Source: Oceanihabitans sp. 2_MG-2023
GTDB lineage: Bacteria; Bacteroidota; Bacteroidia; Flavobacteriales; Flavobacteriaceae
Direction of reading: 5' to 3'
Assembly (NCBI RefSeq): GCF_030547245.1
Contig: NZ_JAUOQT010000005.1
Span: 124,001-188,000 of the forward strand
DNA: 64,000 nucleotides
A model generated the notes under the pieces. It did not search any database and was not told the DNA's origin. It was given only the letters and a program-made list of their open reading frames with translations. The translations under genes were made by a program, and so were the position numbers. Positions 1 to 64,000 of this stretch are shown here, one piece after another. Numbering within the stretch: position 1 is the first letter of the stretch; every line of letters starts with the position of its first letter.

Positions 1-275
1 TCTTCAATTTCTTCAATGCGATAGCCACAAACCACTCCTTTAATCAGGTGGGCGTTAGGATGAATTGTCGCTTTTTGAAAAAAGGTTCTAAAAGTTACTT
101 TCTCTTCTAAAAGTGTTTCTAACTCTTTATTGTTAAATCCAGTAAGCCATTCTATTACTTGATTTAATTCTTCTTTTGTTCTACCATTTTTCTCTAACCT
201 ATTTAAGTAAAGCGGATAAATGGTTGTAAATATCATATTAGCAACTTTTTCGTTTTTTTCAGTTGTAACTTTCAT
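1..275 (-). CDS. DUF2200 family protein, C-terminus cut by window edge
   Basis: An open frame runs from an ATG at 275 down to base 1 without a stop, giving 91 residues. I recognise the DUF2200 pattern: a YPLY segment near residue 20, then VIEWLTGF, a TFFQKA motif and the highly conserved PNAHLIKGVVCG stretch followed by R-EEIE. The family is usually about 110-120 residues long, so only the tail is missing. The function is unknown; members are small cytoplasmic proteins. The gene lies 51 bases downstream of the ABC-F gene on the same strand and may be read from the same transcript. The family call is firm, the role is not. Confidence 0.8.
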   Translation of the reverse strand, partial: MKVTTEKNEKVANMIFTTIYPLYLNRLEKNGRTKEELNQVIEWLTGFNNKELETLLEEKVTFRTFFQKATIHPNAHLIKGVVCGYRIEEIE

Positions 276-326
276 TCTTCATTGATTTAGGATTACTTGG
301 TACTAAGTTAATAAATTACAAAAAAG

Positions 327-2189
327 TTATTCTTCCATTTTTTCCATAAGTTCAAACCATCGTTCTTCTTTGGTTTCCATTTCTGTAATAATATTTTGTA
401 GTTTATCGGAAAGCTCTGTAATCTTTTCTTGTGTAAGTGTTTCGTCTAAAAATTTAGCTTCTAATTCTTTTTTATCGAATTCTAAAGATTTTAATTTGCT
501 TTCAATGTTTTTATATTCTTTTTGTTCGTTGTACGATAGTTTTGTGTTACTATCTTTTTTCCAAGATTTCTTTTCTTTTTTATCTTCTGTATTTTCTGTT
601 ATTGCTGGTTGACTGTCTTCGTACGCTCTATAATCGCTATAGTTTCCTGGAAAATCTTCTACAACACCTTCTCCTCTAAAAACAAAAAGGTGGTCTACAA
701 TTTTATCCATAAAATATCTGTCGTGCGAAACCACAATTAAGCAACCAGGGAAATCTAATAAAAAACTTTCAAGAACATTAAGCGTTACAATGTCTAAATC
801 GTTAGTAGGTTCATCTAAAATTAAAAAGTTTGGATTTTGAATTAGTACAGTACATAAGTATAGTCTTTTGCGTTCGCCACCGCTTAATTTTTCGACAAAA
901 TCATATTGTTTTTTTCTGTCGAATAGAAAACGTTCTAAAAGTTGTTGTGCACTTATTTGTCTTCCTTTTTTAAGAGGAATATAATCTCCAAATTCGCGAA
1001 CTACATCAATAACTTTTTGGTCTGGTTTTACATCTATTCCGCTTTGGGTGTAATAGCCAAATTTCACGGTTTCACCGATGGTAATTTTACCAGAATCTGG
1101 TTGTATTGTTTGTGTTAGTATGTTCAGGAATGTAGATTTTCCTGTTCCGTTTTTACCAATAATTCCTGCACGCTCTCCTTTTTGAAAGTTGTATTCAAAT
1201 TGATTGAGAATAGTTTTGTTTTTAAAGGATTTTGATATTTTGTGAAGCTCAATAATTTTGCTTCCAAGCCGTTCCATATTTAGCTCTAGCTGCATTTCAT
1301 GGTCGTTTCTGCGTTGGTGTGCTCTGTGTTTTATTTCGGTAAAATCGTCTATTCTAGATTTCGATTTTGTAGTTCTTGCCTTTGGCTGTCTTCGCATCCA
1401 GGTAAGTTCTTTTTTATAGAGTTGTTTTGCTTTCCCAGTTTCTACGGTTTCTATGTTTATACGTTCCTCTCTTTTTTCAAGATAGTACGAATAGTTTCCT
1501 TTATATGAAAATAATTCGCCTTGGTCTAATTCTATAATTTCATTGCAAACACGTTCTAAAAAATAACGATCGTGCGTCACCATAAAAAGGGTGATGTTTT
1601 CTTTAGCAAAAAAGGTTTCTAGCCACTCAATCATTTCTAAATCTAAATGGTTGGTAGGCTCATCTAAAATAAGTAAATCGGGTTTGTTAATTAATGCATT
1701 GGCTAAAGAAAGCCGTTTTTTTTGTCCACCAGAAAGCGCGTTTACTTTTTGGTTTAGGTCTTCTAGATTTAGTTTAAAAAGTATTTGTTTGTATTGCGTT
1801 TCAAAATCCCAAGCATTATGCCTGTCCATGTTTTCAAAAGCTTTTTGATATGCTTCGGTATCTTCTGGATTTAATAGCGCTTCTTCATAAGCTTTAATGA
1901 CTTTTAAAATTTCATTATCCGAACTAAAAATAGTTTCTTCAATGCTAAGGTTTTGGTCTAAATTAGGTTCTTGAGGTAAAAAGGAAACGACAATATCTTT
2001 TCTGAAAATTACTTGACCAGCATCTGGCTCATCCAGTTTCGCTAAAATATTTAGAATGGACGTTTTTCCGGTACCGTTTTTAGCTACAAATGCTACTTTT
2101 TGATCTTTATGAATACTAAATGAAATGTCTTGGAAGAGTGTTAATTCTCCATACGATTTCGATATGTTTTCTACGTTTAGGTAATTCAA
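327..2189 (-). CDS. uup: ABC-F family ATPase, Uup type
   Basis: A 620-residue soluble protein with two ABC ATPase domains and no membrane segments, the layout of ABC-F proteins that act at the ribosome or, for Uup, in tolerance of branched DNA intermediates. Domain 1 has Walker A at 36-43 (first Gly replaced by Ala), signature LSGGQ at 152-156 and Walker B ending in DE at 176-177. A basic linker spans about 250-300. Domain 2 has GKNGTGKS at 345-352, LSGGE at 435-439 and LILDE at 456-460. A lysine-rich stretch and a coiled coil at about 550-620 match the Uup C-terminal domain. The start is a TTG at 2189; an in-frame stop lies five codons upstream, so no ATG is possible earlier. Uup is favoured over EttA because of the coiled-coil tail. 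Confidence 0.88.
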   Translation of the reverse strand: MNYLNVENISKSYGELTLFQDISFSIHKDQKVAFVAKNGTGKTSILNILAKLDEPDAGQVIFRKDIVVSFLPQEPNLDQNLSIEETIFSSDNEILKVIKAYEEALLNPEDTEAYQKAFENMDRHNAWDFETQYKQILFKLNLEDLNQKVNALSGGQKKRLSLANALINKPDLLILDEPTNHLDLEMIEWLETFFAKENITLFMVTHDRYFLERVCNEIIELDQGELFSYKGNYSYYLEKREERINIETVETGKAKQLYKKELTWMRRQPKARTTKSKSRIDDFTEIKHRAHQRRNDHEMQLELNMERLGSKIIELHKISKSFKNKTILNQFEYNFQKGERAGIIGKNGTGKSTFLNILTQTIQPDSGKITIGETVKFGYYTQSGIDVKPDQKVIDVVREFGDYIPLKKGRQISAQQLLERFLFDRKKQYDFVEKLSGGERKRLYLCTVLIQNPNFLILDEPTNDLDIVTLNVLESFLLDFPGCLIVVSHDRYFMDKIVDHLFVFRGEGVVEDFPGNYSDYRAYEDSQPAITENTEDKKEKKSWKKDSNTKLSYNEQKEYKNIESKLKSLEFDKKELEAKFLDETLTQEKITELSDKLQNIITEMETKEERWFELMEKMEE

Positions 2190-2264
2190 ATTTTGTGTTT
2201 TTTACAAATAACGTACAAAAAACCAAAAAAAGTTCTATAAGTTTTTATATTCCTATTGAAAACT

Positions 2265-2272
2265 TATATTTG
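2265..2272 (+). promoter_or_regulatory. Bacteroidota -7 box for the polysaccharide locus
   Basis: TATATTTG fits the TAnnTTTG consensus of flavobacterial housekeeping promoters exactly and lies 23 bases before the Wza-like ATG. No good TTTG -33 box is seen 19-21 bases upstream, only T-rich sequence near 2241. It sits in the divergent gap with the ABC-F gene, so it is the natural start of the locus transcript. Inference from consensus only. Confidence 0.55.
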
Positions 2273-2295
2273 TTACGTAACATTAAACTTCAAAA

Positions 2296-3090
2296 ATGAA
2301 GAAATTATTTTTCGCTCTTTCTTTTATTCTTACTGTATTTGCTAGCTCTTGTATTCCTCATAAAGATACGTTATACATACAAGAAAAGGAATCTACCATA
2401 GATTCATTACAAACTATAGTAGAAAAGCAAAAACCATATCGTATTCAAATTAACGACATACTAAATATTCGGGTAAAAGCTTTAGATCAAGAAAACGTAC
2501 AGATCTTTAACCCAATAGGGGAAGCCGATTTAAATGCTGGTAGTGTTGAACGCTCTTATTTTGATGGTTTTACTGTAGATGTACATGGTAATATACGAAT
2601 TCCTACTTTAGGTAAAATGAATGTTTTAGGGTATACTACAGAAGAGATAGAGCAAATGATCGAAGAGAAGTTATTAGCAGAAGAATTTAAAGAAACGGCT
2701 AATATTTTTGTGACCGTAAAACTTACCGGTTTAAAATATGTAACTACGGGAGAAATAGGGAGTACGGGTACTAAAGTGTTATTTCAAGAACGTGTTAATA
2801 TTCTAGAAGCAATTGCTAATTCTGGTGATATACCTGTAACTGGAGACAAGAAAGATGTTTTAATAATTAGGCAATATCCACAAGGACAAAAAATTCATCA
2901 TCTTGACTTAACAGATATAAACGTTATGGATTCTCCTTATTATTATATTCAACCCAATGATATGATTTATGTAAAACCATTAAAACAGAAAGCTTGGGGT
3001 ACTGGAACCAATGTATTGCAAAATATAGGAGCAGTTGCCACTGTTTTATCATTAATTACAACTACCGTTTTATTATTTCAACGTATATAA
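2296..3090 (+). CDS. Polysaccharide export outer membrane lipoprotein, Wza-like
   Basis: A 264-residue Poly_export/SLBB protein. The N-terminus is a lipoprotein signal (basic MKK, hydrophobic stretch, lipobox ending at Cys19). The Poly_export domain follows at about 45-155, with the typical IQINDILNIRV entry, then an SLBB-like part (YVTTGEIG...) to about 235. A hydrophobic C-terminal segment at about 240-262 is usual in Bacteroidota members. In Wza systems the protein forms the channel that carries capsule or exopolysaccharide through the outer membrane. The Wzc-like partner starts only 3 bases after the stop, the classic pair. Shorter than E. coli Wza (about 380 residues), but normal for this phylum. 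Confidence 0.9.
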   Translation: MKKLFFALSFILTVFASSCIPHKDTLYIQEKESTIDSLQTIVEKQKPYRIQINDILNIRVKALDQENVQIFNPIGEADLNAGSVERSYFDGFTVDVHGNIRIPTLGKMNVLGYTTEEIEQMIEEKLLAEEFKETANIFVTVKLTGLKYVTTGEIGSTGTKVLFQERVNILEAIANSGDIPVTGDKKDVLIIRQYPQGQKIHHLDLTDINVMDSPYYYIQPNDMIYVKPLKQKAWGTGTNVLQNIGAVATVLSLITTTVLLFQRI

Positions 3091-3093
3091 GTT

Positions 3094-5577
3094 ATGGCCT
3101 ACAACGAATTTGATGATATAGAAAATTTAGAATCTAATCATGTTGCTTTTGACTTTAAAGGCTTCCTGTTTAAAGTTATTAATTTATGGAAGTTTGTTCT
3201 TCTTTGTATTGGTGCTGCATTAATTATAGCGTATTTACTTAATGTTAGAAAGCAAAATGTTTATAAGTTAGATTCTTTAATAAGTGTAGAAAATGATCAA
3301 AACCCTTTTTTTACTGCCAATACTAGTATTTCTTTTAACTGGGGAGGAGTTTCTGGTAAGATGGGGAAAACGATTACGACATTGCAAACTAGGACACATA
3401 ATGAAAAGGTAGTAGATTCCCTTCAGTTTTATATGGATTACTTAGTAGAAGGGAAGTATCGAAAAATTGATATTTACAAACAGGCACCTTTTTTTGTAGC
3501 ATTAGACCTCACTAAGCCTCAAGCACATGGTAGATACATAGGTGTGCGTTTTGTTAGTGATACAGCATTTGAAATTTTCACAGAGTTTGAAGGAACTTCA
3601 GCAAGAGGGCAACGTTATGATACTAAGGAGTTTGTTTCTATAACAACACCTTCTGGCTCTTTTACAAAGCAATACGCTATAGGAGAACCTATTGCATTGC
3701 CTTTTTTTAGTGGAACGATTCTGCTTAGAAAAGATAGAAAAGTTAAACCTCAAACCGAATTTTATATCTTGTTTAAGAATTTTGATGCAGTAGTGAATTC
3801 TTATAAAAGCCGTGTAGGAGTTGGAGCTTTTAATAAAACCAATTCTCCAGTTTTAAGACTTTCACTAGCAGGAACTAATAAAGCAAAAATTGTAGATTAT
3901 TTAAATACTACAGCAGCCATTTTAAGTAGAACCGAGTTAGAGCGTAAAAACTTATATGCAACCAATACTATTAAGTTTATTGATAGTAGTTTAGCTGAAG
4001 TAGATACTAGTTTGAAGGATTTTACAAAAGAAATGAATGCCTTTAGAAAAAAAAATAGGGTGTTTGATGTTGGAGCAGAAATGACCGATATCTCGTCTAG
4101 ATTAAAAGGTTTTGAAAGCCAAAAAGAGGTAGAACAAACAAAACTTAATTATTTAAATAGACTAGAAACTTATTTAAGAACCAAAACAGACTACACCAAT
4201 ATAGCAGCTCCTACTTCGGTGGGAATTTCTGAAGGGAATATTTTAAGCAGTGTTGGTAAAATCACCAATTTAGCGATAGAAAGAAGGAGTTTAGAATATA
4301 CCACTCGTGAGGAATCGGAAATATTTAAAAATATTGACAGGCAAATCGATGCCGAAAAAAATGTATTGTTAGAAACTATAAAGTCTACTATTAGTACTAT
4401 TAATACTCAACTGAATACCATTAATAGGAATATTGCTAATATGGATGCAAAGTTGAGTGGGCTTCCAGAAGATCAACAAGAGTACTTGAAAATTCAACGA
4501 AAATTAGACATTAGCCAAGAAGCTTACGATGTGTATATGAACAAACGTAGTGAAGCAGCTATTGTTAAAGCAGCTAATATTTCGGATATCACAATAGTAG
4601 ATGAGGCAAAAGATATTGGAGGAGGAAAGATAGGACCAAATAAGTCTTTAAATTATATGATGGGCCTTATGTTAGGTTTCTTTATTCCTTTATTTCTAAT
4701 TTTCATTATTTTTCTTTTAGATAATACCATACACGGGTCAGATGAGGTAGAACAATTATCAAGTATTCCAATTCTTGGGTTAATAGGTAAATATAAATAT
4801 CATAATAATTTAGTAGTTTTCGAAAAACCTAAATCGGCTGTTGCCGAGTCTTTTAGAGCTATACGTTCTAGTTTGCAGTTTTTTTACAAAAATAAGCTAA
4901 AGGATGAAAAAGAAGGAGGTAAGACTATAATGGTTACCTCATCGGTGAGTGGGGAAGGAAAAACTTTTTGTTCTATAAATATTGCTACGGTATATGCATT
5001 GTCTGGAAAGAAAACTATTTTATTAGGATTAGATTTACGGAAACCAAAAATATTTGATGATTTTAATTTGACTAATGAAGTCGGAATAGTAAATTATTTT
5101 ATAGGGGATAGTACTTTTGATGAAGTGGTTAACAATACCAATATCGAAAATTTAGATGTAGTTACCTCAGGGCCAATACCGCCAAATCCTTCAGAGCTTT
5201 TAATGAGTGATAAAATGGCGCCATTGATTCAAGAACTAAGAAAGAAGTATGACATGATTGTACTCGATACACCTCCTTTAGGTTTAGTAACCGATGCTTT
5301 AGAATTGGTACAATATGCAGATGCTTCTATTTTTATGGTACGTTTAGACTATACTAAAAAAGGGATGTTGCAATTAATTAATGCAAAATATAGAGCAGGA
5401 GAAGTCAAGAATATTAGTATTGTACTTAACTTTTACAAACATAAAACCAACCATAATTATGGATATGGTTATGGCTATGGTTACGGCTATGGTTACGGGG
5501 TTTACGGAAATGCCTACCATGAAGACTCTAATAAGTCATTATTTAAAAAAGTTAAAGCATTTATTAAAAGTATTTAA
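3094..5577 (+). CDS. Wzc-like polysaccharide co-polymerase and tyrosine autokinase
   Basis: An 827-residue inner membrane protein combining a Wzz/GNVR periplasmic domain with a cytoplasmic BY-kinase. Transmembrane helices lie at about 33-50 and 522-546, with long coiled-coil-rich periplasmic sequence between. The kinase has Walker A at 615-624 (TSSVSGEGKT), Walker A' at 646-652 (LDLRKPK) and Walker B at 721-728 ending DTPP. The tail from Tyr789 has nine tyrosines within about 20 residues in a Gly-Tyr alternation, the expected autophosphorylation cluster. In characterised systems, cycles of phosphorylation control chain length and coupling to the Wza channel. It follows the Wza-like gene by 3 bases. 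Confidence 0.92.
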   Translation: MAYNEFDDIENLESNHVAFDFKGFLFKVINLWKFVLLCIGAALIIAYLLNVRKQNVYKLDSLISVENDQNPFFTANTSISFNWGGVSGKMGKTITTLQTRTHNEKVVDSLQFYMDYLVEGKYRKIDIYKQAPFFVALDLTKPQAHGRYIGVRFVSDTAFEIFTEFEGTSARGQRYDTKEFVSITTPSGSFTKQYAIGEPIALPFFSGTILLRKDRKVKPQTEFYILFKNFDAVVNSYKSRVGVGAFNKTNSPVLRLSLAGTNKAKIVDYLNTTAAILSRTELERKNLYATNTIKFIDSSLAEVDTSLKDFTKEMNAFRKKNRVFDVGAEMTDISSRLKGFESQKEVEQTKLNYLNRLETYLRTKTDYTNIAAPTSVGISEGNILSSVGKITNLAIERRSLEYTTREESEIFKNIDRQIDAEKNVLLETIKSTISTINTQLNTINRNIANMDAKLSGLPEDQQEYLKIQRKLDISQEAYDVYMNKRSEAAIVKAANISDITIVDEAKDIGGGKIGPNKSLNYMMGLMLGFFIPLFLIFIIFLLDNTIHGSDEVEQLSSIPILGLIGKYKYHNNLVVFEKPKSAVAESFRAIRSSLQFFYKNKLKDEKEGGKTIMVTSSVSGEGKTFCSINIATVYALSGKKTILLGLDLRKPKIFDDFNLTNEVGIVNYFIGDSTFDEVVNNTNIENLDVVTSGPIPPNPSELLMSDKMAPLIQELRKKYDMIVLDTPPLGLVTDALELVQYADASIFMVRLDYTKKGMLQLINAKYRAGEVKNISIVLNFYKHKTNHNYGYGYGYGYGYGYGVYGNAYHEDSNKSLFKKVKAFIKSI
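5458..5519 (+). repeat. Gly-Tyr codon repeat in the Wzc tail
   Basis: Alternating GGN and TAY codons form about three imperfect copies of a 12-base unit (GGTTAYGGCTAT) inside the 3' end of the Wzc-like gene. Units are multiples of three, so gain or loss of copies keeps the frame and changes only the number of tyrosines in the phosphorylation tail. Confidence 0.85.
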
Positions 5578-5613
5578 TATATTCGTTACCGCTATTAATC
5601 AATAAAATACATA

Positions 5614-6903
5614 ATGAAAATGCATAAGATAACCGTTATTGGTTTAGGCTATGTTGGCTTGCCATTAGCTTCCGAATTTGCAAAAAAATATCCAGTAATA
5701 GGATTTGATATTAATACGCTTCGTGTAACAGAATTACAACAAGGAATAGATAAAACTTTAGAGGTCGAATCCGAAGAGTTACAAAAAGTGCTGGTAGACA
5801 CTAACACTACTCAAAAAGGGCTGTATATAACCAATACGCCAGAAGACTTAGCAGCTTCTAATGTGTTTATTATCACTGTTCCTACACCAACAGATAGTTT
5901 AAATAAACCCGTTTTTACTCCTTTAATAAAAGCCAGTGAAACGGTTGCGAAAGTTTTAAAAAAAGGCGATATCGTTATTTATGAATCTACAGTTTACCCT
6001 GGTGTTACCGAAGATATTTGTGTCCCTATTTTAGAGGAGCAATCTGGATTAAAATTTAATACAGATTTTTTTGCTGGTTATTCGCCAGAACGAATTAACC
6101 CTGGAGATAAAAAACATACCGTAACCAAAATATTAAAAGTTACTTCTGGTTCTACACCAGAAATAGCAACTGTTATAGACGATTTGTATAAGTCAATTAT
6201 AACGGCGGGAACACACAAAGCTTCATCAATAAAAGTTGCTGAAGCTGCAAAAGTTATAGAAAACTCACAACGCGATATTAATATTGCTTTTGTAAATGAA
6301 TTATCTAAAATTTTTAGAATATTAGATATAGATACTAAAGCAGTTTTAGAAGCTGCAGGAACCAAATGGAACTTCATTAATTTTACGCCAGGATTAGTTG
6401 GAGGGCACTGTATAGGAGTAGATCCGTATTACTTAGCTCAAAAAGCAATAGAGTCTGGTTACAACCCTGAAATTATTTTAGCAGGACGTAAAATGAATGA
6501 TAGCATGGGAAGCTATGTAGCGCAAGAAACGGTAAAGTTAATGATTAATAAAGGTGCTACCATTAAAGGTGCTAAAGCATTGGTTTTAGGAATTACCTTT
6601 AAAGAAAATTGTCCAGACATTAGAAACTCTAGAGTAATAGACATTATTAAAGAATTAGAAACCTATCACGTAGATGTAGATGTTTTTGATCCTTGGGCTT
6701 CTTCAGAAGAAGTAAAGCATGAATACGGTTTTGATTTATTATGTTCTAAAACTGAAATAAGCGATAATTATGATGCTATTATTTTAGCAGTAAGTCATAA
6801 CGAATTTCTTAAAATAGATATCGAAAAATTAAAATCGCCTATAGGTGTTATTTTTGATGTGAAGTCCTTATTACCTAAGGAAATGGTAAATGGTAGGCTT
6901 TAA
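5614..6903 (+). CDS. UDP-N-acetylhexosamine C6 dehydrogenase (WbpO/TviB type)
   Basis: A 429-residue UDP-sugar dehydrogenase that oxidises C6 of a UDP-sugar to the uronic acid with two NAD+. The N-terminal Rossmann motif GLGYVGLP is at residues 10-17 and the family's catalytic Cys lies in GGHCIGVDP (Cys266). The segment EVESEEL and the overall length fit the TviB/WbpO branch that acts on UDP-GlcNAc or UDP-GalNAc, rather than UDP-glucose dehydrogenase. The next gene is a UDP-HexNAc C4 epimerase and no C2 epimerase (WecB) is visible, so UDP-GalNAcA is the most likely product, not ManNAcA. Starts 36 bases after the Wzc-like gene. Substrate is inferred. Confidence 0.88.
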   Translation: MKMHKITVIGLGYVGLPLASEFAKKYPVIGFDINTLRVTELQQGIDKTLEVESEELQKVLVDTNTTQKGLYITNTPEDLAASNVFIITVPTPTDSLNKPVFTPLIKASETVAKVLKKGDIVIYESTVYPGVTEDICVPILEEQSGLKFNTDFFAGYSPERINPGDKKHTVTKILKVTSGSTPEIATVIDDLYKSIITAGTHKASSIKVAEAAKVIENSQRDINIAFVNELSKIFRILDIDTKAVLEAAGTKWNFINFTPGLVGGHCIGVDPYYLAQKAIESGYNPEIILAGRKMNDSMGSYVAQETVKLMINKGATIKGAKALVLGITFKENCPDIRNSRVIDIIKELETYHVDVDVFDPWASSEEVKHEYGFDLLCSKTEISDNYDAIILAVSHNEFLKIDIEKLKSPIGVIFDVKSLLPKEMVNGRL

Positions 6904-6961
6904 CGTTTTTTAGATGCCGCGTTTCGAAAATCAAAGTACAGCAAACAAAAGTTATAATATT

Positions 6962-7050
6962 GGGGCATGGCGAACGCAGTGAAGCAATCTCATGAAGCAT
7001 CCAATAAATAATTAACAGATTGCTGGAACGCTGCACTCCTCGTAATGGCC
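6962..7050. repeat. Palindromic intergenic repeat
   Basis: Two GC-richer arms in an AT-rich gap form an imperfect inverted repeat: a left arm with GCAGTGAAGCAATCT (ends 6990) and a right arm starting AGATTGCTGGAACGC (from 7018). Arms end outside in GGGGCATGGCG and CGTAATGGCC. The GAAGCAATCT / AGATTGCT core is familiar from dispersed palindromic elements in many bacterial genomes. It fills most of the 163-base gap between the dehydrogenase and epimerase genes. It has no coding capacity and no T-run, so it is not a simple terminator. Confidence 0.7.
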
Positions 7051-7066
7051 TATAAATTTAAAAATT

Positions 7067-8047
7067 ATGTATACAAAACCATATCACAAACAAGATTTAG
7101 CTAATTTCAGTTTTCTAGTAACAGGAGGAGCAGGCTTTATAGGCTCTAACCTTGTTGAATATTTGTTGAAGTTTGGAGCAAAAAAAGTTCGAGTACTGGA
7201 TAATTTTTCTAATGGATATAGAGAAAATTTAAGTGAATTTGAAGATAATCCTGCTTTCGAATTACTAGAAGGGGATATTCGAGATTTAGAAACCTGTAAA
7301 AAGGCGATGTTGAATATAGACTATGTTTCGCATCAAGCTGCATTAGGTTCTGTACCGCGTTCTATAAACGACCCAGTAACAACCAACGCTGTTAATATTA
7401 GTGGGTTTTTAAACATGCTTATCGCTGTAAAAGAAAGCAAAACCGTTAAGCGAATGGTGTATGCAGCATCTAGTTCTACCTATGGAGATAGTAAAGCATT
7501 ACCAAAAGTAGAAGAAAATATTGGCAGTCCACTATCACCTTATGCGGTAACTAAGTACGTTAATGAGCTGTATGCTGATGTTTTTGGTAAAACCTATAAT
7601 ACCGATGTTATTGGTTTTCGCTATTTTAATATTTTCGGACCAAAACAAAGTCCAAATGGCGCTTATGCAGCAGTAATACCATTATTTATGCAAGCACTTA
7701 AAGATAATAAAGCACCAAATATTCATGGCGATGGCGAACAAACCAGAGATTTTACTTTTGTAGATAATGCAGTACAAGCCAATGTAAAAGGGATGTTTGC
7801 TTCAAAGGAAGCAGCTAATCAGGTATTTAATATTGCTTGTGGCGATCGTATAAGTGTTAATTACTTATGGAATTCTCTAAACCAAGCAGCAAATAAGAAA
7901 CTAAAAGCGATACATGGACCTACACGTCAAGGCGATGTTAGAGATTCTTTAGCAGATATTTCTAAAGCTGAAAAATTCTTGGGGTATGCACCGCAATTTA
8001 CTGTTGGTGAAGGGTTGAGAATTACTTGGGATGCTTTTAATAAATAG
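7067..8047 (+). CDS. UDP-N-acetylglucosamine C4 epimerase (WbpP/TviC type)
   Basis: A 326-residue extended SDR enzyme. NAD-binding GGAGFIGS is at residues 20-27, the Ser-Ser-Ser-Thr segment near 135-138, and the catalytic pair Tyr159/Lys163 in SPYAVTKY. The stretch FGPKQSPNGAYAAVIP is highly typical of WbpP and TviC, which interconvert UDP-GlcNAc(A) and UDP-GalNAc(A). It also starts with the characteristic 14-residue extension before the Rossmann fold. With the preceding dehydrogenase it would supply UDP-GalNAcA for the glycan. The palindromic repeat separates the two genes, but both read the same way. Confidence 0.88.
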   Translation: MYTKPYHKQDLANFSFLVTGGAGFIGSNLVEYLLKFGAKKVRVLDNFSNGYRENLSEFEDNPAFELLEGDIRDLETCKKAMLNIDYVSHQAALGSVPRSINDPVTTNAVNISGFLNMLIAVKESKTVKRMVYAASSSTYGDSKALPKVEENIGSPLSPYAVTKYVNELYADVFGKTYNTDVIGFRYFNIFGPKQSPNGAYAAVIPLFMQALKDNKAPNIHGDGEQTRDFTFVDNAVQANVKGMFASKEAANQVFNIACGDRISVNYLWNSLNQAANKKLKAIHGPTRQGDVRDSLADISKAEKFLGYAPQFTVGEGLRITWDAFNK

Positions 8048-8151
8048 TATGTTTTGATATGATAACACTTTTTAACATTTACATTAGCTAAGTACTTTTA
8101 AACTTTTAATGTCTTTATATTATAGAAGATTTACTATTTCATAAATAAGTT

Positions 8152-8159
8152 TAACTTTG
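8152..8159 (+). promoter_or_regulatory. Candidate -7 box (TAACTTTG)
   Basis: A full match to TAnnTTTG in the 286-base gap before the first GT2 gene. No convincing -33 box is seen. If used, transcripts would have a leader of about 165 bases carrying a possible 19-codon ORF. Rest of the gap: AT-rich with no hairpin terminator. Confidence 0.4.
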
Positions 8160-8187
8160 AAAATTATAGGGTTATTATTAGGCTAAA

Positions 8188-8247
8188 ATGAAGTTCAAAT
8201 TAGAAAAATTAGAACAGACATGGATTAATAAAAATTCAGACAGGTAG
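8188..8247 (+). CDS. Possible leader peptide, 19 codons
   Basis: ATG at 8188, stop at 8245-8247. The peptide is charged (MKFKLEKLEQ...) with one Trp. It lies 29 bases after a good -7 box and 86 bases before the GT2 start. Short ORFs arise by chance in AT-rich DNA, so this is only a candidate; no family is recognised. Confidence 0.2.
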   Translation: MKFKLEKLEQTWINKNSDR

Positions 8248-8333
8248 TTTATACTTGTTGTAGGGTAAGTGTTTATCGAATTGTTTTTACATGGCTTATC
8301 TGTTATTAAAAAATATTAAAACATTAAAAAAAA

Positions 8334-9278
8334 TTGAGTAAAAGTAAGAATCCTGTCGTTAGTATTTGTATGATAACTTATGGTCATGAAGCTTTTATTA
8401 AACAAGCTATTGAAAGTGTATTAATGCAACATACTAATTTTGATTTTGAATTAATTATTGCTGATGATTGCTCTCCAGATAACACAAAACGAGTTGTTGA
8501 AGAGATTCAAAATTCTAATAATAAAGGAGATTGTATAGTATATTATAGACATTTGAAAAATAAAGGAGTGATGGCCAATTTTGCATTTGCTTTAAATAAA
8601 TGCCAAGGGAAATATATTGCTCTTTTAGAAGGTGATGATTATTGGGTAGATGAATTGAAATTACAAAAACAATTTGATTTTTTAGAACATAATACAGATT
8701 ATGTTTTGTCTTGCCATAATGCTAGTGTTTTAGATGAAAACGGACTGGTTATAAATGACTCTCTGTTAGAAGCTAATAGGCAATTAGATTTTACAGGCGA
8801 AGAACTTATGATAGGAAGACATATAGTTACATTGTCTATGTGTTTTAGAAATGTAATAAAAGAATTTCCAGAAAGTTTTTTGAAATGTATAAATGGAGAT
8901 ACTTTGTTAGTATCTATGCTTGGTGAGTACGGTGGTTCAAAATTTCAAAGCGAATTAAAAAATGGGGTATATAGAATACACGCTGGAGGTGTCTGGAGTG
9001 CTATGCAAGAATCAAAAAGAATTAAAGAAAAAAATAAAACATTCTATTATCAATTTAAATATTTTAAATCTAAAGGAAACAAAAAAGTAAAAAATACTTT
9101 ATTTAAAAAATATTTTAGCGCCAGTAAAAGTTTAATGAAATTATTGTGGGATTCAAATGCTTACTTACAGGCTATAAAGTTATATCTTAAAATATATTTT
9201 AACTGTATTAGAAATGGTTACATTAGAAAATCATTTCAGATAACTAAGTTTTTTTTTACTACAACATTAAAAATATAA
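8334..9278 (+). CDS. Glycosyltransferase family 2
   Basis: A 314-residue GT-A enzyme. It opens with VSICMITYGHE, has the nucleotide-binding acidic pair in ADDCSPDN (Asp44/Asp45) and EGDDYW at 99-104, the DXD-like metal site. No membrane segment is evident, so it probably acts at the inner face of the cytoplasmic membrane on lipid-linked sugar. The start is TTG, since a stop lies three codons upstream and the next ATG would cut into the first beta strand. It closely resembles the GT2 at 15970-16830 in order of motifs (VSICMI, ELIIA-DCS, EGDDYW), suggesting duplication within the locus. Donor and acceptor unknown. Confidence 0.85.
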   Translation: MSKSKNPVVSICMITYGHEAFIKQAIESVLMQHTNFDFELIIADDCSPDNTKRVVEEIQNSNNKGDCIVYYRHLKNKGVMANFAFALNKCQGKYIALLEGDDYWVDELKLQKQFDFLEHNTDYVLSCHNASVLDENGLVINDSLLEANRQLDFTGEELMIGRHIVTLSMCFRNVIKEFPESFLKCINGDTLLVSMLGEYGGSKFQSELKNGVYRIHAGGVWSAMQESKRIKEKNKTFYYQFKYFKSKGNKKVKNTLFKKYFSASKSLMKLLWDSNAYLQAIKLYLKIYFNCIRNGYIRKSFQITKFFFTTTLKI

Positions 9279-9356
9279 ATCATCATATGAAATCAATTGT
9301 TTCTAAAAAAACAAACAAACTATGGGTGTAATTAATTTTCGAAAGATTAAAGATGT

Positions 9357-9364
9357 TAACTTTG
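9357..9364 (+). promoter_or_regulatory. Candidate -7 box before methyltransferase
   Basis: TAACTTTG matches TAnnTTTG and ends 7 bases before the ATG at 9372, so a transcript from it would be nearly leaderless. -33 region is only T-rich. The same octamer occurs at 8152. Confidence 0.35.
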
Positions 9365-9371
9365 TGCTATA

Positions 9372-10106
9372 ATGAAAAATTTTATAATAAAACACCTGCC
9401 AGAAGTTCTTGTCGATTTCATTAAATTAAAACGTAAAGCTTCAAAGAAAAAAAAACAATCCGCAAAAGAGGTTTTTACTAATATAAAAGATTCAAACCAT
9501 TGGAGTAGTGTAGAAAGTGTTTCTGGTGATGGTTCAGAGTTGTCAGTAACTATTGATTTAAGAAATGGACTAGAGGAAATAATTAAAGAAAAGAAAATAA
9601 AATCCATATTAGATATTCCATGTGGAGATTTTAATTGGATGAAAGAAGTAGATCTTCATGGTGTTAATTATACGGGAGGTGATATTGTATCTTCTCTCAT
9701 ATTAAAAAATAAGGAACAATTTTCTAAAAGTAATATCACATTTGCAGATTTAGATTTAATTACTAGTCAATTGCCGCAAGTAGATTTAGTTTTTTGTAGA
9801 GATTGTTTAGTACATTTATCCTATAAGGATATTTATAAAGCTTTAAAAAATATAAAGAGTAGTAAAAGTAAATATGTTTTACTAACCTCATTTGTAAAAA
9901 CAGAAAAAAATAAAGATATTTTAACTGGTGAATGGCGGAAATTAAACTTAGAAGCTGCACCATTTTTTTTAGGAGAACCATTACATATTATTGATGAAAA
10001 GTATTTTAAAAAGGAAATGAAATATGCAGATAAATCGATGTGTCTTTGGCGAGTAGAAGACATTAAATTACCATTTATGCTTAGATGCTATTCTTGGATT
10101 ATTTAA
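9372..10106 (+). CDS. SAM-dependent methyltransferase
   Basis: A 244-residue class I methyltransferase. SAM motif I is ILDIPCGDFNW (residues 79-89), followed by an acidic beta-2 end (GGDIV) and the motif FCRDCLVHLSYKDI typical of the glycan- or peptide-acting group. It probably adds a methyl group to a sugar of this polysaccharide, though the substrate cannot be read from sequence. The first 35 residues are very basic. It lies between two glycosyltransferase genes, 13 bases ahead of the next start. Confidence 0.75.
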   Translation: MKNFIIKHLPEVLVDFIKLKRKASKKKKQSAKEVFTNIKDSNHWSSVESVSGDGSELSVTIDLRNGLEEIIKEKKIKSILDIPCGDFNWMKEVDLHGVNYTGGDIVSSLILKNKEQFSKSNITFADLDLITSQLPQVDLVFCRDCLVHLSYKDIYKALKNIKSSKSKYVLLTSFVKTEKNKDILTGEWRKLNLEAAPFFLGEPLHIIDEKYFKKEMKYADKSMCLWRVEDIKLPFMLRCYSWII

Positions 10107-10119
10107 TACAAGCTTATTT

Positions 10120-11226
10120 TTGAATAAAATTAAAACATTTCAGCTTTTTGAAACGTATGGTGAACAATATCAACCATACATACCTCCTGTAATAGAAGCT
10201 TTAAAGCAAAATAAAATGTTAGATGTATCTGTGGTAGCTTTTAATAAGTCTTCCACAACTGCAGATATCATTATTCCGTCTTATAGAGAAAGAAGATTTA
10301 AAGAAAAACTATATGCTTTAACAAATCGGTCAAAATTAAATTATTTAGAAATTATAAGCTTAAAACAAAAGGTTGATATTATTCATATTCAACAATCTTA
10401 TATGTTCTCTAAGGTGTATAATATATTGCAATTACCAAAAGAGAATAGGCCAAAAATTGTTATTACGCTTCGCGGAGGAGATACTTATGTAAAACCTTGG
10501 TATATAAAAAAATGGCAAGATTTTTATACTCACTATGGCAAATTAATAGATGCATTTGTAGTTATGAGTATTCATCAAAAAGAATATTTGCACACAAAAT
10601 GGAAAATACCATTAAATAATATTCATGTTATTCCAATATCTTTTGGTGAAGCTTTTCCTGTTTCCGAAAAAAAAACAGAAACTACTATTTTAAAAGTAGT
10701 CTCGGCTTATAGGATGTGTTGGGAAAAAAATATAGAAGGCAATTTAAGGGTTGTTAAACTTTTAAAAGAACAACAAATACCGGTGCAATATGAGATTTAT
10801 GGAGGAGGAGCAGATACAGGTCAGGTTTACTATTTAATAGATAAATATAATTTAAGCGATTGTGTAACCTACTTTGGTAGTGTGCGTAATAAGGAACTCA
10901 AAAAACGTTTAATTGCAAATGATTTCTATTTACAATTAAGTCATTCCGAATCTTTAGGAATGTCTGTTATTGAAGCTCAAGCTCAGGGACTTCCTGCCGT
11001 TGTTTCTAATAGTGATGGTTTACCAGAGGTTGTTTTAGATGCTAAAACAGGATTTTGTGTTTCACCTAATGATATAGCATCAGCAGCATCGCATCTTATT
11101 TATTTATGGAAACATCCTAAAATATATAAAGAGTTTTCAAAAGAAGCAATTCTTTATAGTCATAAAAACTTCAATATTAACAAAGAAGTGAAAAGTCTTA
11201 AGGGGCTGTATTGTAGTTTGTTGTAG
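10120..11226 (+). CDS. Glycosyltransferase family 4
   Basis: A 368-residue GT-B retaining glycosyltransferase. The C-terminal half has the donor-binding E-x7-E motif (Glu277 and Glu285 in SESLGMSVIE) followed by GLPAVVSNSDGLPEVV. The N-terminal acceptor domain begins IKTFQLFETYGEQY. The start is TTG; the frame stays open upstream, but no ATG, GTG or TTG occurs before the next stop. Soluble and probably membrane-associated. Sugar specificity unknown. Confidence 0.83.
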   Translation: MNKIKTFQLFETYGEQYQPYIPPVIEALKQNKMLDVSVVAFNKSSTTADIIIPSYRERRFKEKLYALTNRSKLNYLEIISLKQKVDIIHIQQSYMFSKVYNILQLPKENRPKIVITLRGGDTYVKPWYIKKWQDFYTHYGKLIDAFVVMSIHQKEYLHTKWKIPLNNIHVIPISFGEAFPVSEKKTETTILKVVSAYRMCWEKNIEGNLRVVKLLKEQQIPVQYEIYGGGADTGQVYYLIDKYNLSDCVTYFGSVRNKELKKRLIANDFYLQLSHSESLGMSVIEAQAQGLPAVVSNSDGLPEVVLDAKTGFCVSPNDIASAASHLIYLWKHPKIYKEFSKEAILYSHKNFNINKEVKSLKGLYCSLL

Positions 11227-11383
11227 GTTTTAACTAAGGCTTATAAATACTTTGGTTAGTATTGACTAATACTGATGCCACGAGAAATAAAAAGGAATCT
11301 ATTAATGCAGTTAGATAATTTTAATTCTTTTCTTAAAAAACTTATCGATTTCTTATATTAGCCCTAATCAAAAAAAATAGACA

Positions 11384-12247
11384 TTGGGTAAATTAAATGA
11401 TGATAAATGGCTCTATACCATTTCGTCTAAGCGTAAATTAATAGATTTCAATTTTAAAGAAATTTGGCGTTATAGAGATTTGTTAGTGCTATTTGTAAAA
11501 CGAGATGTAATTACCGTATATAAGCAAACGATATTGGGGCCTTTATGGTATCTTATTCAGCCACTATTTACAGCTATTACATTTACATTAATATTTAATA
11601 AAGTTGCTAATATTGAAACAGGAACAGTTCCTCCATTTTTGTTCAATCTAGCTGGAATTTCTATTTGGGGTTATTTTAATTCCTGTTTAAATGCTACTTC
11701 CGATACATTTAAAAGCAATGCAGGTATTTTTGGAAAAGTATATTTTCCACGAATTATTGTACCTCTTTCTGTTATTATCTCTAATTTAGTGAAGTTTGGA
11801 ATTCAATTAATAATTTTTATTGTTTTTTATATATATTATTATTTTAACGACGCAGCAATACACTTCGATTCTAGTATTGTGTTTTTTCCTTTATTAGTAA
11901 TTCTTATGGGGTTATTTGGTCTAGGAATAGGAATGATTATCTCTAGCTTGGTAACTAAATATCGAGACTTAAAGTTTTTAGTTGGTTTTGGTTTACAACT
12001 ATTAATGTATATTTCTGCTGTAATGTATCCTTTAGCTTTAATGCGTGAAAAACTACCTAGAATAGCTTGGCTTGTAGAGTATAATCCACTAGCTTATATT
12101 ATTGAAACAGCACGTTTTATGCTTTTAGGGACAGGAACATTTAGTTGGTTTGGTATATTATATACAATAGTTATGACCTTTTTAATTTTGTTTTTTGGTA
12201 TTATTATTTTTAACCGAACAGAAAAAACATTCATAGATACGGTTTAG
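11384..12247 (+). CDS. wzm: Polysaccharide ABC exporter permease, Wzm type
   Basis: A 287-residue ABC-2 permease with about six membrane helices. The N-terminal amphipathic entry LLVLFVKRDVITVYKQTILGPLW is typical of Wzm/RfbA/KpsM-type O-antigen and teichoic acid exporters. It pairs with the Wzt-like ATPase 105 bases downstream and would move lipid-linked glycan from the inner to the outer face of the cytoplasmic membrane. The start is TTG at 11384. A TATATTAG sequence at 11354-11361 is one mismatch from the -7 consensus. A membrane permease of this kind next to Wza/Wzc is common in Bacteroidota. Confidence 0.9.
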   Translation: MGKLNDDKWLYTISSKRKLIDFNFKEIWRYRDLLVLFVKRDVITVYKQTILGPLWYLIQPLFTAITFTLIFNKVANIETGTVPPFLFNLAGISIWGYFNSCLNATSDTFKSNAGIFGKVYFPRIIVPLSVIISNLVKFGIQLIIFIVFYIYYYFNDAAIHFDSSIVFFPLLVILMGLFGLGIGMIISSLVTKYRDLKFLVGFGLQLLMYISAVMYPLALMREKLPRIAWLVEYNPLAYIIETARFMLLGTGTFSWFGILYTIVMTFLILFFGIIIFNRTEKTFIDTV

Positions 12248-12249
12248 TT

Positions 12250-12340
12250 AGTGAATAGTGAATAGTGAATAGTGAAAATGGGAGAAGTGAAAAGTGAAAA
12301 GTGATTAGTAGTTTCACACCTCACAATTTGCAACTCACAA
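12250..12340. repeat. Heptad repeat tract between wzm and wzt
   Basis: Four tandem AGTGAAW units (12250-12277), a short break, then three more (12286-12306). The right part (about 12312-12340) reads on the minus strand as heptads of the TTGTGAG type, with CTCACAA at 12320 and 12334, 14 bases apart. The tract occupies nearly the whole 105-base gap. Confidence 0.8.
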
Positions 12341-12352
12341 AAATAATAAAGA

Positions 12353-13615
12353 ATGAGTGTCATTTTAAAAGCTGAAAATATAAGTAAACAGTACCGACTA
12401 GGCCTTGTAGGTACAGGGACATTAAGTCATGATTTAAATCGTTGGTGGCATCGTGTTAGAGGTAAAGAAGATCCGTTTTTAAAAGTAGGAGCTCTCAACG
12501 ATAGAAGCATTAAAGCAGATAGTGATTATGTTTGGGCGTTACAAGACATTAACTTTAAGGTTAAGGAAGGTGAGGTTTTAGGTATTATAGGGAAAAATGG
12601 AGCAGGAAAATCAACACTACTAAAAATTCTATCAAGAGTTACTGCTCCAACAACAGGAGAGATAAAAACAAAAGGACGAATTGCTTCTTTATTGGAAGTA
12701 GGAACTGGTTTTCATCCAGAACTAACAGGACGAGAAAATATATATCTAAATGGTGCTATTTTAGGAATGAATAAAGCCGAAATAAAAGCCAAAGAAGAAG
12801 AAATTATCGAATTTTCTGGTTGTGCTCGTTATGTAGATACACCTGTAAAACGCTATAGTTCTGGTATGCGTGTGCGCTTGGCCTTTGCCGTTGCGGCCTT
12901 TTTAGAACCTGATATTTTAGTGATTGATGAGGTTTTGGCCGTTGGAGATGCCGAATTTCAAAAAAAAGCTATAGGTAAAATGCAAGATATAAGTAAAGGG
13001 GATGGTAGAACTGTTTTGTTTGTTAGTCATAATATGGCTGCAGTAAAAAGTTTATGCACAAGAGCTATTGTGTTAGAAAATGGAACTTCCGTTTTTGAAG
13101 GCAATACAGACCAAGCAATACAGTTTTATTTAACTGCAGATAATCAAAAAGGATCTAGTTGTATTCGTTATTTTGATTCTTCTAATTTTGATACAGAAAA
13201 ATGCTTAGTAAAGCATATAGGGGTAAAGGCTAAAATAAAAGATTTTAATGCACCAATTACTAGAGAAGATGTCATTCTTTTTCAAACAGAAATAGAAAAA
13301 TTTGATACTAGTTACATAACAGTTGTATTTATGATTAAAAATGAAGCAGGTGAAATCGTTCTGGTTACTAATTCCGAATTAGGAGAAAAAACACTTAACT
13401 TTAAAGGAAATAAAAAACTGGAAATGCAAATACCTTCCCATTTTTTTAATGAAGGTGTTTTCTATGTAGATATGATGGTAACAGACACAAAAAAACCATT
13501 GTTTCATGAAAAAGATGTCATTAATTTTTCAATCATACAAGAAGAAAAGAATTTAGGAGATTGGATGGGAAAATCTCCAGGTTATTTTAAACCTAAGTTT
13601 ATATGGAAGGGTTAA
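12353..13615 (+). CDS. wzt: Polysaccharide ABC exporter ATPase with C-terminal glycan-binding domain, Wzt type
   Basis: A 420-residue ATPase. Walker A GKNGAGKST at 80-88, the family's GTGFHPELTGREN at 117-129, signature YSSGM at 168-172, Walker B ILVIDE at 188-193 and the switch His226 are all present. Beyond about residue 265 a beta-rich Wzt C-terminal domain follows; in characterised O-antigen systems it recognises the terminal modification of the chain, tying export to chain completion. It overlaps the sulfotransferase gene by 13 bases, which makes sulfation or another end-modification an attractive but unproven export signal. Confidence 0.92.
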   Translation: MSVILKAENISKQYRLGLVGTGTLSHDLNRWWHRVRGKEDPFLKVGALNDRSIKADSDYVWALQDINFKVKEGEVLGIIGKNGAGKSTLLKILSRVTAPTTGEIKTKGRIASLLEVGTGFHPELTGRENIYLNGAILGMNKAEIKAKEEEIIEFSGCARYVDTPVKRYSSGMRVRLAFAVAAFLEPDILVIDEVLAVGDAEFQKKAIGKMQDISKGDGRTVLFVSHNMAAVKSLCTRAIVLENGTSVFEGNTDQAIQFYLTADNQKGSSCIRYFDSSNFDTEKCLVKHIGVKAKIKDFNAPITREDVILFQTEIEKFDTSYITVVFMIKNEAGEIVLVTNSELGEKTLNFKGNKKLEMQIPSHFFNEGVFYVDMMVTDTKKPLFHEKDVINFSIIQEEKNLGDWMGKSPGYFKPKFIWKG

Positions 13616-14262
13616 AAAAAATAATAAATAAAAACGAAGCTAAGGTTTTTTGTATAGGATTTAATAAAACAGGAACCACATCTTTAGAAGCTGTTTTAAA
13701 AGGTTTTGGTTATAATATTGGTGACCAAACTATAGGAGAAACTTTAATAAAAAGTTGGTATCATAGAGATTTTAAAGATATTATCAAACTATCAAAAACA
13801 GCTACAGCTTTTCAAGACGTACCTTACTCTCTACCTTATACCTACCTGTTTTTAGATAGGTATTTTAAAAACGCAAAATTTATATTAACAGAAAGAGATA
13901 GTGCAGAACAATGGTATAAATCGATTGTTAAATACCATTCCAAATTATGGTCAAACGGTGTTAAAGCACCAACAACAGAGCAATTAAAAAATGGAAACTA
14001 TAGATATAAGGGGTTTGCTTACGATTATATGCGATTTGTATATGGTGAAATTGTAGAAACCAACCCTTATCATAAAGAAACTTTAATAGAAGCCTATACA
14101 AACCATAACCAAAGTGTAAAAGCCTATTTTGAAAGTCGTCCAGAAAAATTATTAACCATAAATATTTCTAATGCTTCAGATTATGGTAAATTATGTGCGT
14201 TTTTAAATAAACCGCAAAGTAGAGAAGATTTTCCATGGGAGAATAAAACAACCATTTTATGA
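13603..14262 (+). CDS. Sulfotransferase family protein
   Basis: A 219-residue protein with the 5'-phosphosulfate-binding loop GFNKTGTTS at residues 19-27 and a later FILTERD segment (near residue 96) matching the 3'-phosphate-binding R/S region of PAPS-dependent sulfotransferases. It would transfer sulfate from PAPS to a sugar hydroxyl. The start overlaps wzt by 13 bases, and the stop overlaps the aminotransferase by 4, so translation is probably coupled. Marine bacteria often make sulfated polysaccharides. The acceptor is unknown. Confidence 0.78.
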   Translation: MEGLKKIINKNEAKVFCIGFNKTGTTSLEAVLKGFGYNIGDQTIGETLIKSWYHRDFKDIIKLSKTATAFQDVPYSLPYTYLFLDRYFKNAKFILTERDSAEQWYKSIVKYHSKLWSNGVKAPTTEQLKNGNYRYKGFAYDYMRFVYGEIVETNPYHKETLIEAYTNHNQSVKAYFESRPEKLLTINISNASDYGKLCAFLNKPQSREDFPWENKTTIL

Positions 14263-15329
14263 TTCATGTAACCAAAACATTTTTACCACCACAAAAAGAG
14301 TATCAAGATATTTTGCATCGTGCTTGGCAAACAGGTTGGATGACTAACAGAGGTGTTTTAGTGAAAGAATTAGAAGCATCCCTAAAACAGTATTTAAATA
14401 CACCAAATATTATAGCAATGACTAATGGCACATTGCCATTACAAATAGCCATAAAAGCTTTGGGACTAAAAGGTGAAATTATTACGACTCCTTTTAGTTA
14501 TGTAGCTACAACCTCTAGTATTGTTTGGGAAAATTGCACACCAATTTTTGTAGATATTCATCCCGAGTATTTAACAATAGACGAATCCAAAATTGAAGCA
14601 GCAATTACACCAAATACTTCAGGGATACTAGCAACCCATGTTTTTGGCAATCCATGCCATGTGGAAGCCATAGAAAAAATAGCATTTAAACACAACTTAA
14701 AAGTTATTTACGATGCAGCGCATTGTTTTGGTATGCAATACAAAGGAGAATCTATATTTAATTTGGGAGATGTAAGTACTTGTAGTTTTCACGCTACAAA
14801 ATTATTTCATACCGGAGAAGGTGGTGCTTTGTTTTGTAAAGAAACCTATTTTAAGAAAATGTATTCACACCATAATTTTGGTCATGATGGTCCCGAGAAC
14901 TTTCATAGTTTGGGTGTAAATGCTAAAATGAGTGAGCCTCAAGCAGCAATGGGTTTGGCTGTTTTACCTTATATGGAAACAATAATTAATTCAAGAAAAA
15001 AAGTAGTAGATGTTTACAATAAAGCATTTAAAAATTCAAGTTTACAAGTACTTAGAATAAGGGAGCATACCAAATGGAATTATAGTTATTTTCCAGTAAT
15101 TTTTGAAAGCGAAACCCAATTATTAAAAGTAATAGAAGCGTTAAATAATCATTCAGTTTTTCCGAGACGTTATTTTTTCCCTTCTTTAAATACGCTTCCA
15201 TATGTTAATAGTGAGTCTATGCCCATTTCAGAAAGTATCGCTTCAAGAATTATTTGTTTGCCATTATTTGTAGGTTTACAAGAGAAAGATTTAGAAACTA
15301 TTATTAATGTAATACAAACAAATTTATGA
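14259..15329 (+). CDS. DegT/DnrJ/EryC1 family PLP aminotransferase
   Basis: A 356-residue sugar aminotransferase. The PLP-binding Lys181 lies in SFHATK, with the ring-contacting Asp152 in YDAAHCFG and the GTG-like NGTLPLQ segment at 56-62. Members add an amino group to a keto-sugar nucleotide. The next gene, overlapping by 4 bases (ATGA), encodes a NeuD-like acyltransferase, so an N-acylated amino sugar is the likely outcome. The keto substrate needs a 4,6-dehydratase or oxidase, and none is encoded in this window, so it must come from elsewhere. Confidence 0.87.
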   Translation: MIHVTKTFLPPQKEYQDILHRAWQTGWMTNRGVLVKELEASLKQYLNTPNIIAMTNGTLPLQIAIKALGLKGEIITTPFSYVATTSSIVWENCTPIFVDIHPEYLTIDESKIEAAITPNTSGILATHVFGNPCHVEAIEKIAFKHNLKVIYDAAHCFGMQYKGESIFNLGDVSTCSFHATKLFHTGEGGALFCKETYFKKMYSHHNFGHDGPENFHSLGVNAKMSEPQAAMGLAVLPYMETIINSRKKVVDVYNKAFKNSSLQVLRIREHTKWNYSYFPVIFESETQLLKVIEALNNHSVFPRRYFFPSLNTLPYVNSESMPISESIASRIICLPLFVGLQEKDLETIINVIQTNL

Positions 15330-15967
15330 TAGTAATAGGAGCTAAAGGATTTGCAAAAGAAGTATTAGAAGTTCTATACCATCAAGAAATTATACCATTA
15401 AAGGATTTGATTTTTTTTGATAATGTCACACAAAATGGACCAGATTTACTATATAATACATACCCAATCTTAAAATCATATTTAGAAGTGAGTACGTATT
15501 TTAAAAACACGAATAATACTTTTACTATTGGAATTGGAAATCCATATTTAAGAAATAAACTAGCTGTAAAATTTAAGGAACTAGGAGGCGAATTAGTTTC
15601 TACAATTAGTGCTAAAGCAGAAATAGGAAGGCATAATGTGATCATTGGTAAAGGTTGTAATATTTTATGTCAAAGTGTGATATCTAATGATGTTACTATA
15701 GGTGAAGGAGTTATTATATATTTCAATGCTTTAATTACACATGATGTTACGATTGGGGACTATGTTGAAGTTTCACCAAATGCTGTGCTTTTAGGGCATT
15801 GTGAAATTGGTGATTTTTCTCAGATTGGTAGTGGAGCAACTATTTTAAATGGTGTTAAAATAGGTAAAGGCGTTGTCGTTGCAGCAGGAGCTGTTGTAAC
15901 AAAAAATGTTCCTAACAACTGTATGGTAGCGGGTGTGCCAGCTGTAATAAAAAAAATGTTTAATTAG
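15326..15967 (+). CDS. NeuD/PglD-type sugar acyltransferase
   Basis: A 213-residue protein with a short Rossmann-like N-terminus (MIVIGAKGFAKEVLE) and a left-handed beta-helix of hexapeptide repeats from about residue 95 (IGRHNVIIGKGCNI and later IGEGVIIY, IGDYVEV, IGDFSQIG, IGKGVVV). This is the arrangement of NeuD and PglD, trimeric acetyl-CoA-dependent enzymes acting on sialic acids or 4-amino sugar nucleotides. The catalytic-type His lies in ALITHDVTIG. It overlaps the aminotransferase gene by 4 bases, which supports PglD-like N-acylation. Confidence 0.85.
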   Translation: MIVIGAKGFAKEVLEVLYHQEIIPLKDLIFFDNVTQNGPDLLYNTYPILKSYLEVSTYFKNTNNTFTIGIGNPYLRNKLAVKFKELGGELVSTISAKAEIGRHNVIIGKGCNILCQSVISNDVTIGEGVIIYFNALITHDVTIGDYVEVSPNAVLLGHCEIGDFSQIGSGATILNGVKIGKGVVVAAGAVVTKNVPNNCMVAGVPAVIKKMFN

Positions 15968-15969
15968 AT

Positions 15970-16830
15970 ATGAGCAATTTACCAGTTGTGAGTATTTGTA
16001 TGATTGTTTATAATCAGGAACAATATATTATTCAAGCGATTCAAGGTGTTTTAAATCAGGAAGTTGATTTTAATATAGAATTAATTATAGCAAATGATTG
16101 TTCTACAGACAATACAGATGAAAAAATTTCTGAAATAATTAAACAACATCCTAAAAGTAATCTAATAAAATATTTTAATCACGAAAATAATTTAGGCATG
16201 ATGCCAAATTTTGCTTTTGCATTACAACAATGTAAAGGAAAATTTATTGCGCTATGTGAAGGAGATGATTATTGGACAGATCCTTTAAAACTTAAAAAGC
16301 AAGTAGATTTTTTAAACACTAATAAAGAGATCAATATTTGTTTTCATAGAGCTAATGTTTTAAAAAGGGATGCCAAATATATCCATCCTATTCCTGAGCC
16401 ATATCAAGAAAAAAAATTTCAGTTTATAGAATTATTAAAACATTATAATTTTATTACAACAGCAAGTGTTGTATTTAGAAAGCCAGAAAAATTGGAGTTT
16501 CCAAAATGGTTTTATAGAGTCCCTTTTGGTGATTTAAGCTTATACAAATTACTTTCTAAAGAGGCAGATATAATGTGCATAAACCAAGTAATGAGTGTGT
16601 ATAGAAAACATGAAAAAGGCGCATATTCTGGTATAGATAAATTGAAAGTAAAACAAAATTTTTTAAAATTTTATACAATAATCTACCCTTTTTTAAATAA
16701 AAAAGAACAAGAAGTTGTAATCGCCAAAAAAAGAAGTACTCAAATAAATATTTCGAAATTAAAGTTTCCAAATAAACCTTTTTTACGGAAAGCCTATATT
16801 ATGTATCTTCGCTATATACAATTAGACTAA
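15970..16830 (+). CDS. Glycosyltransferase family 2
   Basis: A 286-residue GT-A enzyme, starting 2 bases after the acyltransferase gene. Motifs: VSICMIVYNQE at 7-17, ANDCSTDN at 41-48, EGDDYW at 97-102. The overall plan matches the GT2 at 8334-9278, including KKQVDFLNTN after the DXD-like motif, so the two are likely paralogues with diverged acceptor regions. No membrane helix. Specificity unknown. Confidence 0.85.
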   Translation: MSNLPVVSICMIVYNQEQYIIQAIQGVLNQEVDFNIELIIANDCSTDNTDEKISEIIKQHPKSNLIKYFNHENNLGMMPNFAFALQQCKGKFIALCEGDDYWTDPLKLKKQVDFLNTNKEINICFHRANVLKRDAKYIHPIPEPYQEKKFQFIELLKHYNFITTASVVFRKPEKLEFPKWFYRVPFGDLSLYKLLSKEADIMCINQVMSVYRKHEKGAYSGIDKLKVKQNFLKFYTIIYPFLNKKEQEVVIAKKRSTQINISKLKFPNKPFLRKAYIMYLRYIQLD

Positions 16831-16878
16831 TTAAATATTTTCATATTAGCATTATAAATTAAATGCTCAAAAATTTAA

Positions 16879-17700
16879 ATGAAGAATCCAACCAGTTTTT
16901 TAAAAAAAGCCCTAAAAAAACCATATCATTTTGTTAGAAAACAATACTATACAAAATTAGGTCTAGATAAAGATTTAATTTTAGTCTATACGCTTAGTAA
17001 AGTTGGTTCGTCTTCGGTTTATTATTCTTTAAAAAAGAAATTTCCGTATAAAGAAATTCATCATGTACACTTTTTAGGAGATACTTGGTTAAATAAGCTT
17101 AAAAACGATCATGAAATTTTTCAAAACAATATAAAAACAGCTAATAGGTTATTTAAATTATTCAAGAAAAAACAATGGAATATAAAAATTATATCCCTTA
17201 CAAGAGATCCTATAGCAAGAGATATATCTGGAATTTTTCAAGCATGGCAACATATATTTAATGTAGACGATATCACTAAAGTATCTGCAGAAAGCATTCT
17301 AGATTATTTAAATAATAACGATTTTTCATATTCTGAAAATTGGTTTGAAACCGATTTTTTAGAATTTACAGGATGTAATGTTTTTGAGGAAACATTTAAT
17401 ACAGAAACAGGATTTCAAACCTATACATCGAATAATATACCAATATTAATCCTGCAATTAGAGCAATTAAATACGGTGTATAATGAAGCAATGAATGTGT
17501 TTTTAGGAAAAGATAATTACGTCTTACATCAAGAAAATATAACCTCTTCTAGAGCATCTGGAGCGCTTAATAAAAAGATTAAAAGCGCGTTAAGTATTCC
17601 CGATAAAAAATTAGATACAATATATACTTCAAAATATATGAAGACCTTTTATAATGCTTCACAAATTAAAGCTTTTAAAAAGAGATGGACGAAGCAGTAA
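16879..17700 (+). CDS. Putative capsular polysaccharide synthesis protein, sulfotransferase-like (NKWYS family)
   Basis: A 273-residue protein. The N-terminal KVGSSSVYYSL (41-51) resembles the phosphosulfate-binding loop of sulfotransferases, and LTRDPIARDIS at about 108-118 matches the second cofactor region. ENWFETDF near residue 155 is the feature of the NKWYS group annotated as capsular polysaccharide synthesis proteins. The role is probably sulfation or another group transfer onto the glycan. It is the second sulfotransferase-like gene in the locus, and its 3' end overlaps the next gene by 16 bases. Confidence 0.65.
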   Translation: MKNPTSFLKKALKKPYHFVRKQYYTKLGLDKDLILVYTLSKVGSSSVYYSLKKKFPYKEIHHVHFLGDTWLNKLKNDHEIFQNNIKTANRLFKLFKKKQWNIKIISLTRDPIARDISGIFQAWQHIFNVDDITKVSAESILDYLNNNDFSYSENWFETDFLEFTGCNVFEETFNTETGFQTYTSNNIPILILQLEQLNTVYNEAMNVFLGKDNYVLHQENITSSRASGALNKKIKSALSIPDKKLDTIYTSKYMKTFYNASQIKAFKKRWTKQ

Positions 17701-18677
17701 ATGGTGTAAGTGTAATACTTTGTTGCTATAATAGTGTAAATAGGTTGCCAGAAACCTTAAAGCATCTAGCACACCAAAACGTAGAGAATACGGTTTCTTG
17801 GGAAATTATTTTAGTAAATAATAACTCTTCAGATGCAACAGCTAAAGAAGCTATTTCTATATGGAAAAAACTTGGAGATCCTGTTCCTTTAACGGTGGTA
17901 AACGAAAAGAATCCAGGTTTGTCGTTTGCAAGAGAAAAAGGCATGGCTGTAGCGAATTATAATGTTTTTCTATTTTGTGATGACGATAATTGGTTGCAAA
18001 ACGATTATGTAAAAATAGTTTTTAATACCTTCCAAATAAATCCAGAAATAGGAGCGGTAGGAGGTTGGTGTGAAGCCGTTTTTGAAGCTGATAAACCAGA
18101 ATGGTTTGATGCTTTTGCTGGTAATTTTGCGGTTGGTAAACCAGCAACAGAAACGGGCTGTATAAATAACACCAATCAGTATATTTATGGTGCAGGTATG
18201 GCATTGCGTAAAAGCACAATTAAAAGTTTAAAACAAAAAGGTTTTAAAAACATTCTTACCGACAGAAAAGGAAAACAATTATCTAGTGGTGGAGACGTAG
18301 AGTTAATTTATGGCTTAAAACTAATTAATGTAAAAGTGATGTTTCAGGATGCTTTGTTTTTTCATCATTTTATGCCTAAAAATAGAATGCAATGGGAATA
18401 TTTGTTAAAATTAAGAACCTCTATGTATTGGTCTAATTTTGTATTACATATATACTTAGATGCTTTAAAAAATAAAAAGGTGACCTTTAAATTTATGCTT
18501 AATAAAATAAAGAAGTCTTTGGTTTATATTTATACTAAAAGCAAGGCATTAAATAAATTAGAACCCAATAAAGGTTTGTTTTTAAAAAACCAAATAGAAG
18601 TAAAAAAAATGTTTTTAACGCATACTTACTTTTATTATAAAACTAGAATTGCTCTAAAAAAAATACAGAATGGTTAA
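17685..18677 (+). CDS. Glycosyltransferase family 2 (tandem copy 1)
   Basis: A 330-residue GT-A enzyme: VSVILCCYNSVNRLPETL at the N-terminus, FCDDDNWL near 97-104 as the DXD-like site, then GGWCEAVFEADKPEWF, YGAGMALRKS and SSGGDVELIYGLKL. The same order is found in the following gene, so this is one of a tandem pair. It overlaps the gene before by 16 bases and the one after by 8, so a polycistronic, coupled arrangement is likely. The C-terminus is basic and may attach to the membrane. Donor unknown. Confidence 0.85.
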   Translation: MDEAVNGVSVILCCYNSVNRLPETLKHLAHQNVENTVSWEIILVNNNSSDATAKEAISIWKKLGDPVPLTVVNEKNPGLSFAREKGMAVANYNVFLFCDDDNWLQNDYVKIVFNTFQINPEIGAVGGWCEAVFEADKPEWFDAFAGNFAVGKPATETGCINNTNQYIYGAGMALRKSTIKSLKQKGFKNILTDRKGKQLSSGGDVELIYGLKLINVKVMFQDALFFHHFMPKNRMQWEYLLKLRTSMYWSNFVLHIYLDALKNKKVTFKFMLNKIKKSLVYIYTKSKALNKLEPNKGLFLKNQIEVKKMFLTHTYFYYKTRIALKKIQNG

Positions 18678-19659
18678 AGGAATTTCTATCGTACTTTGTA
18701 CCTACAATGGTAAAAAAAGACTAGAGCAAACATTGCAGCACATCGCTGCACAAAAAATTACGGTTCCTTGCGAAATTATTTTTGTAGATAATGCATCTAC
18801 AGATGACACAAAAGAATATGCAGATACTTGGTGGAAAACGCATGGAGCTTCTCAAATAGAATATTATTCTTTTATACAGCCAATTCCTGGAAAATCGTAC
18901 GCACAAGATTTAGGCTACGAAAAAGCACAGTACGAATATATTTTGGTGTGCGACGATGATAACTGGTTATGTGATATCTATGTAGAAACTGCTTATCAAA
19001 TAATGACAGAAAACACCAGTATTGGTGCATTAGGAGGTTGGTGTGATGCTGTTTTTGAGTTGGAAAAACCAGCCTGGTTTAGTACCTATTCCAAATATTT
19101 CGCAGTATCTAAACAAGGCAAACAAAGTGGCGATATAACAAACCAAAAAGGATGTTTGTATGGTGCAGGAATGGTTTTACGTAAATCGCATTGGCTGCAG
19201 TTAAAAACATTAGGTTTTAACCATTTGTTAAGCTGTAGAAAAGGAGATAGTTTAAGTTCTGGAGGAGATACAGAATATAGTTATGCATTACGTTTATTAG
19301 GATATAAAATTTGGTATGACGAACGTTTGTATTTTAAACATTTTATGACAGATGGAAGATTAAACCTAAACTATTTATCTCGTTTACGAAAAGCAATGGT
19401 ATATTCGAATCATATTTTATGGCCGTATCAAGACCTTTTAAAAGGAAAAGAGCGAACAGCACTAGATTTTAAAAAGGAGGTGTTTCAGCATGTTCCAATA
19501 TATTTTACAAAAAAAATACTGAACTTGTGTATTGGTAATTTTGAAAAAAAAGAAATTTCAAAAAAATACCTAATCAATAGTAAGTATAAACTTTTTAATT
19601 ATGCTACTTATAAACAGAATTTACAATCCATAAAAGCGTGGTTGCCAAACAAATTTTAA
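18670..19659 (+). CDS. Glycosyltransferase family 2 (tandem copy 2)
   Basis: A 329-residue GT-A enzyme with ISIVLCTYNGKKRLEQTL, VCDDDNWL near 93-100, GGWCDAVFELEKPAWF, YGAGMVLRKS and SSGGDTEYSYALRL. The motif order and spacing match the preceding protein closely, and their start and stop overlap by 8 bases, evidence for local gene duplication. It may add a neighbouring residue of similar type, but the specificity cannot be inferred. Confidence 0.85.
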   Translation: MVKGISIVLCTYNGKKRLEQTLQHIAAQKITVPCEIIFVDNASTDDTKEYADTWWKTHGASQIEYYSFIQPIPGKSYAQDLGYEKAQYEYILVCDDDNWLCDIYVETAYQIMTENTSIGALGGWCDAVFELEKPAWFSTYSKYFAVSKQGKQSGDITNQKGCLYGAGMVLRKSHWLQLKTLGFNHLLSCRKGDSLSSGGDTEYSYALRLLGYKIWYDERLYFKHFMTDGRLNLNYLSRLRKAMVYSNHILWPYQDLLKGKERTALDFKKEVFQHVPIYFTKKILNLCIGNFEKKEISKKYLINSKYKLFNYATYKQNLQSIKAWLPNKF

Positions 19660-19685
19660 TCTCTAAGCGTACGTAAATTGATTTT

Positions 19686-20939
19686 TTGAGCAAACAAGAC
19701 AAACATATAGCCATAGTAGTAAAATACTTTCCTACTGTTTCCGAAACCTTTATCGTTAATCAAATTAACGGATTGTTAGATGCTGGTTGCAAAGTAGATT
19801 TGTATGCGTATGTAGCAATAGAAAATGCATTAATTCATAAGAGTTTAAAAAAATATAATTTATTAGAAAAGGTAAAGTATTTTATTTCTCCACCAACATT
19901 AAAGAGGAAACGTTTTATCGTTTTTTTAAATTGGATTTTTGAAAATTTTTTTAGTATTAAATGGAACTTATTATTTAAAACGCTCCATTTTTTTAAATAC
20001 GGAAAAGAAGCTTATACCTTAAAACTTTTTTTTGAAGCACAATGGTTTTTAGTGCCAAATACTGTAGATATTATACATACGCATTTTGGAATGACTGGAA
20101 ACCGAATTGCAAAATTAAAAGCCATTGGTATTATACCAAGTTCTGTAAAGCTTATTAATACTTTTCATGGTTATGATTTGTCTCCAGAAAAGCTTCCATT
20201 GTATAAAAAAAAATACCACGATTTGTTTCATCAAGCAGATGTATTTACCGTAAATACGCCATATTTAGAAGGAGTATTAAAACAAGTGAATACCAATAAT
20301 AAACCCTGTTATATATTACCAGTAGGATTAGATACCTCCTATTTTAAAAAGGAGCAAGAAAAAGAAAATACAGGTTTTTTTGATATTGTTTTTTGCGGCA
20401 GGCTAATTCCTTTAAAAGCACCAGATTTAGCAGTTGCAATTATAAAACAAGTAATACTTGCTGGTTACCATAATGTACGTTTACATATTATAGGAGATGG
20501 CCCAATGAAAGCACAATTGCAAGAAACAATTAAAGAGAATAAGCTAAAGGAGTACGTTTCTATTTATGGGCAACTATCTCAAGAAGCAATAAAACAAAAG
20601 ATGCAACTGTCGGATATGTTTTTATTACCAGGAAGATATGAAGCACATACAGGTCGCGCAGAAACGCAAGGTTTGGTTATACAAGAAGCACAAGCAATGT
20701 GTTTACCAGTAATAGTAAGTGATGTTGGAGGTATGCAATATGGTGTACTGCCAAATAAAACAGGATATATAATTGCAGAAAACGATATAAACGGATTTGT
20801 TACTGCTATAGAACAACTAATTTTAAAACCAGATTTAAAGGTAGAACTAGGAAATAATGGTAGAGATTTTGTAGTTAAGAATTATGATAATAAAGTGTTA
20901 ACAGATGCGCTTTTAGTAATTTATGACAAGATTATTTAG
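19686..20939 (+). CDS. Glycosyltransferase family 4
   Basis: A 417-residue GT-B enzyme. The N-terminus (IAIVVKYFPTVSETFIVNQI) is typical of the colanic-acid WcaL-like group. The donor site holds RAETQGLVIQEAQA with E-x7-E spacing near residue 325, then PVIVSDVGG. Uses a TTG start at 19686. Its last 8 bases overlap the end of the opposite-strand SGNH-like gene. No terminator separates the convergent pair. Confidence 0.85.
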   Translation: MSKQDKHIAIVVKYFPTVSETFIVNQINGLLDAGCKVDLYAYVAIENALIHKSLKKYNLLEKVKYFISPPTLKRKRFIVFLNWIFENFFSIKWNLLFKTLHFFKYGKEAYTLKLFFEAQWFLVPNTVDIIHTHFGMTGNRIAKLKAIGIIPSSVKLINTFHGYDLSPEKLPLYKKKYHDLFHQADVFTVNTPYLEGVLKQVNTNNKPCYILPVGLDTSYFKKEQEKENTGFFDIVFCGRLIPLKAPDLAVAIIKQVILAGYHNVRLHIIGDGPMKAQLQETIKENKLKEYVSIYGQLSQEAIKQKMQLSDMFLLPGRYEAHTGRAETQGLVIQEAQAMCLPVIVSDVGGMQYGVLPNKTGYIIAENDINGFVTAIEQLILKPDLKVELGNNGRDFVVKNYDNKVLTDALLVIYDKII

Positions 20940-21966
20940 CTTTGTTTAAGTTTGCTAATAACTTTTCACCAACCACAATCGAAAAAAGTCTAGATCCTTT
21001 ATTATTTAAATGATAAAAATCGAAAGAGGCGTCTTTTCCATAAAGATTCGTATGGTCTTTGTATGAAGATAAATCTATAATATTATTTTTTGGTAACAAG
21101 TTCACAATAGGTAAAAGTGCTTTGTAATATTCTAAGTTTAACTTTGGAGGTAAAACATATATAACGTCTATTCCTTTTTCTTTAGATAGTTTTATGATTT
21201 GAATAAGATGCTTTAAATGCGAATTGTTTACCGTTAGTTTTGAAACATCTAGGTTGTCCCTTAGTTTTGCTGTTTGAACAAGTTTTTTGTAATTTGAAAT
21301 ATCCAAATTAAATTTTTTATAATATTCTAAAATACTTTCCAAGTTACTGGTTTTATCAGCTACTTCCTGCTGCAAAGAATAATAACCATTATTATTATTA
21401 TTATTAAATGTGTTCTTAGTTTTAAAAAAATCTTTAATGGAAGTAAAATCTAAAACTCGATATATAAAGCTTAATAATATAGTTTTTTTTAGTCTATTCT
21501 TTTTCTTTTTAGAGTAGTGAGAATCATTAATTAAACTTATGCAATGTGACATGTTTGAAGTAGTGTTCCAATAATTACCCTTGATAGTTTTTGCATTATT
21601 CTTAAATAGTTCTAAATGCTGTAATTCAATAATTGCATACTTTATTTTTTTAGAATCGTTTTCTTCAATAAAGTTTTCATATAAATAAGTAGACTCTGGG
21701 TAAAACGTAGCAGGAGAAGCAAAATTAAATGTTTTAATATTATAGTCTGTTGTTATGGAGTCTATTATTCTAGGATTTAATTGTCTATAAAGTCTACTGG
21801 ACCCAAAAAGAACAGTATTAAAAGGTGTTTTTGTTTTTTCAAAATAAGCTATTTTTGAAGCATAAATATCATTTCCATAATAATATGGAAGTATCCAAAA
21901 ACGTAAGGAAATTAGTACCAAAAGGAATAAACAAAAAGTAAGCGTTTTTTTTATAAATAAATTCAT
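20932..21966 (-). CDS. SGNH-hydrolase-like protein, partner of the MBOAT acyltransferase
   Basis: A 344-residue protein with one N-terminal membrane anchor (about residues 8-27) and a periplasmic domain. LFGSSRLYRQLNP (53-65) supplies a GSSR element like block I of SGNH/AlgX-type proteins, and DFYHLNNKG near Asp316/His319 resembles the catalytic D-x-x-H block V. It lies 3 bases after the MBOAT gene in the same minus-strand unit. In alginate- and cellulose-type acetylation systems the MBOAT protein passes an acyl group through the membrane and an SGNH-like protein places it on the glycan. A similar role is inferred. Confidence 0.68.
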   Translation of the reverse strand: MNLFIKKTLTFCLFLLVLISLRFWILPYYYGNDIYASKIAYFEKTKTPFNTVLFGSSRLYRQLNPRIIDSITTDYNIKTFNFASPATFYPESTYLYENFIEENDSKKIKYAIIELQHLELFKNNAKTIKGNYWNTTSNMSHCISLINDSHYSKKKKNRLKKTILLSFIYRVLDFTSIKDFFKTKNTFNNNNNNGYYSLQQEVADKTSNLESILEYYKKFNLDISNYKKLVQTAKLRDNLDVSKLTVNNSHLKHLIQIIKLSKEKGIDVIYVLPPKLNLEYYKALLPIVNLLPKNNIIDLSSYKDHTNLYGKDASFDFYHLNNKGSRLFSIVVGEKLLANLNKAK

Positions 21967-21969
21967 AGC

Positions 21970-23406
21970 TTAAAATTGAAAATAAATAAACGTTTGTTCA
22001 TTTTTACTAAACCAAAAAATGAGTATCATAATAAAATAATAGAAAGTGATTCTAATTGGTCGTTTATAACGACAAAATAATGTTTCTAAAGCATATTTAT
22101 TCGTTCTTCCCAGCCATTCTATAATTAAAAAAAACACAAGTAATATAAATAAATAGGTTGGTCTTATTTCTGGAATAGCAAATAAAGAAAGACTGCAAAT
22201 TCCAAATAGATATTGTAATGCATGGGCTACACTTTCTGCTCTAAAAAACACCCAAGCAAGTGTGGTGATACCAAAGGTTAATAAGATTTTTAAAACAGCT
22301 TTTAGCGAAGGGTAGCTTTTGTCGTGTGCTACAATTTCTATATGGTTTCGATTATTATTGGTTAGCAGTAGTGGTATAAAGTATAAAGCATTTAAAGCGC
22401 CCCAAATAATAAAAGTCCAGTTAGCGCCATGCCAAAAACCGCTAACTAAAAATATTATAAAAACATTTCGTATTTGTTGTTTTTTAGAACCTCGAGAGCC
22501 TCCTAAGGGTATGTATAAATAATCTCTAAACCAGGTAGAAAGCGAAATATGCCATCGCCTCCAAAACTCTGCGATGTCTCTAGAAAAATAAGGGAACGCA
22601 AAATTTTGCATAAGGTTAAAACCAAATAATCTTGAAGTACCAATAGCAATATCCGAATATCCAGAAAAATCACCATAAATTTGAAAAGCAAAAAAGATAG
22701 CTCCTAATACTAAAGTACTTCCAGAATATTCTTGATGATTATCAAAAATAATATTTACAAAAACAGCACAATTATCTGCTATTACCACTTTTTTAAATAA
22801 ACCCCAAAGTATTTGCCTAAGACCATCTACAGCTTTAGTATAATTAAATACTCTTTTGGTATAAAATTGCGGTAATAAATTGCTAGCTCTTTCAATAGGT
22901 CCAGCAACTAATTGCGGAAAAAAGCTTACAAAAGCAGCAAATGCAACAAAGTCTTTAGTAGGTTTTAATTTATTACGATATACATCAATAGTATAACTCA
23001 AGGTTTGAAAAGTATAAAAGCTAATACCAACAGGTAGAATAATGTGTAAAGCCCTTCCAGAAACTGGAACTCCCATCCAAGTAAAAGCTTGTATAAAATT
23101 ATCTAAGAAAAAATTATAGTATTTAAAGAAACCTAAAAAGCCTAAGTTTGTTACTATACTTATCCACAAATACACCTTTCGTTTGTTTAAAGTGTTTTCT
23201 TTGGCTAAAAATCGCCCAATAGAGTAATCGACTATAGTACTAAATAATATGAGACTCAAAAATCGCCAATCCCACCAACCATAAAAAACATAACTAGCAA
23301 CCACCAAAAAGGCATTTTGTAGTTTTAAGTTTTTATTTGTTATAAACCAATAAATAATAAATACTATTGGCAAATAAATAGCAAAATCTATAGAGTTAAA
23401 TAGCAT
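21970..23406 (-). CDS. MBOAT family O-acyltransferase (AlgI-like)
   Basis: A 478-residue polytopic protein with about ten membrane helices. The catalytic His326 lies in SGFWHGANWTF, and the N-terminal MLFNSIDFAIYLPIVF and FFPQLVAGPI segments are typical for the AlgI branch. It would carry acyl groups, usually acetyl, across the inner membrane for O-acylation of the polysaccharide. It is the first gene of a two-gene minus-strand unit set inside a plus-strand locus, with a 197-base divergent region to asnB. Family call firm, acyl donor and target inferred. Confidence 0.92.
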   Translation of the reverse strand: MLFNSIDFAIYLPIVFIIYWFITNKNLKLQNAFLVVASYVFYGWWDWRFLSLILFSTIVDYSIGRFLAKENTLNKRKVYLWISIVTNLGFLGFFKYYNFFLDNFIQAFTWMGVPVSGRALHIILPVGISFYTFQTLSYTIDVYRNKLKPTKDFVAFAAFVSFFPQLVAGPIERASNLLPQFYTKRVFNYTKAVDGLRQILWGLFKKVVIADNCAVFVNIIFDNHQEYSGSTLVLGAIFFAFQIYGDFSGYSDIAIGTSRLFGFNLMQNFAFPYFSRDIAEFWRRWHISLSTWFRDYLYIPLGGSRGSKKQQIRNVFIIFLVSGFWHGANWTFIIWGALNALYFIPLLLTNNNRNHIEIVAHDKSYPSLKAVLKILLTFGITTLAWVFFRAESVAHALQYLFGICSLSLFAIPEIRPTYLFILLVFFLIIEWLGRTNKYALETLFCRYKRPIRITFYYFIMILIFWFSKNEQTFIYFQF

Positions 23407-23551
23407 TTTAATAATTTAATGGAAAGCTAAACTAAAATAAAAATTAGAAAAGCGCATTTAAAAAATAGTATTATTTCTAGTATAAAAGATATAGAATCCT
23501 ATATCTATGCTTTATAAGAAAGTAAAGGCGTAAAATACAAAAGCAAAGTTA

Positions 23552-23581
23552 TTTGTTATAGCAATAGAAAATTTTATATTG
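23552..23581 (+). promoter_or_regulatory. Promoter for asnB and the downstream glycosyltransferase genes
   Basis: TTTG at 23552-23555, a 19-base spacer, then TATATTGC from 23575, close to the TAnnTTTG consensus. It lies 22 bases before the AsnB ATG in the divergent gap with the MBOAT gene. Transcripts from the upstream half of the locus are interrupted here by opposite-strand genes, so a fresh promoter is expected. Confidence 0.5.
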
Positions 23582-23603
23582 CAGTAAATTAATTTACAAA
23601 TCT

Positions 23604-25448
23604 ATGTGTGGCTTTTTAGGAGAAATTTCTAGTACATTATTAGAGCCAACTGCATTTAAATCCTTGTTAGATTTAAGTAAACAACGAGGTCCAGATCAAC
23701 AAGGTCTCTGGAAAGATCAAATTTGCCAACTAGGTTTTAATCGTCTAGCAATACTGGATGTTTCAGAGGCTGGTAAACAACCAATATTAAGCCCTTCTGG
23801 ACGCTATGCTTTGGTTTTTAATGGGGAAATTTATAACTATAAGAAATTACAAGTAACATATAATATAAGCGCATCTAATTTACGTTCTTCTTCCGATACA
23901 GAAGTATTAGCACATATCTTAGATAAGGATTCTATTCCAGAAATAGCGAAACAACTTAATGGTATGTTTGCTATCTCTATTTGGGATACGGTTTTAAAAC
24001 AACTTACTTTAATTCGTGATTTTTCTGGTATAAAACCTTTGTATTATGGTATGAAGCAAGAGCAAATAATCTTTGCTTCGCAATTTGACCAAGTGTTTAA
24101 GCATTCCCTTTTTGCTAAAAAAGAATTGCGGCCAGATGCTATGAAAAGTTTTTTTGGTCTAGGTTATATGCATGCTCCAGATACCGTTTTTAAGGATATA
24201 TTTCAAGTAGAGCCAGGAGCGTTAGTAGTTTGGGATTTTAATTTAAAACAGATTGTAAATAAAGAATACTATTATAAATGGCAAGTAAAAGAAGAACTTT
24301 TAGATACAGCTTCTAAAACAAAAGAAGTCTTTAAGTCTAGTATGCATGAAGTGATTAAAGGGCAACTCCAAGCAGATGTGCCATTAGGTACTTTTTTAAG
24401 TTCTGGTTTTGATAGCTCCTTGATTTCGGCGTTTGCCAAAGAAGAAAACCCTTTAATTAAAGCTTTTACTTTTGGTGTAGATAGTCATGGAAAATATGAT
24501 GAACGTCAAGATGCGGAGGCTTATGCTGCTATATTAAATTTAAATCATGAAACAGCGACAGTACAAGAAGCAGATTTATTGGCTATTATAGATGCGCATT
24601 TTAAAGCAATGCCAGAACCTTTTGGAGATTATAGCTCCATACCAACCTATGTTATTTGTCAAAAAGCACGAAAATTTGCTACAGTGATGTTATCTGGAGA
24701 TGGCGGAGATGAACTTTTTTGGGGATATCCTCGTTTTAGAACATCTTTAAATCAAGCACATTGGTTTCAGTATCCGCTTTGGTCACGAAAAATAATACTA
24801 CCTATTTTAAGACGGTTAAAACAAAAACTGCCCTGGGGAGTACAAATGTTTCCGCGTTTTTCGGATTGGATATTAAATAAGCAAGTACATTTTAGTGACA
24901 TTCATCGTTTTATGCCAAAAACAAATTTTACAGATTCCGTTTATAAATCGTATCAGTATAATAGTTCTCTTAAAAAAGAAGAAGTTTTACAGTATCTTAA
25001 AAAGAACGAATTTCATGCACACATGCAACGTGTATTAAAAAAGGTAGATTTAGCCAGTATGTCGCATAGTTTAGAAGTGCGCGTTCCTTTTTTAGACAAA
25101 GAAATGATAGCATTTAGCAATCGTATAAAATCGGGCTTTACGATCGATCATGACGAAACTAAAATAATATTAAAAAGTAGTCTCTATGATTATATACCTA
25201 AAGAGATTGTTAATAAAGAGAAGAAAGGTTTTTCTGTTCCTATAGCGTCTTGGTTACATGAGGAGTTAAAAGAAGATTTTAAACATACTATTTTAGAAAG
25301 ACCATTTTATGGAGCAGAACATGTAGATTTAAAGTTTTTAAAAATAACGATAGCATCCTTTTTTAATAAAAATTCTTCAGTTGATGTTTGGGGATTATGG
25401 CACGTATATGCCTGGCAAAAATGGGCTATTCATCATGAATTGGTTTGA
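23604..25448 (+). CDS. asnB: Glutamine-hydrolysing asparagine synthase family protein
   Basis: A 614-residue two-domain amidotransferase. Cys2 (MCGFLGEIS) is the N-terminal nucleophile of the glutaminase domain, with RGPDQQG and FNGEIYNY following. The synthase domain has the ATP PP-loop SGFDSS at 267-272 and a second loop SGDGGDELFWGY. The enzyme makes an amide from a carboxylate, ATP and glutamine. In this setting, with a uronic-acid dehydrogenase, amidation of a sugar acid is more likely than free asparagine synthesis; WbpS of Pseudomonas O-antigen loci is a precedent. It opens a new plus-strand run of genes. Confidence 0.88.
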   Translation: MCGFLGEISSTLLEPTAFKSLLDLSKQRGPDQQGLWKDQICQLGFNRLAILDVSEAGKQPILSPSGRYALVFNGEIYNYKKLQVTYNISASNLRSSSDTEVLAHILDKDSIPEIAKQLNGMFAISIWDTVLKQLTLIRDFSGIKPLYYGMKQEQIIFASQFDQVFKHSLFAKKELRPDAMKSFFGLGYMHAPDTVFKDIFQVEPGALVVWDFNLKQIVNKEYYYKWQVKEELLDTASKTKEVFKSSMHEVIKGQLQADVPLGTFLSSGFDSSLISAFAKEENPLIKAFTFGVDSHGKYDERQDAEAYAAILNLNHETATVQEADLLAIIDAHFKAMPEPFGDYSSIPTYVICQKARKFATVMLSGDGGDELFWGYPRFRTSLNQAHWFQYPLWSRKIILPILRRLKQKLPWGVQMFPRFSDWILNKQVHFSDIHRFMPKTNFTDSVYKSYQYNSSLKKEEVLQYLKKNEFHAHMQRVLKKVDLASMSHSLEVRVPFLDKEMIAFSNRIKSGFTIDHDETKIILKSSLYDYIPKEIVNKEKKGFSVPIASWLHEELKEDFKHTILERPFYGAEHVDLKFLKITIASFFNKNSSVDVWGLWHVYAWQKWAIHHELV

Positions 25449-25473
25449 TTTTAACAATTGAAAATTTTAAATA

Positions 25474-26421
25474 ATGTCCCTAAGTATTATTACACCACAT
25501 TATAATGATTTTGAAGGTTTAAAAAGAATTTATTCGCATCTTCAAGAGCAAACTCACTCCGCTTGGGATTGGGTAATTGTGGATGATAAATCTGATGCCA
25601 ATACTCAAGATAATATTGTTAAATGGCACGAAAATCTTCCAGATTCTAAAGTACAGTTATATTTAAATACCGAAAAAACAAACGCTTCCGTATGTAGAAA
25701 TCTTGGAGCTGATTTAGCTAAATCTAATACTTTAGTTTTTTTAGATTCAGATGATAAAATAGCACCAGATTTTGTAGCCAATAGAAACGTGAAATTTACT
25801 CATTTTGCTGTTTTTAAAAATTATTATATCCTAAACGAAAATGAAGAAAAAATTATAAAAAAAGTTAATCATGCTAATTATTTAGATTGTTTTCTAGCAG
25901 CAAATTTTATTTGGCAAACATCTTGTGTTTTATGGAATCGTGTTTTTTTTAAGGAAGTTGGACGATTTAATCCGAAACTAAAAAGGTTACAAGATATAGA
26001 GTTGTCTGTTAGGGCGATCCAGCATAGTACTAAATACTCAGTTATTGATAATACAATTGACTTTTATTATAAAACCAAGCCAATTAGTGAACGTAAAAAT
26101 TTTGTACTTCCAGTATGTAATGCTGTACACTTGTTTATTTCTAAATTACTAGAAACAGATAATTTAAACAAACACCAACTCTCATTAATTTCTGGTTACT
26201 ATTTTTTATGTGTTCGTTATTTTGAACGTTCAGGCAGCAAAGAAAATATACGTTTGGTGCAAAAAAATCTAAGTCTTTTTTATAAAAAAAAGCACATAAG
26301 TGTTAAAAATTTTATCTTGGGTTATTTGCTATTAAAACTATATAACTATAATATACTGTCGGCAAAAAAATTTGTAAGAGGGAATAGATATTTATTTAAA
26401 CCAAAACAGATACAGAACTAA
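25474..26421 (+). CDS. Glycosyltransferase family 2
   Basis: A 315-residue GT-A protein. LSIITPHYNDFEGL at the start, WVIVDDKSD for nucleotide binding, NASVCRNLGA and FLDSDDK for the DXD-like site, all in the usual order within the first 95 residues. The C-terminus is basic and hydrophobic in part. 25 bases after asnB and probably co-transcribed. Donor unknown. Confidence 0.83.
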   Translation: MSLSIITPHYNDFEGLKRIYSHLQEQTHSAWDWVIVDDKSDANTQDNIVKWHENLPDSKVQLYLNTEKTNASVCRNLGADLAKSNTLVFLDSDDKIAPDFVANRNVKFTHFAVFKNYYILNENEEKIIKKVNHANYLDCFLAANFIWQTSCVLWNRVFFKEVGRFNPKLKRLQDIELSVRAIQHSTKYSVIDNTIDFYYKTKPISERKNFVLPVCNAVHLFISKLLETDNLNKHQLSLISGYYFLCVRYFERSGSKENIRLVQKNLSLFYKKKHISVKNFILGYLLLKLYNYNILSAKKFVRGNRYLFKPKQIQN

Positions 26422-26462
26422 CCAAAAATAAAGTTATATTTTAAGATTAATATACTATTAAA

Positions 26463-27542
26463 ATGTCCAAAAAAATCCATATACTTTATACCATTCCAAA
26501 TTTTGATACTGCAGGAAGTGGTAAAGTGGTTTACGATTTGGCCAATCATTTAGATAAAAAACGTTTTAAAGTTTCTATAGCATGTAATAATAATGGAGGG
26601 CTTTTTTTTAAAGAAGTGGAAGCTTTAGACTTACCAATTCATATTATCTTATTAACCAAACCTATAAGACCATATTATACATTAATTAGTCGCTTAAAAC
26701 CGTTTAGAAAATTTTTAAAGAAAGAAAAAATAGACCTAGTGCATTCTTGGAACTATACTAGTGATTGGACAGAGCCTTTAGCGTGTAAATTAGTAGGAGT
26801 CCCTTTTATATATACTAAAAAGGCAATGAGTTGGGGAAATAAGCACTGGAAAATTAGAAGTTATTTGAGTGCTTTTATTATTACTGTTAATACCCAAATG
26901 CAAGCTTTTTTTCCTAATAAAAAACAACAAGCGCTTATTCCTTTTGGCTTAGATACTTCTTATTACCATTTAGAAAAATTTAATGTTACCAAAAACACTT
27001 CCGTTTTTAAAATAATTACAGTTGCAAATTTGGTTGCCGTAAAAAATATTGAATTACTGCTTGAAGCAATGTATACCATTAAATATTTACCAATTCATTT
27101 AGATATTGTTGGAGATATGCAAAATGAGTATGTAAATAAACTGCAACATATTGTAAATGAATTGCAATTAGAAACACAGGTTTCTTTTTTAGGAAAGCAT
27201 TTAGATGTAAGACCTTTATTAGCACAAGCAGATGTATATGTAATACCAAGTAAAAAAGAAGGTATGCCTATGGCATTAGTGGAAGCAATGGCAATGCAAT
27301 TACCAGTTTTAGGGGCTAATATTCCTGGTATTTCCTATGTACTTCAAGAGTTTCCAGATTTATTATTTCCTTTATCTGATGCTACTCTTTTAGCAACTAA
27401 AATAGAATCGATATATAATTTACCAATACAACAACAACAAAAATTAGGATTACGTTTACGTAATTACTGTGTAAAACATTTTTCGATGGCCGCTTTTATT
27501 AAGCAACACGAAGACTTATATTTGAAAATCGTAAAGCAGTAA
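26463..27542 (+). CDS. Glycosyltransferase family 4
   Basis: A 359-residue GT-B enzyme. N-terminal IHILYTIPNFDTAGSGKVVYDL with a glycine-rich loop; donor motif KKEGMPMALVEAMAM (E-x7-E) near residue 265 followed by LPVLGANIPG. Clearly a retaining glycosyltransferase of the GT4 group. Six bases separate it from the asparagine-synthase-like gene. Confidence 0.85.
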   Translation: MSKKIHILYTIPNFDTAGSGKVVYDLANHLDKKRFKVSIACNNNGGLFFKEVEALDLPIHIILLTKPIRPYYTLISRLKPFRKFLKKEKIDLVHSWNYTSDWTEPLACKLVGVPFIYTKKAMSWGNKHWKIRSYLSAFIITVNTQMQAFFPNKKQQALIPFGLDTSYYHLEKFNVTKNTSVFKIITVANLVAVKNIELLLEAMYTIKYLPIHLDIVGDMQNEYVNKLQHIVNELQLETQVSFLGKHLDVRPLLAQADVYVIPSKKEGMPMALVEAMAMQLPVLGANIPGISYVLQEFPDLLFPLSDATLLATKIESIYNLPIQQQQKLGLRLRNYCVKHFSMAAFIKQHEDLYLKIVKQ

Positions 27543-27548
27543 ATATAA

Positions 27549-28949
27549 ATGAAAATTACTACAGGTATTATTCCAATACAACAGCAGTTTGTAGGTACGC
27601 CTCAAGAATTAGACTATGAGGCTATTTGTGTATTTGTAGCAACTGGTTTTTTTTTAGATACAGATACCTACTATAAAGGGCTAAAAGTTTTAAAACCAGG
27701 AAGAAATTATTTGTTAGATGACGAAAAAACCAAAATACTTTCTGAAAAAGCCTATTTTAAATGGCATTACACTCCTAAAGAGCGTCCTTTAAAACAGATA
27801 GTAGCAGAATTTGCAGAAATTTTTGAAACTGTAATTAAAGAACAAACTGCAGGTAAAAAAGTTATTTTACCACTTTCGGGAGGATTAGATAGCAGAACTC
27901 AAGCTGTAGCTTTACAGCATTTAAATATTCCTGTACAATCTTATAGCTATGCTTTTACTGGCGGTCATGATGAAACAAAATATAGTAAGCGTATTGCCGA
28001 AGTTTGTGGTTTTTCATTTCAAGATTTTAAAGTTCCTAACGGCTATTTGTGGAATGTTATAGATGCTTTAGCTGAAATAAATAATTGTTATTCCGAGTTT
28101 ACGCATCCACGTCAAATGGCATTTAAAGAAGATTATGCTGCAATGGGAGATGTTTTTTCTTTAGGACATTGGGGAGATGTGCTTTTTGATGATATGGCAG
28201 TCCACGATAATATGAACACAGAAGAACAAGTAAGTGTTTTGTTAAAAAAGATAGTAAAAAAAGACGGATTACTTTTAGCCGAAAGTATATGGGAATCACA
28301 AGGCTTTGCAGGAGATTTTATTACTTATTTTAAACAACGTATTACCAATTTATTAGTGGCTATAAATATTCCAAATAGTGCAAATGCGCAAATTAGGGCA
28401 TTTAAAAGTTTGTATTGGGCACCTCGTTGGACAAGTGTGAATCTATCTGTTTTTCAATCTGAAAGACCAATAACACTTCCGTATTACGATGCACGTATTT
28501 GTAACTTCATTTGTAGTGTGCCTGAAAAATTTTTAGCAGGAAGACAAATTCAAATAGAATATATTAAACTTCGTTTACCAGCTTTAGCAAAAATAACTTG
28601 GCAAGCAAAACGTCCTTTTAATTTATATAATTACCAGTATAATAAAACCCCTTGGAATCTCCCATATCGAGTAATCAATAAATTACAACGTATAACCGCA
28701 GCTACACCTTATGTACAACGTAATTGGGAATTACAGTTTATTGGTATGCAAAATGATAAAGCATTACAAGGTTGGTTGTTTCAGGATTTTAAAGGAGAAG
28801 AATTTGTTAATCTAGATATTAGAAAACAATTTTATACATTGTTTAAAGAAACTGATGGGGTTTTTTATGCACATTCTGTAAGTATGTTATTAACGCTTGC
28901 TTTGTTTTTTAAACAGATACAACCAGTGCAAATACAACAAAAAGACTGA
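27549..28949 (+). CDS. Asparagine-synthase-like protein lacking the catalytic glutaminase Cys
   Basis: A 466-residue protein with an intact ATP PP-loop (LSGGLDSRT, SGGLDS at 110-115) and a synthase-type C-terminal half (LGHWGDVLFDD, LPYYDARI). The N-terminus is short, about 100 residues instead of about 200, and lacks the Met-Cys start of the glutaminase domain; KVLKPGRNYLL is the remnant of its last strands. It may use ammonia, or ammonia passed from another protein, or activate a carboxylate with ATP for another reaction such as amide-bond formation with an amine. It is the second asparagine-synthase homologue in the locus, 2.1 kb after the first. Confidence 0.75.
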   Translation: MKITTGIIPIQQQFVGTPQELDYEAICVFVATGFFLDTDTYYKGLKVLKPGRNYLLDDEKTKILSEKAYFKWHYTPKERPLKQIVAEFAEIFETVIKEQTAGKKVILPLSGGLDSRTQAVALQHLNIPVQSYSYAFTGGHDETKYSKRIAEVCGFSFQDFKVPNGYLWNVIDALAEINNCYSEFTHPRQMAFKEDYAAMGDVFSLGHWGDVLFDDMAVHDNMNTEEQVSVLLKKIVKKDGLLLAESIWESQGFAGDFITYFKQRITNLLVAINIPNSANAQIRAFKSLYWAPRWTSVNLSVFQSERPITLPYYDARICNFICSVPEKFLAGRQIQIEYIKLRLPALAKITWQAKRPFNLYNYQYNKTPWNLPYRVINKLQRITAATPYVQRNWELQFIGMQNDKALQGWLFQDFKGEEFVNLDIRKQFYTLFKETDGVFYAHSVSMLLTLALFFKQIQPVQIQQKD

Positions 28950-28955
28950 AAACAC

Positions 28956-28984
28956 CTTGTAGCTCTAAAAGATTATTAACTTTA
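28956..28984 (+). promoter_or_regulatory. Weak promoter candidate before GT4 gene
   Basis: CTTG at 28956-28959 and TAACTTTA at 28977-28984, spacing 17 bases, one mismatch in the -7 box. The following TTG start is 23 bases away. Could drive an internal transcript. Confidence 0.3.
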
Positions 28985-29007
28985 GATTTTAAACCAATTT
29001 TATTTTT

Positions 29008-30186
29008 TTGAAAAAAGCATTAAAAATAGCTGTGTATTCTGGAGATATCCCATCTACCACTTTTATAGAAAGGCTAATTAATGGTTTATCTAATGAGGTT
29101 TGTGAAATTTACCTTTTTGGTTTCCGAAAACGAAAAGTGTCTTATAATAAAAACGTATCTGTTTTTGCATATCGTAATACTAGAATAAGGAAAGCCATTT
29201 TTCTTTTAAAATACAGTTTTTTGTTATTCTTTTTTAAATCTAAGGAAAAACAAAAACTAGATCTAATTCTAAAAAAACAATCTAAAAATCTGCTTCTAGA
29301 TAAAGTAAAAAGCTATCCAGTGTTATGGCATAAACCAGATGTTTTTCATTTACAATGGGCAAAAGGACTGGCAGATTGGGTTTGGGTTAAAGAGTTTGAC
29401 ATAAAACTAATATTAAGCTTACGAGGTGCACATATTAATTATTCGCCAATTGCCGATACAGCTTTAGCAGCAATGTATCGTGAAAATTTTCCCAAAGTAA
29501 ATGCTTTTCATGCCGTCTCTAAAGCTATAGGATTAGAAGCTGAAAAATATGGAGCAGCTAAAGAAAAAATACAAGTAGTCTATAGCGGATTGCCAGAAGT
29601 TACTGTAGCTATTAAAAATAAAAAACCAAACGCAGTCTTTCAAATTATTTCAGTAGGAAGAGCGCATTGGAAAAAAGGATATACCTATGCTTTAGATGCT
29701 TGTAAAATACTAAAAGATAATAATGTAAAGTTTCATTATACTATAATTGGAGGGGCCAAGGATGTAGAATACGCATATCAATTGCACGATCTCGACCTAC
29801 TAGACGTTGTCACTTTATTGGATAATGTAACCTATCCCAAAGTACAAAGCTTAATGCAAGATTCGGATTTGCTTTTATTACCAAGTGTAGAAGAAGGTAT
29901 CGCAAATGTAGTTTTAGAAGCAATGCAGCATAAAACCTTAGTACTAACCACTAACTGTGGAGGTATGGACGAAGTAATTGTAGATGGCGTAAACGGTTTT
30001 ATAGTACCTATTCGTGATTCCGAAGCAATTGCAAAAAAAATACAAGAGATACAAACTATAGACGAAGCGGAAAGAGAAGCCATTTGTAATAAAGCATTAG
30101 CTCATCTTGAAGAAAAACACCAAGAACAAAAAATGGTAAGCAGTATGCTAGCCTTATACCAAAGGATACAAAATAATGAAGCATAA
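29008..30186 (+). CDS. Glycosyltransferase family 4 (tandem copy 1)
   Basis: A 392-residue GT-B enzyme. LKIAVYSGDIPSTTFIERLI at the start; ISVGRAHWKKGYTYALDA in the linker region; VEEGIANVVLEAM for the E-x7-E donor site; NCGGMDEVI after it. Starts with TTG. It overlaps the next GT4 by 11 bases and shares with it the HWKKG and FHYTIIG segments, so the two likely arose by duplication. Confidence 0.83.
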   Translation: MKKALKIAVYSGDIPSTTFIERLINGLSNEVCEIYLFGFRKRKVSYNKNVSVFAYRNTRIRKAIFLLKYSFLLFFFKSKEKQKLDLILKKQSKNLLLDKVKSYPVLWHKPDVFHLQWAKGLADWVWVKEFDIKLILSLRGAHINYSPIADTALAAMYRENFPKVNAFHAVSKAIGLEAEKYGAAKEKIQVVYSGLPEVTVAIKNKKPNAVFQIISVGRAHWKKGYTYALDACKILKDNNVKFHYTIIGGAKDVEYAYQLHDLDLLDVVTLLDNVTYPKVQSLMQDSDLLLLPSVEEGIANVVLEAMQHKTLVLTTNCGGMDEVIVDGVNGFIVPIRDSEAIAKKIQEIQTIDEAEREAICNKALAHLEEKHQEQKMVSSMLALYQRIQNNEA

Positions 30187-31372
30187 AACAGAAAGCTTAA
30201 CCATTGGTATTGTATTATCTACAGTGCCTAAATATTCGGAAACCTTTTTTAGAAATAAGATAAAAGGGTTGCAAGATCGTGGTTTTCGTGTCATTCTGTT
30301 TGTAGATTATGTACATGTAGATGATGCAGATTTTTCATGTAAAGTAGTTACTGGAAATAATTTTAATGGAAGCATTTTTAAAACAGTATGGTATAGTATT
30401 TTGGCCTTAATAACTGCGTTTTGTATGCATCCAAAGAGAAGTTTTACTTTATATGCATTAAATAAAAAAGACGGAATGTCTTTAAAAAAAAATATTAGAA
30501 GCGTTATACTTAATCAGTTCTTACTTAAAGAACAAATAGATTGGTTGCATTTTGGGTTTGGTATGTTGGCTGTAACGAGAGAAAATGTAGCAGCAGCCAT
30601 GCGAGCAAAAATGGCAGTAAGTTTTAGAGGCTATGATTTGTATTTATCCCCTTTAAAGCATCCAGGTTGTTATGATGTGTTGTTTACTAAAGAAGTGCAA
30701 TATCATGTGTTGTCGCAAGAAATGAAACAAGCATTAGAAAGTCTAAAAATCCCATCCAATAAAATACAAGTAATTACACCAGCAATCGATACGCAATTTT
30801 TTAAATCAAATAGTCAGATTCAAAAACAGGACTGTATTCAATTTGCAACTGTTGCTCGTTTACACTGGAAAAAAGGACTAGAATATACCTTAGAAGCTTT
30901 AGCGCTTTTAAAAAAAGAAGGACTAAACTTTCATTACACCATTATTGGTGCGGGAAGTGAAAAGGAAAGACTTGTTTTTGCAGCTCATCAATTAGGAATT
31001 CTTGAAACGCTTAGCTTTACTGGTAAAATGCCACAAACGGAAGTGAAAAAACAATTAGAAAAAGCAAGCATATACATACAGTATAGTATTCAGGAAGGAT
31101 TTTGTAATGCGGTTTTAGAAGCACAAGCTCTAGGATTACTATGTGTGGTTTCTAATGCCGAAGGATTGGCCGAAAATGTTCTAGATGGTACAACAGGATG
31201 GGTAGTGCCAAAACGGAAGCCAGAGTTATTAGCTAGTAAATTGAAAAGTGTTATTAAGCTTGATGATATAGAAAAAACAACCATAAAAGAAAATGCTATT
31301 GCTAGAGTAAATAAGGAATTTGGATTAAAAAAACAACAGGAAGAATTTGTAGCTTTTTATACTTCGAACTAA
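30176..31372 (+). CDS. Glycosyltransferase family 4 (tandem copy 2)
   Basis: A 398-residue GT-B enzyme with a WcaL-like start (LTIGIVLSTVPKYSETFFRNKI), VARLHWKKGLEYTLEAL, FHYTIIGAGSEKERL and the donor motif IQEGFCNAVLEAQ (E-x7-E). Similar to the preceding gene in its C-terminal half but closer to the GT4 at 19686 in its N-terminus, so the acceptor domains differ. The 103 bases after it hold no hairpin terminator. Confidence 0.83.
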   Translation: MKHKTESLTIGIVLSTVPKYSETFFRNKIKGLQDRGFRVILFVDYVHVDDADFSCKVVTGNNFNGSIFKTVWYSILALITAFCMHPKRSFTLYALNKKDGMSLKKNIRSVILNQFLLKEQIDWLHFGFGMLAVTRENVAAAMRAKMAVSFRGYDLYLSPLKHPGCYDVLFTKEVQYHVLSQEMKQALESLKIPSNKIQVITPAIDTQFFKSNSQIQKQDCIQFATVARLHWKKGLEYTLEALALLKKEGLNFHYTIIGAGSEKERLVFAAHQLGILETLSFTGKMPQTEVKKQLEKASIYIQYSIQEGFCNAVLEAQALGLLCVVSNAEGLAENVLDGTTGWVVPKRKPELLASKLKSVIKLDDIEKTTIKENAIARVNKEFGLKKQQEEFVAFYTSN

Positions 31373-31475
31373 CAAACAAAAGCTTTATTTATTAGTGTAA
31401 AGATTATGGTTTTTTAATACATAATATCTATTATTGTAAAACAATTAAAATTAAAACACACTATCTTACAAAATT

Positions 31476-32213
31476 ATGACGCAATATGAATTTATGCGAT
31501 GGTTTACTTTTTCTATAATGCCTACGCATTTAGTAACGGTACGTAATAATTTAAAACAATTAGTAAAGCAACTTAAACCAGGTGTAAATACTCCTTCCGT
31601 TTTAGATGTTGGCGGACGTAAATCTCCATACACTATAAACTTGCCTGTAGCAATTACTTTGCTAGATGTACCTCAAGAAGAAGGAACTCGGGAAGCGCTT
31701 AATTTAGGATTTACGAAAGATATTTTAACCACGATACAAAAAAAACGTAGTAATATTAAAGATGTTATTATTGAAGATATGACAGCGTCTACTTTACCAG
31801 ATGCATCTTATGATGCAGTAACTTGCATTGAAGTTATAGAACATGTAGAGGCGGATGACATTTTTGTAAAAAACATAGCCAAAGTTATAAAGACAGGAGG
31901 TTGGGCATATTTTACCACACCAAATGGCGATTATATTAAAAATGAAGGCCCTAATAAAAATCCAGATCATGTTAGACATTACAAAAGATTGGAGCTACAA
32001 ACACTTTTAGAAAAATATTTTGATAAAGTAGATGTGCATTATGGTGTAAAAACCGGTAAATATAGAGTGCAAGGCTTAAAAAGTTATAGTTTAAAAAGAC
32101 CAATACAAACCATGCGATCTATTTTTTCTAATATAATTAATAGGTTGCAATCTAAAGGAGTAAAAAACACTTCGGAAGAAACAGCACATTTAATTGCTAT
32201 TGGGTATAAATAA
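31476..32213 (+). CDS. SAM-dependent methyltransferase
   Basis: A 245-residue class I methyltransferase. Motif I is SVLDVGGRKSPY (41-52), the post-motif region has DAVTCIEVIEHVEADD, and WAYFTTPNGDY corresponds to motif III, close to the Methyltransf_11/23 groups found among glycan biosynthesis genes. It may methylate a sugar of the chain or act at its end. The ATG follows an AT-rich gap; TATCTTAC at about 14 bases upstream only partly fits a -7 box. Confidence 0.75.
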   Translation: MTQYEFMRWFTFSIMPTHLVTVRNNLKQLVKQLKPGVNTPSVLDVGGRKSPYTINLPVAITLLDVPQEEGTREALNLGFTKDILTTIQKKRSNIKDVIIEDMTASTLPDASYDAVTCIEVIEHVEADDIFVKNIAKVIKTGGWAYFTTPNGDYIKNEGPNKNPDHVRHYKRLELQTLLEKYFDKVDVHYGVKTGKYRVQGLKSYSLKRPIQTMRSIFSNIINRLQSKGVKNTSEETAHLIAIGYK

Positions 32214-32241
32214 TTTATGATAAAGAATAAATTCTAAAGAA

Positions 32242-33096
32242 ATGTTAAGAAAACATCTGAGTAATATATATGGATTTGTAAGGAATAAGTTTTTAGATAT
32301 TAGGGATGGTTTAGATTGTCTTAACGCAAAAGTTCATAATAGAAAAATAGTGTATAGTTTATATGCAAGAGTGAATAATTTTGGAGACCAATTTAATAAA
32401 GACTTGCTAAGATACTTTGAGAGAGAGTTAATATATGTGAAATCAGCAGAAAAAAGCCAGGCCGTTTTTACTGGATCTATTTTAGGTAATTTTCCAGTTG
32501 AATACTCTGGATACATATTAGGAGCAGGATTTTTATTAGAAAGGTACAAAAGATTAAACAATAATTGGAATATTTTAATCCTTAGAGGGCCTTTAAGTGC
32601 TATGCAATGTGGAGAAAAAAATGCTTTATATGCAGACCCAGGAATTTTGGCATCCAATATATATAAAGAGAATGTAGCGAAACGTTATGACCTTGGTATA
32701 ATCCCTAATGGTAGAGAGAAAGACATCGTTTTAAACTTGAAATTTGGTGAAAATGTATTACTGATTAACCCACATCGAAATGCTAAAGAGGTTATAAAAG
32801 ATATAAAATCTTGTAAGTGTATCGCATCATCATCTTTGCATGGTTTAATTTTTGCAGATTCTTTTAGAATACCAAATATACACCTTTACTTTAGTGATAA
32901 AGTACTTGGAGGATATCATAAATTTATAGATTATTACTTGGGGATGGATACTGAACATCAAGTGGTTAAGTATAATCCGGTTATGTCATCAAAAGATATA
33001 ATTGGTCATTGTAAATTACATTATACTCAAGAGTACCTTAGTAATAAACAGAAGGAAGTTATTCAAGTTTATAATCGTATTTTAGAAAAAATATAA
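32242..33096 (+). CDS. Polysaccharide pyruvyltransferase family protein
   Basis: A 284-residue protein with the family pattern: NNFGDQFNKDLL near residue 46, then LRGPLSA, YADPGILAS, YDLGIIPNG, and the highly conserved CIASSSLHGLIFADSF near residue 195. The enzyme group transfers pyruvate from phosphoenolpyruvate to form a ketal on a sugar, giving the glycan a negative charge. 28 bases after the methyltransferase. Acceptor sugar unknown. Confidence 0.8.
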   Translation: MLRKHLSNIYGFVRNKFLDIRDGLDCLNAKVHNRKIVYSLYARVNNFGDQFNKDLLRYFERELIYVKSAEKSQAVFTGSILGNFPVEYSGYILGAGFLLERYKRLNNNWNILILRGPLSAMQCGEKNALYADPGILASNIYKENVAKRYDLGIIPNGREKDIVLNLKFGENVLLINPHRNAKEVIKDIKSCKCIASSSLHGLIFADSFRIPNIHLYFSDKVLGGYHKFIDYYLGMDTEHQVVKYNPVMSSKDIIGHCKLHYTQEYLSNKQKEVIQVYNRILEKI

Positions 33097-33108
33097 AACT
33101 AAAAGGAA

Positions 33109-33171
33109 ATGATTTTTGTAATATTGGTTTTCATTACAAAGATAACGCTTCTATTATATTTAGTTTTTTAA
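33109..33171 (+). CDS. Possible small hydrophobic peptide, 20 codons
   Basis: ATG at 33109, stop at 33169-33171, in the 132-base gap after the pyruvyltransferase gene. Sequence is almost entirely hydrophobic with one Lys (MIFVILVFITK...), like one membrane helix. Chance ORF is likely; listed because of its composition and position. Confidence 0.15.
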   Translation: MIFVILVFITKITLLLYLVF

Positions 33172-33228
33172 GGAAGAATTTACTGTTTATTGTATAGATA
33201 AAATGTATTAAAAGAAAAAAATAAACGA

Positions 33229-34302
33229 TTGAAAATCCTATTATTTCATACTTATAATCAAGGCTATCTTTCTAGCTTTTTTCACGAGTTATCTGTAAAG
33301 TTAATTCAAGAAGGACATGAAGTGGTAAGTTTTTCATGGAAAGCTTCAGTAAGCGAGCAAATAATAGAAGGTGTAAAAGTAATTGTTAAAAGAAAAGAAG
33401 GATATTTAATTAATTATCGTAACGTCTATAATGTTATTAAAAAAGAAAGGCCAGAGGTTATAGTATCTAATTTTAGTTATGTAAATCCTGCATTATTATT
33501 CGGGAAAATTTTTAAAGTAAAAAAAAATATAGTCTGGTTTCATTCATTGAATAAGCAAATAAATTCTAGTGCAACGAAAATTTTTATTAAGAGACAGTTT
33601 TTAAAGCTAACAGATGCAGTTATAGCTAACTCTTATTTAACAAAAAAAGAACTTAATAAGTTGTATCATGTACCTGAATACAAAATTCAAGCAATACCAT
33701 TTTGGACGACTATTTCTGAACAAAAAAAACAACCCTCTAGTATTTCTTTTTTTAAGGATGAAAATGTAATTAATATTGGTTGTCCTGGTAGAATAGCAAT
33801 AGATAAAAACCAAAAGGTAATTCTTGAAGCGCTTTCTACACTAAAGCATACCTATAATAAATTTCATCTATACTTCGCAGGAGTAGGAGAAGGGCTTTCT
33901 GATCTAGAAAAACAAGTTGAAATATTAAATCTAACCAACGAAGTTACTTTTTTAAAACACTTATCAGCAAACGATATGTTACATTTTTATAAGTCACAAG
34001 ACGTCGTTGTTTTACCAAGTTTACATGAAGCTTTTGGCTTGGTTTTTATCGAAGCTATTTCTTTAGGAACTCCAGTTATTGTTTCATCTCAATTTGGAGC
34101 ATTATCTTTTGTAAATGATAATAATAAAATGTTTTCTAAGTTTGTTTTTAACCCGAATTCAGAAAAAGATCTTCAAGAAAAATTAAAACCATTTCTAGAA
34201 AAAAAAGGCTTAACTAAAGCCTTTTATAAAGCGCTTTATCAAGATAATTTTAATAAAGATTTGATTTTTAAAAAATTTCTAGAAAGCATTCAAATATCAT
34301 AA
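33229..34302 (+). CDS. Glycosyltransferase family 4 (tandem copy A)
   Basis: A 357-residue GT-B enzyme starting at TTG: MKILLFHTYNQGYLSSFFHEL, IVSNFSYVNPALLFGKIF, IGCPGRIAIDKNQ and the donor site LHEAFGLVFIEAISLGTPVI. The following protein repeats all of these with small changes, so this is a tandem duplication. Both probably use a similar donor. Not obviously related to the 29008/30176 pair in the acceptor half. Confidence 0.85.
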   Translation: MKILLFHTYNQGYLSSFFHELSVKLIQEGHEVVSFSWKASVSEQIIEGVKVIVKRKEGYLINYRNVYNVIKKERPEVIVSNFSYVNPALLFGKIFKVKKNIVWFHSLNKQINSSATKIFIKRQFLKLTDAVIANSYLTKKELNKLYHVPEYKIQAIPFWTTISEQKKQPSSISFFKDENVINIGCPGRIAIDKNQKVILEALSTLKHTYNKFHLYFAGVGEGLSDLEKQVEILNLTNEVTFLKHLSANDMLHFYKSQDVVVLPSLHEAFGLVFIEAISLGTPVIVSSQFGALSFVNDNNKMFSKFVFNPNSEKDLQEKLKPFLEKKGLTKAFYKALYQDNFNKDLIFKKFLESIQIS

Positions 34303-34306
34303 AAAA

Positions 34307-34390
34307 ATGAGTTTATACAATAAGTTTGGTGTTTTTCTACTATGTACATTTAATAACACGAATACCTATTTAAACCCTCTAAATATTTAA
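34307..34390 (+). CDS. Possible small ORF between the tandem glycosyltransferases, 27 codons
   Basis: ATG at 34307, stop ending at 34390, one base before the TTG start of the next gene. No family recognised (MSLYNKFGVF...). Could couple translation to the TTG start, or be chance. Confidence 0.18.
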   Translation: MSLYNKFGVFLLCTFNNTNTYLNPLNI

Positions 34391-34391
34391 T

Positions 34392-35474
34392 TTGAAAATT
34401 TTAATTCTATATACTTATAACCAAGGCTTGCTTTCTAATTTTTTTCAAGAACTTTCTGAAAAACTATACCATGATGGTTACGAGGTGATTAATTTTTATT
34501 TAAAGCATCGGGAAGATTACTTTCTTCAAAACGGTGTTCGTATTTATGGAGAAAAAAAACGCGGGTATTTTAAAAATTACTATCGCATTTATACGTTTAT
34601 TAAAAAGGAGAAACCAGATGTTGTAATTTCTAACTTTAGCTATATTAATCCCGCTGTTTTAGCAGGACGCTTATTAGGTGTGAAATCTAATATTGCATGG
34701 TTTCATACTGCTTATGGGCATACAAAACCTAGTTTCATTAAAGTATATAATAAAACCTTGTACTTAAACATGGCTAATTTAGTACTAGCTAATTCTAAAA
34801 ACCTGCAAAAGGAAATGCATACGGTTTATAAAGTGCCTAGAAATCGTACAAAACGTGTTCCTTTTTGGACTAATATCACTAATTATGAGCCTTGTACTAA
34901 GACGTTAAATAATTTACAAAAAACAGGAGCTTTTAAAATTGGCTGTCCTGGACGTTTAGTTTCAGATAAAAACCACCAAATAGTTATAGAAGCGGTAAAT
35001 GCCTTAAAAACAAATAAACCTATAGAATTGTTTATTGCAGGAAATGGAGCTTATAAACAGGATTTAGAAACTTTGGTAGAAGACTTAAATTTAAAAAACC
35101 AAGTTATATTTTTAGGTAATTTATCGCTAACAGAAATGGTTGCCTTTTATAAAAGTATGGATGTTGTAGTACTACCCAGTTATCATGAAGCTTTTGGATT
35201 GGTATTTATTGAAGCTATTGCTTTGGGTACACCTGTTATTGTTTCTTCTAAATTTGGTGCTTTAGACTTTATTGATACCCAAGAATTTTTATTAGAAACC
35301 TTTACGTTTAATCCAAATTCCGTCTCCGAATTAATTAATCATTTACAAAGCTATATTAATAAGAATGGTATGCCTAGTAATTATTTTAAAGATTTATACA
35401 CGAAAACTTTTGATAAAGAGTTAATTTACCAAACCATAAAAGACATTGTTACAAATCCAAAAACTTTAAATTAA
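34392..35474 (+). CDS. Glycosyltransferase family 4 (tandem copy B)
   Basis: A 360-residue GT-B enzyme, TTG start. MKILILYTYNQGLLSNFFQEL, VISNFSYINPAVLAGRLL, IGCPGRLVSDKNHQ and YHEAFGLVFIEAIALGTPVI match copy A almost motif for motif. Specificity unknown. 19 bases from the next gene. Confidence 0.85.
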   Translation: MKILILYTYNQGLLSNFFQELSEKLYHDGYEVINFYLKHREDYFLQNGVRIYGEKKRGYFKNYYRIYTFIKKEKPDVVISNFSYINPAVLAGRLLGVKSNIAWFHTAYGHTKPSFIKVYNKTLYLNMANLVLANSKNLQKEMHTVYKVPRNRTKRVPFWTNITNYEPCTKTLNNLQKTGAFKIGCPGRLVSDKNHQIVIEAVNALKTNKPIELFIAGNGAYKQDLETLVEDLNLKNQVIFLGNLSLTEMVAFYKSMDVVVLPSYHEAFGLVFIEAIALGTPVIVSSKFGALDFIDTQEFLLETFTFNPNSVSELINHLQSYINKNGMPSNYFKDLYTKTFDKELIYQTIKDIVTNPKTLN

Positions 35475-35493
35475 AATACTTTTATTCGTTTAT

Positions 35494-36819
35494 ATGTTAT
35501 TTTCATTTTTAAAATATTTACAACCAACGCATTATTTTCAGCTGTTTACAAAAACAAATGCTTCCGTATTTCCTGAGGTTAAAAGTTTACCAGAAAGTAT
35601 TTTAAAGCAATTAACAGTAGATAAAACCTACCAATCTAAAATAGCACAAGATTATGATTTATCCTGGCAAGCAGTGCAAAAAGGATATATTGGTAAAGCT
35701 CCAACCTATTCTAATTTTGATAAAATAGCATTACAAGATAATTATCATTTTGTTCGTAAGTATTTTAATAAAGCTTGGGTTTTCTATATTTTACTACTGC
35801 GAATATTTTCGTTTTATAACCCTCTTAAAGAAGTCCGCGCTTGGTTAAAAACAAGTAAAGTAAATAGAGTTGCAATTGGTAATAGTCCTATTCTTTATAC
35901 CGATTGGAACTCCTTTGATTCCATGTTAATTAAAGAAAACCCTAAAGTAAGCGTAGTTATACCAACCTTGAATCGTTACGAATATTTAAAGGATGTTTTA
36001 AAAGATTTAGAACAACAAGAATACACTAATTTTGAAGTGATTGTTGTAGATCAATCGGAACCCTTTAAAGCCGATTTTTATGCCGATTATACATTAGATA
36101 TAAACCTTGTAAAACAAGAAGAAAAAGCACTTTGGTTAGCCAGAAATACAGCAATTAAAAATGCTACAGGAACACTCATTGCTTTATCGGAAGATGATGT
36201 ACGTATAAAACCAGATTGGATTTCAAGTCATTTAAAATGTTTAGATTTTTTTAAAGCTGAAGTTTCTGCAGGAGTTTTTTACCCCGAAGGCAAACAAATT
36301 CCTAAAGAGAGAGCTTTTTTTGCAATAGCCTCACAATTTGCAACCGGAAATGCCATGCTATATAAAAGCGTTTTTGAAACGGTAGGCTTATTTGATAGGC
36401 AGTTTGAAAAACAACGTATGGGAGATGGTGAGTTTGGTATGCGAGTGTATTTACAAGATATAAAAAGTGTGTCTAATCCAATAGCATCTTGTATTGATGT
36501 AAAAGCAGGAACAGGAGGATTACGCGAAATGGGAAGTTGGGATGCCTTTAGACCTTCTAATTTTTTTGCACCAAGACCAATTCCAAGTGTATTGTATTTT
36601 TTTAGACGTTATTTTGGTGAAAAAGCATCTAGATTAGCCATGTTGCGTATGGTGCCATTATCTATTTTTCCGTATCAATTCAAAAAAAACAAACCCCTAT
36701 TATTATTGGGCGTTTTTTTAACCATATTAATTCTTCCAATTGTATTTTATCAAGTTTTTAAATCTTGGCGTTTGGCAAGTAAAAAAATAAAAGAAGGACC
36801 ATTAATTGAAACATTATAA
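35494..36819 (+). CDS. Glycosyltransferase family 2 with N-terminal extension and C-terminal membrane helix
   Basis: A 441-residue protein. The first 145 residues have no recognised domain. The GT-A domain begins at about 148 (VSVVIPTLNRYEYL), with FEVIVVDQSE, WLARNTAIKNA and ALSEDDVRI as the DXD-like site near residue 230. A hydrophobic segment at about 405-425 would anchor the C-terminus in the inner membrane. It shares one base with the next gene. The extension may bind the acceptor or another enzyme. Confidence 0.8.
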   Translation: MLFSFLKYLQPTHYFQLFTKTNASVFPEVKSLPESILKQLTVDKTYQSKIAQDYDLSWQAVQKGYIGKAPTYSNFDKIALQDNYHFVRKYFNKAWVFYILLLRIFSFYNPLKEVRAWLKTSKVNRVAIGNSPILYTDWNSFDSMLIKENPKVSVVIPTLNRYEYLKDVLKDLEQQEYTNFEVIVVDQSEPFKADFYADYTLDINLVKQEEKALWLARNTAIKNATGTLIALSEDDVRIKPDWISSHLKCLDFFKAEVSAGVFYPEGKQIPKERAFFAIASQFATGNAMLYKSVFETVGLFDRQFEKQRMGDGEFGMRVYLQDIKSVSNPIASCIDVKAGTGGLREMGSWDAFRPSNFFAPRPIPSVLYFFRRYFGEKASRLAMLRMVPLSIFPYQFKKNKPLLLLGVFLTILILPIVFYQVFKSWRLASKKIKEGPLIETL

Positions 36820-37922
36820 TGCCTTCAGAAAAAAAACATATACTAATTGTTACCTCCGAATTCCCTCCACAACCTGGCGGAATTGGTAATCATGCATTGC
36901 ATCTAGCAAGTTGTTTAAGTAAAGAGAATTATAGGGTTCAAGTTATTGCAGATCAGCGTTCTTTAACAGGAGAAGACGAAATGCTATTTGATACGATATT
37001 GCCTTTTACTGTTGTTCGAATTAAACGATCTAGATATCGCTATAAAATGTATATGCAACGTATTATTGCCACCAATAAAAGTTTTAAAAATGCATCACAT
37101 GTAATCGCAACAGGGAAGTTTTCGTTGTGGAATGTTGCTTTTATTAGTCTGTTTAAAAAACGAAAAACACTAGCTGTAATTCATGGTAGTGAGGTTAATT
37201 TTAAATCCTTTATATTAAAAAAATCCATTGATGCTTCTTTAAAAAAATTTGATAAAATAATTGCAGTATCCAAGTATACAAAAGGTTTAATTTCGTATCT
37301 CCATAAAGATGTTGTGGTCATACCTAATGGTATTCAACTAGAAAATTGGAATGTAGAAAACCTTCCTGAAATAGTTTTGCAAGGAAACCCAGTTTTTACT
37401 ACAGTTGGTAGAGTGAGTACTAGAAAAGGCCAATTGCAAGTAATTAAACAATTACCTATGCTTTTAAAAAAATATCCAACGTTGCATTATCATTGTGTTG
37501 GTATTCCTTCGGAAGCTTCCGATTTTAAGGAAAAAGCAAAAGCCTTAGAAGTAGAAAAACATATTACTTTTCATGGTAGTGTTAGCGATACTATTTTAAA
37601 ACAAGTACTTTTAAAAACCGATGTGTTTGTTATGTTAAGTACCGAAAGTAAAACAGGAGACGTTGAAGGCTTTGGTATTGCTATTTTAGAAGCAAATGCG
37701 TTGGGTATTCCAGCAATTGGATCCGTAAATTGTGGTATCGAAGACGCTATAAAACCTAATGTTTCTGGGATTTTAATAGATGGGAGCAATGCAGAGCAGT
37801 TTTTGCAAGCTATAGCTACAATATTAAATTCTAAAGCAAGTTTTTCTGCTGAAGCAAGAGAATGGGCAATACAACACGATTGGTCTAATGTTATACAACA
37901 ATATATAGCTCTATTAAGATGA
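36819..37922 (+). CDS. Glycosyltransferase family 4
   Basis: A 367-residue GT-B enzyme of the PimB/WbdB-like type: ILIVTSEFPPQPGGIGNHALHLA at the N-terminus, VAVIHGSEV-type sequence in the middle (LAVIHGSEVNF), TVGRVSTRKGQ, and donor motif VEGFGIAILEANALGIPAIG (E-x7-E). The classic PPQPGGIG loop makes this one of the clearest GT4 calls in the locus. It overlaps the following gene by 4 bases. Confidence 0.87.
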   Translation: MPSEKKHILIVTSEFPPQPGGIGNHALHLASCLSKENYRVQVIADQRSLTGEDEMLFDTILPFTVVRIKRSRYRYKMYMQRIIATNKSFKNASHVIATGKFSLWNVAFISLFKKRKTLAVIHGSEVNFKSFILKKSIDASLKKFDKIIAVSKYTKGLISYLHKDVVVIPNGIQLENWNVENLPEIVLQGNPVFTTVGRVSTRKGQLQVIKQLPMLLKKYPTLHYHCVGIPSEASDFKEKAKALEVEKHITFHGSVSDTILKQVLLKTDVFVMLSTESKTGDVEGFGIAILEANALGIPAIGSVNCGIEDAIKPNVSGILIDGSNAEQFLQAIATILNSKASFSAEAREWAIQHDWSNVIQQYIALLR

Positions 37923-39049
37923 AAACTCTAACTATTATTTCGCATACAGAGCATTATAAAAAACCGGATGGAACTATTGTTGGTTTAGGTTCTACAGTAA
38001 CAGAAATTAATAATTTAATTACAGTTTTTGATGCGGTAATACATGTTGCTATGCTACATCAAGTAGCTGCGCCACCAAGCGCCTTGCCATATACATCCAG
38101 TAAAATTTCATTCGAAGCATTACCAGCAGTAGGAGGACAAAAACTTGTCGATAAGCTGGCAATTATATCTTCAGCTCCCAAAACAATTCGTATAATAAAA
38201 AAAGCAATTAATAAAACCGATTGTTTTCAATTTAGAGCACCAACAGGAATAGGAGTATTTGTAATTCCGTATTTGATGCTTTTTAGTTCTAAAAAAGGCT
38301 GGTTTAAATATGCCGGAAACTGGAAGCAAGAACAAGCGCCATTAGCATATAGCTTTCAGCGTTGGTTATTAAAAAATCAAAAAAGAAAAGTTACCATAAA
38401 TGGAAGCTGGCCAAACCAACCCAAACAATGCCTCACTTTTGAAAATCCATGCTTAACGGAAGGGGAGGTTGCCCAAGGAAAAAGTATCATTTCAACTAAA
38501 GTATTTTCTCAAAAAGATATAACATTTTGTTTTGTAGGAAGACTAGAAAAAGAAAAAGGAGTTGGTTTGTTAATTGAAGCATTTAAAAAATTAACAAAAG
38601 AGGAAAAATTAAAAATTAATGCTATTCATATAGTTGGAGACGGAAAAGCAAAACAGAAATATATAGATAGCACCAAAAATAGTGGTTTGCCATTTGTATT
38701 TCATGGGTTTCTATCTCGTAAAGATGTGCATGAAATATATAAAACATCGCATGCTATAATATTGCCATCTGCATCCGAAGGGTTTCCAAAAGTGATTGCA
38801 GAAGCTATGAATTTTGGGTGCTTACCAATAGTATCTAACGTGTCCTCTATTGGGCATTATGTGAAATCGGAAATTAATGGGTTTTTATTGGATGCTATTA
38901 CCGAAGAGGCACTTGTTTTTGAAATACATAAGATATTACAATTAAGTCCTTCGGTATTTGTTAAAATGATCCAGATGCAAAGTGAAACACAAAAAAAGTT
39001 TACATATTCGTATTATAATCATAGAATTGTTAATCTGTTAAAGTATTGA
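37919..39049 (+). CDS. Glycosyltransferase family 4
   Basis: A 376-residue GT-B enzyme. The N-terminal acceptor domain is diverged (TLTIISHTEHYKKPDGTIVGLG), the C-terminal donor domain is standard: FCFVGRLEKEKGVGLLIEAF, and SASEGFPKVIAEAMNFG (E-x7-E) with CLPIVSNVSSIG. The 4-base overlap with the preceding gene suggests coupled translation. A 136-base gap follows. Confidence 0.82.
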   Translation: MKTLTIISHTEHYKKPDGTIVGLGSTVTEINNLITVFDAVIHVAMLHQVAAPPSALPYTSSKISFEALPAVGGQKLVDKLAIISSAPKTIRIIKKAINKTDCFQFRAPTGIGVFVIPYLMLFSSKKGWFKYAGNWKQEQAPLAYSFQRWLLKNQKRKVTINGSWPNQPKQCLTFENPCLTEGEVAQGKSIISTKVFSQKDITFCFVGRLEKEKGVGLLIEAFKKLTKEEKLKINAIHIVGDGKAKQKYIDSTKNSGLPFVFHGFLSRKDVHEIYKTSHAIILPSASEGFPKVIAEAMNFGCLPIVSNVSSIGHYVKSEINGFLLDAITEEALVFEIHKILQLSPSVFVKMIQMQSETQKKFTYSYYNHRIVNLLKY

Positions 39050-39185
39050 AAAAGAAGCGTATAGTGCAGTGTGTTTATAATTACAATATATTTTAGTACG
39101 TTATACTTGGTTAATTTATAAAACATTAGGCTTAACAAAAAAAAAATTTTACATTTATCGCAAGCTATATAATTAATTTATCTGA

Positions 39186-39992
39186 ATGATTTTAAAAAAA
39201 GTGTCTTGGTTCTTTAAACGACACCATTTTCTATATATAACACGCTTTAAGCTACTTTCAAAAAACGCAAGTCTTACAGGAATAGAGAATTGCTCCTATA
39301 ATCAATACAATCTAATAAAAGATATTCCTAATAGCTTTAAAGAAGTAAATACAATTGTTTTTAATGCTAAAAAGGCAACTACAGATTTTGAATTAGTAAA
39401 ACAATTAAGTATTTGGTTACAAAACAATATTAAAGGAGGCCCTGGACTGAGTGAACCATCGGACACAGCCTTACAAATTATGCTAGCAGGAAAAGGAGGT
39501 GTTTGTAGTGATATGGCTCAAATTTTTAATAATTTTTGTGTAGTTAACGATATTAAAGTTCGAGAATGGGGAACTACAAGAGCTCCTTTTAATAAAGAAT
39601 TTGGTGGGCATTCTTTTAATGAGATTTATAGTCGAGAATGGAATAAATGGATACTTATAGATGTATATAATAGCTTGTTGTTTTATAATCTGGAGAAAAA
39701 ACCTTTGTCTGTAATAGAACTCTTTCAATTAATACGAACAAATAAGGAAGTTAAATTTGAAACTTTTAATCCTTTAAAACCAATAGAATTAGCGAGTGTA
39801 AAAAGAAATTATTTAGAAACTAACACGATTCCTTTTTTAATTTGTAATTATTCTAATAAAACCTATGATACTTATTTAAGGTTTTTTCGACCATACCTTC
39901 CGGTTTTTATTATCCACTTTATATTATTTCTTTTTCGAAAAAGTTACCATTATCGCTTTCCTATAGATAATTATAAGAAAATGTTTTCTTGA
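39186..39992 (+). CDS. Transglutaminase-like superfamily protein
   Basis: A 268-residue protein with a papain/transglutaminase-like triad: Cys107 in GGVCSDMAQ, His142 in GGHSFNE and Asp159 in LIDVYN. Members are amidases, proteases or acyl-transfer enzymes. No signal peptide is seen; the first 20 residues are basic and a hydrophobic patch occurs near the C-terminus (LPVFIIHFILFLF), which may anchor it. It lies between glycosyltransferases and the polymerase-like gene. Its place in glycan biosynthesis is unclear; amide chemistry linked to the two asparagine-synthase homologues is one idea. Confidence 0.7.
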   Translation: MILKKVSWFFKRHHFLYITRFKLLSKNASLTGIENCSYNQYNLIKDIPNSFKEVNTIVFNAKKATTDFELVKQLSIWLQNNIKGGPGLSEPSDTALQIMLAGKGGVCSDMAQIFNNFCVVNDIKVREWGTTRAPFNKEFGGHSFNEIYSREWNKWILIDVYNSLLFYNLEKKPLSVIELFQLIRTNKEVKFETFNPLKPIELASVKRNYLETNTIPFLICNYSNKTYDTYLRFFRPYLPVFIIHFILFLFRKSYHYRFPIDNYKKMFS

Positions 39993-40077
39993 ATTATTAT
40001 TTTAAAGCTATTTAGTTAGCAATTGGATTGGATATCTTATTTTTACCTCAATAATTAAAATAATTTAAAATAATTTT

Positions 40078-41430
40078 TTGAAGACTAATATTACATATGT
40101 TTCTGTTATTGTAATGCATATATTCATTGGAATAATAATATATTTAAATGAGTCTTTGGCAAAGCTATATTTCTTTATGGCTTTATTTTATTTTTTGCAT
40201 CAAATAATTACAGCTCCTAATCATTTAAAAACTTTTGAAATTCTTAAAGCTTGTGCTTATTTCGTTGGAGCTGAGATTTTATTGCGTATGACAAAGGGTT
40301 CCATTTCTTATGAAGCTGGAAAATACCTCGTTATTGTACTCATGATTATGGGGATGTTTTATAAAGGTTTATCTGGAAAAGGGTACCCCTATTTTATATA
40401 TTTAATGTTTTTAGTACCATCTATATTTGTTGCTTCTACCACTTTGAGTTTTGATGCGAATTTTAGAACTAATATTGCCTTTGTGTTGAGTGGTCCTGTA
40501 TGTTTAGGGATTGCTGCGCTTTATTGTTATGATAAGAAAGTAAATATAAGACAGCTTCATAAAATATTATTATTTATGGTATTGCCTATAATTGCGAATA
40601 CGGCATATATTTTTGTTTATAATCCAAGTGTTAGAGACGTTTTGTCAGGCACAGGTTCTAATCGTTCGGCATCTGGAGGTTGGGGAGCAAACCAGGTTTC
40701 TACAATTTTGGGATTAGGTATGTTTATTATGGCAATTCGTTTATTTACAAAATCACCATCTTTAGGGTTGAAAATTTTGAATTTAGCAATTTTTTCCGCT
40801 ATTTCTTTTCGTGCAATTGTGACTTTTAGTCGTGGAGGAGTAATTACTGCCGTAATTGCTATATTAGCCTTTTTAGGAATGTATTATCTAAAAGTATCTA
40901 AAAAAAGGAAAAGTGAAATTATAAAAATTAGTTTACTATTCTTGTTTACCATTGTAGCAACTTGGGTAATAAGTTCTTCACAAACCGATGGTTATGTAGA
41001 CTTGAGATACGCAAATAAAGATCATTTAGGACGTGAAAAAAGTGATGTAACAACAGGTCGAGGACAGTTGTTTGAAGAAGAATTAGCTGGTTTTTTATCG
41101 AATCCATTTTTTGGTATTGGTTCTAGTAGAGCAAAAGACCAACGTATTGAAATTGATGGACAAGGGGTTACCTCGCATAGTGAAACTAGTAGATTGCTGG
41201 CAGAGCATGGTATGTTTGGTGTTATCATTTTACTAATACTACTATTTAAGCCTCTAGAGTTTCGATCAAGGAATAAAAAAAGTTATTTTTTCTATGCCTT
41301 TTTATGTTTTTGGTTTGCAACGATTAATCATTCTTCTATGCGAATTGCTGCACCAGCTTTTATTTATGCACTAGCTTTATTAAATGTGACTTATGAAAAA
41401 AATCCTTTACATAGGAAACAACTTAAATAA
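40078..41430 (+). CDS. O-antigen ligase/polymerase family membrane protein (Wzy/WaaL type)
   Basis: A 450-residue protein with about eleven membrane helices and a large loop around residues 300-375 (SSQTDGYVDLRYANKDHLG..., FFGIGSSRAKDQ, SHSETSRLLAEHG). The RGQLFEEELAGFLSNPFFGIG and H-S-E segments fit the Wzy_C/O-antigen ligase family. It would either polymerise repeat units or join finished glycan to lipid A; sequence alone does not separate these. TTG start at 40078. Its 3' end overlaps the next gene by 38 bases. Confidence 0.82.
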   Translation: MKTNITYVSVIVMHIFIGIIIYLNESLAKLYFFMALFYFLHQIITAPNHLKTFEILKACAYFVGAEILLRMTKGSISYEAGKYLVIVLMIMGMFYKGLSGKGYPYFIYLMFLVPSIFVASTTLSFDANFRTNIAFVLSGPVCLGIAALYCYDKKVNIRQLHKILLFMVLPIIANTAYIFVYNPSVRDVLSGTGSNRSASGGWGANQVSTILGLGMFIMAIRLFTKSPSLGLKILNLAIFSAISFRAIVTFSRGGVITAVIAILAFLGMYYLKVSKKRKSEIIKISLLFLFTIVATWVISSSQTDGYVDLRYANKDHLGREKSDVTTGRGQLFEEELAGFLSNPFFGIGSSRAKDQRIEIDGQGVTSHSETSRLLAEHGMFGVIILLILLFKPLEFRSRNKKSYFFYAFLCFWFATINHSSMRIAAPAFIYALALLNVTYEKNPLHRKQLK

Positions 41431-42403
41431 CAAGAAATCTAATACTTCTTCTATACAAGTATTAGGAACTTTATTAGAAACGGAAGGATTCGAAATGCAT
41501 TATGCTTCTTCTAAAAATAATAAAGTTTTAAGATTATTCGATATGGTTTGGAACTGTATAACCATGTCTAAAAAAATAGATTATGTACTTATAGATACCT
41601 ATAGTACTACTAATTTTTATTATGCATTAGTTGTAAGTCAGTTGTGTAGCCTTCTAAAACTTAAATATATACCAATACTACATGGTGGTAATTTGCCAGA
41701 TCGATTAAAACAAAGCCCGAAGCTATCGAAAATGATATTTCACAATGCTCACAAAAATGTTTCTCCTTCTTTATATTTATTAGAAACCTTTAAAAATAAC
41801 GGTTATCTAAATGTGGATTTTATTCCTAATGCAATAGAAATGGATAGTTATACATTTAAAGAACGAAACTTTAAAAACATAAACCTACTTTGGGTACGAT
41901 CTTTTTCTAAAATATATAATCCCAAATTAGCTGTTAAAGTTTTAAAAGGGTTACAGGTAGAAGGCTTCCATGCTACACTTTGTATGGTAGGCCCAGATAG
42001 TGATGGTAGTTTGTTAGAAGTTATGCAACTAGCTAAAAGTTTGCACGTAGATGTTACTTTTACAGGTAAATTAACTAAGGAAGCTTGGATTACGCTTTCT
42101 AAAGATTTTAATATATTTATTAATACTACAAATTTTGATAATATGCCAGTTAGTGTTATAGAGGCAATGGCATTAGGTTTGCCAGTAATTTCCACAAATG
42201 TTGGCGGGTTACCTTTTTTAATAGCAAATAATATAGATGGAGTATTAGTAGCTAAGGACCATGAAGAAGGCTTTGTAAAAGCTGTAAAAAGTATAGTTAA
42301 TAATCCTGAAAAAACAAAAATAATGACTAATAAAGCCAGAGAAAAAGTGATAGCGTTTGACTGGGAATTAGTAAAAACAAAATGGTTTCAAGTACTTGAG
42401 TAA
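41393..42403 (+). CDS. Glycosyltransferase family 4
   Basis: A 336-residue GT-B enzyme. The donor motif reads FDNMPVSVIEAMALGLPVIS, with Asp in place of the first Glu of E-x7-E, a variant seen in a subgroup of GT4 enzymes. The N-terminus KILYIGNNLNNKKSNTSSIQVLG holds the glycine loop. The 38-base overlap with the polymerase-like gene is the longest in the locus; the ATG is followed directly by the first beta strand, so the start is probably right. Confidence 0.83.
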   Translation: MKKILYIGNNLNNKKSNTSSIQVLGTLLETEGFEMHYASSKNNKVLRLFDMVWNCITMSKKIDYVLIDTYSTTNFYYALVVSQLCSLLKLKYIPILHGGNLPDRLKQSPKLSKMIFHNAHKNVSPSLYLLETFKNNGYLNVDFIPNAIEMDSYTFKERNFKNINLLWVRSFSKIYNPKLAVKVLKGLQVEGFHATLCMVGPDSDGSLLEVMQLAKSLHVDVTFTGKLTKEAWITLSKDFNIFINTTNFDNMPVSVIEAMALGLPVISTNVGGLPFLIANNIDGVLVAKDHEEGFVKAVKSIVNNPEKTKIMTNKAREKVIAFDWELVKTKWFQVLE

Positions 42404-42406
42404 AAA

Positions 42407-42437
42407 CTTGTAATATTATCTTAACTTATTATCTTTA
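42407..42437 (+). promoter_or_regulatory. Promoter candidate for the sugar-phosphate transferase gene
   Basis: CTTG at 42407-42410, 19-base spacer, TATCTTTA at 42430-42437 (one mismatch to TAnnTTTG), 21 bases before the ATG. Would allow the chain-initiating enzyme to be made separately from the rest. Confidence 0.45.
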
Positions 42438-42458
42438 CATTAACACTTTTAAAAATAT

Positions 42459-43853
42459 ATGGCAAAAAAAAAAGACATCCATTTTGATATTTCTGAAAGA
42501 AAAATACTACTACGTATTTTTGATCTTGTCTTTATTTTTGTTTCTCTTTATGGTGTAGGTCATTTTTTTGAATTTGATTATTTTTATATTGATAATAATA
42601 ATTGGGCTTGGATTATAATATTAGCCTTGTATATCAGCGTTTTTGGAACAGTATTCGAATTATACGATCTACAAAAAGCAAGTAAGCCAGATTCTGTACT
42701 TGCTAATATTGTATTAACCGTATCTGTTACCGTTTTATTTTATTTGTTAACGCCTTATTTTACTCCTTTTTTACCAGAGAATAGGTTGCAGATTTTTTAT
42801 TTTTATTTAGCCATTACTTTAGCTTTAGTTGTTTGGCGGTTAGCATATATTAATTTTATTACCTCTCCAAGATTTTATAAAAAAGCCCTCATTGTTGGTG
42901 AGGTTTCTAATATTCAACCAATAATAGATGCTTTTAAGGGTTCGGATCCTAATTATAAAATAGTTGGATTTATTAATTGTGAAGATAGAAACTATGATGC
43001 CATTAAGATTAATGGTATTGAAGAATTTCAGCCAAATCAAATGCATGCAATTATAGCTAAAGAAAATATTTCAGAAATTGTAGTAGCTAGTTATAACTCG
43101 GAAACTATAACTTCAGACATATATCACGATTTAATAACGCTTCTAGAAAGAGGTTTTCCTATTAAAGAATACACACAAGTATACGAAGACATGACGTATC
43201 GAGTACCTGTTCAATTTGTAGGTAAAGATTTTTATAAATATTTTCCTTTTAGTCGAAGTAATCAAAATAAACTCTACCTATTCTTTCATCGTTTTTTTGA
43301 TATGTTTTTCTCTATTATAGGAATTTTAATAGGTGCAGTTATTCTGCCTTTTATTTTACTTGGAAATATAGTAGCTAATAGAGGCTCTTTATTTTACACA
43401 CAAGAGCGTGTAGGTAAAAATGGTAAAACCTTCAATATTATTAAGTTTCGTACCATGATAAAAAATGCAGAAACTAATGGCGCTGTTTGGGCTACTAAAA
43501 ATGATTCTAGAATAACTTTTTTTGGTAAGTTTTTACGGAAATCTAGGCTGGATGAGATACCGCAGTTTATAAATATTCTTAAAGGGGAAATGAGTCTAAT
43601 TGGCCCTAGACCCGAAAGACCTTATTTTGTAGAGGAGTTGTCGCAAGTCATTCCTTTTTACGAAACTAGACATATTGTTAAACCTGGACTTACTGGTTGG
43701 GCACAGGTAAAAGTTAGATATGGCTCTAGTGTGGATGATAGCTTACTAAAGCTGCAATATGACTTATATTATATAAAACACAGAAGTTTCTTTTTAGACG
43801 CAAATATTATTATTAAGACTTTGAGTACCATGATTTTTTTTAGAGGTCAGTAG
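42459..43853 (+). CDS. Polyprenyl-phosphate sugar phosphotransferase (WbaP/WcaJ type)
   Basis: A 464-residue polyprenyl glycosylphosphotransferase that starts glycan assembly by moving sugar-1-phosphate to undecaprenyl phosphate. Four N-terminal helices (about residues 15-125), a CoA-binding-like domain (about 140-265), another helix near 280, then the catalytic domain with KFRTMIKNAE, SRLDEIPQFINILKGEMSLIGPRPERPYF and PGLTGWAQVKVRYG. Last gene of the locus; it faces the DUF4105 gene across 58 bases without a clear terminator. The sugar is not known. Confidence 0.92.
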   Translation: MAKKKDIHFDISERKILLRIFDLVFIFVSLYGVGHFFEFDYFYIDNNNWAWIIILALYISVFGTVFELYDLQKASKPDSVLANIVLTVSVTVLFYLLTPYFTPFLPENRLQIFYFYLAITLALVVWRLAYINFITSPRFYKKALIVGEVSNIQPIIDAFKGSDPNYKIVGFINCEDRNYDAIKINGIEEFQPNQMHAIIAKENISEIVVASYNSETITSDIYHDLITLLERGFPIKEYTQVYEDMTYRVPVQFVGKDFYKYFPFSRSNQNKLYLFFHRFFDMFFSIIGILIGAVILPFILLGNIVANRGSLFYTQERVGKNGKTFNIIKFRTMIKNAETNGAVWATKNDSRITFFGKFLRKSRLDEIPQFINILKGEMSLIGPRPERPYFVEELSQVIPFYETRHIVKPGLTGWAQVKVRYGSSVDDSLLKLQYDLYYIKHRSFFLDANIIIKTLSTMIFFRGQ

Positions 43854-43911
43854 TAGTTTAAATTACAAATTGCCCGAAAAAAACTAAACTTAAAAAGGAA
43901 ACTTAAATTGG

Positions 43912-45072
43912 TTATTTTGTTTTTGTATAACAATGCACTAGGTATAAATACCTAATCACTAATGCAATAAGAAGTGGTAATAGAGCAAAAGCAAATCTTT
44001 GCACGCCCATTATCCAATGAAATACCAATAAACACATAAGAATAATTAACAGTTTAATGTATTTTACTAACCAAACTTTTGGTTGTGTTTTTAGTACTTG
44101 ATTAACTAAAAAAAGATTTATAGCAAAAGCCCAAAGTAGATTGTAATTGTTAGCAGTTGCAGTATGATCTGTAGCAAACCATAGTAATAGAATAAAAACA
44201 CCAATTATTCCAGTAACTAAAAAGATACTAAAGTCTAACCACTTGCTTCTTTTTCCCGTTTTATAGTTTTTAAAGGTAATCCAAAGTATAAAAGCACCCA
44301 ACAAACCAAGAATAAAAATGGGGCTATTAAAATAGTTTTGCTGTTGTTTGGTTTGGGTTTTATTGTATAAAGTTTGTAGCTTTTTTACTAATTTATTATT
44401 TGTACTTTTTAAAGTAGCGTTTTCGAAAAAACGATGTATATATTTAGGTAAAAACATATACTCATAAGGAGTTGCTTGTTTATCTATTATCGACCCTAAA
44501 GCGATGTCTATACCAAGGCTACCCCAAGAATTCCAATATAAATTTTCCTGTATTAAATCTCTAAAGGTTTTTTCTTTTAAATCTTCAGGAGTGTTAAAAA
44601 CTATATTATTATTTGTAATTTCTTCAGCAATATCTCTAATTTTTGTTGCGCAATTATCGTAAAAGAAATCGTATAAATAATCTTTGTTTTGTGGTAATGC
44701 ATTGGTTTCTAGAAAAGCATGTATGTCTTGTTTTTCTTTTGTTGTTAAATCTAAAACTTGCTCTCTAATGGTTCTATTCTGACTTGTGTAAAAATCGAGA
44801 ACAGGATATGTTTTACTAACTCCTTGAGAATATAATAGTTTTCCTCTAGCAAAATTTAAGTAAAAATTGGGGTCGTTAAACGGAAACCTTCCGTAGTCGT
44901 AAACTACATCACTAAATGGTGTTTTTACTCGTATACCATTGTGTCCAAAAGCATCGTTTAAAGAAGTTCCTGGCCCTATGGTTAAAATACTAATTTCGGT
45001 TTTTTGGTAAGTGTCTTGCGCTTGTGTAAATACAAAGGAGAAAAAGAATAAAAGGAATAATAATCTTTTCAT
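43912..45072 (-). CDS. DUF4105/Lnb-type membrane protein, putative lipoprotein N-acyltransferase
   Basis: A 386-residue protein: signal peptide (1-18), a periplasmic DUF4105 domain with His44 in DAFGHNGIR and Cys141 in YDNCATKIRD as the likely catalytic pair, then about five helices from residue 250. This family was recently linked to N-acylation of lipoproteins in Bacteroides (Lnb), an organism group lacking Lnt; I apply that by family membership. It lies 7 bases after the PorV-like gene in one minus-strand unit. Substrate assignment is inference. Confidence 0.75.
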   Translation of the reverse strand: MKRLLFLLFFFSFVFTQAQDTYQKTEISILTIGPGTSLNDAFGHNGIRVKTPFSDVVYDYGRFPFNDPNFYLNFARGKLLYSQGVSKTYPVLDFYTSQNRTIREQVLDLTTKEKQDIHAFLETNALPQNKDYLYDFFYDNCATKIRDIAEEITNNNIVFNTPEDLKEKTFRDLIQENLYWNSWGSLGIDIALGSIIDKQATPYEYMFLPKYIHRFFENATLKSTNNKLVKKLQTLYNKTQTKQQQNYFNSPIFILGLLGAFILWITFKNYKTGKRSKWLDFSIFLVTGIIGVFILLLWFATDHTATANNYNLLWAFAINLFLVNQVLKTQPKVWLVKYIKLLIILMCLLVFHWIMGVQRFAFALLPLLIALVIRYLYLVHCYTKTK

Positions 45073-45079
45073 TACTAAA

Positions 45080-46189
45080 TTATCTAAAGATACCTAAATC
45101 CATTTTTAGTGAAAAGACGTTAGAATAAAGAGCAACACTTTGGTCTCCAATGTCTGTAAATGCATAATCTACTTGAATGCCTTTGTATTTAAAGCCTAGA
45201 CCAATACTTGGTTGAAAGCTAGTTTTTTCAGAATTATCTAATTGTAATTCATTTTGAAAATTACCAACACCACCTCTTAAGTAAATCATGTCTATATATC
45301 CAACTTCAAAACCAAAGGAAGGACTAATACTTGCTACAGAAGTCGAAATAATGTCATTGTTTTCTTCAAATCGAATATTTAAATCTAACTCTGTAAGTAT
45401 AGAAAAATCGTAACGATAGATGAATTTTTTAGCAATACCAAACTGTAATTTAGGTATGGTAAGCTCTGTGGTTTCCGGTAATTCTTGATTTTGCCCTTCG
45501 ACAGCATCTTGTACTTTAGCAAACTCATCCTCATCAATAGCCCAAGCATTAAATGTCGTTGTAATGTCTCTAGCCATTAGTCCGAATTTCCACTCATTTT
45601 TAGTTTCAAATTGCACAGCAGCATCTAAACCAAATCCCCAAGAATTAGCAAAATCTCCAATAACACGTCGTATTACCTTTGCGTTAATACCATAATTAAA
45701 ACCAGGAATAGGTAGTTTTCTAGAATAAGAAAATGTTACACCATAATCTGCAGTAGAAAATAAGCTAACTCTATCGTAGTTTATATTTCCATCGTCGTCA
45801 ATTAATTGTGTTGTATTTAAAATGTCATCTACAGCAAAACGTATTAATGAAACACCAATAGCACTGTTATTATCTAAAGGCATTGCAAAAGCAGCATAAT
45901 CATAGCTTGCAATGTTTGCAAAGTAGCTAGAGTGCATTAAAGCGAGTTGTTTGTCTTCAATATTAACTAGTCCGGCAGGATTCCAGTAGCCAGAGTTTAC
46001 ATCATTAGAGTAAGCTGTTACTGCATTACTCATTCCTAAAGCTGCCGCATCCACTCCAATATTCATAAATTCATTAGAATATTTTCTAACTGTTTGCGCC
46101 GAAATAGAGACACAAAAAGTTAATAGTAGTATTGTTAGTGTTTTTTTCAAGAATAATTTTTTTACAAATATGCCATTATTTTTCAACAT
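45080..46189 (-). CDS. PorV/PorQ family outer membrane protein
   Basis: A 369-residue secreted protein with signal peptide (hydrophobic run ending SISAQ near residue 32) and a FadL-like beta-barrel. Typical elements: AAALGMSNAVTAYSNDVNSGYWNPAGL, YFANIASYDYAAFAMPL and a C-terminal strand ending in the aromatic-basic pair of outer membrane proteins. PorV helps type IX secretion in Bacteroidota; PorQ and many relatives have unclear roles. A start at ATG 46189 gives a slightly long N-region; an inner start near VKKLFLKK is possible but has no ATG. Confidence 0.72.
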   Translation of the reverse strand: MLKNNGIFVKKLFLKKTLTILLLTFCVSISAQTVRKYSNEFMNIGVDAAALGMSNAVTAYSNDVNSGYWNPAGLVNIEDKQLALMHSSYFANIASYDYAAFAMPLDNNSAIGVSLIRFAVDDILNTTQLIDDDGNINYDRVSLFSTADYGVTFSYSRKLPIPGFNYGINAKVIRRVIGDFANSWGFGLDAAVQFETKNEWKFGLMARDITTTFNAWAIDEDEFAKVQDAVEGQNQELPETTELTIPKLQFGIAKKFIYRYDFSILTELDLNIRFEENNDIISTSVASISPSFGFEVGYIDMIYLRGGVGNFQNELQLDNSEKTSFQPSIGLGFKYKGIQVDYAFTDIGDQSVALYSNVFSLKMDLGIFR

Positions 46190-46224
46190 ATTAAACTTGA
46201 AAAAGCAATAGATATTGTACTATT

Positions 46225-46257
46225 TTTGTTTTAGACGAAAATAGTTTGCTATTTTTA
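46225..46257 (+). promoter_or_regulatory. Promoter of pssA
   Basis: TTTG at 46225-46228, 21-base spacer, TATTTTTA at 46250-46257 (one mismatch), 16 bases before the ATG. Fits the flavobacterial promoter form and lies in the divergent gap. Confidence 0.55.
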
Positions 46258-46273
46258 CAGCTTATAAGAAATT

Positions 46274-47023
46274 ATGCAACTTAAAAGCTACATTCCAAAC
46301 TTTATCACTTTACTGAATTTATTCTGTGGAAGCATTGCTGTAATTTTAGCCGTAAATAATTTATTTTTGGCATCTGTTATCTTTGTTTTTTTAGGAATTT
46401 TCTTTGATTTCTTTGACGGTTTTTTTGCTAGAAAACTACAAGTGCAAAGTGCATTAGGAATCCAGTTAGATTCGCTAGCAGATATGGTTACAAGTGGTTT
46501 AGTTCCTGGTATAATAATGTTTAAATTATTGTCTTTATCTGCAGATGGGCCAAGTATTAATGTGTCTTCTTGGAGTACATTTATGCAATGGGAAGGATTT
46601 AAACTTAATCCTATTGCATTATTGGGTTTGTGTATCACATTAGCTTCTGCTTACAGATTGGCCGTTTTTAATTTAGACGAAGAGCAACAAAGCTACTTTA
46701 AAGGCTTGCCAACGCCAGCAAATACATTACTAATTGTTTCTTTACCTCTTATCTTAGAATTTCAAAATAGTGACGCTATGAATTCTATTATTTTAAATAA
46801 ATGGTTTTTATTAGCGGTGACTTTTTTAAGCTGTTACCTATTAAATAGTAATATTAAACTATTTGCATTAAAGTTTAAAAACTATGGTTTTAAAGACAAT
46901 GCTATTCGCTATACCTTTATTTTATTAAGCCTAGTAATATTGGTCGTGTTGCAATTTGCAGCAATTCCTTTAATTATCTTAATCTACATTATATTATCTC
47001 TATTAAACACTAAAAATATTTAA
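46274..47023 (+). CDS. pssA: CDP-diacylglycerol-serine O-phosphatidyltransferase
   Basis: A 249-residue integral membrane protein with the complete CDP-alcohol phosphatidyltransferase signature D-G-x2-A-R-x8-G-x3-D-x3-D (DGFFARKLQ... to DSLAD, residues about 50-72) and about seven helices. It makes phosphatidylserine, the precursor of phosphatidylethanolamine. The opening PNFITLLNLFCGSIAVI is typical for PssA of the Bacillus/Bacteroidota type. Three bases separate it from the TerC gene. Confidence 0.92.
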   Translation: MQLKSYIPNFITLLNLFCGSIAVILAVNNLFLASVIFVFLGIFFDFFDGFFARKLQVQSALGIQLDSLADMVTSGLVPGIIMFKLLSLSADGPSINVSSWSTFMQWEGFKLNPIALLGLCITLASAYRLAVFNLDEEQQSYFKGLPTPANTLLIVSLPLILEFQNSDAMNSIILNKWFLLAVTFLSCYLLNSNIKLFALKFKNYGFKDNAIRYTFILLSLVILVVLQFAAIPLIILIYIILSLLNTKNI

Positions 47024-47026
47024 TCC

Positions 47027-47851
47027 ATGGCAGGAATTATTTTCACTCTTTTAATGCTAATTATGCTACAAGCAGTATTAGGATTTGATAACCTTTTATA
47101 TATTTCTTTAGAATCTAAAAAAGCGCCAGAATCGGAGCAAAAACGGGTTAGAAAAGTAGGAATACTTATCGCTATCGTTTTGCGTATTGTTTTGTTATTT
47201 GTATTAGTTTCAATTATTGACTTCTTTCAAGAACCTTTTTCTTTTTTAACAGGTGAAATAAAAGATATTATAAAGTTTGCCTTTAACGGCCATAGTATAA
47301 TTGTATTGGCTGGAGGTGCATTTATTATTTATACTGCAATTAAAGAAATTTGGCACATGATTTCTACAACAGGATTAGAGGTTTCAGAAATGGCAACAGG
47401 AAAAAGTACCAAGTCAGCTAATGCAGTTGTAACAAGTATTGTAATTATGAATCTGGTTTTTTCTTTTGATTCTATTTTAGCAGCAATAGGTTTAACTAGT
47501 GAAATAGAGAGTAGTACTACTGCATTTATTGTAATGGCAATAGCTATAGTTATAAGTGGTTTATTGATGCTTTTTATGGCAGATAAAATTTCTACCTTTT
47601 TATCTAAAAATAGAATGTACGAAGTACTAGGTCTTTTTATTTTATTTATTGTAGGAATTATGCTAATTACCGAAGGAGGACATTTGGCGCATTTAAAACT
47701 TTTTGGAAATGAAATTGTACCAATGAGTAAAACAACGTTCTATTTTGTTCTAGCTATTCTTATTATAGTAGATGTTGTTCAAGGAAGATATCAAAAAAGA
47801 TTAACTGCAGAAAAAGCTTTACAAGAAGCTAAGAAAGCAAAAGATCTTTAA
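47027..47851 (+). CDS. TerC family integral membrane protein
   Basis: A 274-residue polytopic protein with the TerC/Alx motifs: VLGFDNLLYI near residue 20 and FSFDSILAAIGL near residue 147, both with the conserved membrane Asp. Family members have been tied to tellurite resistance, manganese export and metallation of secreted proteins. The stop codon overlaps the stop of the small ribbon-helix-helix gene on the opposite strand by four bases. Function here probably metal homeostasis. Confidence 0.88.
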   Translation: MAGIIFTLLMLIMLQAVLGFDNLLYISLESKKAPESEQKRVRKVGILIAIVLRIVLLFVLVSIIDFFQEPFSFLTGEIKDIIKFAFNGHSIIVLAGGAFIIYTAIKEIWHMISTTGLEVSEMATGKSTKSANAVVTSIVIMNLVFSFDSILAAIGLTSEIESSTTAFIVMAIAIVISGLLMLFMADKISTFLSKNRMYEVLGLFILFIVGIMLITEGGHLAHLKLFGNEIVPMSKTTFYFVLAILIIVDVVQGRYQKRLTAEKALQEAKKAKDL

Positions 47852-48024
47852 TCTTTTGCATCTGTATTTCTTTTTTTAGGATTTCTCTTTGCCTTTTTTA
47901 GGCTTTCATTAAGCATCCATTCAATTTGACCATTAGTGCTGCGGAATTCATCCGCAGCCCATTTTTCAATTGCTTTGATCATATCTTCATTGATTCGTAA
48001 TGCAAAAGCCTTTTTCTTAGCCAT
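47848..48024 (-). CDS. Arc-like ribbon-helix-helix DNA-binding protein, 58 residues
   Basis: A short gene, ATG at 48024 and stop at 47848-47850. The product starts MAKKKAFALRINEDMIKAIEKWA, the beta strand and first helix of the Arc/MetJ fold, followed by FRSTNGQIEWMLNESLKKA, the second helix with the conserved Asn-Gly turn. The tail is basic. Such proteins are dimeric repressors. It lies 46 bases after the SPFH gene on the same strand, and its stop overlaps that of TerC. It might control the SPFH operon. Confidence 0.85.
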   Translation of the reverse strand: MAKKKAFALRINEDMIKAIEKWAADEFRSTNGQIEWMLNESLKKAKRNPKKRNTDAKD

Positions 48025-48070
48025 TTAAATTTTTAATTTTCTTTTTTGATTTTTTTTGTAAAGGTATTGA

Positions 48071-48931
48071 TTATTGGTTTAATGTACCTGTGTTTAAAAC
48101 AGGAGATGCATCTTTATCACCACAAAGTATTACCATAAGGTTACTAACCATTGCTGCTTTTCGTTCATCATCTAGATCTACAATATTCTTTTTTCCTAGC
48201 TCATCTAGCGCCATTTCTACCATGCTTACTGCACCTTCTACAATTTTATGTCTAGCAGCAACTATTGCTGTTGCTTGTTGTCTTTTAAGCATGGCACTAG
48301 CAATTTCTTGTGCATAGGCTAAATAACCTATTCTTGCTTCTAATACTTCAATTCCAGCAATAGATAAACGCTCTTCAATTTCTTTTTCAAGAGCTTCACT
48401 AACTTCGTTTACACTAGAACGTAAGGTGATGTCTTCTACATGACCTTCGTCTGCAAAATTATCATACGGATACATGCTGGCTAGTTTTCTAACAGCAGCA
48501 TCTGTTTGTACTCTTACAAAGTTCTCGTAATTATCTACATCAAAAGATGCTTTGTAGGTATTTGTTACGCGCCAAACTAGAATGGTGCTAATCATTACAG
48601 GGTTTCCTAGTTTGTCGTTCACTTTTAAACGCTCACTATCAAAGTTGCTAGCTCTTAAAGAGATGGTCTTTTTATTATATAACGGATTTACCCAAAATAA
48701 ACCGTTAGACTTTATACTACCTATATATTTTCCGAATAGTAATAAAACTCTGGAGTTATTAGGGTTTACAAGTGTAAAACCTTTAAATAGTATAATAGCA
48801 ATTATTAATAATAAAGCATATTCAGGATTCTCTTTTGCAAAAGTTAAGTAAATGCTAGCTATAATTAAAGCAATGGTTATTGCTAAAATGAAATAGCCAT
48901 TAATTGGTTTGATTATTTTTTCTTGATTCAT
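48071..48931 (-). CDS. SPFH/band 7 domain membrane protein
   Basis: A 286-residue protein with two N-terminal helices (about 12-30 and 36-52), an SPFH domain (about 55-200; VNPNNSRVLLLFGKYIGS, NPVMISTILVWRVTN) and a coiled-coil tail (YAQEIASAMLKRQQATAIVAARHKIVEG). SPFH proteins form large ring-like membrane assemblies that organise membrane regions or control proteases. First gene of a pair with the ribbon-helix-helix protein. TerC lies convergent to the pair. Confidence 0.87.
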   Translation of the reverse strand: MNQEKIIKPINGYFILAITIALIIASIYLTFAKENPEYALLLIIAIILFKGFTLVNPNNSRVLLLFGKYIGSIKSNGLFWVNPLYNKKTISLRASNFDSERLKVNDKLGNPVMISTILVWRVTNTYKASFDVDNYENFVRVQTDAAVRKLASMYPYDNFADEGHVEDITLRSSVNEVSEALEKEIEERLSIAGIEVLEARIGYLAYAQEIASAMLKRQQATAIVAARHKIVEGAVSMVEMALDELGKKNIVDLDDERKAAMVSNLMVILCGDKDASPVLNTGTLNQ

Positions 48932-48948
48932 AGGATTGAATTTAAAAT

Positions 48949-48990
48949 GATATTATTTTGATATCATAAAGATATATAAAATTTTGATAT
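48949..48990 (-). promoter_or_regulatory. Phased GATAT motifs, possible repressor operator before the SPFH gene
   Basis: GATAT occurs at 48949, 48960, 48971 and 48986, the first three exactly 11 bases apart, about one helical turn. ATTTTGATAT is repeated at 48955 and 48981. A minus-strand -7-like TATCTTTA (48974-48967) overlaps the third copy. Tandem subsites spaced by one turn are how Arc/MetJ-type proteins bind, and such a protein is encoded by the second gene of this operon. Confidence 0.4.
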
Positions 48991-49130
48991 AAATAATATA
49001 AAAAAAAGAAAAGTTAAAATTAAAAGGTATTTGTGTAACAAGAAGTAACTTCGGGCAAATCATTATGTTTTTTATATTAGCACGATGAAGAAGTTGAACC
49101 TATCACAGAAATTTTAAAATGGTATAGCTT

Positions 49131-50921
49131 ATGATAGAAGTATTATTTGAAAAAAAATCAGCTGGTTTTAAAACGTTCCTATTTCTATTATTTATTGTTA
49201 CATTTTATTCCTTTAGCCAAGAAAATGTTATTAATGCAAAGGTGGAAGTAGATAAGTTTGGAAATTTATTTGTTAATAATACAATTTCAAATTTAGACAA
49301 ACAAAAAGACACAATAATAGTTCATAGTAGAATATTACTACATAAAGATCAAGCGTCTTTAATAGGAAGCATTAAGCTAGGTAAGGTTGTATATAAACAA
49401 TACTTACCTAGAGCTAATGATTTTAGTTTTTCTGTAAATCTTTTAAAAGAAAAAACCGATAGTTATAGAATGACTAAAGATTTCTTTTTGGCTTCAATAA
49501 GTTATTTAGGAACTTTAAAACAAGATTTTGGTAAAAAAAGGAAATTTAATATAGAAGCTAAACTGCCAGAAAAATTTCCTTTAATTTATCCTAATATAGA
49601 AGATTTGGAAAGAGCTTATTTATATCCACCACCAATTATAGCTGGTGATTTTTATAATACTACAATAAATGGGTTTGATGTATATAATTTGAATGCCTTA
49701 AAAAAAAGTAAGGAAAAAGTAAAAGATATTATTGAGGTAATAAACGATGCTTATCGTTTTTATTTGCAAACATATCCAGAGCGAAATAGTAAACCAAAAA
49801 TAATATTTGTGCCTTTTATAAGTAAAACGCTTTTAGGAAAAACCTTGGATAATGTTATTCTTTTAAATTCTAAAATGTTAAAAGATACAGCAAGGCTAGA
49901 AATACGTTTACTAGCACATGAGGTTGCGCATTTGTTTTGGGGCGTTAGTGGTTTGCGTTTTAAAGAGTCGGTTTTAACAGAAGGAATTGCCGAATATATG
50001 TCTTTAAAATATCTAGATTTTAAAAAAGAAAAAAAAGAATTAAAAAGTCTACTAAATAAAAAAGGCTATAGAAGTGAAGGCTTTAGAGAAGCTAGTTTAG
50101 TTTCAAAAAAAATAAAATCGGAAGATAGAAGTGTAATTAGTTATAGCTTTTCAACGCTTTTATTTTTATACAATGAAAAAGAGAATAATAATTTATATAC
50201 GGTTTTGTCTCAGTTTTATAAAGAAAAATCGTCAAGCAATACTACTATTTCTTTAAATGAACTTCAAGAGTTTTTAGAAGGAAAGGAGTTGCCTTTGATA
50301 GCTTCAAATGTGCTTCCTGATTTTTTTATTACGGAAACAGAAAATAATTTAATTATTAACGGATTCACTATAAATAATACGAAAGTAGAAGTTGTAAAAG
50401 CGCTTACTAATGGTACAGAAGAAAAGCATTCTCTATCTTTTACTTATAAGAATGACACCTACACTTTTCCTAAAACTAACCTAGAAAAAATAACTATAGA
50501 TCCAGATTATAAAGTTTTACAATTTTCAAGATTAAATGATGTTTGGCATAAAAATGAAACTTCTTATTCTAGTAAAAATAGATACTTTAATATAGAGGAT
50601 GTTAATCCTAAGGTATTAACAATTTCAGATCAATTATTAAGCTACTTAGAGACAAAAGACAACTTAATTTTAAACGATTTGACTTGTGAAGCTAATGTTT
50701 GGTTAGCAGATAGTTATAAAAAATTAAAGGATGAAATCTACAAAGATGTAGAAGGTGATATTATAATTACAGGAGCTTCCACGTATTATAATAAAGGATC
50801 AAAAAGTATGACCATTAAAATGGTTTATTATACGAAGTCCTCCAATACCTCTCAACTTGTTTATTTACGACTTTATTTAGACGAAACGTTGCATTATGTT
50901 CAGAAGCTAAAAAAGTATTAA
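49131..50921 (+). CDS. Secreted M1-like metallopeptidase family protein
   Basis: A 596-residue protein with a signal-type N-terminus (hydrophobic TFLFLLFIVTFYSFSQ, residues 15-30). HEVAH at 263-267 and TEGIAEY with Glu284 form a gluzincin zinc site, but the spacing is H-x16-E, not the H-x18-E of classical M1 enzymes. The N-terminal 200 residues are beta-rich like the M1 cap. A possible -7 TATATTAG lies at 49073. Protease activity is likely but the shortened spacing leaves some doubt. Substrate unknown. Confidence 0.65.
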   Translation: MIEVLFEKKSAGFKTFLFLLFIVTFYSFSQENVINAKVEVDKFGNLFVNNTISNLDKQKDTIIVHSRILLHKDQASLIGSIKLGKVVYKQYLPRANDFSFSVNLLKEKTDSYRMTKDFFLASISYLGTLKQDFGKKRKFNIEAKLPEKFPLIYPNIEDLERAYLYPPPIIAGDFYNTTINGFDVYNLNALKKSKEKVKDIIEVINDAYRFYLQTYPERNSKPKIIFVPFISKTLLGKTLDNVILLNSKMLKDTARLEIRLLAHEVAHLFWGVSGLRFKESVLTEGIAEYMSLKYLDFKKEKKELKSLLNKKGYRSEGFREASLVSKKIKSEDRSVISYSFSTLLFLYNEKENNNLYTVLSQFYKEKSSSNTTISLNELQEFLEGKELPLIASNVLPDFFITETENNLIINGFTINNTKVEVVKALTNGTEEKHSLSFTYKNDTYTFPKTNLEKITIDPDYKVLQFSRLNDVWHKNETSYSSKNRYFNIEDVNPKVLTISDQLLSYLETKDNLILNDLTCEANVWLADSYKKLKDEIYKDVEGDIIITGASTYYNKGSKSMTIKMVYYTKSSNTSQLVYLRLYLDETLHYVQKLKKY

Positions 50922-51013
50922 ACTAACTTGTTTGATATTTTTTATTGCTAAGGTCTTTTTTTAATTAAATGCAAAAAAATCAAAATGAAGACTTATGCAA
51001 TCAGGAGTAGTTG

Positions 51014-51754
51014 TTAGAAATCTAATTTTTTTCTTCTAAGTTCAAAGTTCTGACCAAGATATACTTTACGTACCATTTCATCTTCGGCAAGTTCTTCTGG
51101 TTTTCCAGCTTTTAAAATACCCCCTTCAAACATTAAATACGTTCTATCTGTAATGGCTAGAGTTTCTTGTACGTTGTGATCTGTAATTAAAATACCAATA
51201 TTCTTTTTGGTAAGTTGTGCAACAATACGTTGAATATCTTCAACTGCAACAGGGTCTACTCCAGCAAAAGGTTCGTCCAATAGAATAAAATTAGGGTCTG
51301 TAGCAAGCGCACGTGCAATTTCGGTACGTCTACGTTCTCCACCAGAAAGTAAATCGCCTCGACTTTTTCTAATATGTCCCAAACCAAACTCTTCAATAAG
51401 CGATTCCATTTTATCATGTTGCTCTTTTTTGCTTAATTTGGTAAGTTGTAATACACTTAGAATATTGTCTTCTATACTTAGTTTTCTAAACACCGAAGCT
51501 TCTTGTGCTAAATAACCAATACCATTTTGAGCACGTTTGTACATGGGGTATTTGGTAATGTTGGTGTCTTCAAGAAAAATATTTCCACCATTAGGTTTTA
51601 TTAATCCAACAATCATGTAAAACGAAGTTGTTTTTCCGGCGCCATTAGGTCCTAAAAGACCAACAATTTCTCCTTGATTCACTTCTAAAGAAACGTCTTT
51701 TACCACTTTTCTTCCGCTATAGGATTTCATTAAATGTTCTGCTCTAAGTTTCAT
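51014..51754 (-). CDS. lptB: Lipopolysaccharide export ABC transporter ATP-binding protein
   Basis: A 246-residue ATPase. Walker [10 protein letters not shown] at 35-43, signature LSGGERRR at 136-143, Walker [14 protein letters not shown] at 156-168 and [11 protein letters not shown] with the switch His are all LptB hallmarks. LptB drives LptFG to pull LPS from the inner membrane into the Lpt bridge. Last gene of the kdsD-tatC-AhpD-like-lptB run, 74 bases after the previous one. Confidence 0.93.
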
Positions 51755-51828
51755 ATGTACAATGCTTGTTGTTAAAAATAATAAAAACCAAAATACTAGG
51801 GTGTATGTACTAGTAATTTAAGTAAAGT

Positions 51829-52179
51829 TTAACCTTGTGCTTCTTCTAAGGCATCCCAATATTCGTATGCTTTTCGTAAATGTGGAATCACTATAGTTCC
51901 ACCAATTAAATTGGCAATACTTAAAGATTCTACTACTTGCTCTTTAGTAAGCCCTTCTTTGTGGCATGCTTCTAAATGGTATCTTACACAATCGTCACAA
52001 CGTAAAACCATAGAAGCTACAAGGCCCAGTAATTCCTTTGTTTTTTTGTCTAAAGATCCTTCCGCGAAAGCGTTAGTATCTAAATTAAAAATACGTTTGA
52101 TTACTTTATTATTATCTGCAAGAATTTTATCATTCATTTTAGAACGATACTCGTTAAACTCAGTTACTATATTAGACAT
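51829..52179 (-). CDS. Carboxymuconolactone decarboxylase / AhpD-like protein
   Basis: A 116-residue helical protein with the AhpD-type redox site Cys61-x2-Cys64 and His68 in LRCDDCVRYHLEAC, as well as IPHLRKAYEYWD at the C-terminus. Members reduce peroxides or act as decarboxylases; the CxxC form suggests thiol redox activity. The gene overlaps tatC by 8 bases, so translation is coupled. The link to the Tat system or LPS is not obvious. Confidence 0.82.
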   Translation of the reverse strand: MSNIVTEFNEYRSKMNDKILADNNKVIKRIFNLDTNAFAEGSLDKKTKELLGLVASMVLRCDDCVRYHLEACHKEGLTKEQVVESLSIANLIGGTIVIPHLRKAYEYWDALEEAQG

Positions 52180-53014
52180 GCTTTTTTATTTTATTTTCAG
52201 GGTTTTTTTTAGAATCTCTTTTTACTACAACTTTTGAAATATAAATACTTACTTGATATAGTATTAATATTGGTATCGCCACTATAATTTGACTTGCAAT
52301 ATCTGGAGGCGTTATAATTGCAGAAAGAATTAGTACGATTACTAAAGCGTATTTTCTGTATTTTTTAAGGAATTCTGGTGTCACTAATCCTACTTTAGTT
52401 AAAAAGTAGATAATAATAGGAAGCTCAAAAATTAAACCCGAAGCTATTACTGTAGCTCGAACCAAACCAATGTAGCTTGCTAAATCGAAATCGTTATGTA
52501 CTTCTTGGCTAACAGAGTAGGTGCCTAAAAAGTTAATCGATAAAGGAGTTACTATATAATAACCGAAAAGAACACCTATAAAAAATAATATAGAGGAAAT
52601 AATAATAAATCCACTGGAGTGTTTGCGTTCGTTTTGATGCATTCCCGGACTAATAAAGGCCCAGAGTTGGTATAATATATAAGGAAAAGAAATTATAAAG
52701 CCAGCGTATACAGAAGTCCATAAATGTGCTGAAAATTGTCCTGCAAGCGTTCTACTTTGAATTTCAAACGGAAAACTTTCTCCACAAAAAGACGAGTTTT
52801 CAATACCAATTAATTCGCTTGCACTACACAGCCATCTGTAGGTAGGGAAAGACATTTCTTTAGGTCCAAGAATAATAACATCGAAAATAAAGCCTTTAAA
52901 TAAAAAAGCAACAATACCACAAAGCACTACTGCAATACAAATACGCACTAAATGCCATCTTAAATCTTCAAGATGATCTAGAAAAGACATCTCGTTTACA
53001 TTTTTTTTCGCCAT
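52172..53014 (-). CDS. tatC: Sec-independent protein translocase TatC
   Basis: A 280-residue protein with six membrane helices. MSFLDHLEDLRWHLVR is the conserved cytoplasmic N-terminus that binds twin-arginine signals, and FELPIIIYFLTKVG matches the conserved Glu-containing segment in helix 4. An insert with cysteines (LCSASELIGIENSSFCGES, about 63-81) in the first periplasmic loop is longer than in E. coli and typical for this phylum. Shares one base with kdsD and 8 with the AhpD-like gene. Confidence 0.93.
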   Translation of the reverse strand: MAKKNVNEMSFLDHLEDLRWHLVRICIAVVLCGIVAFLFKGFIFDVIILGPKEMSFPTYRWLCSASELIGIENSSFCGESFPFEIQSRTLAGQFSAHLWTSVYAGFIISFPYILYQLWAFISPGMHQNERKHSSGFIIISSILFFIGVLFGYYIVTPLSINFLGTYSVSQEVHNDFDLASYIGLVRATVIASGLIFELPIIIYFLTKVGLVTPEFLKKYRKYALVIVLILSAIITPPDIASQIIVAIPILILYQVSIYISKVVVKRDSKKNPENKIKKHV

Positions 53015-53979
53015 TATATAATACCTTCTCTAATTAAATCATGCACGTGTACCACTCCGGCAAAGGTACCGTTTTCTTCTACTAGAATTTGCGAAATGCC
53101 ATAAGTCTCCAAAACCTCCATGGCATCTACAGCCATTGCGTTAACATCAATTCGTTTCGGGTTTTCGCTCATAATATCTTTAGCTGTGAGTTTCGAGAAA
53201 TCGTCTACTTTAGTTAACATTCTACGTAAATCACCATCTGTAATAATTCCAATAATTTTATTGTTTTCAACTACAGCAGTAACACCAAGCATTTTTTCGG
53301 TGATTTCTACAATAACCTCTTTAATACTAGTTTCTGGAGAAACTTTTGGTTTCTGGTTTATAGAAGATATATCCTGCACTCTTAAATATAATTTTTTACC
53401 TAATGCACCGCCAGGGTGATATTTAGCAAAGTCTTTACTCGAAAAGCCACGTAATTCTAATAAACAAACAGCAAGCGCATCACCAAGTACTAGTTGTGCA
53501 GTGGTACTAGTTGTTGGTGCAAGGTTATTAGGGCAAGCTTCTTTTTCAACATAGGCGTTTAAAACATAATCTGCTTGTTGTCCTAAAAAGGAATCTTTAT
53601 TACCAGTAATGGCAATCATCTTATTATTTGCATTTTTTATTAAAGGAACGAGTACTTTAATTTCTGGTGTGTTTCCACTTTTAGAAATACAAATAACGAC
53701 ATCGTCTTCCAGAATTAAACCTAAATCACCATGAATGGCATCTGCTGCATGCATAAAAATAGATGGAGTGCCTGTAGAATTTAATGTCGCTACAATTTTT
53801 GTCGCTATTATTGCGCTTTTACCAATTCCAGTAATGATTATTCTACCCTTAGAATTGTATATAAGGTTAACAGCATCTGCAAAATCATCATTTACTAAAC
53901 TAGATAAATTTAAAATTGCTTTGCTTTCTAATTCAATGGTTTTCTTTGCTGTAGATATAATAGAATGAATATTGCTCAA
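53014..53979 (-). CDS. kdsD: Arabinose-5-phosphate isomerase, KdsD/KpsF/GutQ family
   Basis: A 321-residue sugar isomerase that turns ribulose 5-phosphate into arabinose 5-phosphate for Kdo. SIS domain at about 30-165 (ITGIGKSAIIATK, STGTPSIFMHAADAIHGDLG, CISKSGNTPEI) and two CBS domains (about 200-260 and 265-321). Start is TTG at 53979; a stop lies two codons upstream. Heads an operon that ends with lptB, so the first and last genes serve LPS making and export. Confidence 0.92.
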   Translation of the reverse strand: MSNIHSIISTAKKTIELESKAILNLSSLVNDDFADAVNLIYNSKGRIIITGIGKSAIIATKIVATLNSTGTPSIFMHAADAIHGDLGLILEDDVVICISKSGNTPEIKVLVPLIKNANNKMIAITGNKDSFLGQQADYVLNAYVEKEACPNNLAPTTSTTAQLVLGDALAVCLLELRGFSSKDFAKYHPGGALGKKLYLRVQDISSINQKPKVSPETSIKEVIVEITEKMLGVTAVVENNKIIGIITDGDLRRMLTKVDDFSKLTAKDIMSENPKRIDVNAMAVDAMEVLETYGISQILVEENGTFAGVVHVHDLIREGII

Positions 53980-54176
53980 AATTTATGAGTTTTTTAGGTT
54001 GTTGCTAATAAAGATTTTTTTATCTTTAATGTTGGTCAATTTTTTATAATTTGTATTCTATAAAAATGTAATGCAAAGTTAACGAAAAATAAATGAGGTT
54101 GATTATATACACTAGTAATTAATAGCAAAAAGAATTTAGTGTATTTTTATTATAATTTTAATATTAAAAGCAATAC

Positions 54177-56378
54177 ATGTCTATTATTGAAAAGGACTTA
54201 CACGTCTCCCTAAAAAAATATTTTGGATTTAGTAAGTTTAAAGGATTACAAGAAGGTGTTATTCAGAGTATTTTGTCTGGCAAAAACACATTTGTTATTA
54301 TGCCAACTGGAGGAGGTAAATCATTATGTTACCAATTACCAGCCCTAATGCAACAAGGTACAGCTATAGTTGTTTCTCCTTTAATTGCATTAATGAAAAA
54401 TCAAGTGGATGCCATACGTAGTGTTTCCGAACACGATGGTGTTGCGCATGTTTTAAATTCTTCGTTAAATAAAACGGAAGTAAAACAAGTAAAACAGGAT
54501 ATAACAGATGGTGTTACAAAACTATTATATGTTGCTCCAGAGTCATTAACAAAAGAAGATAATGTAGAGTTTCTTCGTACGGTTAAAATTTCATTTATGG
54601 CTGTAGATGAAGCGCATTGTATTAGTGAATGGGGACATGATTTTAGACCAGAATACAGAAACTTAAAAAGTATTATTCAACGTATTGGCGATAATATACC
54701 AATAATAGGTCTTACAGCTACGGCCACACCAAAAGTACAAGAAGATATATTAAAAAATCTTGGTATGCAGGATGCTAAAACTTTTAAAGCATCTTTTAAT
54801 AGACCAAATTTATATTACGAAATACGTCCTAAAACCAAAAATGTAGATGCAGATATTATTCGTTTTATTAAACAAAACGATGGGAAATCTGGAATTGTAT
54901 ACTGTTTAAGTAGAAAACGAGTTGAAGAACTAGCCCAAGCTTTACAAGTAAATGGAATAAAAGCAGTACCATATCATGCCGGTTTAGATGCTAAAACCAG
55001 ATCGAAACATCAAGACATGTTTTTAATGGAAGATATTGATGTAGTCGTTGCAACTATTGCTTTCGGAATGGGAATAGATAAACCTGACGTTCGTTTTGTA
55101 ATTCATCATGATATTCCAAAAAGTATTGAAAGTTATTATCAAGAAACTGGTAGAGCAGGACGTGATGGTGGCGAAGGGCATTGTTTAGCATATTATGCAT
55201 ATAAGGATATTGAAAAGTTAGAAAAATTCATGTCAGGGAAACCTGTTGCTGAACAAGAAATTGGGCATGCATTACTACAAGAAGTTGTCGCTTTCGCGGA
55301 AACTTCTATCTCTAGAAGAAAATTTATTTTACATTATTTTGGTGAAGAATTTGACACCAAAACTGGAGAAGGTGGTGATATGGATGATAATGTACGTCAC
55401 CCAAAAAAACAACAACAAGCTAAAGAACAAGTGAAAATTGCTTTAGAAGTTGTAGCAAGTACGAACGAAAAATATAAATCTAAAGACTTAGTAAATGTAT
55501 TAACGGGTAAAGAAAACGCCTTAATAAATTCGCATAAAACTAACGAACAACCCTTTTTTGGTAAAGGAAGTAGTAAAGATAAAATATATTGGATGGCTTT
55601 ATTAAGGCAAGCACTTGTAGCTGGTCTATTAAAGAAAGATATAGAAACTTATGGTGTAATAAAACTAAAAGAGGCAGGTAAGGATTTTATAAAAAATCCG
55701 AAATCTTTTATGATGACCGAAGATCATGTTTTTAATAAAACCAATGACGATTCTATAGTTACAGCATCTAAAGGTAGTGGTGCCGTTGCAGATGCTACTT
55801 TAATGGCAATGCTTAAGGATTTAAGAAAGAAAAACGCAAAGAAACTTGAAGTGCCACCATTTGTTATTTTTCAAGACCCATCTTTAGAAGATATGTCTTT
55901 AAAATATCCAATTACTATGGAAGAGCTTTCTAATGTGCATGGCGTTGGTGATGGTAAAGCAAAAAAATATGGTAAAGATTTTATTTCACTTATTTCTAAA
56001 TATGTTGAAGAAAACGATATTATTAGACCAGACGATATGGTTGTTAAATCTACAGGAACCAACTCCGCATTAAAACTTTATATTATTCAAAATGTAGACA
56101 GAAAATTACCATTAAGCGATATTGCTTCAGCAAAAGGAATGGAAATGGCTGCATTTATTAAAGAAATGGAAGCTATCGTGTTTTCGGGAACTAAGTTAAA
56201 TATAGATTACTGGATTAATGATCTTTTAGATGAAGACCAACAAGAAGAAATTCATGATTACTTCATGGAATCGGAAACCGATAAAATTGATGTCGCTATT
56301 GAAGAGTTTGATGGCGATTATGATGATGAAGAATTACGACTTTACAGAATCAAGTTTATTAGTGAAGTGGCTAATTAG
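54177..56378 (+). CDS. recQ: ATP-dependent DNA helicase RecQ
   Basis: A 733-residue superfamily 2 helicase. Motif I PTGGGKS at 43-49, DEAH at 144-147, the RecQ aromatic loop CISEWGHDFR, and motif VI QETGRAGRDG. After the helicase core comes the RQC region, but the four cysteines of the zinc site are absent (ISRRKFILHYFGEEF then a Gly/Asp-rich segment). An HRDC-like domain lies at about 545-612 and an acidic C-terminal extension follows. It unwinds DNA during repair and recombination. TATTTTTA at 54142 may be its -7 box. Followed by a strong terminator. Confidence 0.92.
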   Translation: MSIIEKDLHVSLKKYFGFSKFKGLQEGVIQSILSGKNTFVIMPTGGGKSLCYQLPALMQQGTAIVVSPLIALMKNQVDAIRSVSEHDGVAHVLNSSLNKTEVKQVKQDITDGVTKLLYVAPESLTKEDNVEFLRTVKISFMAVDEAHCISEWGHDFRPEYRNLKSIIQRIGDNIPIIGLTATATPKVQEDILKNLGMQDAKTFKASFNRPNLYYEIRPKTKNVDADIIRFIKQNDGKSGIVYCLSRKRVEELAQALQVNGIKAVPYHAGLDAKTRSKHQDMFLMEDIDVVVATIAFGMGIDKPDVRFVIHHDIPKSIESYYQETGRAGRDGGEGHCLAYYAYKDIEKLEKFMSGKPVAEQEIGHALLQEVVAFAETSISRRKFILHYFGEEFDTKTGEGGDMDDNVRHPKKQQQAKEQVKIALEVVASTNEKYKSKDLVNVLTGKENALINSHKTNEQPFFGKGSSKDKIYWMALLRQALVAGLLKKDIETYGVIKLKEAGKDFIKNPKSFMMTEDHVFNKTNDDSIVTASKGSGAVADATLMAMLKDLRKKNAKKLEVPPFVIFQDPSLEDMSLKYPITMEELSNVHGVGDGKAKKYGKDFISLISKYVEENDIIRPDDMVVKSTGTNSALKLYIIQNVDRKLPLSDIASAKGMEMAAFIKEMEAIVFSGTKLNIDYWINDLLDEDQQEEIHDYFMESETDKIDVAIEEFDGDYDDEELRLYRIKFISEVAN

Positions 56379-56408
56379 TGATTTAGACATATACTAAAGT
56401 ATTAAAGA

Positions 56409-56447
56409 AAGAGTTAAGTAGCAAAAGTATTACTTGACTCTTTTTTT
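56409..56447 (+). terminator. Intrinsic terminator after recQ
   Basis: 12-bp stem (AAGAGTTAAGTA pairing with TACTTGACTCTT, one G-U pair), 10-base loop, then a run of seven T. Confidence 0.85.
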
Positions 56448-56502
56448 GTTACCTATCGTTCGTCATCAAAAATAGGATGCTATGAAACTTTCTATCATTA
56501 AC

Positions 56503-56534
56503 TTTTTAACTTGAAACTTAGTTTCCTATCTTTG
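56503..56534 (+). promoter_or_regulatory. Promoter with operator-like palindrome before the PPIase gene
   Basis: T-rich -33 region at 56503-56507, 19-base spacer, perfect -7 box TATCTTTG at 56527-56534. The spacer holds the palindrome GAAACT-T-AGTTTC (56513-56525). A related GAAACTTTC lies 29 bases upstream at 56484. Confidence 0.6.
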
Positions 56535-56556
56535 CAGCTTATTAAAAAACAACAAG

Positions 56557-57489
56557 ATGCAAGACGGATTATACGCAAAATTTAATACAACAAAAGGCGA
56601 AATATTAGTAGCTTTAGAATACAAAAAAACTCCAGGAACAGTAGGTAACTTTGTTGCTTTAGCAGAAGGAAACTTAGAAAACGAAGTAAAACCACAAGGA
56701 ACTCCTTATTATGATGGATTAAAATTTCATAGAGTAATCCCAGATTTTATGATTCAAGGAGGTTGCCCTCAAGGAACAGGAACTGGAAATCCAGGTTATA
56801 AGTTTGATGATGAGTTTCATCCCGATTTAAAGCACGATGCACCAGGAGTATTATCTATGGCAAATGCAGGGCCAGGAACAAATGGAAGTCAATTTTTTAT
56901 CACACATATCGAAACACCTTGGTTAGACGGTAATCATACTGTTTTTGGTAAAGTAATAGAAGGACAAGATGTAGTAGATGCTATTGCACAAGGAGATGAA
57001 ATTACAACTTTAGAAATTGTAAAAGTAGGAGCAGAAGCAGAAGCATTTAATGCTGTAGAAGCATTTAGAACTTTTGAAGGTTCTCGTGAAAAAAGAATAG
57101 CAGAAGAAAGAGCAGCTCAAGATGCCGCTTTAGATAAAATATCTGCAGGATTTAATAAAACAGAAAGTGGGTTACGTTACCAAATATTACAAGAAGGTAA
57201 TGGTGCTAAAGCAGAAAAGGGTAAAACTGTTTCTGTACATTATAAAGGACAATTAGCAGATGGAACTGTTTTTGATTCCTCTTATAAAAGAAAAGAACCA
57301 ATTGAGTTTCCATTAGGAGTAGGTCAAGTTATTTCTGGTTGGGATGAAGGAGTACAACTTTTAAAAATTGGAGATAAAGCACGTTTTGTAATCCCTAGCC
57401 ATTTAGCTTATGGTAGTGCAGGAGCAGGTGGAGTAATTCCCCCTAATGCAACGCTTATTTTCGACGTAGAGTTAATGGATGTGAAATAA
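56557..57489 (+). CDS. Cyclophilin-FKBP fusion peptidylprolyl isomerase
   Basis: A 310-residue dual-family immunophilin. Residues 1-160 form a cyclophilin domain: [13 protein letters not shown] (57-69, catalytic Arg59), [10 protein letters not shown] (106-115) and [11 protein letters not shown] charged helical linker (about 165-200) leads to an FKBP domain at about 205-310: [47 protein letters not shown]. Both speed proline isomerisation, so it is a folding helper, here without signal peptide and thus cytoplasmic. Such CFBP fusions are known in flavobacteria. Its own promoter and terminators flank it. Confidence 0.93.
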
Positions 57490-57511
57490 ACGATCCTTTT
57501 ATAGATTTAAT

Positions 57512-57541
57512 AAACGCCTCATTTTAATGAGGCGTTTTTTT
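57512..57541 (+). terminator. Intrinsic terminator after the PPIase gene
   Basis: Perfect 12-base arms AAACGCCTCATT / AATGAGGCGTTT with a two-base centre, followed by a run of T. GC-rich lower stem in an AT-rich genome. Confidence 0.9.
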
Positions 57542-57685
57542 ATATAAACAATAAAAATCGTTGAAACGCATTTAATTTCGGTTAAACGACTGTTTTTGTT
57601 TTTTTACACATTGTTTTTTAACTGTTTTAGTATACCGTTAGTCTAAAAATAGTAGTACTGTCTTCTCCTATTTTTATTTTTACTT

Positions 57686-57693
57686 TATTTTTG
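57686..57693 (+). promoter_or_regulatory. -7 box of the small unknown gene
   Basis: TATTTTTG matches TAnnTTTG and ends 23 bases before the ATG at 57717. No TTTG found at -33. Confidence 0.5.
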
Positions 57694-57716
57694 TAGCACC
57701 CCAAATTTACTGCATA

Positions 57717-58145
57717 ATGAAAAGTATAAAAGAAACAAATCTCTATCAGGAGGTGTTAAAAGAGCTGAATTATAGTTACGGAAATGTATTTATTTTTAAT
57801 GGCTATGTGGTTTCTGAAATTAATGAAGGAATAATTTTTACATGGGATGCACATGCAAAAAGAATTACTAAAGATATTTCTTGTTTTTTAGGGACAGATG
57901 GATCCGATTTAATATACATTTCCAATAGAATTAACCCTTATTCGATACAGGCTTTAGATTGGTTGAAGTATTTTAAAAGCAGTTACTCGTTAGAAGGATA
58001 TTATGTTGTAGGACAAGAAAAGAGTAGTGTGATAAATACTATGTTTGAGAATCTTTTCTTTAACTCAAAAATTAGAAGATTCACTTCTTTATATGAAGCA
58101 ATAGACGCAGCAAAAGTGTGTAAAGGTTTATTGGTAAAAGAATAA
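57717..58145 (+). CDS. Small unknown protein, possibly SpoIIAA/STAS-like
   Basis: A 142-residue cytoplasmic protein with no signal peptide or membrane helix. The order (FIFNGYVVSEINEGIIFTWDAH, then DLIYISNRINPYSIQALDWLKYF, then YYVVGQEKS and a C-terminal helix with SLYEAIDAAK) has the alternating beta-alpha pattern of SpoIIAA-like/STAS domains, and I recall flavobacterial proteins of this type, but no catalytic motif is present. Own promoter and terminator, so transcribed alone. Function unknown. Confidence 0.65.
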   Translation: MKSIKETNLYQEVLKELNYSYGNVFIFNGYVVSEINEGIIFTWDAHAKRITKDISCFLGTDGSDLIYISNRINPYSIQALDWLKYFKSSYSLEGYYVVGQEKSSVINTMFENLFFNSKIRRFTSLYEAIDAAKVCKGLLVKE

Positions 58146-58193
58146 TGATTATTTTTTTACAAAGAAAATAAGTAACAAAAATAAAAAACATTC

Positions 58194-58218
58194 GTCTCAT
58201 TTATAATGAGACTTTTTT
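58194..58218 (+). terminator. Intrinsic terminator
   Basis: GTCTCATT (58194-58201) pairs with AATGAGAC (58205-58212), three-base loop, then six T. Ends the small unknown gene. Confidence 0.85.
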
Positions 58219-58241
58219 ATTGTTAATCTAAAACCATCCAA

Positions 58242-58940
58242 ATGAAAACCAGATTATTACTATCTTCTTTAATGTTAATCATTTTAAGTTGTTCTAAAAA
58301 AGTAACGTATTCTCCAGAATTTATAGAAGAAACATCGGGACGCTATTTATTTAATCAAGATGATGTTATTGAAGTGTTTTATGAAAATAATAAACTGCTT
58401 TTAAAATGGAGAGGTGCTAATAAATTTGAGCCTCTAGTTATAGATGAAAACACTTTTTTTATAACAGACTTATATAAAAAACTACGATTTGTACAGCATC
58501 CTGAAACCAAAAAACGCTACTTGTCTGTAATACCGAAAGTGGATAGAAACCAGATTACTTATGATTATTTAAAAGTTTCAGATACTTTTAAAACACCTAG
58601 TATGTATTTAAAAATTGGCGATTACCAAAATGCACTTAAAGGATTTCTTGAAATTAAAAAACAAGATTCTACAAGTTCGTTGATTAATGAAAGAGAATTT
58701 AATAGGTTAGGTTACCAATTTATAAGAGAAAAAAAATATTTAAAAGCAATAAGTGTTTTAAAGATTAATGCATCTTTACACCCAGAGAGTGATAATGTTT
58801 ACGATAGTCTCGCAGCTGCTTATTTGGTAAATGGCGACAGTTTACTAGCATTTAATAATTATAAAAAAGCTCTTCAATTAAATTCCAGAAATAGAGCAGC
58901 AAAAAAATATATAGAAGCATATAATACTAAGAAGAATTAG
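58242..58940 (+). CDS. TPR-containing lipoprotein
   Basis: A 232-residue protein with a lipoprotein signal (lipobox ILSC, Cys17). The middle part (about 25-110) is beta-rich, and residues about 120-230 form tetratricopeptide-like helices (YQNALKGFLEIKK, YLKAISVLKINASLHPES, LAFNNYKKALQLNSRNRAA). Such proteins act as envelope scaffolds. Function unknown. The gap to the next gene has no hairpin. Confidence 0.72.
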   Translation: MKTRLLLSSLMLIILSCSKKVTYSPEFIEETSGRYLFNQDDVIEVFYENNKLLLKWRGANKFEPLVIDENTFFITDLYKKLRFVQHPETKKRYLSVIPKVDRNQITYDYLKVSDTFKTPSMYLKIGDYQNALKGFLEIKKQDSTSSLINEREFNRLGYQFIREKKYLKAISVLKINASLHPESDNVYDSLAAAYLVNGDSLLAFNNYKKALQLNSRNRAAKKYIEAYNTKKN

Positions 58941-58997
58941 TAGCTAAATTATATATAATAAGCACTTCTTTTTGAGTTGTGTTTTTTATATTTAAGG

Positions 58998-59543
58998 ATG
59001 AATAATATTATATTAGAAAAACTAAAATTTCCTATAGGACCTTTTCAATGTCCTGAAAATATAACGGCACAACATATTGAAGAATGGATATCAGCTTTAG
59101 AATATTTTCCTAAGAAATTAGAAAAATTAATATCTTCTTTAACGAATGAACAGTTAGATACTCCATACAGACCAGAAGGGTGGACCGTGAGACAAGTGAT
59201 TCATCATCTTTCAGATAGTCATCATCATAGCTACATTCGATTTAAATGGGCCTTAACCGAAGATAAACCGGTTATAAAATATTATTATGAACAACTTTGG
59301 GCAGAACTAGACGATGCTAAATATGCGCCAATAGACATGTCTATTAACCATTTAAAAGCAATACATGCTAAATTAGTGTATCTGCTTAAAAGTTTAAATG
59401 ATGCAGATTTAAATAAATCTTTTATACATCCTGAGCACAATGAAGAAGTTGTTTTAAAAAAAAATATAGGTATTTATGCTTGGCATAGTAACCATCATTT
59501 TGCACACATCGAAAGTTTAATGCAACGTGAGGGCTGGTTGTAG
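58998..59543 (+). CDS. DinB/YfiT family putative metal-dependent hydrolase
   Basis: A 181-residue four-helix protein. YRPEGWTVRQVIHHLSDSHHHSY and WHSNHHFAHIESL contain the three metal-binding histidines typical of the YfiT/DinB group, and GPFQCPENITAQHIEEWI is the YfiT-specific N-terminus. Family members are thiol-dependent hydrolases or transferases. I chose the ATG at 58998; a TTG 21 bases upstream is in frame but would add residues the family lacks. Convergent with oxyR, 33 bases apart. Confidence 0.83.
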   Translation: MNNIILEKLKFPIGPFQCPENITAQHIEEWISALEYFPKKLEKLISSLTNEQLDTPYRPEGWTVRQVIHHLSDSHHHSYIRFKWALTEDKPVIKYYYEQLWAELDDAKYAPIDMSINHLKAIHAKLVYLLKSLNDADLNKSFIHPEHNEEVVLKKNIGIYAWHSNHHFAHIESLMQREGWL

Positions 59544-59576
59544 GTTGTTTTTCTATTAGGCTTTAAAAAATATCAT

Positions 59577-60527
59577 TTATTTTTTTGCTAAAGGACTAAT
59601 AATTTCTACATTCTGAAACGCAATAGCACCTCTAATAATCCCAGCGATTACATCTTGTAATGCTTCAATAATTTGCATTTTAAGTTCGCTTTTGTGATAT
59701 AGAATACTAACTTCTCTGGCTGGAGAAGGAGCATTAAAATAGTGTATGTTTTCTTTTGCAGTGGTATTCATATCTAAAGTGTGTAAGTATGGTAATAAGG
59801 TCATGCCTAAACCTTCGTTAGATAATTTTATTAATGTTTCGATACTACCGCTTTCTAATTGAAATGAATCTTCTTTATGGTCTTTAAAAGCTTTACATAA
59901 ATTAATGACTCCATCTCTAAAGCAATGGCCATCTTCTAATAAAAGCATATCATCAATTTCTAAATCCGTAGTGCTAATTTTCTTTTTAGAATGCAATCTG
60001 TGACTTTGCGGTATATAACCAACAAATGGCTCGAAATAAAGTACGCGTTCTTTTATGTTTTCATTTAATAAAGGGGTAGCTGCAATTGCAGCATCTAGAT
60101 GTCCTTCGTTAATTCTATAAATAATTTCTTCGGTAGTGAGCTCCTCGATAATGAGCTTCACTTTTGGGTATTTTTTAATGAACGTTTTTAAAAACATTGG
60201 GAGTAGTGTTGGCATTACGGTAGGTATTATTCCTAATCTAAATTCACCTCCAATAAAACCTTTTTGTTGGTCTACAATATCTTTAATTCGATACGATTCA
60301 TTAACTATATTTTTTGCTTGATTTACAATCTTTCTTCCAACATTAGTAAGTTCTATAGGTTTTTTGCTTCTATCAAAAATTTGAATGTCTAACTCGCTCT
60401 CTAGTTTTTGTATTTGCATACTTAATGTTGGTTGCGTAACAAAACATTTTTCGGCAGCTTTCGTGAAATTCTGGTTTTCGGCAACGGCCAAAACATAATA
60501 TAATTGTGTGATTGTCATCTGTATCAA
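59577..60527 (-). CDS. oxyR: Peroxide-sensing LysR-type regulator OxyR
   Basis: A 316-residue LysR family regulator with N-terminal winged helix (TQLYYVLAVAENQNFTKAAEKC, TQPTLSMQIQKLE) and effector domain. LLEDGHCFRDGVINLC holds Cys202 and Cys211 with the same eight-residue spacing as the redox pair Cys199/Cys208 of E. coli OxyR, together with the EDGH sequence. The Dps gene, a typical OxyR target, is divergent with 94 bases between. An inner ATG three codons on (MTITQL) is an equally good start. Confidence 0.92.
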   Translation of the reverse strand: MIQMTITQLYYVLAVAENQNFTKAAEKCFVTQPTLSMQIQKLESELDIQIFDRSKKPIELTNVGRKIVNQAKNIVNESYRIKDIVDQQKGFIGGEFRLGIIPTVMPTLLPMFLKTFIKKYPKVKLIIEELTTEEIIYRINEGHLDAAIAATPLLNENIKERVLYFEPFVGYIPQSHRLHSKKKISTTDLEIDDMLLLEDGHCFRDGVINLCKAFKDHKEDSFQLESGSIETLIKLSNEGLGMTLLPYLHTLDMNTTAKENIHYFNAPSPAREVSILYHKSELKMQIIEALQDVIAGIIRGAIAFQNVEIISPLAKK

Positions 60528-60553
60528 TTTAGACTATAAAAATATAAAAACTA

Positions 60554-60589
60554 TCAATAAAGCTTATACTTAAAAGCGTTAATTATTGA
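60554..60589. promoter_or_regulatory. Inverted repeat between oxyR and dps, candidate OxyR site
   Basis: TCAATAA (60554-60560) and TTATTGA (60583-60589) form a perfect 7-base inverted repeat with a 22-base spacer, directly upstream of the dps -7 box. Not the ATAG-N7-CTAT pattern of E. coli. Confidence 0.35.
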
Positions 60590-60590
60590 A

Positions 60591-60598
60591 TAAATTTG
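60591..60598 (+). promoter_or_regulatory. -7 box of dps
   Basis: TAAATTTG matches TAnnTTTG and ends 23 bases before the ATG. No -33 TTTG; the spot is taken by the inverted repeat, as expected of a promoter that needs an activator. Confidence 0.5.
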
Positions 60599-60621
60599 TA
60601 GTATAACAAAAAACAATAATT

Positions 60622-61101
60622 ATGACTCTAAATAGTATAGGATTAGACTCCAAAATAACAAAAGAATTAGCACAAGATTTAAACGGATTATTAGCTAATT
60701 TTCAAACGTATTACCAAAATTTAAGAGGTATACATTGGAATATTAAAGGAAAAGCATTTTTTAATCTTCATGTAAAATTTGAAGAGTTATATACCGATGC
60801 AAATATGAAAGTAGATGAGATTGCAGAACGTATTTTAACTTTAGGGGAAACACCTTTACATACTTTTGAAGATTATAGTAAGCATGCAAAAGTTCCTGTA
60901 GGAAAAAATATATCTCAAGATACAAAGGCTGTAGAGTTAATTGTAAATTCTCTAAGTGAATTATTGCAAATAGAACGTGCTATTTTAGAGAAGGCAGGAG
61001 ATGCAAACGATGAAGGAACTAACTCTATGATGAGCGATTTTATTGCAGAACAAGAAAAAACAGTATGGATGATGAAAGCTTGGTTAAATGAAACCGTCTA
61101 A
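60622..61101 (+). CDS. dps: DNA-protecting ferritin-like protein Dps
   Basis: A 159-residue mini-ferritin. LRGIHWNIKGKAFFNLHVKFEELYTDANMKVDEIAERI has His38, His50, Glu54, Asp65 and Glu69 for the intersubunit ferroxidase site. Forms dodecamers that store iron, use up hydrogen peroxide and shield DNA. Divergent from oxyR and probably under its control. A strong bidirectional terminator follows. Confidence 0.93.
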   Translation: MTLNSIGLDSKITKELAQDLNGLLANFQTYYQNLRGIHWNIKGKAFFNLHVKFEELYTDANMKVDEIAERILTLGETPLHTFEDYSKHAKVPVGKNISQDTKAVELIVNSLSELLQIERAILEKAGDANDEGTNSMMSDFIAEQEKTVWMMKAWLNETV

Positions 61102-61141
61102 GTAAGTAGTTATTCCCTAAATAACGGATTGATTATTAGTG

Positions 61142-61180
61142 AAAAAGCCACGAAAATTTTAATTTTCGTGGCTTTTGTTT
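61142..61180. terminator. Bidirectional terminator between dps and the DUF2141 gene
   Basis: Perfect inverted repeat: AAAAGCCACGAAAATT (61143-61158) and AATTTTCGTGGCTTTT (61161-61176), with T-runs on both strands. Serves two convergent genes. Confidence 0.92.
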
Positions 61181-61195
61181 TACATATATATTATA

Positions 61196-61660
61196 CTATA
61201 AGCGAATAGTGATATTTGAATCTTCATTTTTTATTTCCACCTTTGCTAGATCAAAAGTTGGAGGTCCATAAAGTATTGGGTTGTTAGACATACCATAATG
61301 CTCTTTTGGCATTCCGTTTAATTCGAAGTCCATTTTCTTATTGTTATTTTCATCATGTACAGCCATAATAGCATATTCGCCAGGAAGTACATTTTTATAC
61401 GTAATAGTAACCGTGTTTCCTTCAATTATAGTTTCGGCAGTTTGAAGTCCTTCTTTTCCAGTCATAAATGTACTTTTATCATGTAATGAAGAAAGTATTT
61501 TTCCGTTGGTGTTTCTAATGTTATTAACCGTTACGGTAACTGTATTTCCTTTGTTTTCATTTTGTGCTTGACTAGATATTGAGGAAGCAATAAATAGTGC
61601 TACTACTAATACAGATTTACTTACAGATTTTAAAATGTTGATTTTTGTTAAAGTGTTCAT
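61196..61660 (-). CDS. DUF2141 domain secreted protein
   Basis: A 154-residue exported protein. Signal peptide with SVLVVALFIASSISSQAQ; mature part has the DUF2141 pattern VTVNNIRNTNGKILSSLHD, LPGEYAIMAVHDENNNKKMDFELNGMPKEHYGMSNN. Family role unknown; a small periplasmic or surface beta-sandwich. I start at the ATG at 61660; an in-frame ATG at 61696 would put 12 polar residues before the signal peptide. Confidence 0.85.
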   Translation of the reverse strand: MNTLTKINILKSVSKSVLVVALFIASSISSQAQNENKGNTVTVTVNNIRNTNGKILSSLHDKSTFMTGKEGLQTAETIIEGNTVTITYKNVLPGEYAIMAVHDENNNKKMDFELNGMPKEHYGMSNNPILYGPPTFDLAKVEIKNEDSNITIRL

Positions 61661-61728
61661 GGTGTGTTTTTTATTGATTACAGTGTAAAGATGCATTCGT
61701 TATAAAGAGTTTAGAAAAAAGGATTACT

Positions 61729-61736
61729 CAAATGTA
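61729..61736 (-). promoter_or_regulatory. Candidate -7 box for the DUF2141 gene
   Basis: TACATTTG on the minus strand matches TAnnTTTG. The leader would be about 60 bases. No clear -33. Confidence 0.35.
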
Positions 61737-61818
61737 GATTCATACCGATGAATTGTATTTTAAAAGTTAAATGGCATAAATTGCAGGCTTTAAAAATTGA
61801 AATTTTAAAATAAATCTT

Positions 61819-62430
61819 ATGTTTTATATCATAGATATTTTAGGTACTATCGCTTTTGCTATTTCTGGGGTTTTAATAGCTATGAATAAAAAGATGGATC
61901 CTTTTGGAATTCTAATTATTGCATTTGTAACTGCAGTAGGAGGAGGTACTTTGCGAGATATATTAATAGGTCAAACACCAGTTTCTTGGATGACAAATAT
62001 GACCTTTACCTATGTTATTTTAGCTACTACTGTTTTAACAATACTTTTTAGAAGTAAAATTAATTACTTAAGAACATCTTTGTTTTTATTTGATACAATA
62101 GGGATTGGTCTATATACTGTTGTTGGAGTAGAAAAAGGACTTTCAGCAGGATTAAACCCCGTTATTTGCATTGCACTTGGTACCATTTCTGCTTGTTTTG
62201 GAGGTGTGATTAGAGATATTTTGTGTAATGAAATTCCTGTCATTTTTAGAAAAGAAATTTATGCTACAGCTTGTATTCTTGGAGGTCTTACTTATTTTTT
62301 AATTAGAAAACTACCCATAGATAATAATTTTGTTTTTGTTATTGCGGGAATTGTAGTTATAATAGTTAGGCTAATAGCTGTTAGGTTTAAAATTAGTTTA
62401 CCCAATTTATATAAGACTCAAAAATCATAA
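61819..62430 (+). CDS. TRIC-type trimeric cation channel family protein
   Basis: A 203-residue membrane protein with seven helices arranged as two repeats: GTIAFAISGVLIAMNKKMDPFG...GGGTLRDILIG and DTIGIGLYTVVGVEKGLS...FGGVIRDILCNEIP. The GG-x-x-RD pairs are typical of YadS/UPF0126 proteins, relatives of TRIC channels. The mature role in bacteria is uncertain, perhaps glycine or cation transport. Followed by a hairpin shared with the M3 peptidase. Confidence 0.88.
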   Translation: MFYIIDILGTIAFAISGVLIAMNKKMDPFGILIIAFVTAVGGGTLRDILIGQTPVSWMTNMTFTYVILATTVLTILFRSKINYLRTSLFLFDTIGIGLYTVVGVEKGLSAGLNPVICIALGTISACFGGVIRDILCNEIPVIFRKEIYATACILGGLTYFLIRKLPIDNNFVFVIAGIVVIIVRLIAVRFKISLPNLYKTQKS

Positions 62431-62431
62431 A

Positions 62432-62461
62432 AAAAAGCTACACATTATGTGTAGCTTTTTT
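62432..62461. terminator. Bidirectional terminator
   Basis: AAAAAGCTACACAT (62432-62445) and ATGTGTAGCTTTTT (62447-62460), near-perfect palindrome with T-runs on both strands, between convergent genes. Confidence 0.9.
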
Positions 62462-62479
62462 AGCTTTTGGAGCTGTGTT

Positions 62480-64000
62480 TTATTTGGTTATAGGAAAACC
62501 TCGATCTTTCATTAATGCTTCAATTTTAGCATCTCGACCTCTAAACAATCGATATGCTTCTGCTGGATCCATTGCGTTTCTTGGAGCAAATAAATATTGA
62601 ACTAATTTGTCTGCTGTTTCTTTATCGTAAAAGCCATCTGGTGCTTCTGCAAAAGCTTCCGAAGCATCGCTAGTTAAAACATCTGCCCACATATATCCGT
62701 AATATGCGGTTGCATAACCTTCCCCAGAAAAAACATGTCCGAAGTGCGGTGTTCTATGACGCATTGGTAATTCTTTAGGCATTTTTAAAGCGGCTAAAGT
62801 TTTTCTTTCAAAAGCATCAATATCTATATTAGTTGGATCTGCAAGATGTAATTTCATATCTATTAATGCTGAAGCTAAATACTCTGTGGTACCAAATCCT
62901 TGATTAAATGTAGCGGCTTTTTTAATTTTTTCAACTAAAGAAGACGGAATTGGTTTTCCGGTTTTATAGTGGACTAAAAATCGGTTAATTACTTGATCTG
63001 TAGATAACCAACGTTCTAATAATTGTGATTGAAACTCGGTGTAATCTCTAACACCTCCGTTTAAAGTTGGATACTTTACATTAGACGAAAAGAAGTGTAA
63101 TGCATGACCAAACTCGTGAAAGAAAGTGGTGGCATCATCCCAAGAAACAAGTACTGCTTCTCCAGGAGCGGGCTTTACAAAGTTAGAATTGTTAGATGCA
63201 AGAACATTGGTTGCTCCTTCAAAAGTAGTGTGGCTTCTGTAGGTTGTTGCCCAAGCTCCAGAGCGTTTTCCTTGTCTTGCAAAAGGATCTAGATACCACA
63301 GCCCAATATTTTTTCCAGAGTCTTTATCTGTAACTTCCCAAACATTTACATCTTCATGAAATACAGGAACGCTCCCTTCTTTTACAGGGGTGAATTTATA
63401 GTTAAATAACTTTTCGGCAGTAAAGAATAGCGCCTCGGTTAATTTATCTAATTGTAAATATTGTTTTACTTCATCGCTATCTAAGTCGTATTTCTTTTTT
63501 CTTACTTTTTCTGCGTAAAATCTATAATCCCAAGGTTCTATAGTAATATTGTCTCCATTTTCATTAGCAACAGTTTGCATATCTGCAACTTCTTCAGCAA
63601 CTCTGCCAATTGCAGCTGGCCAAACAGCCATCATTAAATTCATAGCGTTTTCAGGAGTTTTTGCCATGCGGTCTTGTAAACGCCAAGCTGCATAATTGTT
63701 GTATCCCATTAGTTCAACACGTTCTTTACGAAGTTTTAATATTTTTGAAATAATTGCATTGTTGTCATAATCGTCTCCATTGTCGCCTCTAGAATAGTAG
63801 TTTTCCCATACTTGTTTGCGTAATTCTCGATTGGTAGCATATTTTAAAAAAGGATCCATAGAAGATCTTGTATTTGTAATAGCATATTTACCTTCTTGTC
63901 CATTATCTAATGCGATTTTTGCTGCAGATTTTATAAAACCTTCCGATAAACCTCCTAATTGATCTTCATTTAAATAGGTAATGTAATTCTCTTCATCATG
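62480..64000 (-). CDS. M3 family metallopeptidase (Dcp/oligopeptidase), N-terminus cut by window edge
   Basis: The frame is open from the stop at 62480 to base 64000, giving 507 codons; the true start lies beyond the window, and the Met at 63859 is internal, because the 47 codons before it are coding and fit the family (YLNEDQLGGLSEGFI). The zinc motif HEFGH lies in TFFHEFGHALHFFSS, followed by the usual DYTEFQSQLLERW with the third ligand. M3 peptidases (Dcp about 680 residues) trim small peptides. Exported or cytoplasmic cannot be told without the N-terminus. Confidence 0.9.
   Translation of the reverse strand, partial: HDEENYITYLNEDQLGGLSEGFIKSAAKIALDNGQEGKYAITNTRSSMDPFLKYATNRELRKQVWENYYSRGDNGDDYDNNAIISKILKLRKERVELMGYNNYAAWRLQDRMAKTPENAMNLMMAVWPAAIGRVAEEVADMQTVANENGDNITIEPWDYRFYAEKVRKKKYDLDSDEVKQYLQLDKLTEALFFTAEKLFNYKFTPVKEGSVPVFHEDVNVWEVTDKDSGKNIGLWYLDPFARQGKRSGAWATTYRSHTTFEGATNVLASNNSNFVKPAPGEAVLVSWDDATTFFHEFGHALHFFSSNVKYPTLNGGVRDYTEFQSQLLERWLSTDQVINRFLVHYKTGKPIPSSLVEKIKKAATFNQGFGTTEYLASALIDMKLHLADPTNIDIDAFERKTLAALKMPKELPMRHRTPHFGHVFSGEGYATAYYGYMWADVLTSDASEAFAEAPDGFYDKETADKLVQYLFAPRNAMDPAEAYRLFRGRDAKIEALMKDRGFPITK

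Follow-up and report, generated by a model that had tools for sequence, protein, structure and literature searches.

The gene at 27549-28949 of the window (the whole stretch of 64,000 nucleotides of Oceanihabitans sp. 2_MG-2023 that was analysed) codes for an asparagine-synthetase-like protein that has no glutaminase domain. This protein would belong to a lineage of the asparagine-synthetase fold that is stably without glutaminase, and would carry out, as an N-type ATP pyrophosphatase, a fixed step of surface-polysaccharide synthesis. The reading favoured here, to which somewhat less than even confidence is attached, is that of an ATP-dependent carboxylate-amine ligase of a defined surface glycan, which would adenylate a carboxylate, use an amine that is not derived from glutamine and leave an amide in the glycan.

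The open reading frame and its fold

27549..28949, + strand: glutaminase-free asparagine-synthetase-like protein, 466 aa (Pfam, NCBIfam, AF2, fold search, hhalign)
27549..27788, + strand: N-terminal residues 1-80, the final strands of what was the glutaminase domain, with the linker, a small beta/helix element on the synthetase domain (AF2, fold alignment, hhalign)
23604..25448, + strand: complete AsnB-type amidotransferase (glutaminase and synthetase); accessory

An initial annotation had read the PP-loop of the target as intact and had placed a complete AsnB 2.1 kb upstream. Both observations hold: the motif SGGLDS occupies residues 110-115, with Arg116 after it, and Pfam assigns 116-120 bits to both GATase_6 and GATase_7 in the AsnB at 23604-25448. 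In the target, Pfam recognizes Asn_synthase alone (29.1 bits for a gathering score of 21, residues 93-176) and finds neither GATase_6 nor GATase_7. Residues 12-457 align with residues 163-613 of the complete AsnB, and the hhalign comparison of the target family with the AsnB alignment begins at AsnB residue 163 and extends to the C terminus (probability 99.3%). The gene is intact, not broken. Its ATG stands 6 bases past the stop of the preceding GT4 glycosyltransferase gene, and no hidden glutaminase was found upstream, in-frame stops lying immediately 5' of the open reading frame. The initial annotation had considered that a conserved Cys start might have been concealed upstream by a sequencing error; these stops speak against it, as do the lengths of the homologues. 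The family alignment comprises 93 of them, from two classes of Bacteroidota, all of 455-505 aa, and none of the 93 has a glutaminase domain or room for one. A frameshift or chance loss of the domain is ruled out by the stop-to-stop frames of homologues in whole genomes, which measure 459-485 aa.

The structure prediction that had been suggested as a check gave an AF2 model (pLDDT 95.8, pTM 0.93) in which the N terminus consists of the final part of the glutaminase domain and the linker. Strands were modelled at residues 2-4, 14-16, 45-47, 52-56 and 63-68; the element (residues 1 to about 75) packs on the synthetase domain with a pLDDT of 96-98, and the fold alignments of the target start at residues 115-137 of the PDB chains. 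Of the two states that had been allowed for, a missing glutaminase domain agrees with the absence of a GATase match and of room for one, and a domain cut down to a remnant does not agree with the N terminus, which is not a shrunken glutaminase. Over residues 1-461 the fold matches TsnB9 (Z 24.0), carbapenam synthetase (20.7, 1q19), human ASNS (19.9), beta-lactam synthetase (18.4, 1mbz) and AS-B (16.7), the next group being other PP-ATPases at Z 11.6 and below. The best PDB profile match is the carbapenam synthetase CarA (41.9 bits). The N-acetyl sugar amidotransferase 8wex, WbpG/PseA-like, was reached by Foldseek with E 1.7e-3 and TM 0.23 and is absent among the fold matches listed. The closest solved fold is that of the hydroxyamidotransferase TsnB9 (7ylz, 393 residues aligned), whose nitrogen source is glutamyl hydroxamate (PMC13418202); TsnB9 retains an N-terminal domain starting Met-Cys-Gly and reads SGGLDSS, whereas the target has no such domain and reads SGGLDSR.

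Pfam score and fold together place the target in the asparagine-synthetase-like N-type ATP pyrophosphatase superfamily (PF00733). Of the marks of asparagine synthetase B (TIGR01536), the PP-loop SGGxDS is kept in 93/93 family members, and the target lacks the N-terminal Cys with the Ntn glutaminase domain, Lys449 and Glu348, and a score at the cut-off: target residues 17-171 fall on TIGR01536 positions 172-324 with 43.7 bits for a cut-off of 267.1. Against TIGR03108 (eps_aminotran_1) the target scores 37.7 bits for a cut-off of 816.9. That the gene codes for an ordinary asparagine synthetase, or for a truncated, decaying copy of one, can hardly be right: the Pfam name suggests it, but the TIGR01536 score is far from the cut-off, the full length is conserved across two classes and the genome codes elsewhere (contig C30) for a housekeeping AS-B in which every catalytic motif is present. 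This AS-B also rules out housekeeping asparagine synthesis as the role of the target. Two more AsnB-type proteins (frames of 621 and 650 aa, about 6 kb apart) are encoded on contig C23 of the genome G000, at about 198-206 kb.

Extent and origin of the family

Among 60 relatives, full-length orthologues of the target were found in 12 genomes, that of the window and 11 others, the latter being 47-84% identical. When one genome per GTDB species was scanned with two short peptide patterns, 239 relatives were obtained, the best 80 of which are nearly all from Flavobacteriia, with one from Cyclobacteriaceae and one from a Saprospiraceae MAG. Typical Flavobacterium-like copies were also seen on MAG contigs labelled Erysipelotrichaceae and Patescibacteria (L045 and L051), labels that are probably binning errors. 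A search of a second Bacteroidota class yielded 9 further homologues, all in one taxonomic family.

The closest full-length relatives of the family are two proteins of 603-604 aa that lack the N-terminal Cys:

L119:1030-2841: Cys-less relative
L120:1027-2841: Cys-less relative

Their N-terminal domain is recognizable and degenerate, with no Cys at its start; the first 70 residues have no confident fold, and the remainder matches AS-B from residue 30 on. In two trees L119 and L120 are sister to all glutaminase-free members, the placement of the long-branched outgroups being uncertain. The glutaminase-free members form one group (support 99/96 and 91/88 in the two trees), and the Cys-containing AsnB clade is separate from it (support 100/99). 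More distant SGGxDSR proteins, one of them haloarchaeal (L142), are also without the Cys. Altogether, the asparagine-synthetase-related proteins of this kind (L119, L120, L121, L123, L125, L130 and L142:7515-9395) mostly read SGGxDSR and not SGGxDSS, start with MAG, MSG, MVG or MIA, come from Bacteroidota and a haloarchaeon, and apparently make up an unnamed glutaminase-dead clade. Like the target, the Cys-less SGGxDSR proteins (L119-L125, L130 and the haloarchaeal L142) have Arg past SGGxDS and no N-terminal Cys, but they keep a degenerate N-terminal domain that the target family has deleted. Because the closest full-length relatives retain such a Cys-less remnant, the simplest history is probably that the Cys was lost first and that a single deletion then removed the whole domain.

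The active site

27876..27893, + strand: PP-loop SGGLDS (residues 110-115), then invariant Arg116 (93-homologue alignment)
28161..28178, + strand: LGHWGD motif, residues 205-210 (alignments; H207 and D210 in 93/93)
28599..28619, + strand: W351-x-x-354-x-P-F, equivalent of AS-B W-R-Q-K449-E-Q-F (HMMER alignment to 1ct9)

Judged from the alignments, the acceptor side of the family is rebuilt and the ATP side is conserved. On the ATP side, S110, G111, G112, D114, S115, R116 and D210 are present in 93/93 homologues. On the acceptor side, the comparison rests on residues with roles assigned in AS-B and in beta-lactam synthetase, including the Tyr of beta-lactam and carbapenam synthetases; Glu348 and Lys449 of AS-B are catalytic in asparagine synthetase. 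An invariant His207 stands at the place of AS-B Glu348 and of carbapenam-synthetase Tyr345 ('TGYGSD' vs 'LGHWGD'), AS-B Glu352 has become Val211, so that the Glu of 'GD-E-LF' is gone, and the Tyr of 'FGGY' is not retained in the family. Where AS-B has W-R-Q-K449-E-Q-F the target reads W351-Q-A-354-R-P-F, and position 354, which corresponds to the catalytic Lys, is not conserved (Q in 38, H in 30, Y in 9, N in 6 and K in 4; n=93). The placement of this Lys differs between programs, hhalign putting K378 nearby and HMMER position 354; the HMMER placement was preferred because W351 and F357 match the AS-B motif. Residues R188, Q189, H207, R332, Y338, K378, N392, E394 and Q396 are invariant and specific to the family.

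The carbapenam and beta-lactam synthetases (1q15, 1jgt) resemble the target in the fold of the synthetase domain, in making no use of a glutaminase, in the loss of AS Glu352 and in the non-acidic residue at the position of Glu348. They keep, however, a complete inactive N-terminal domain, which in the target is deleted, and they work with Tyr and a catalytic Lys, whereas the target has His and no conserved Lys and sits in a polysaccharide cassette. Their Tyr-Glu dyad and Lys443 are accordingly not found in the target, with His at the Tyr position and a variable residue at that of Lys; CarA Glu380 is set by HMMER opposite V297, beside N298, in an alignment that is uncertain for this Glu.

These replacements bear on two other explanations. 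A catalytically dead fold, serving as a scaffold or regulator of a glycosyltransferase complex, is improbable; it would suit the three replaced AS catalytic positions and the constant company of the same glycosyltransferases (see below), but the PP-loop and Asp210 are invariant in 93/93 members over two classes, and the many new family-specific invariant residues suggest that an active site has been retained. Dead enzymes usually lose the nucleotide loop. The second explanation concerns the product. PesC, a nitrile synthetase of the asparagine-synthetase-like kind, binds the carboxylate through a Glu-Tyr dyad (PMC13060819); on our own reading this dyad would be equivalent to Glu352/Tyr357 and absent from the target. 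Since neither the catalytic Lys nor these PesC-type residues are conserved, the target may activate a group other than an ordinary carboxylate. The adenylated group might instead be a carbonyl, an amide or a hydroxyl, yielding a nitrile, an intra-sugar lactam or an ester, as in QueC, the nitrile synthetases and PesC. Weak matches to QueC profiles (18.5 bits for L022; 3bl5) and a structural match to the nitrile synthetase ArtA (Z 10.5) point in this direction, together with the absence of the carboxylate-binding Glu/Tyr and of the catalytic Lys. Such a non-amide product is nevertheless quite improbable, given that the whole-length fold is that of asparagine synthetase and not of QueC and that no thiol or carrier partner was seen.

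The glycosyltransferase cassette and the proposed reaction

Gene neighbourhoods were counted over 58 loci, each with 9 kb or more of flank on either side of the target homologue. The cassette members are the following:

26463..27542, + strand: GT4 glycosyltransferase, adjacent cassette member, 46/58 loci
29008..30186, + strand: GT4 glycosyltransferase, adjacent cassette member, 54/58 loci
30176..31372, + strand: GT4 glycosyltransferase, invariant cassette member, 58/58 loci
35494..36819, + strand: GT2-domain protein, invariant cassette member, 57/58 loci
36819..37922, + strand: GT4 glycosyltransferase, cassette member, 38/58 within the flank
37919..39049, + strand: GT4 glycosyltransferase, cassette member, 35/58 within the flank

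The GT4 genes of the 26463, 29008 and 30176 types and the GT2 gene of the 35494 type are all on the strand of the target across loci. Of the 60 relatives, 12 have both the target and the 30176-type GT4 and 47 have neither (Fisher p 9e-12; by genus 4e-7); a single draft genome has this GT4 without the target. In G014 the cassette has no match to the target, but there it is broken up among small contigs. In loci of the second class, the target homologue has a glycosyltransferase on one side and the 29008-type GT4 on the other, and the latter is followed by the 30176-type GT4. Such a distribution would be expected of a step that a single glycan pathway cannot do without. The cassette was not found to contain, as a constant member, a carrier protein, an amino-acid ligase or another source of amine.

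Several further genes accompany the locus. In the second class, the loci L159 and L160 add a DegT aminotransferase and, by the look of their sequences, PglD-like, WbqC-like and polysaccharide-deacetylase-like genes, which could possibly make a free amino sugar able to serve as amine acceptor. In the window, Wza/Wzc-type export genes and a Wzm/Wzt-type ABC exporter (2296-8047 and 11384-13615), a Wzy_C/ligase-like protein (40078-41430) and a WbaP/EpsB-type initiating transferase (42459-43853) suggest that two export routes coexist in one locus. Sulfotransferase-domain genes (13603-14262 in the window, L065:14086-14964; 16/58 related loci) suggest possible sulfation of the glycan. An Lnb-type lipoprotein N-acyltransferase homologue lies by a PorV2-type type IX sorting protein (43912-46189, - strand), immediately past the downstream end of the polysaccharide locus.

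Other genes of the window have been considered as partners of the target:

5614..6903, + strand: UDP-N-acetylglucosamine 6-dehydrogenase homologue, TviB-like, 543.8 bits (cut-off 592)
7067..8047, + strand: TviC-like UDP-GlcNAcA C4-epimerase homologue, best NCBIfam match, 324.7 bits (cut-off 760)
39186..39992, + strand: transglutaminase-core protein (PF01841, 30.8 bits)

The initial annotation had set the target beside the AsnB and a transglutaminase-like protein later in the locus. The latter was recovered, but between the 37919 and 40078 homologues of G014 it is absent, and no link to the target emerged. The AsnB occurs in 22 of the 58 loci, and it is therefore not an obligatory partner, the constant companions of the target being glycosyltransferases. 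As regards GATase_7, no such domain was found in 36/58 full-flank loci, and in the other 22 it lies only within a complete AsnB. Over 80 loci, GATase_7 matches occur in 28, those inspected having the size of complete or contig-truncated AsnB, and no separate GATase_7-type domain was found, class-I glutaminases being outside the models used. A two-subunit enzyme made of the target and the AsnB, or of the target and a stand-alone glutaminase of the GATase_7 type, was rejected on these counts.

The TviB-like protein is a possible source of uronic acid, and uronic acids are plausible substrates of the target in view of the TviB/TviC-like genes. Homologues of TviB and TviC, however, occur in 50/60 and 32/60 genomes, many of them without the target, and in G006, G023 and G033 the target and TviB are on different contigs. 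A UDP-uronate supply dedicated to the target was discarded for these reasons, and the two genes neither prove nor exclude a uronic-acid substrate.

Uronamide synthesis by full-length asparagine-synthetase-like enzymes is known from other polysaccharide loci. The full-length AsnB-like WbpS makes glucuronamide in the A-LPS of P. gingivalis (PMC7468200), and GalNAcAN is the product of a b-Cool-type locus that includes an asparagine synthase (PMC12407052). The uronamide synthases WbpS and WbqG (TIGR03108) share with the target an asparagine-synthetase-like character and a place in polysaccharide loci, but they are full-length and glutamine-hydrolysing, which the target is not; the AsnB at 23604-25448 is nearer to them and is probably an enzyme of the uronamide type. 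The target might itself follow WbpS/WbqG chemistry with free ammonia, or with ammonia from the neighbouring AsnB. In favour of this are these precedents, the TviB/TviC homologues in the window and the use of free ammonia by the asparagine-synthetase-like PesC (PMC13060819). Such an ammonia-dependent uronamide synthase is nonetheless unlikely, since the AsnB is found in 22/58 loci only, a Gln-dependent AsnB able to do the job is already present in the locus of the window, and the acceptor residues of ammonia-utilising asparagine synthetases (Glu348, Glu352 and Lys449) are all replaced.

Coupling of a carboxylate with another amine is favoured because of the ancestral amide chemistry of the fold, the absence of glutamine nitrogen within the polypeptide, the glycan cassette and the AS-B that covers asparagine; it is also favoured by the TviB-/TviC-like enzymes and the AsnB of the locus, as AsnB-types of comparable loci make uronamides. 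Within the target polypeptide, nitrogen cannot come directly from glutamine. In the proposed reaction, the PP-loop (SGGLDSR) and Asp210 would bind ATP-Mg, a carboxylate of a sugar or of a sugar substituent would be converted into an acyl-adenylate with release of PPi, and a nitrogen nucleophile not tunnelled from glutamine (an amino acid, an amino sugar or another amine) would attack this intermediate. The invariant His207 would perhaps act as a base, where beta-lactam and carbapenam synthetases use Tyr and AS-B has Glu348, and the product would be an amide-linked decoration or joint of the glycan. The initial annotation had likewise proposed that a sugar acid is joined to an amine in the manner of beta-lactam synthetase. 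The retained ATP/PPi half of the fold, the lack of a glutaminase and CarA as best profile match agree with this proposal, which is supported in part, and a uronic acid is a candidate substrate. More tentatively, the family may constitute a new enzyme class, glutaminase-free ligases of the asparagine-synthetase fold with a His-based acceptor site, which within a glycosyltransferase cassette would join glycan carboxylates to amines and give amino-acid-bearing or amide-linked surface glycans in Flavobacteriia and a second Bacteroidota class. The family was not found in the literature on AglU/threonine transferase, glutaminase-lacking enzymes and Flavobacterium asparagine synthase.

In all the members of the superfamily considered for comparison (asparagine, beta-lactam and carbapenam synthetases, and TsnB9), the N-terminal domain persists even if it is dead. 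A large and ancient clade in which the domain is deleted, the ATP side kept and the acceptor side rebuilt suggests a different nucleophile, nitrogen or other. Since one glycosyltransferase cassette has the gene as an obligatory member, its product would be a predictable feature of one glycan. The enzymes that make amino-acid-decorated or amide-bridged glycans are poorly known, and such glycans are relevant to surface attachment, phage receptors and serology.
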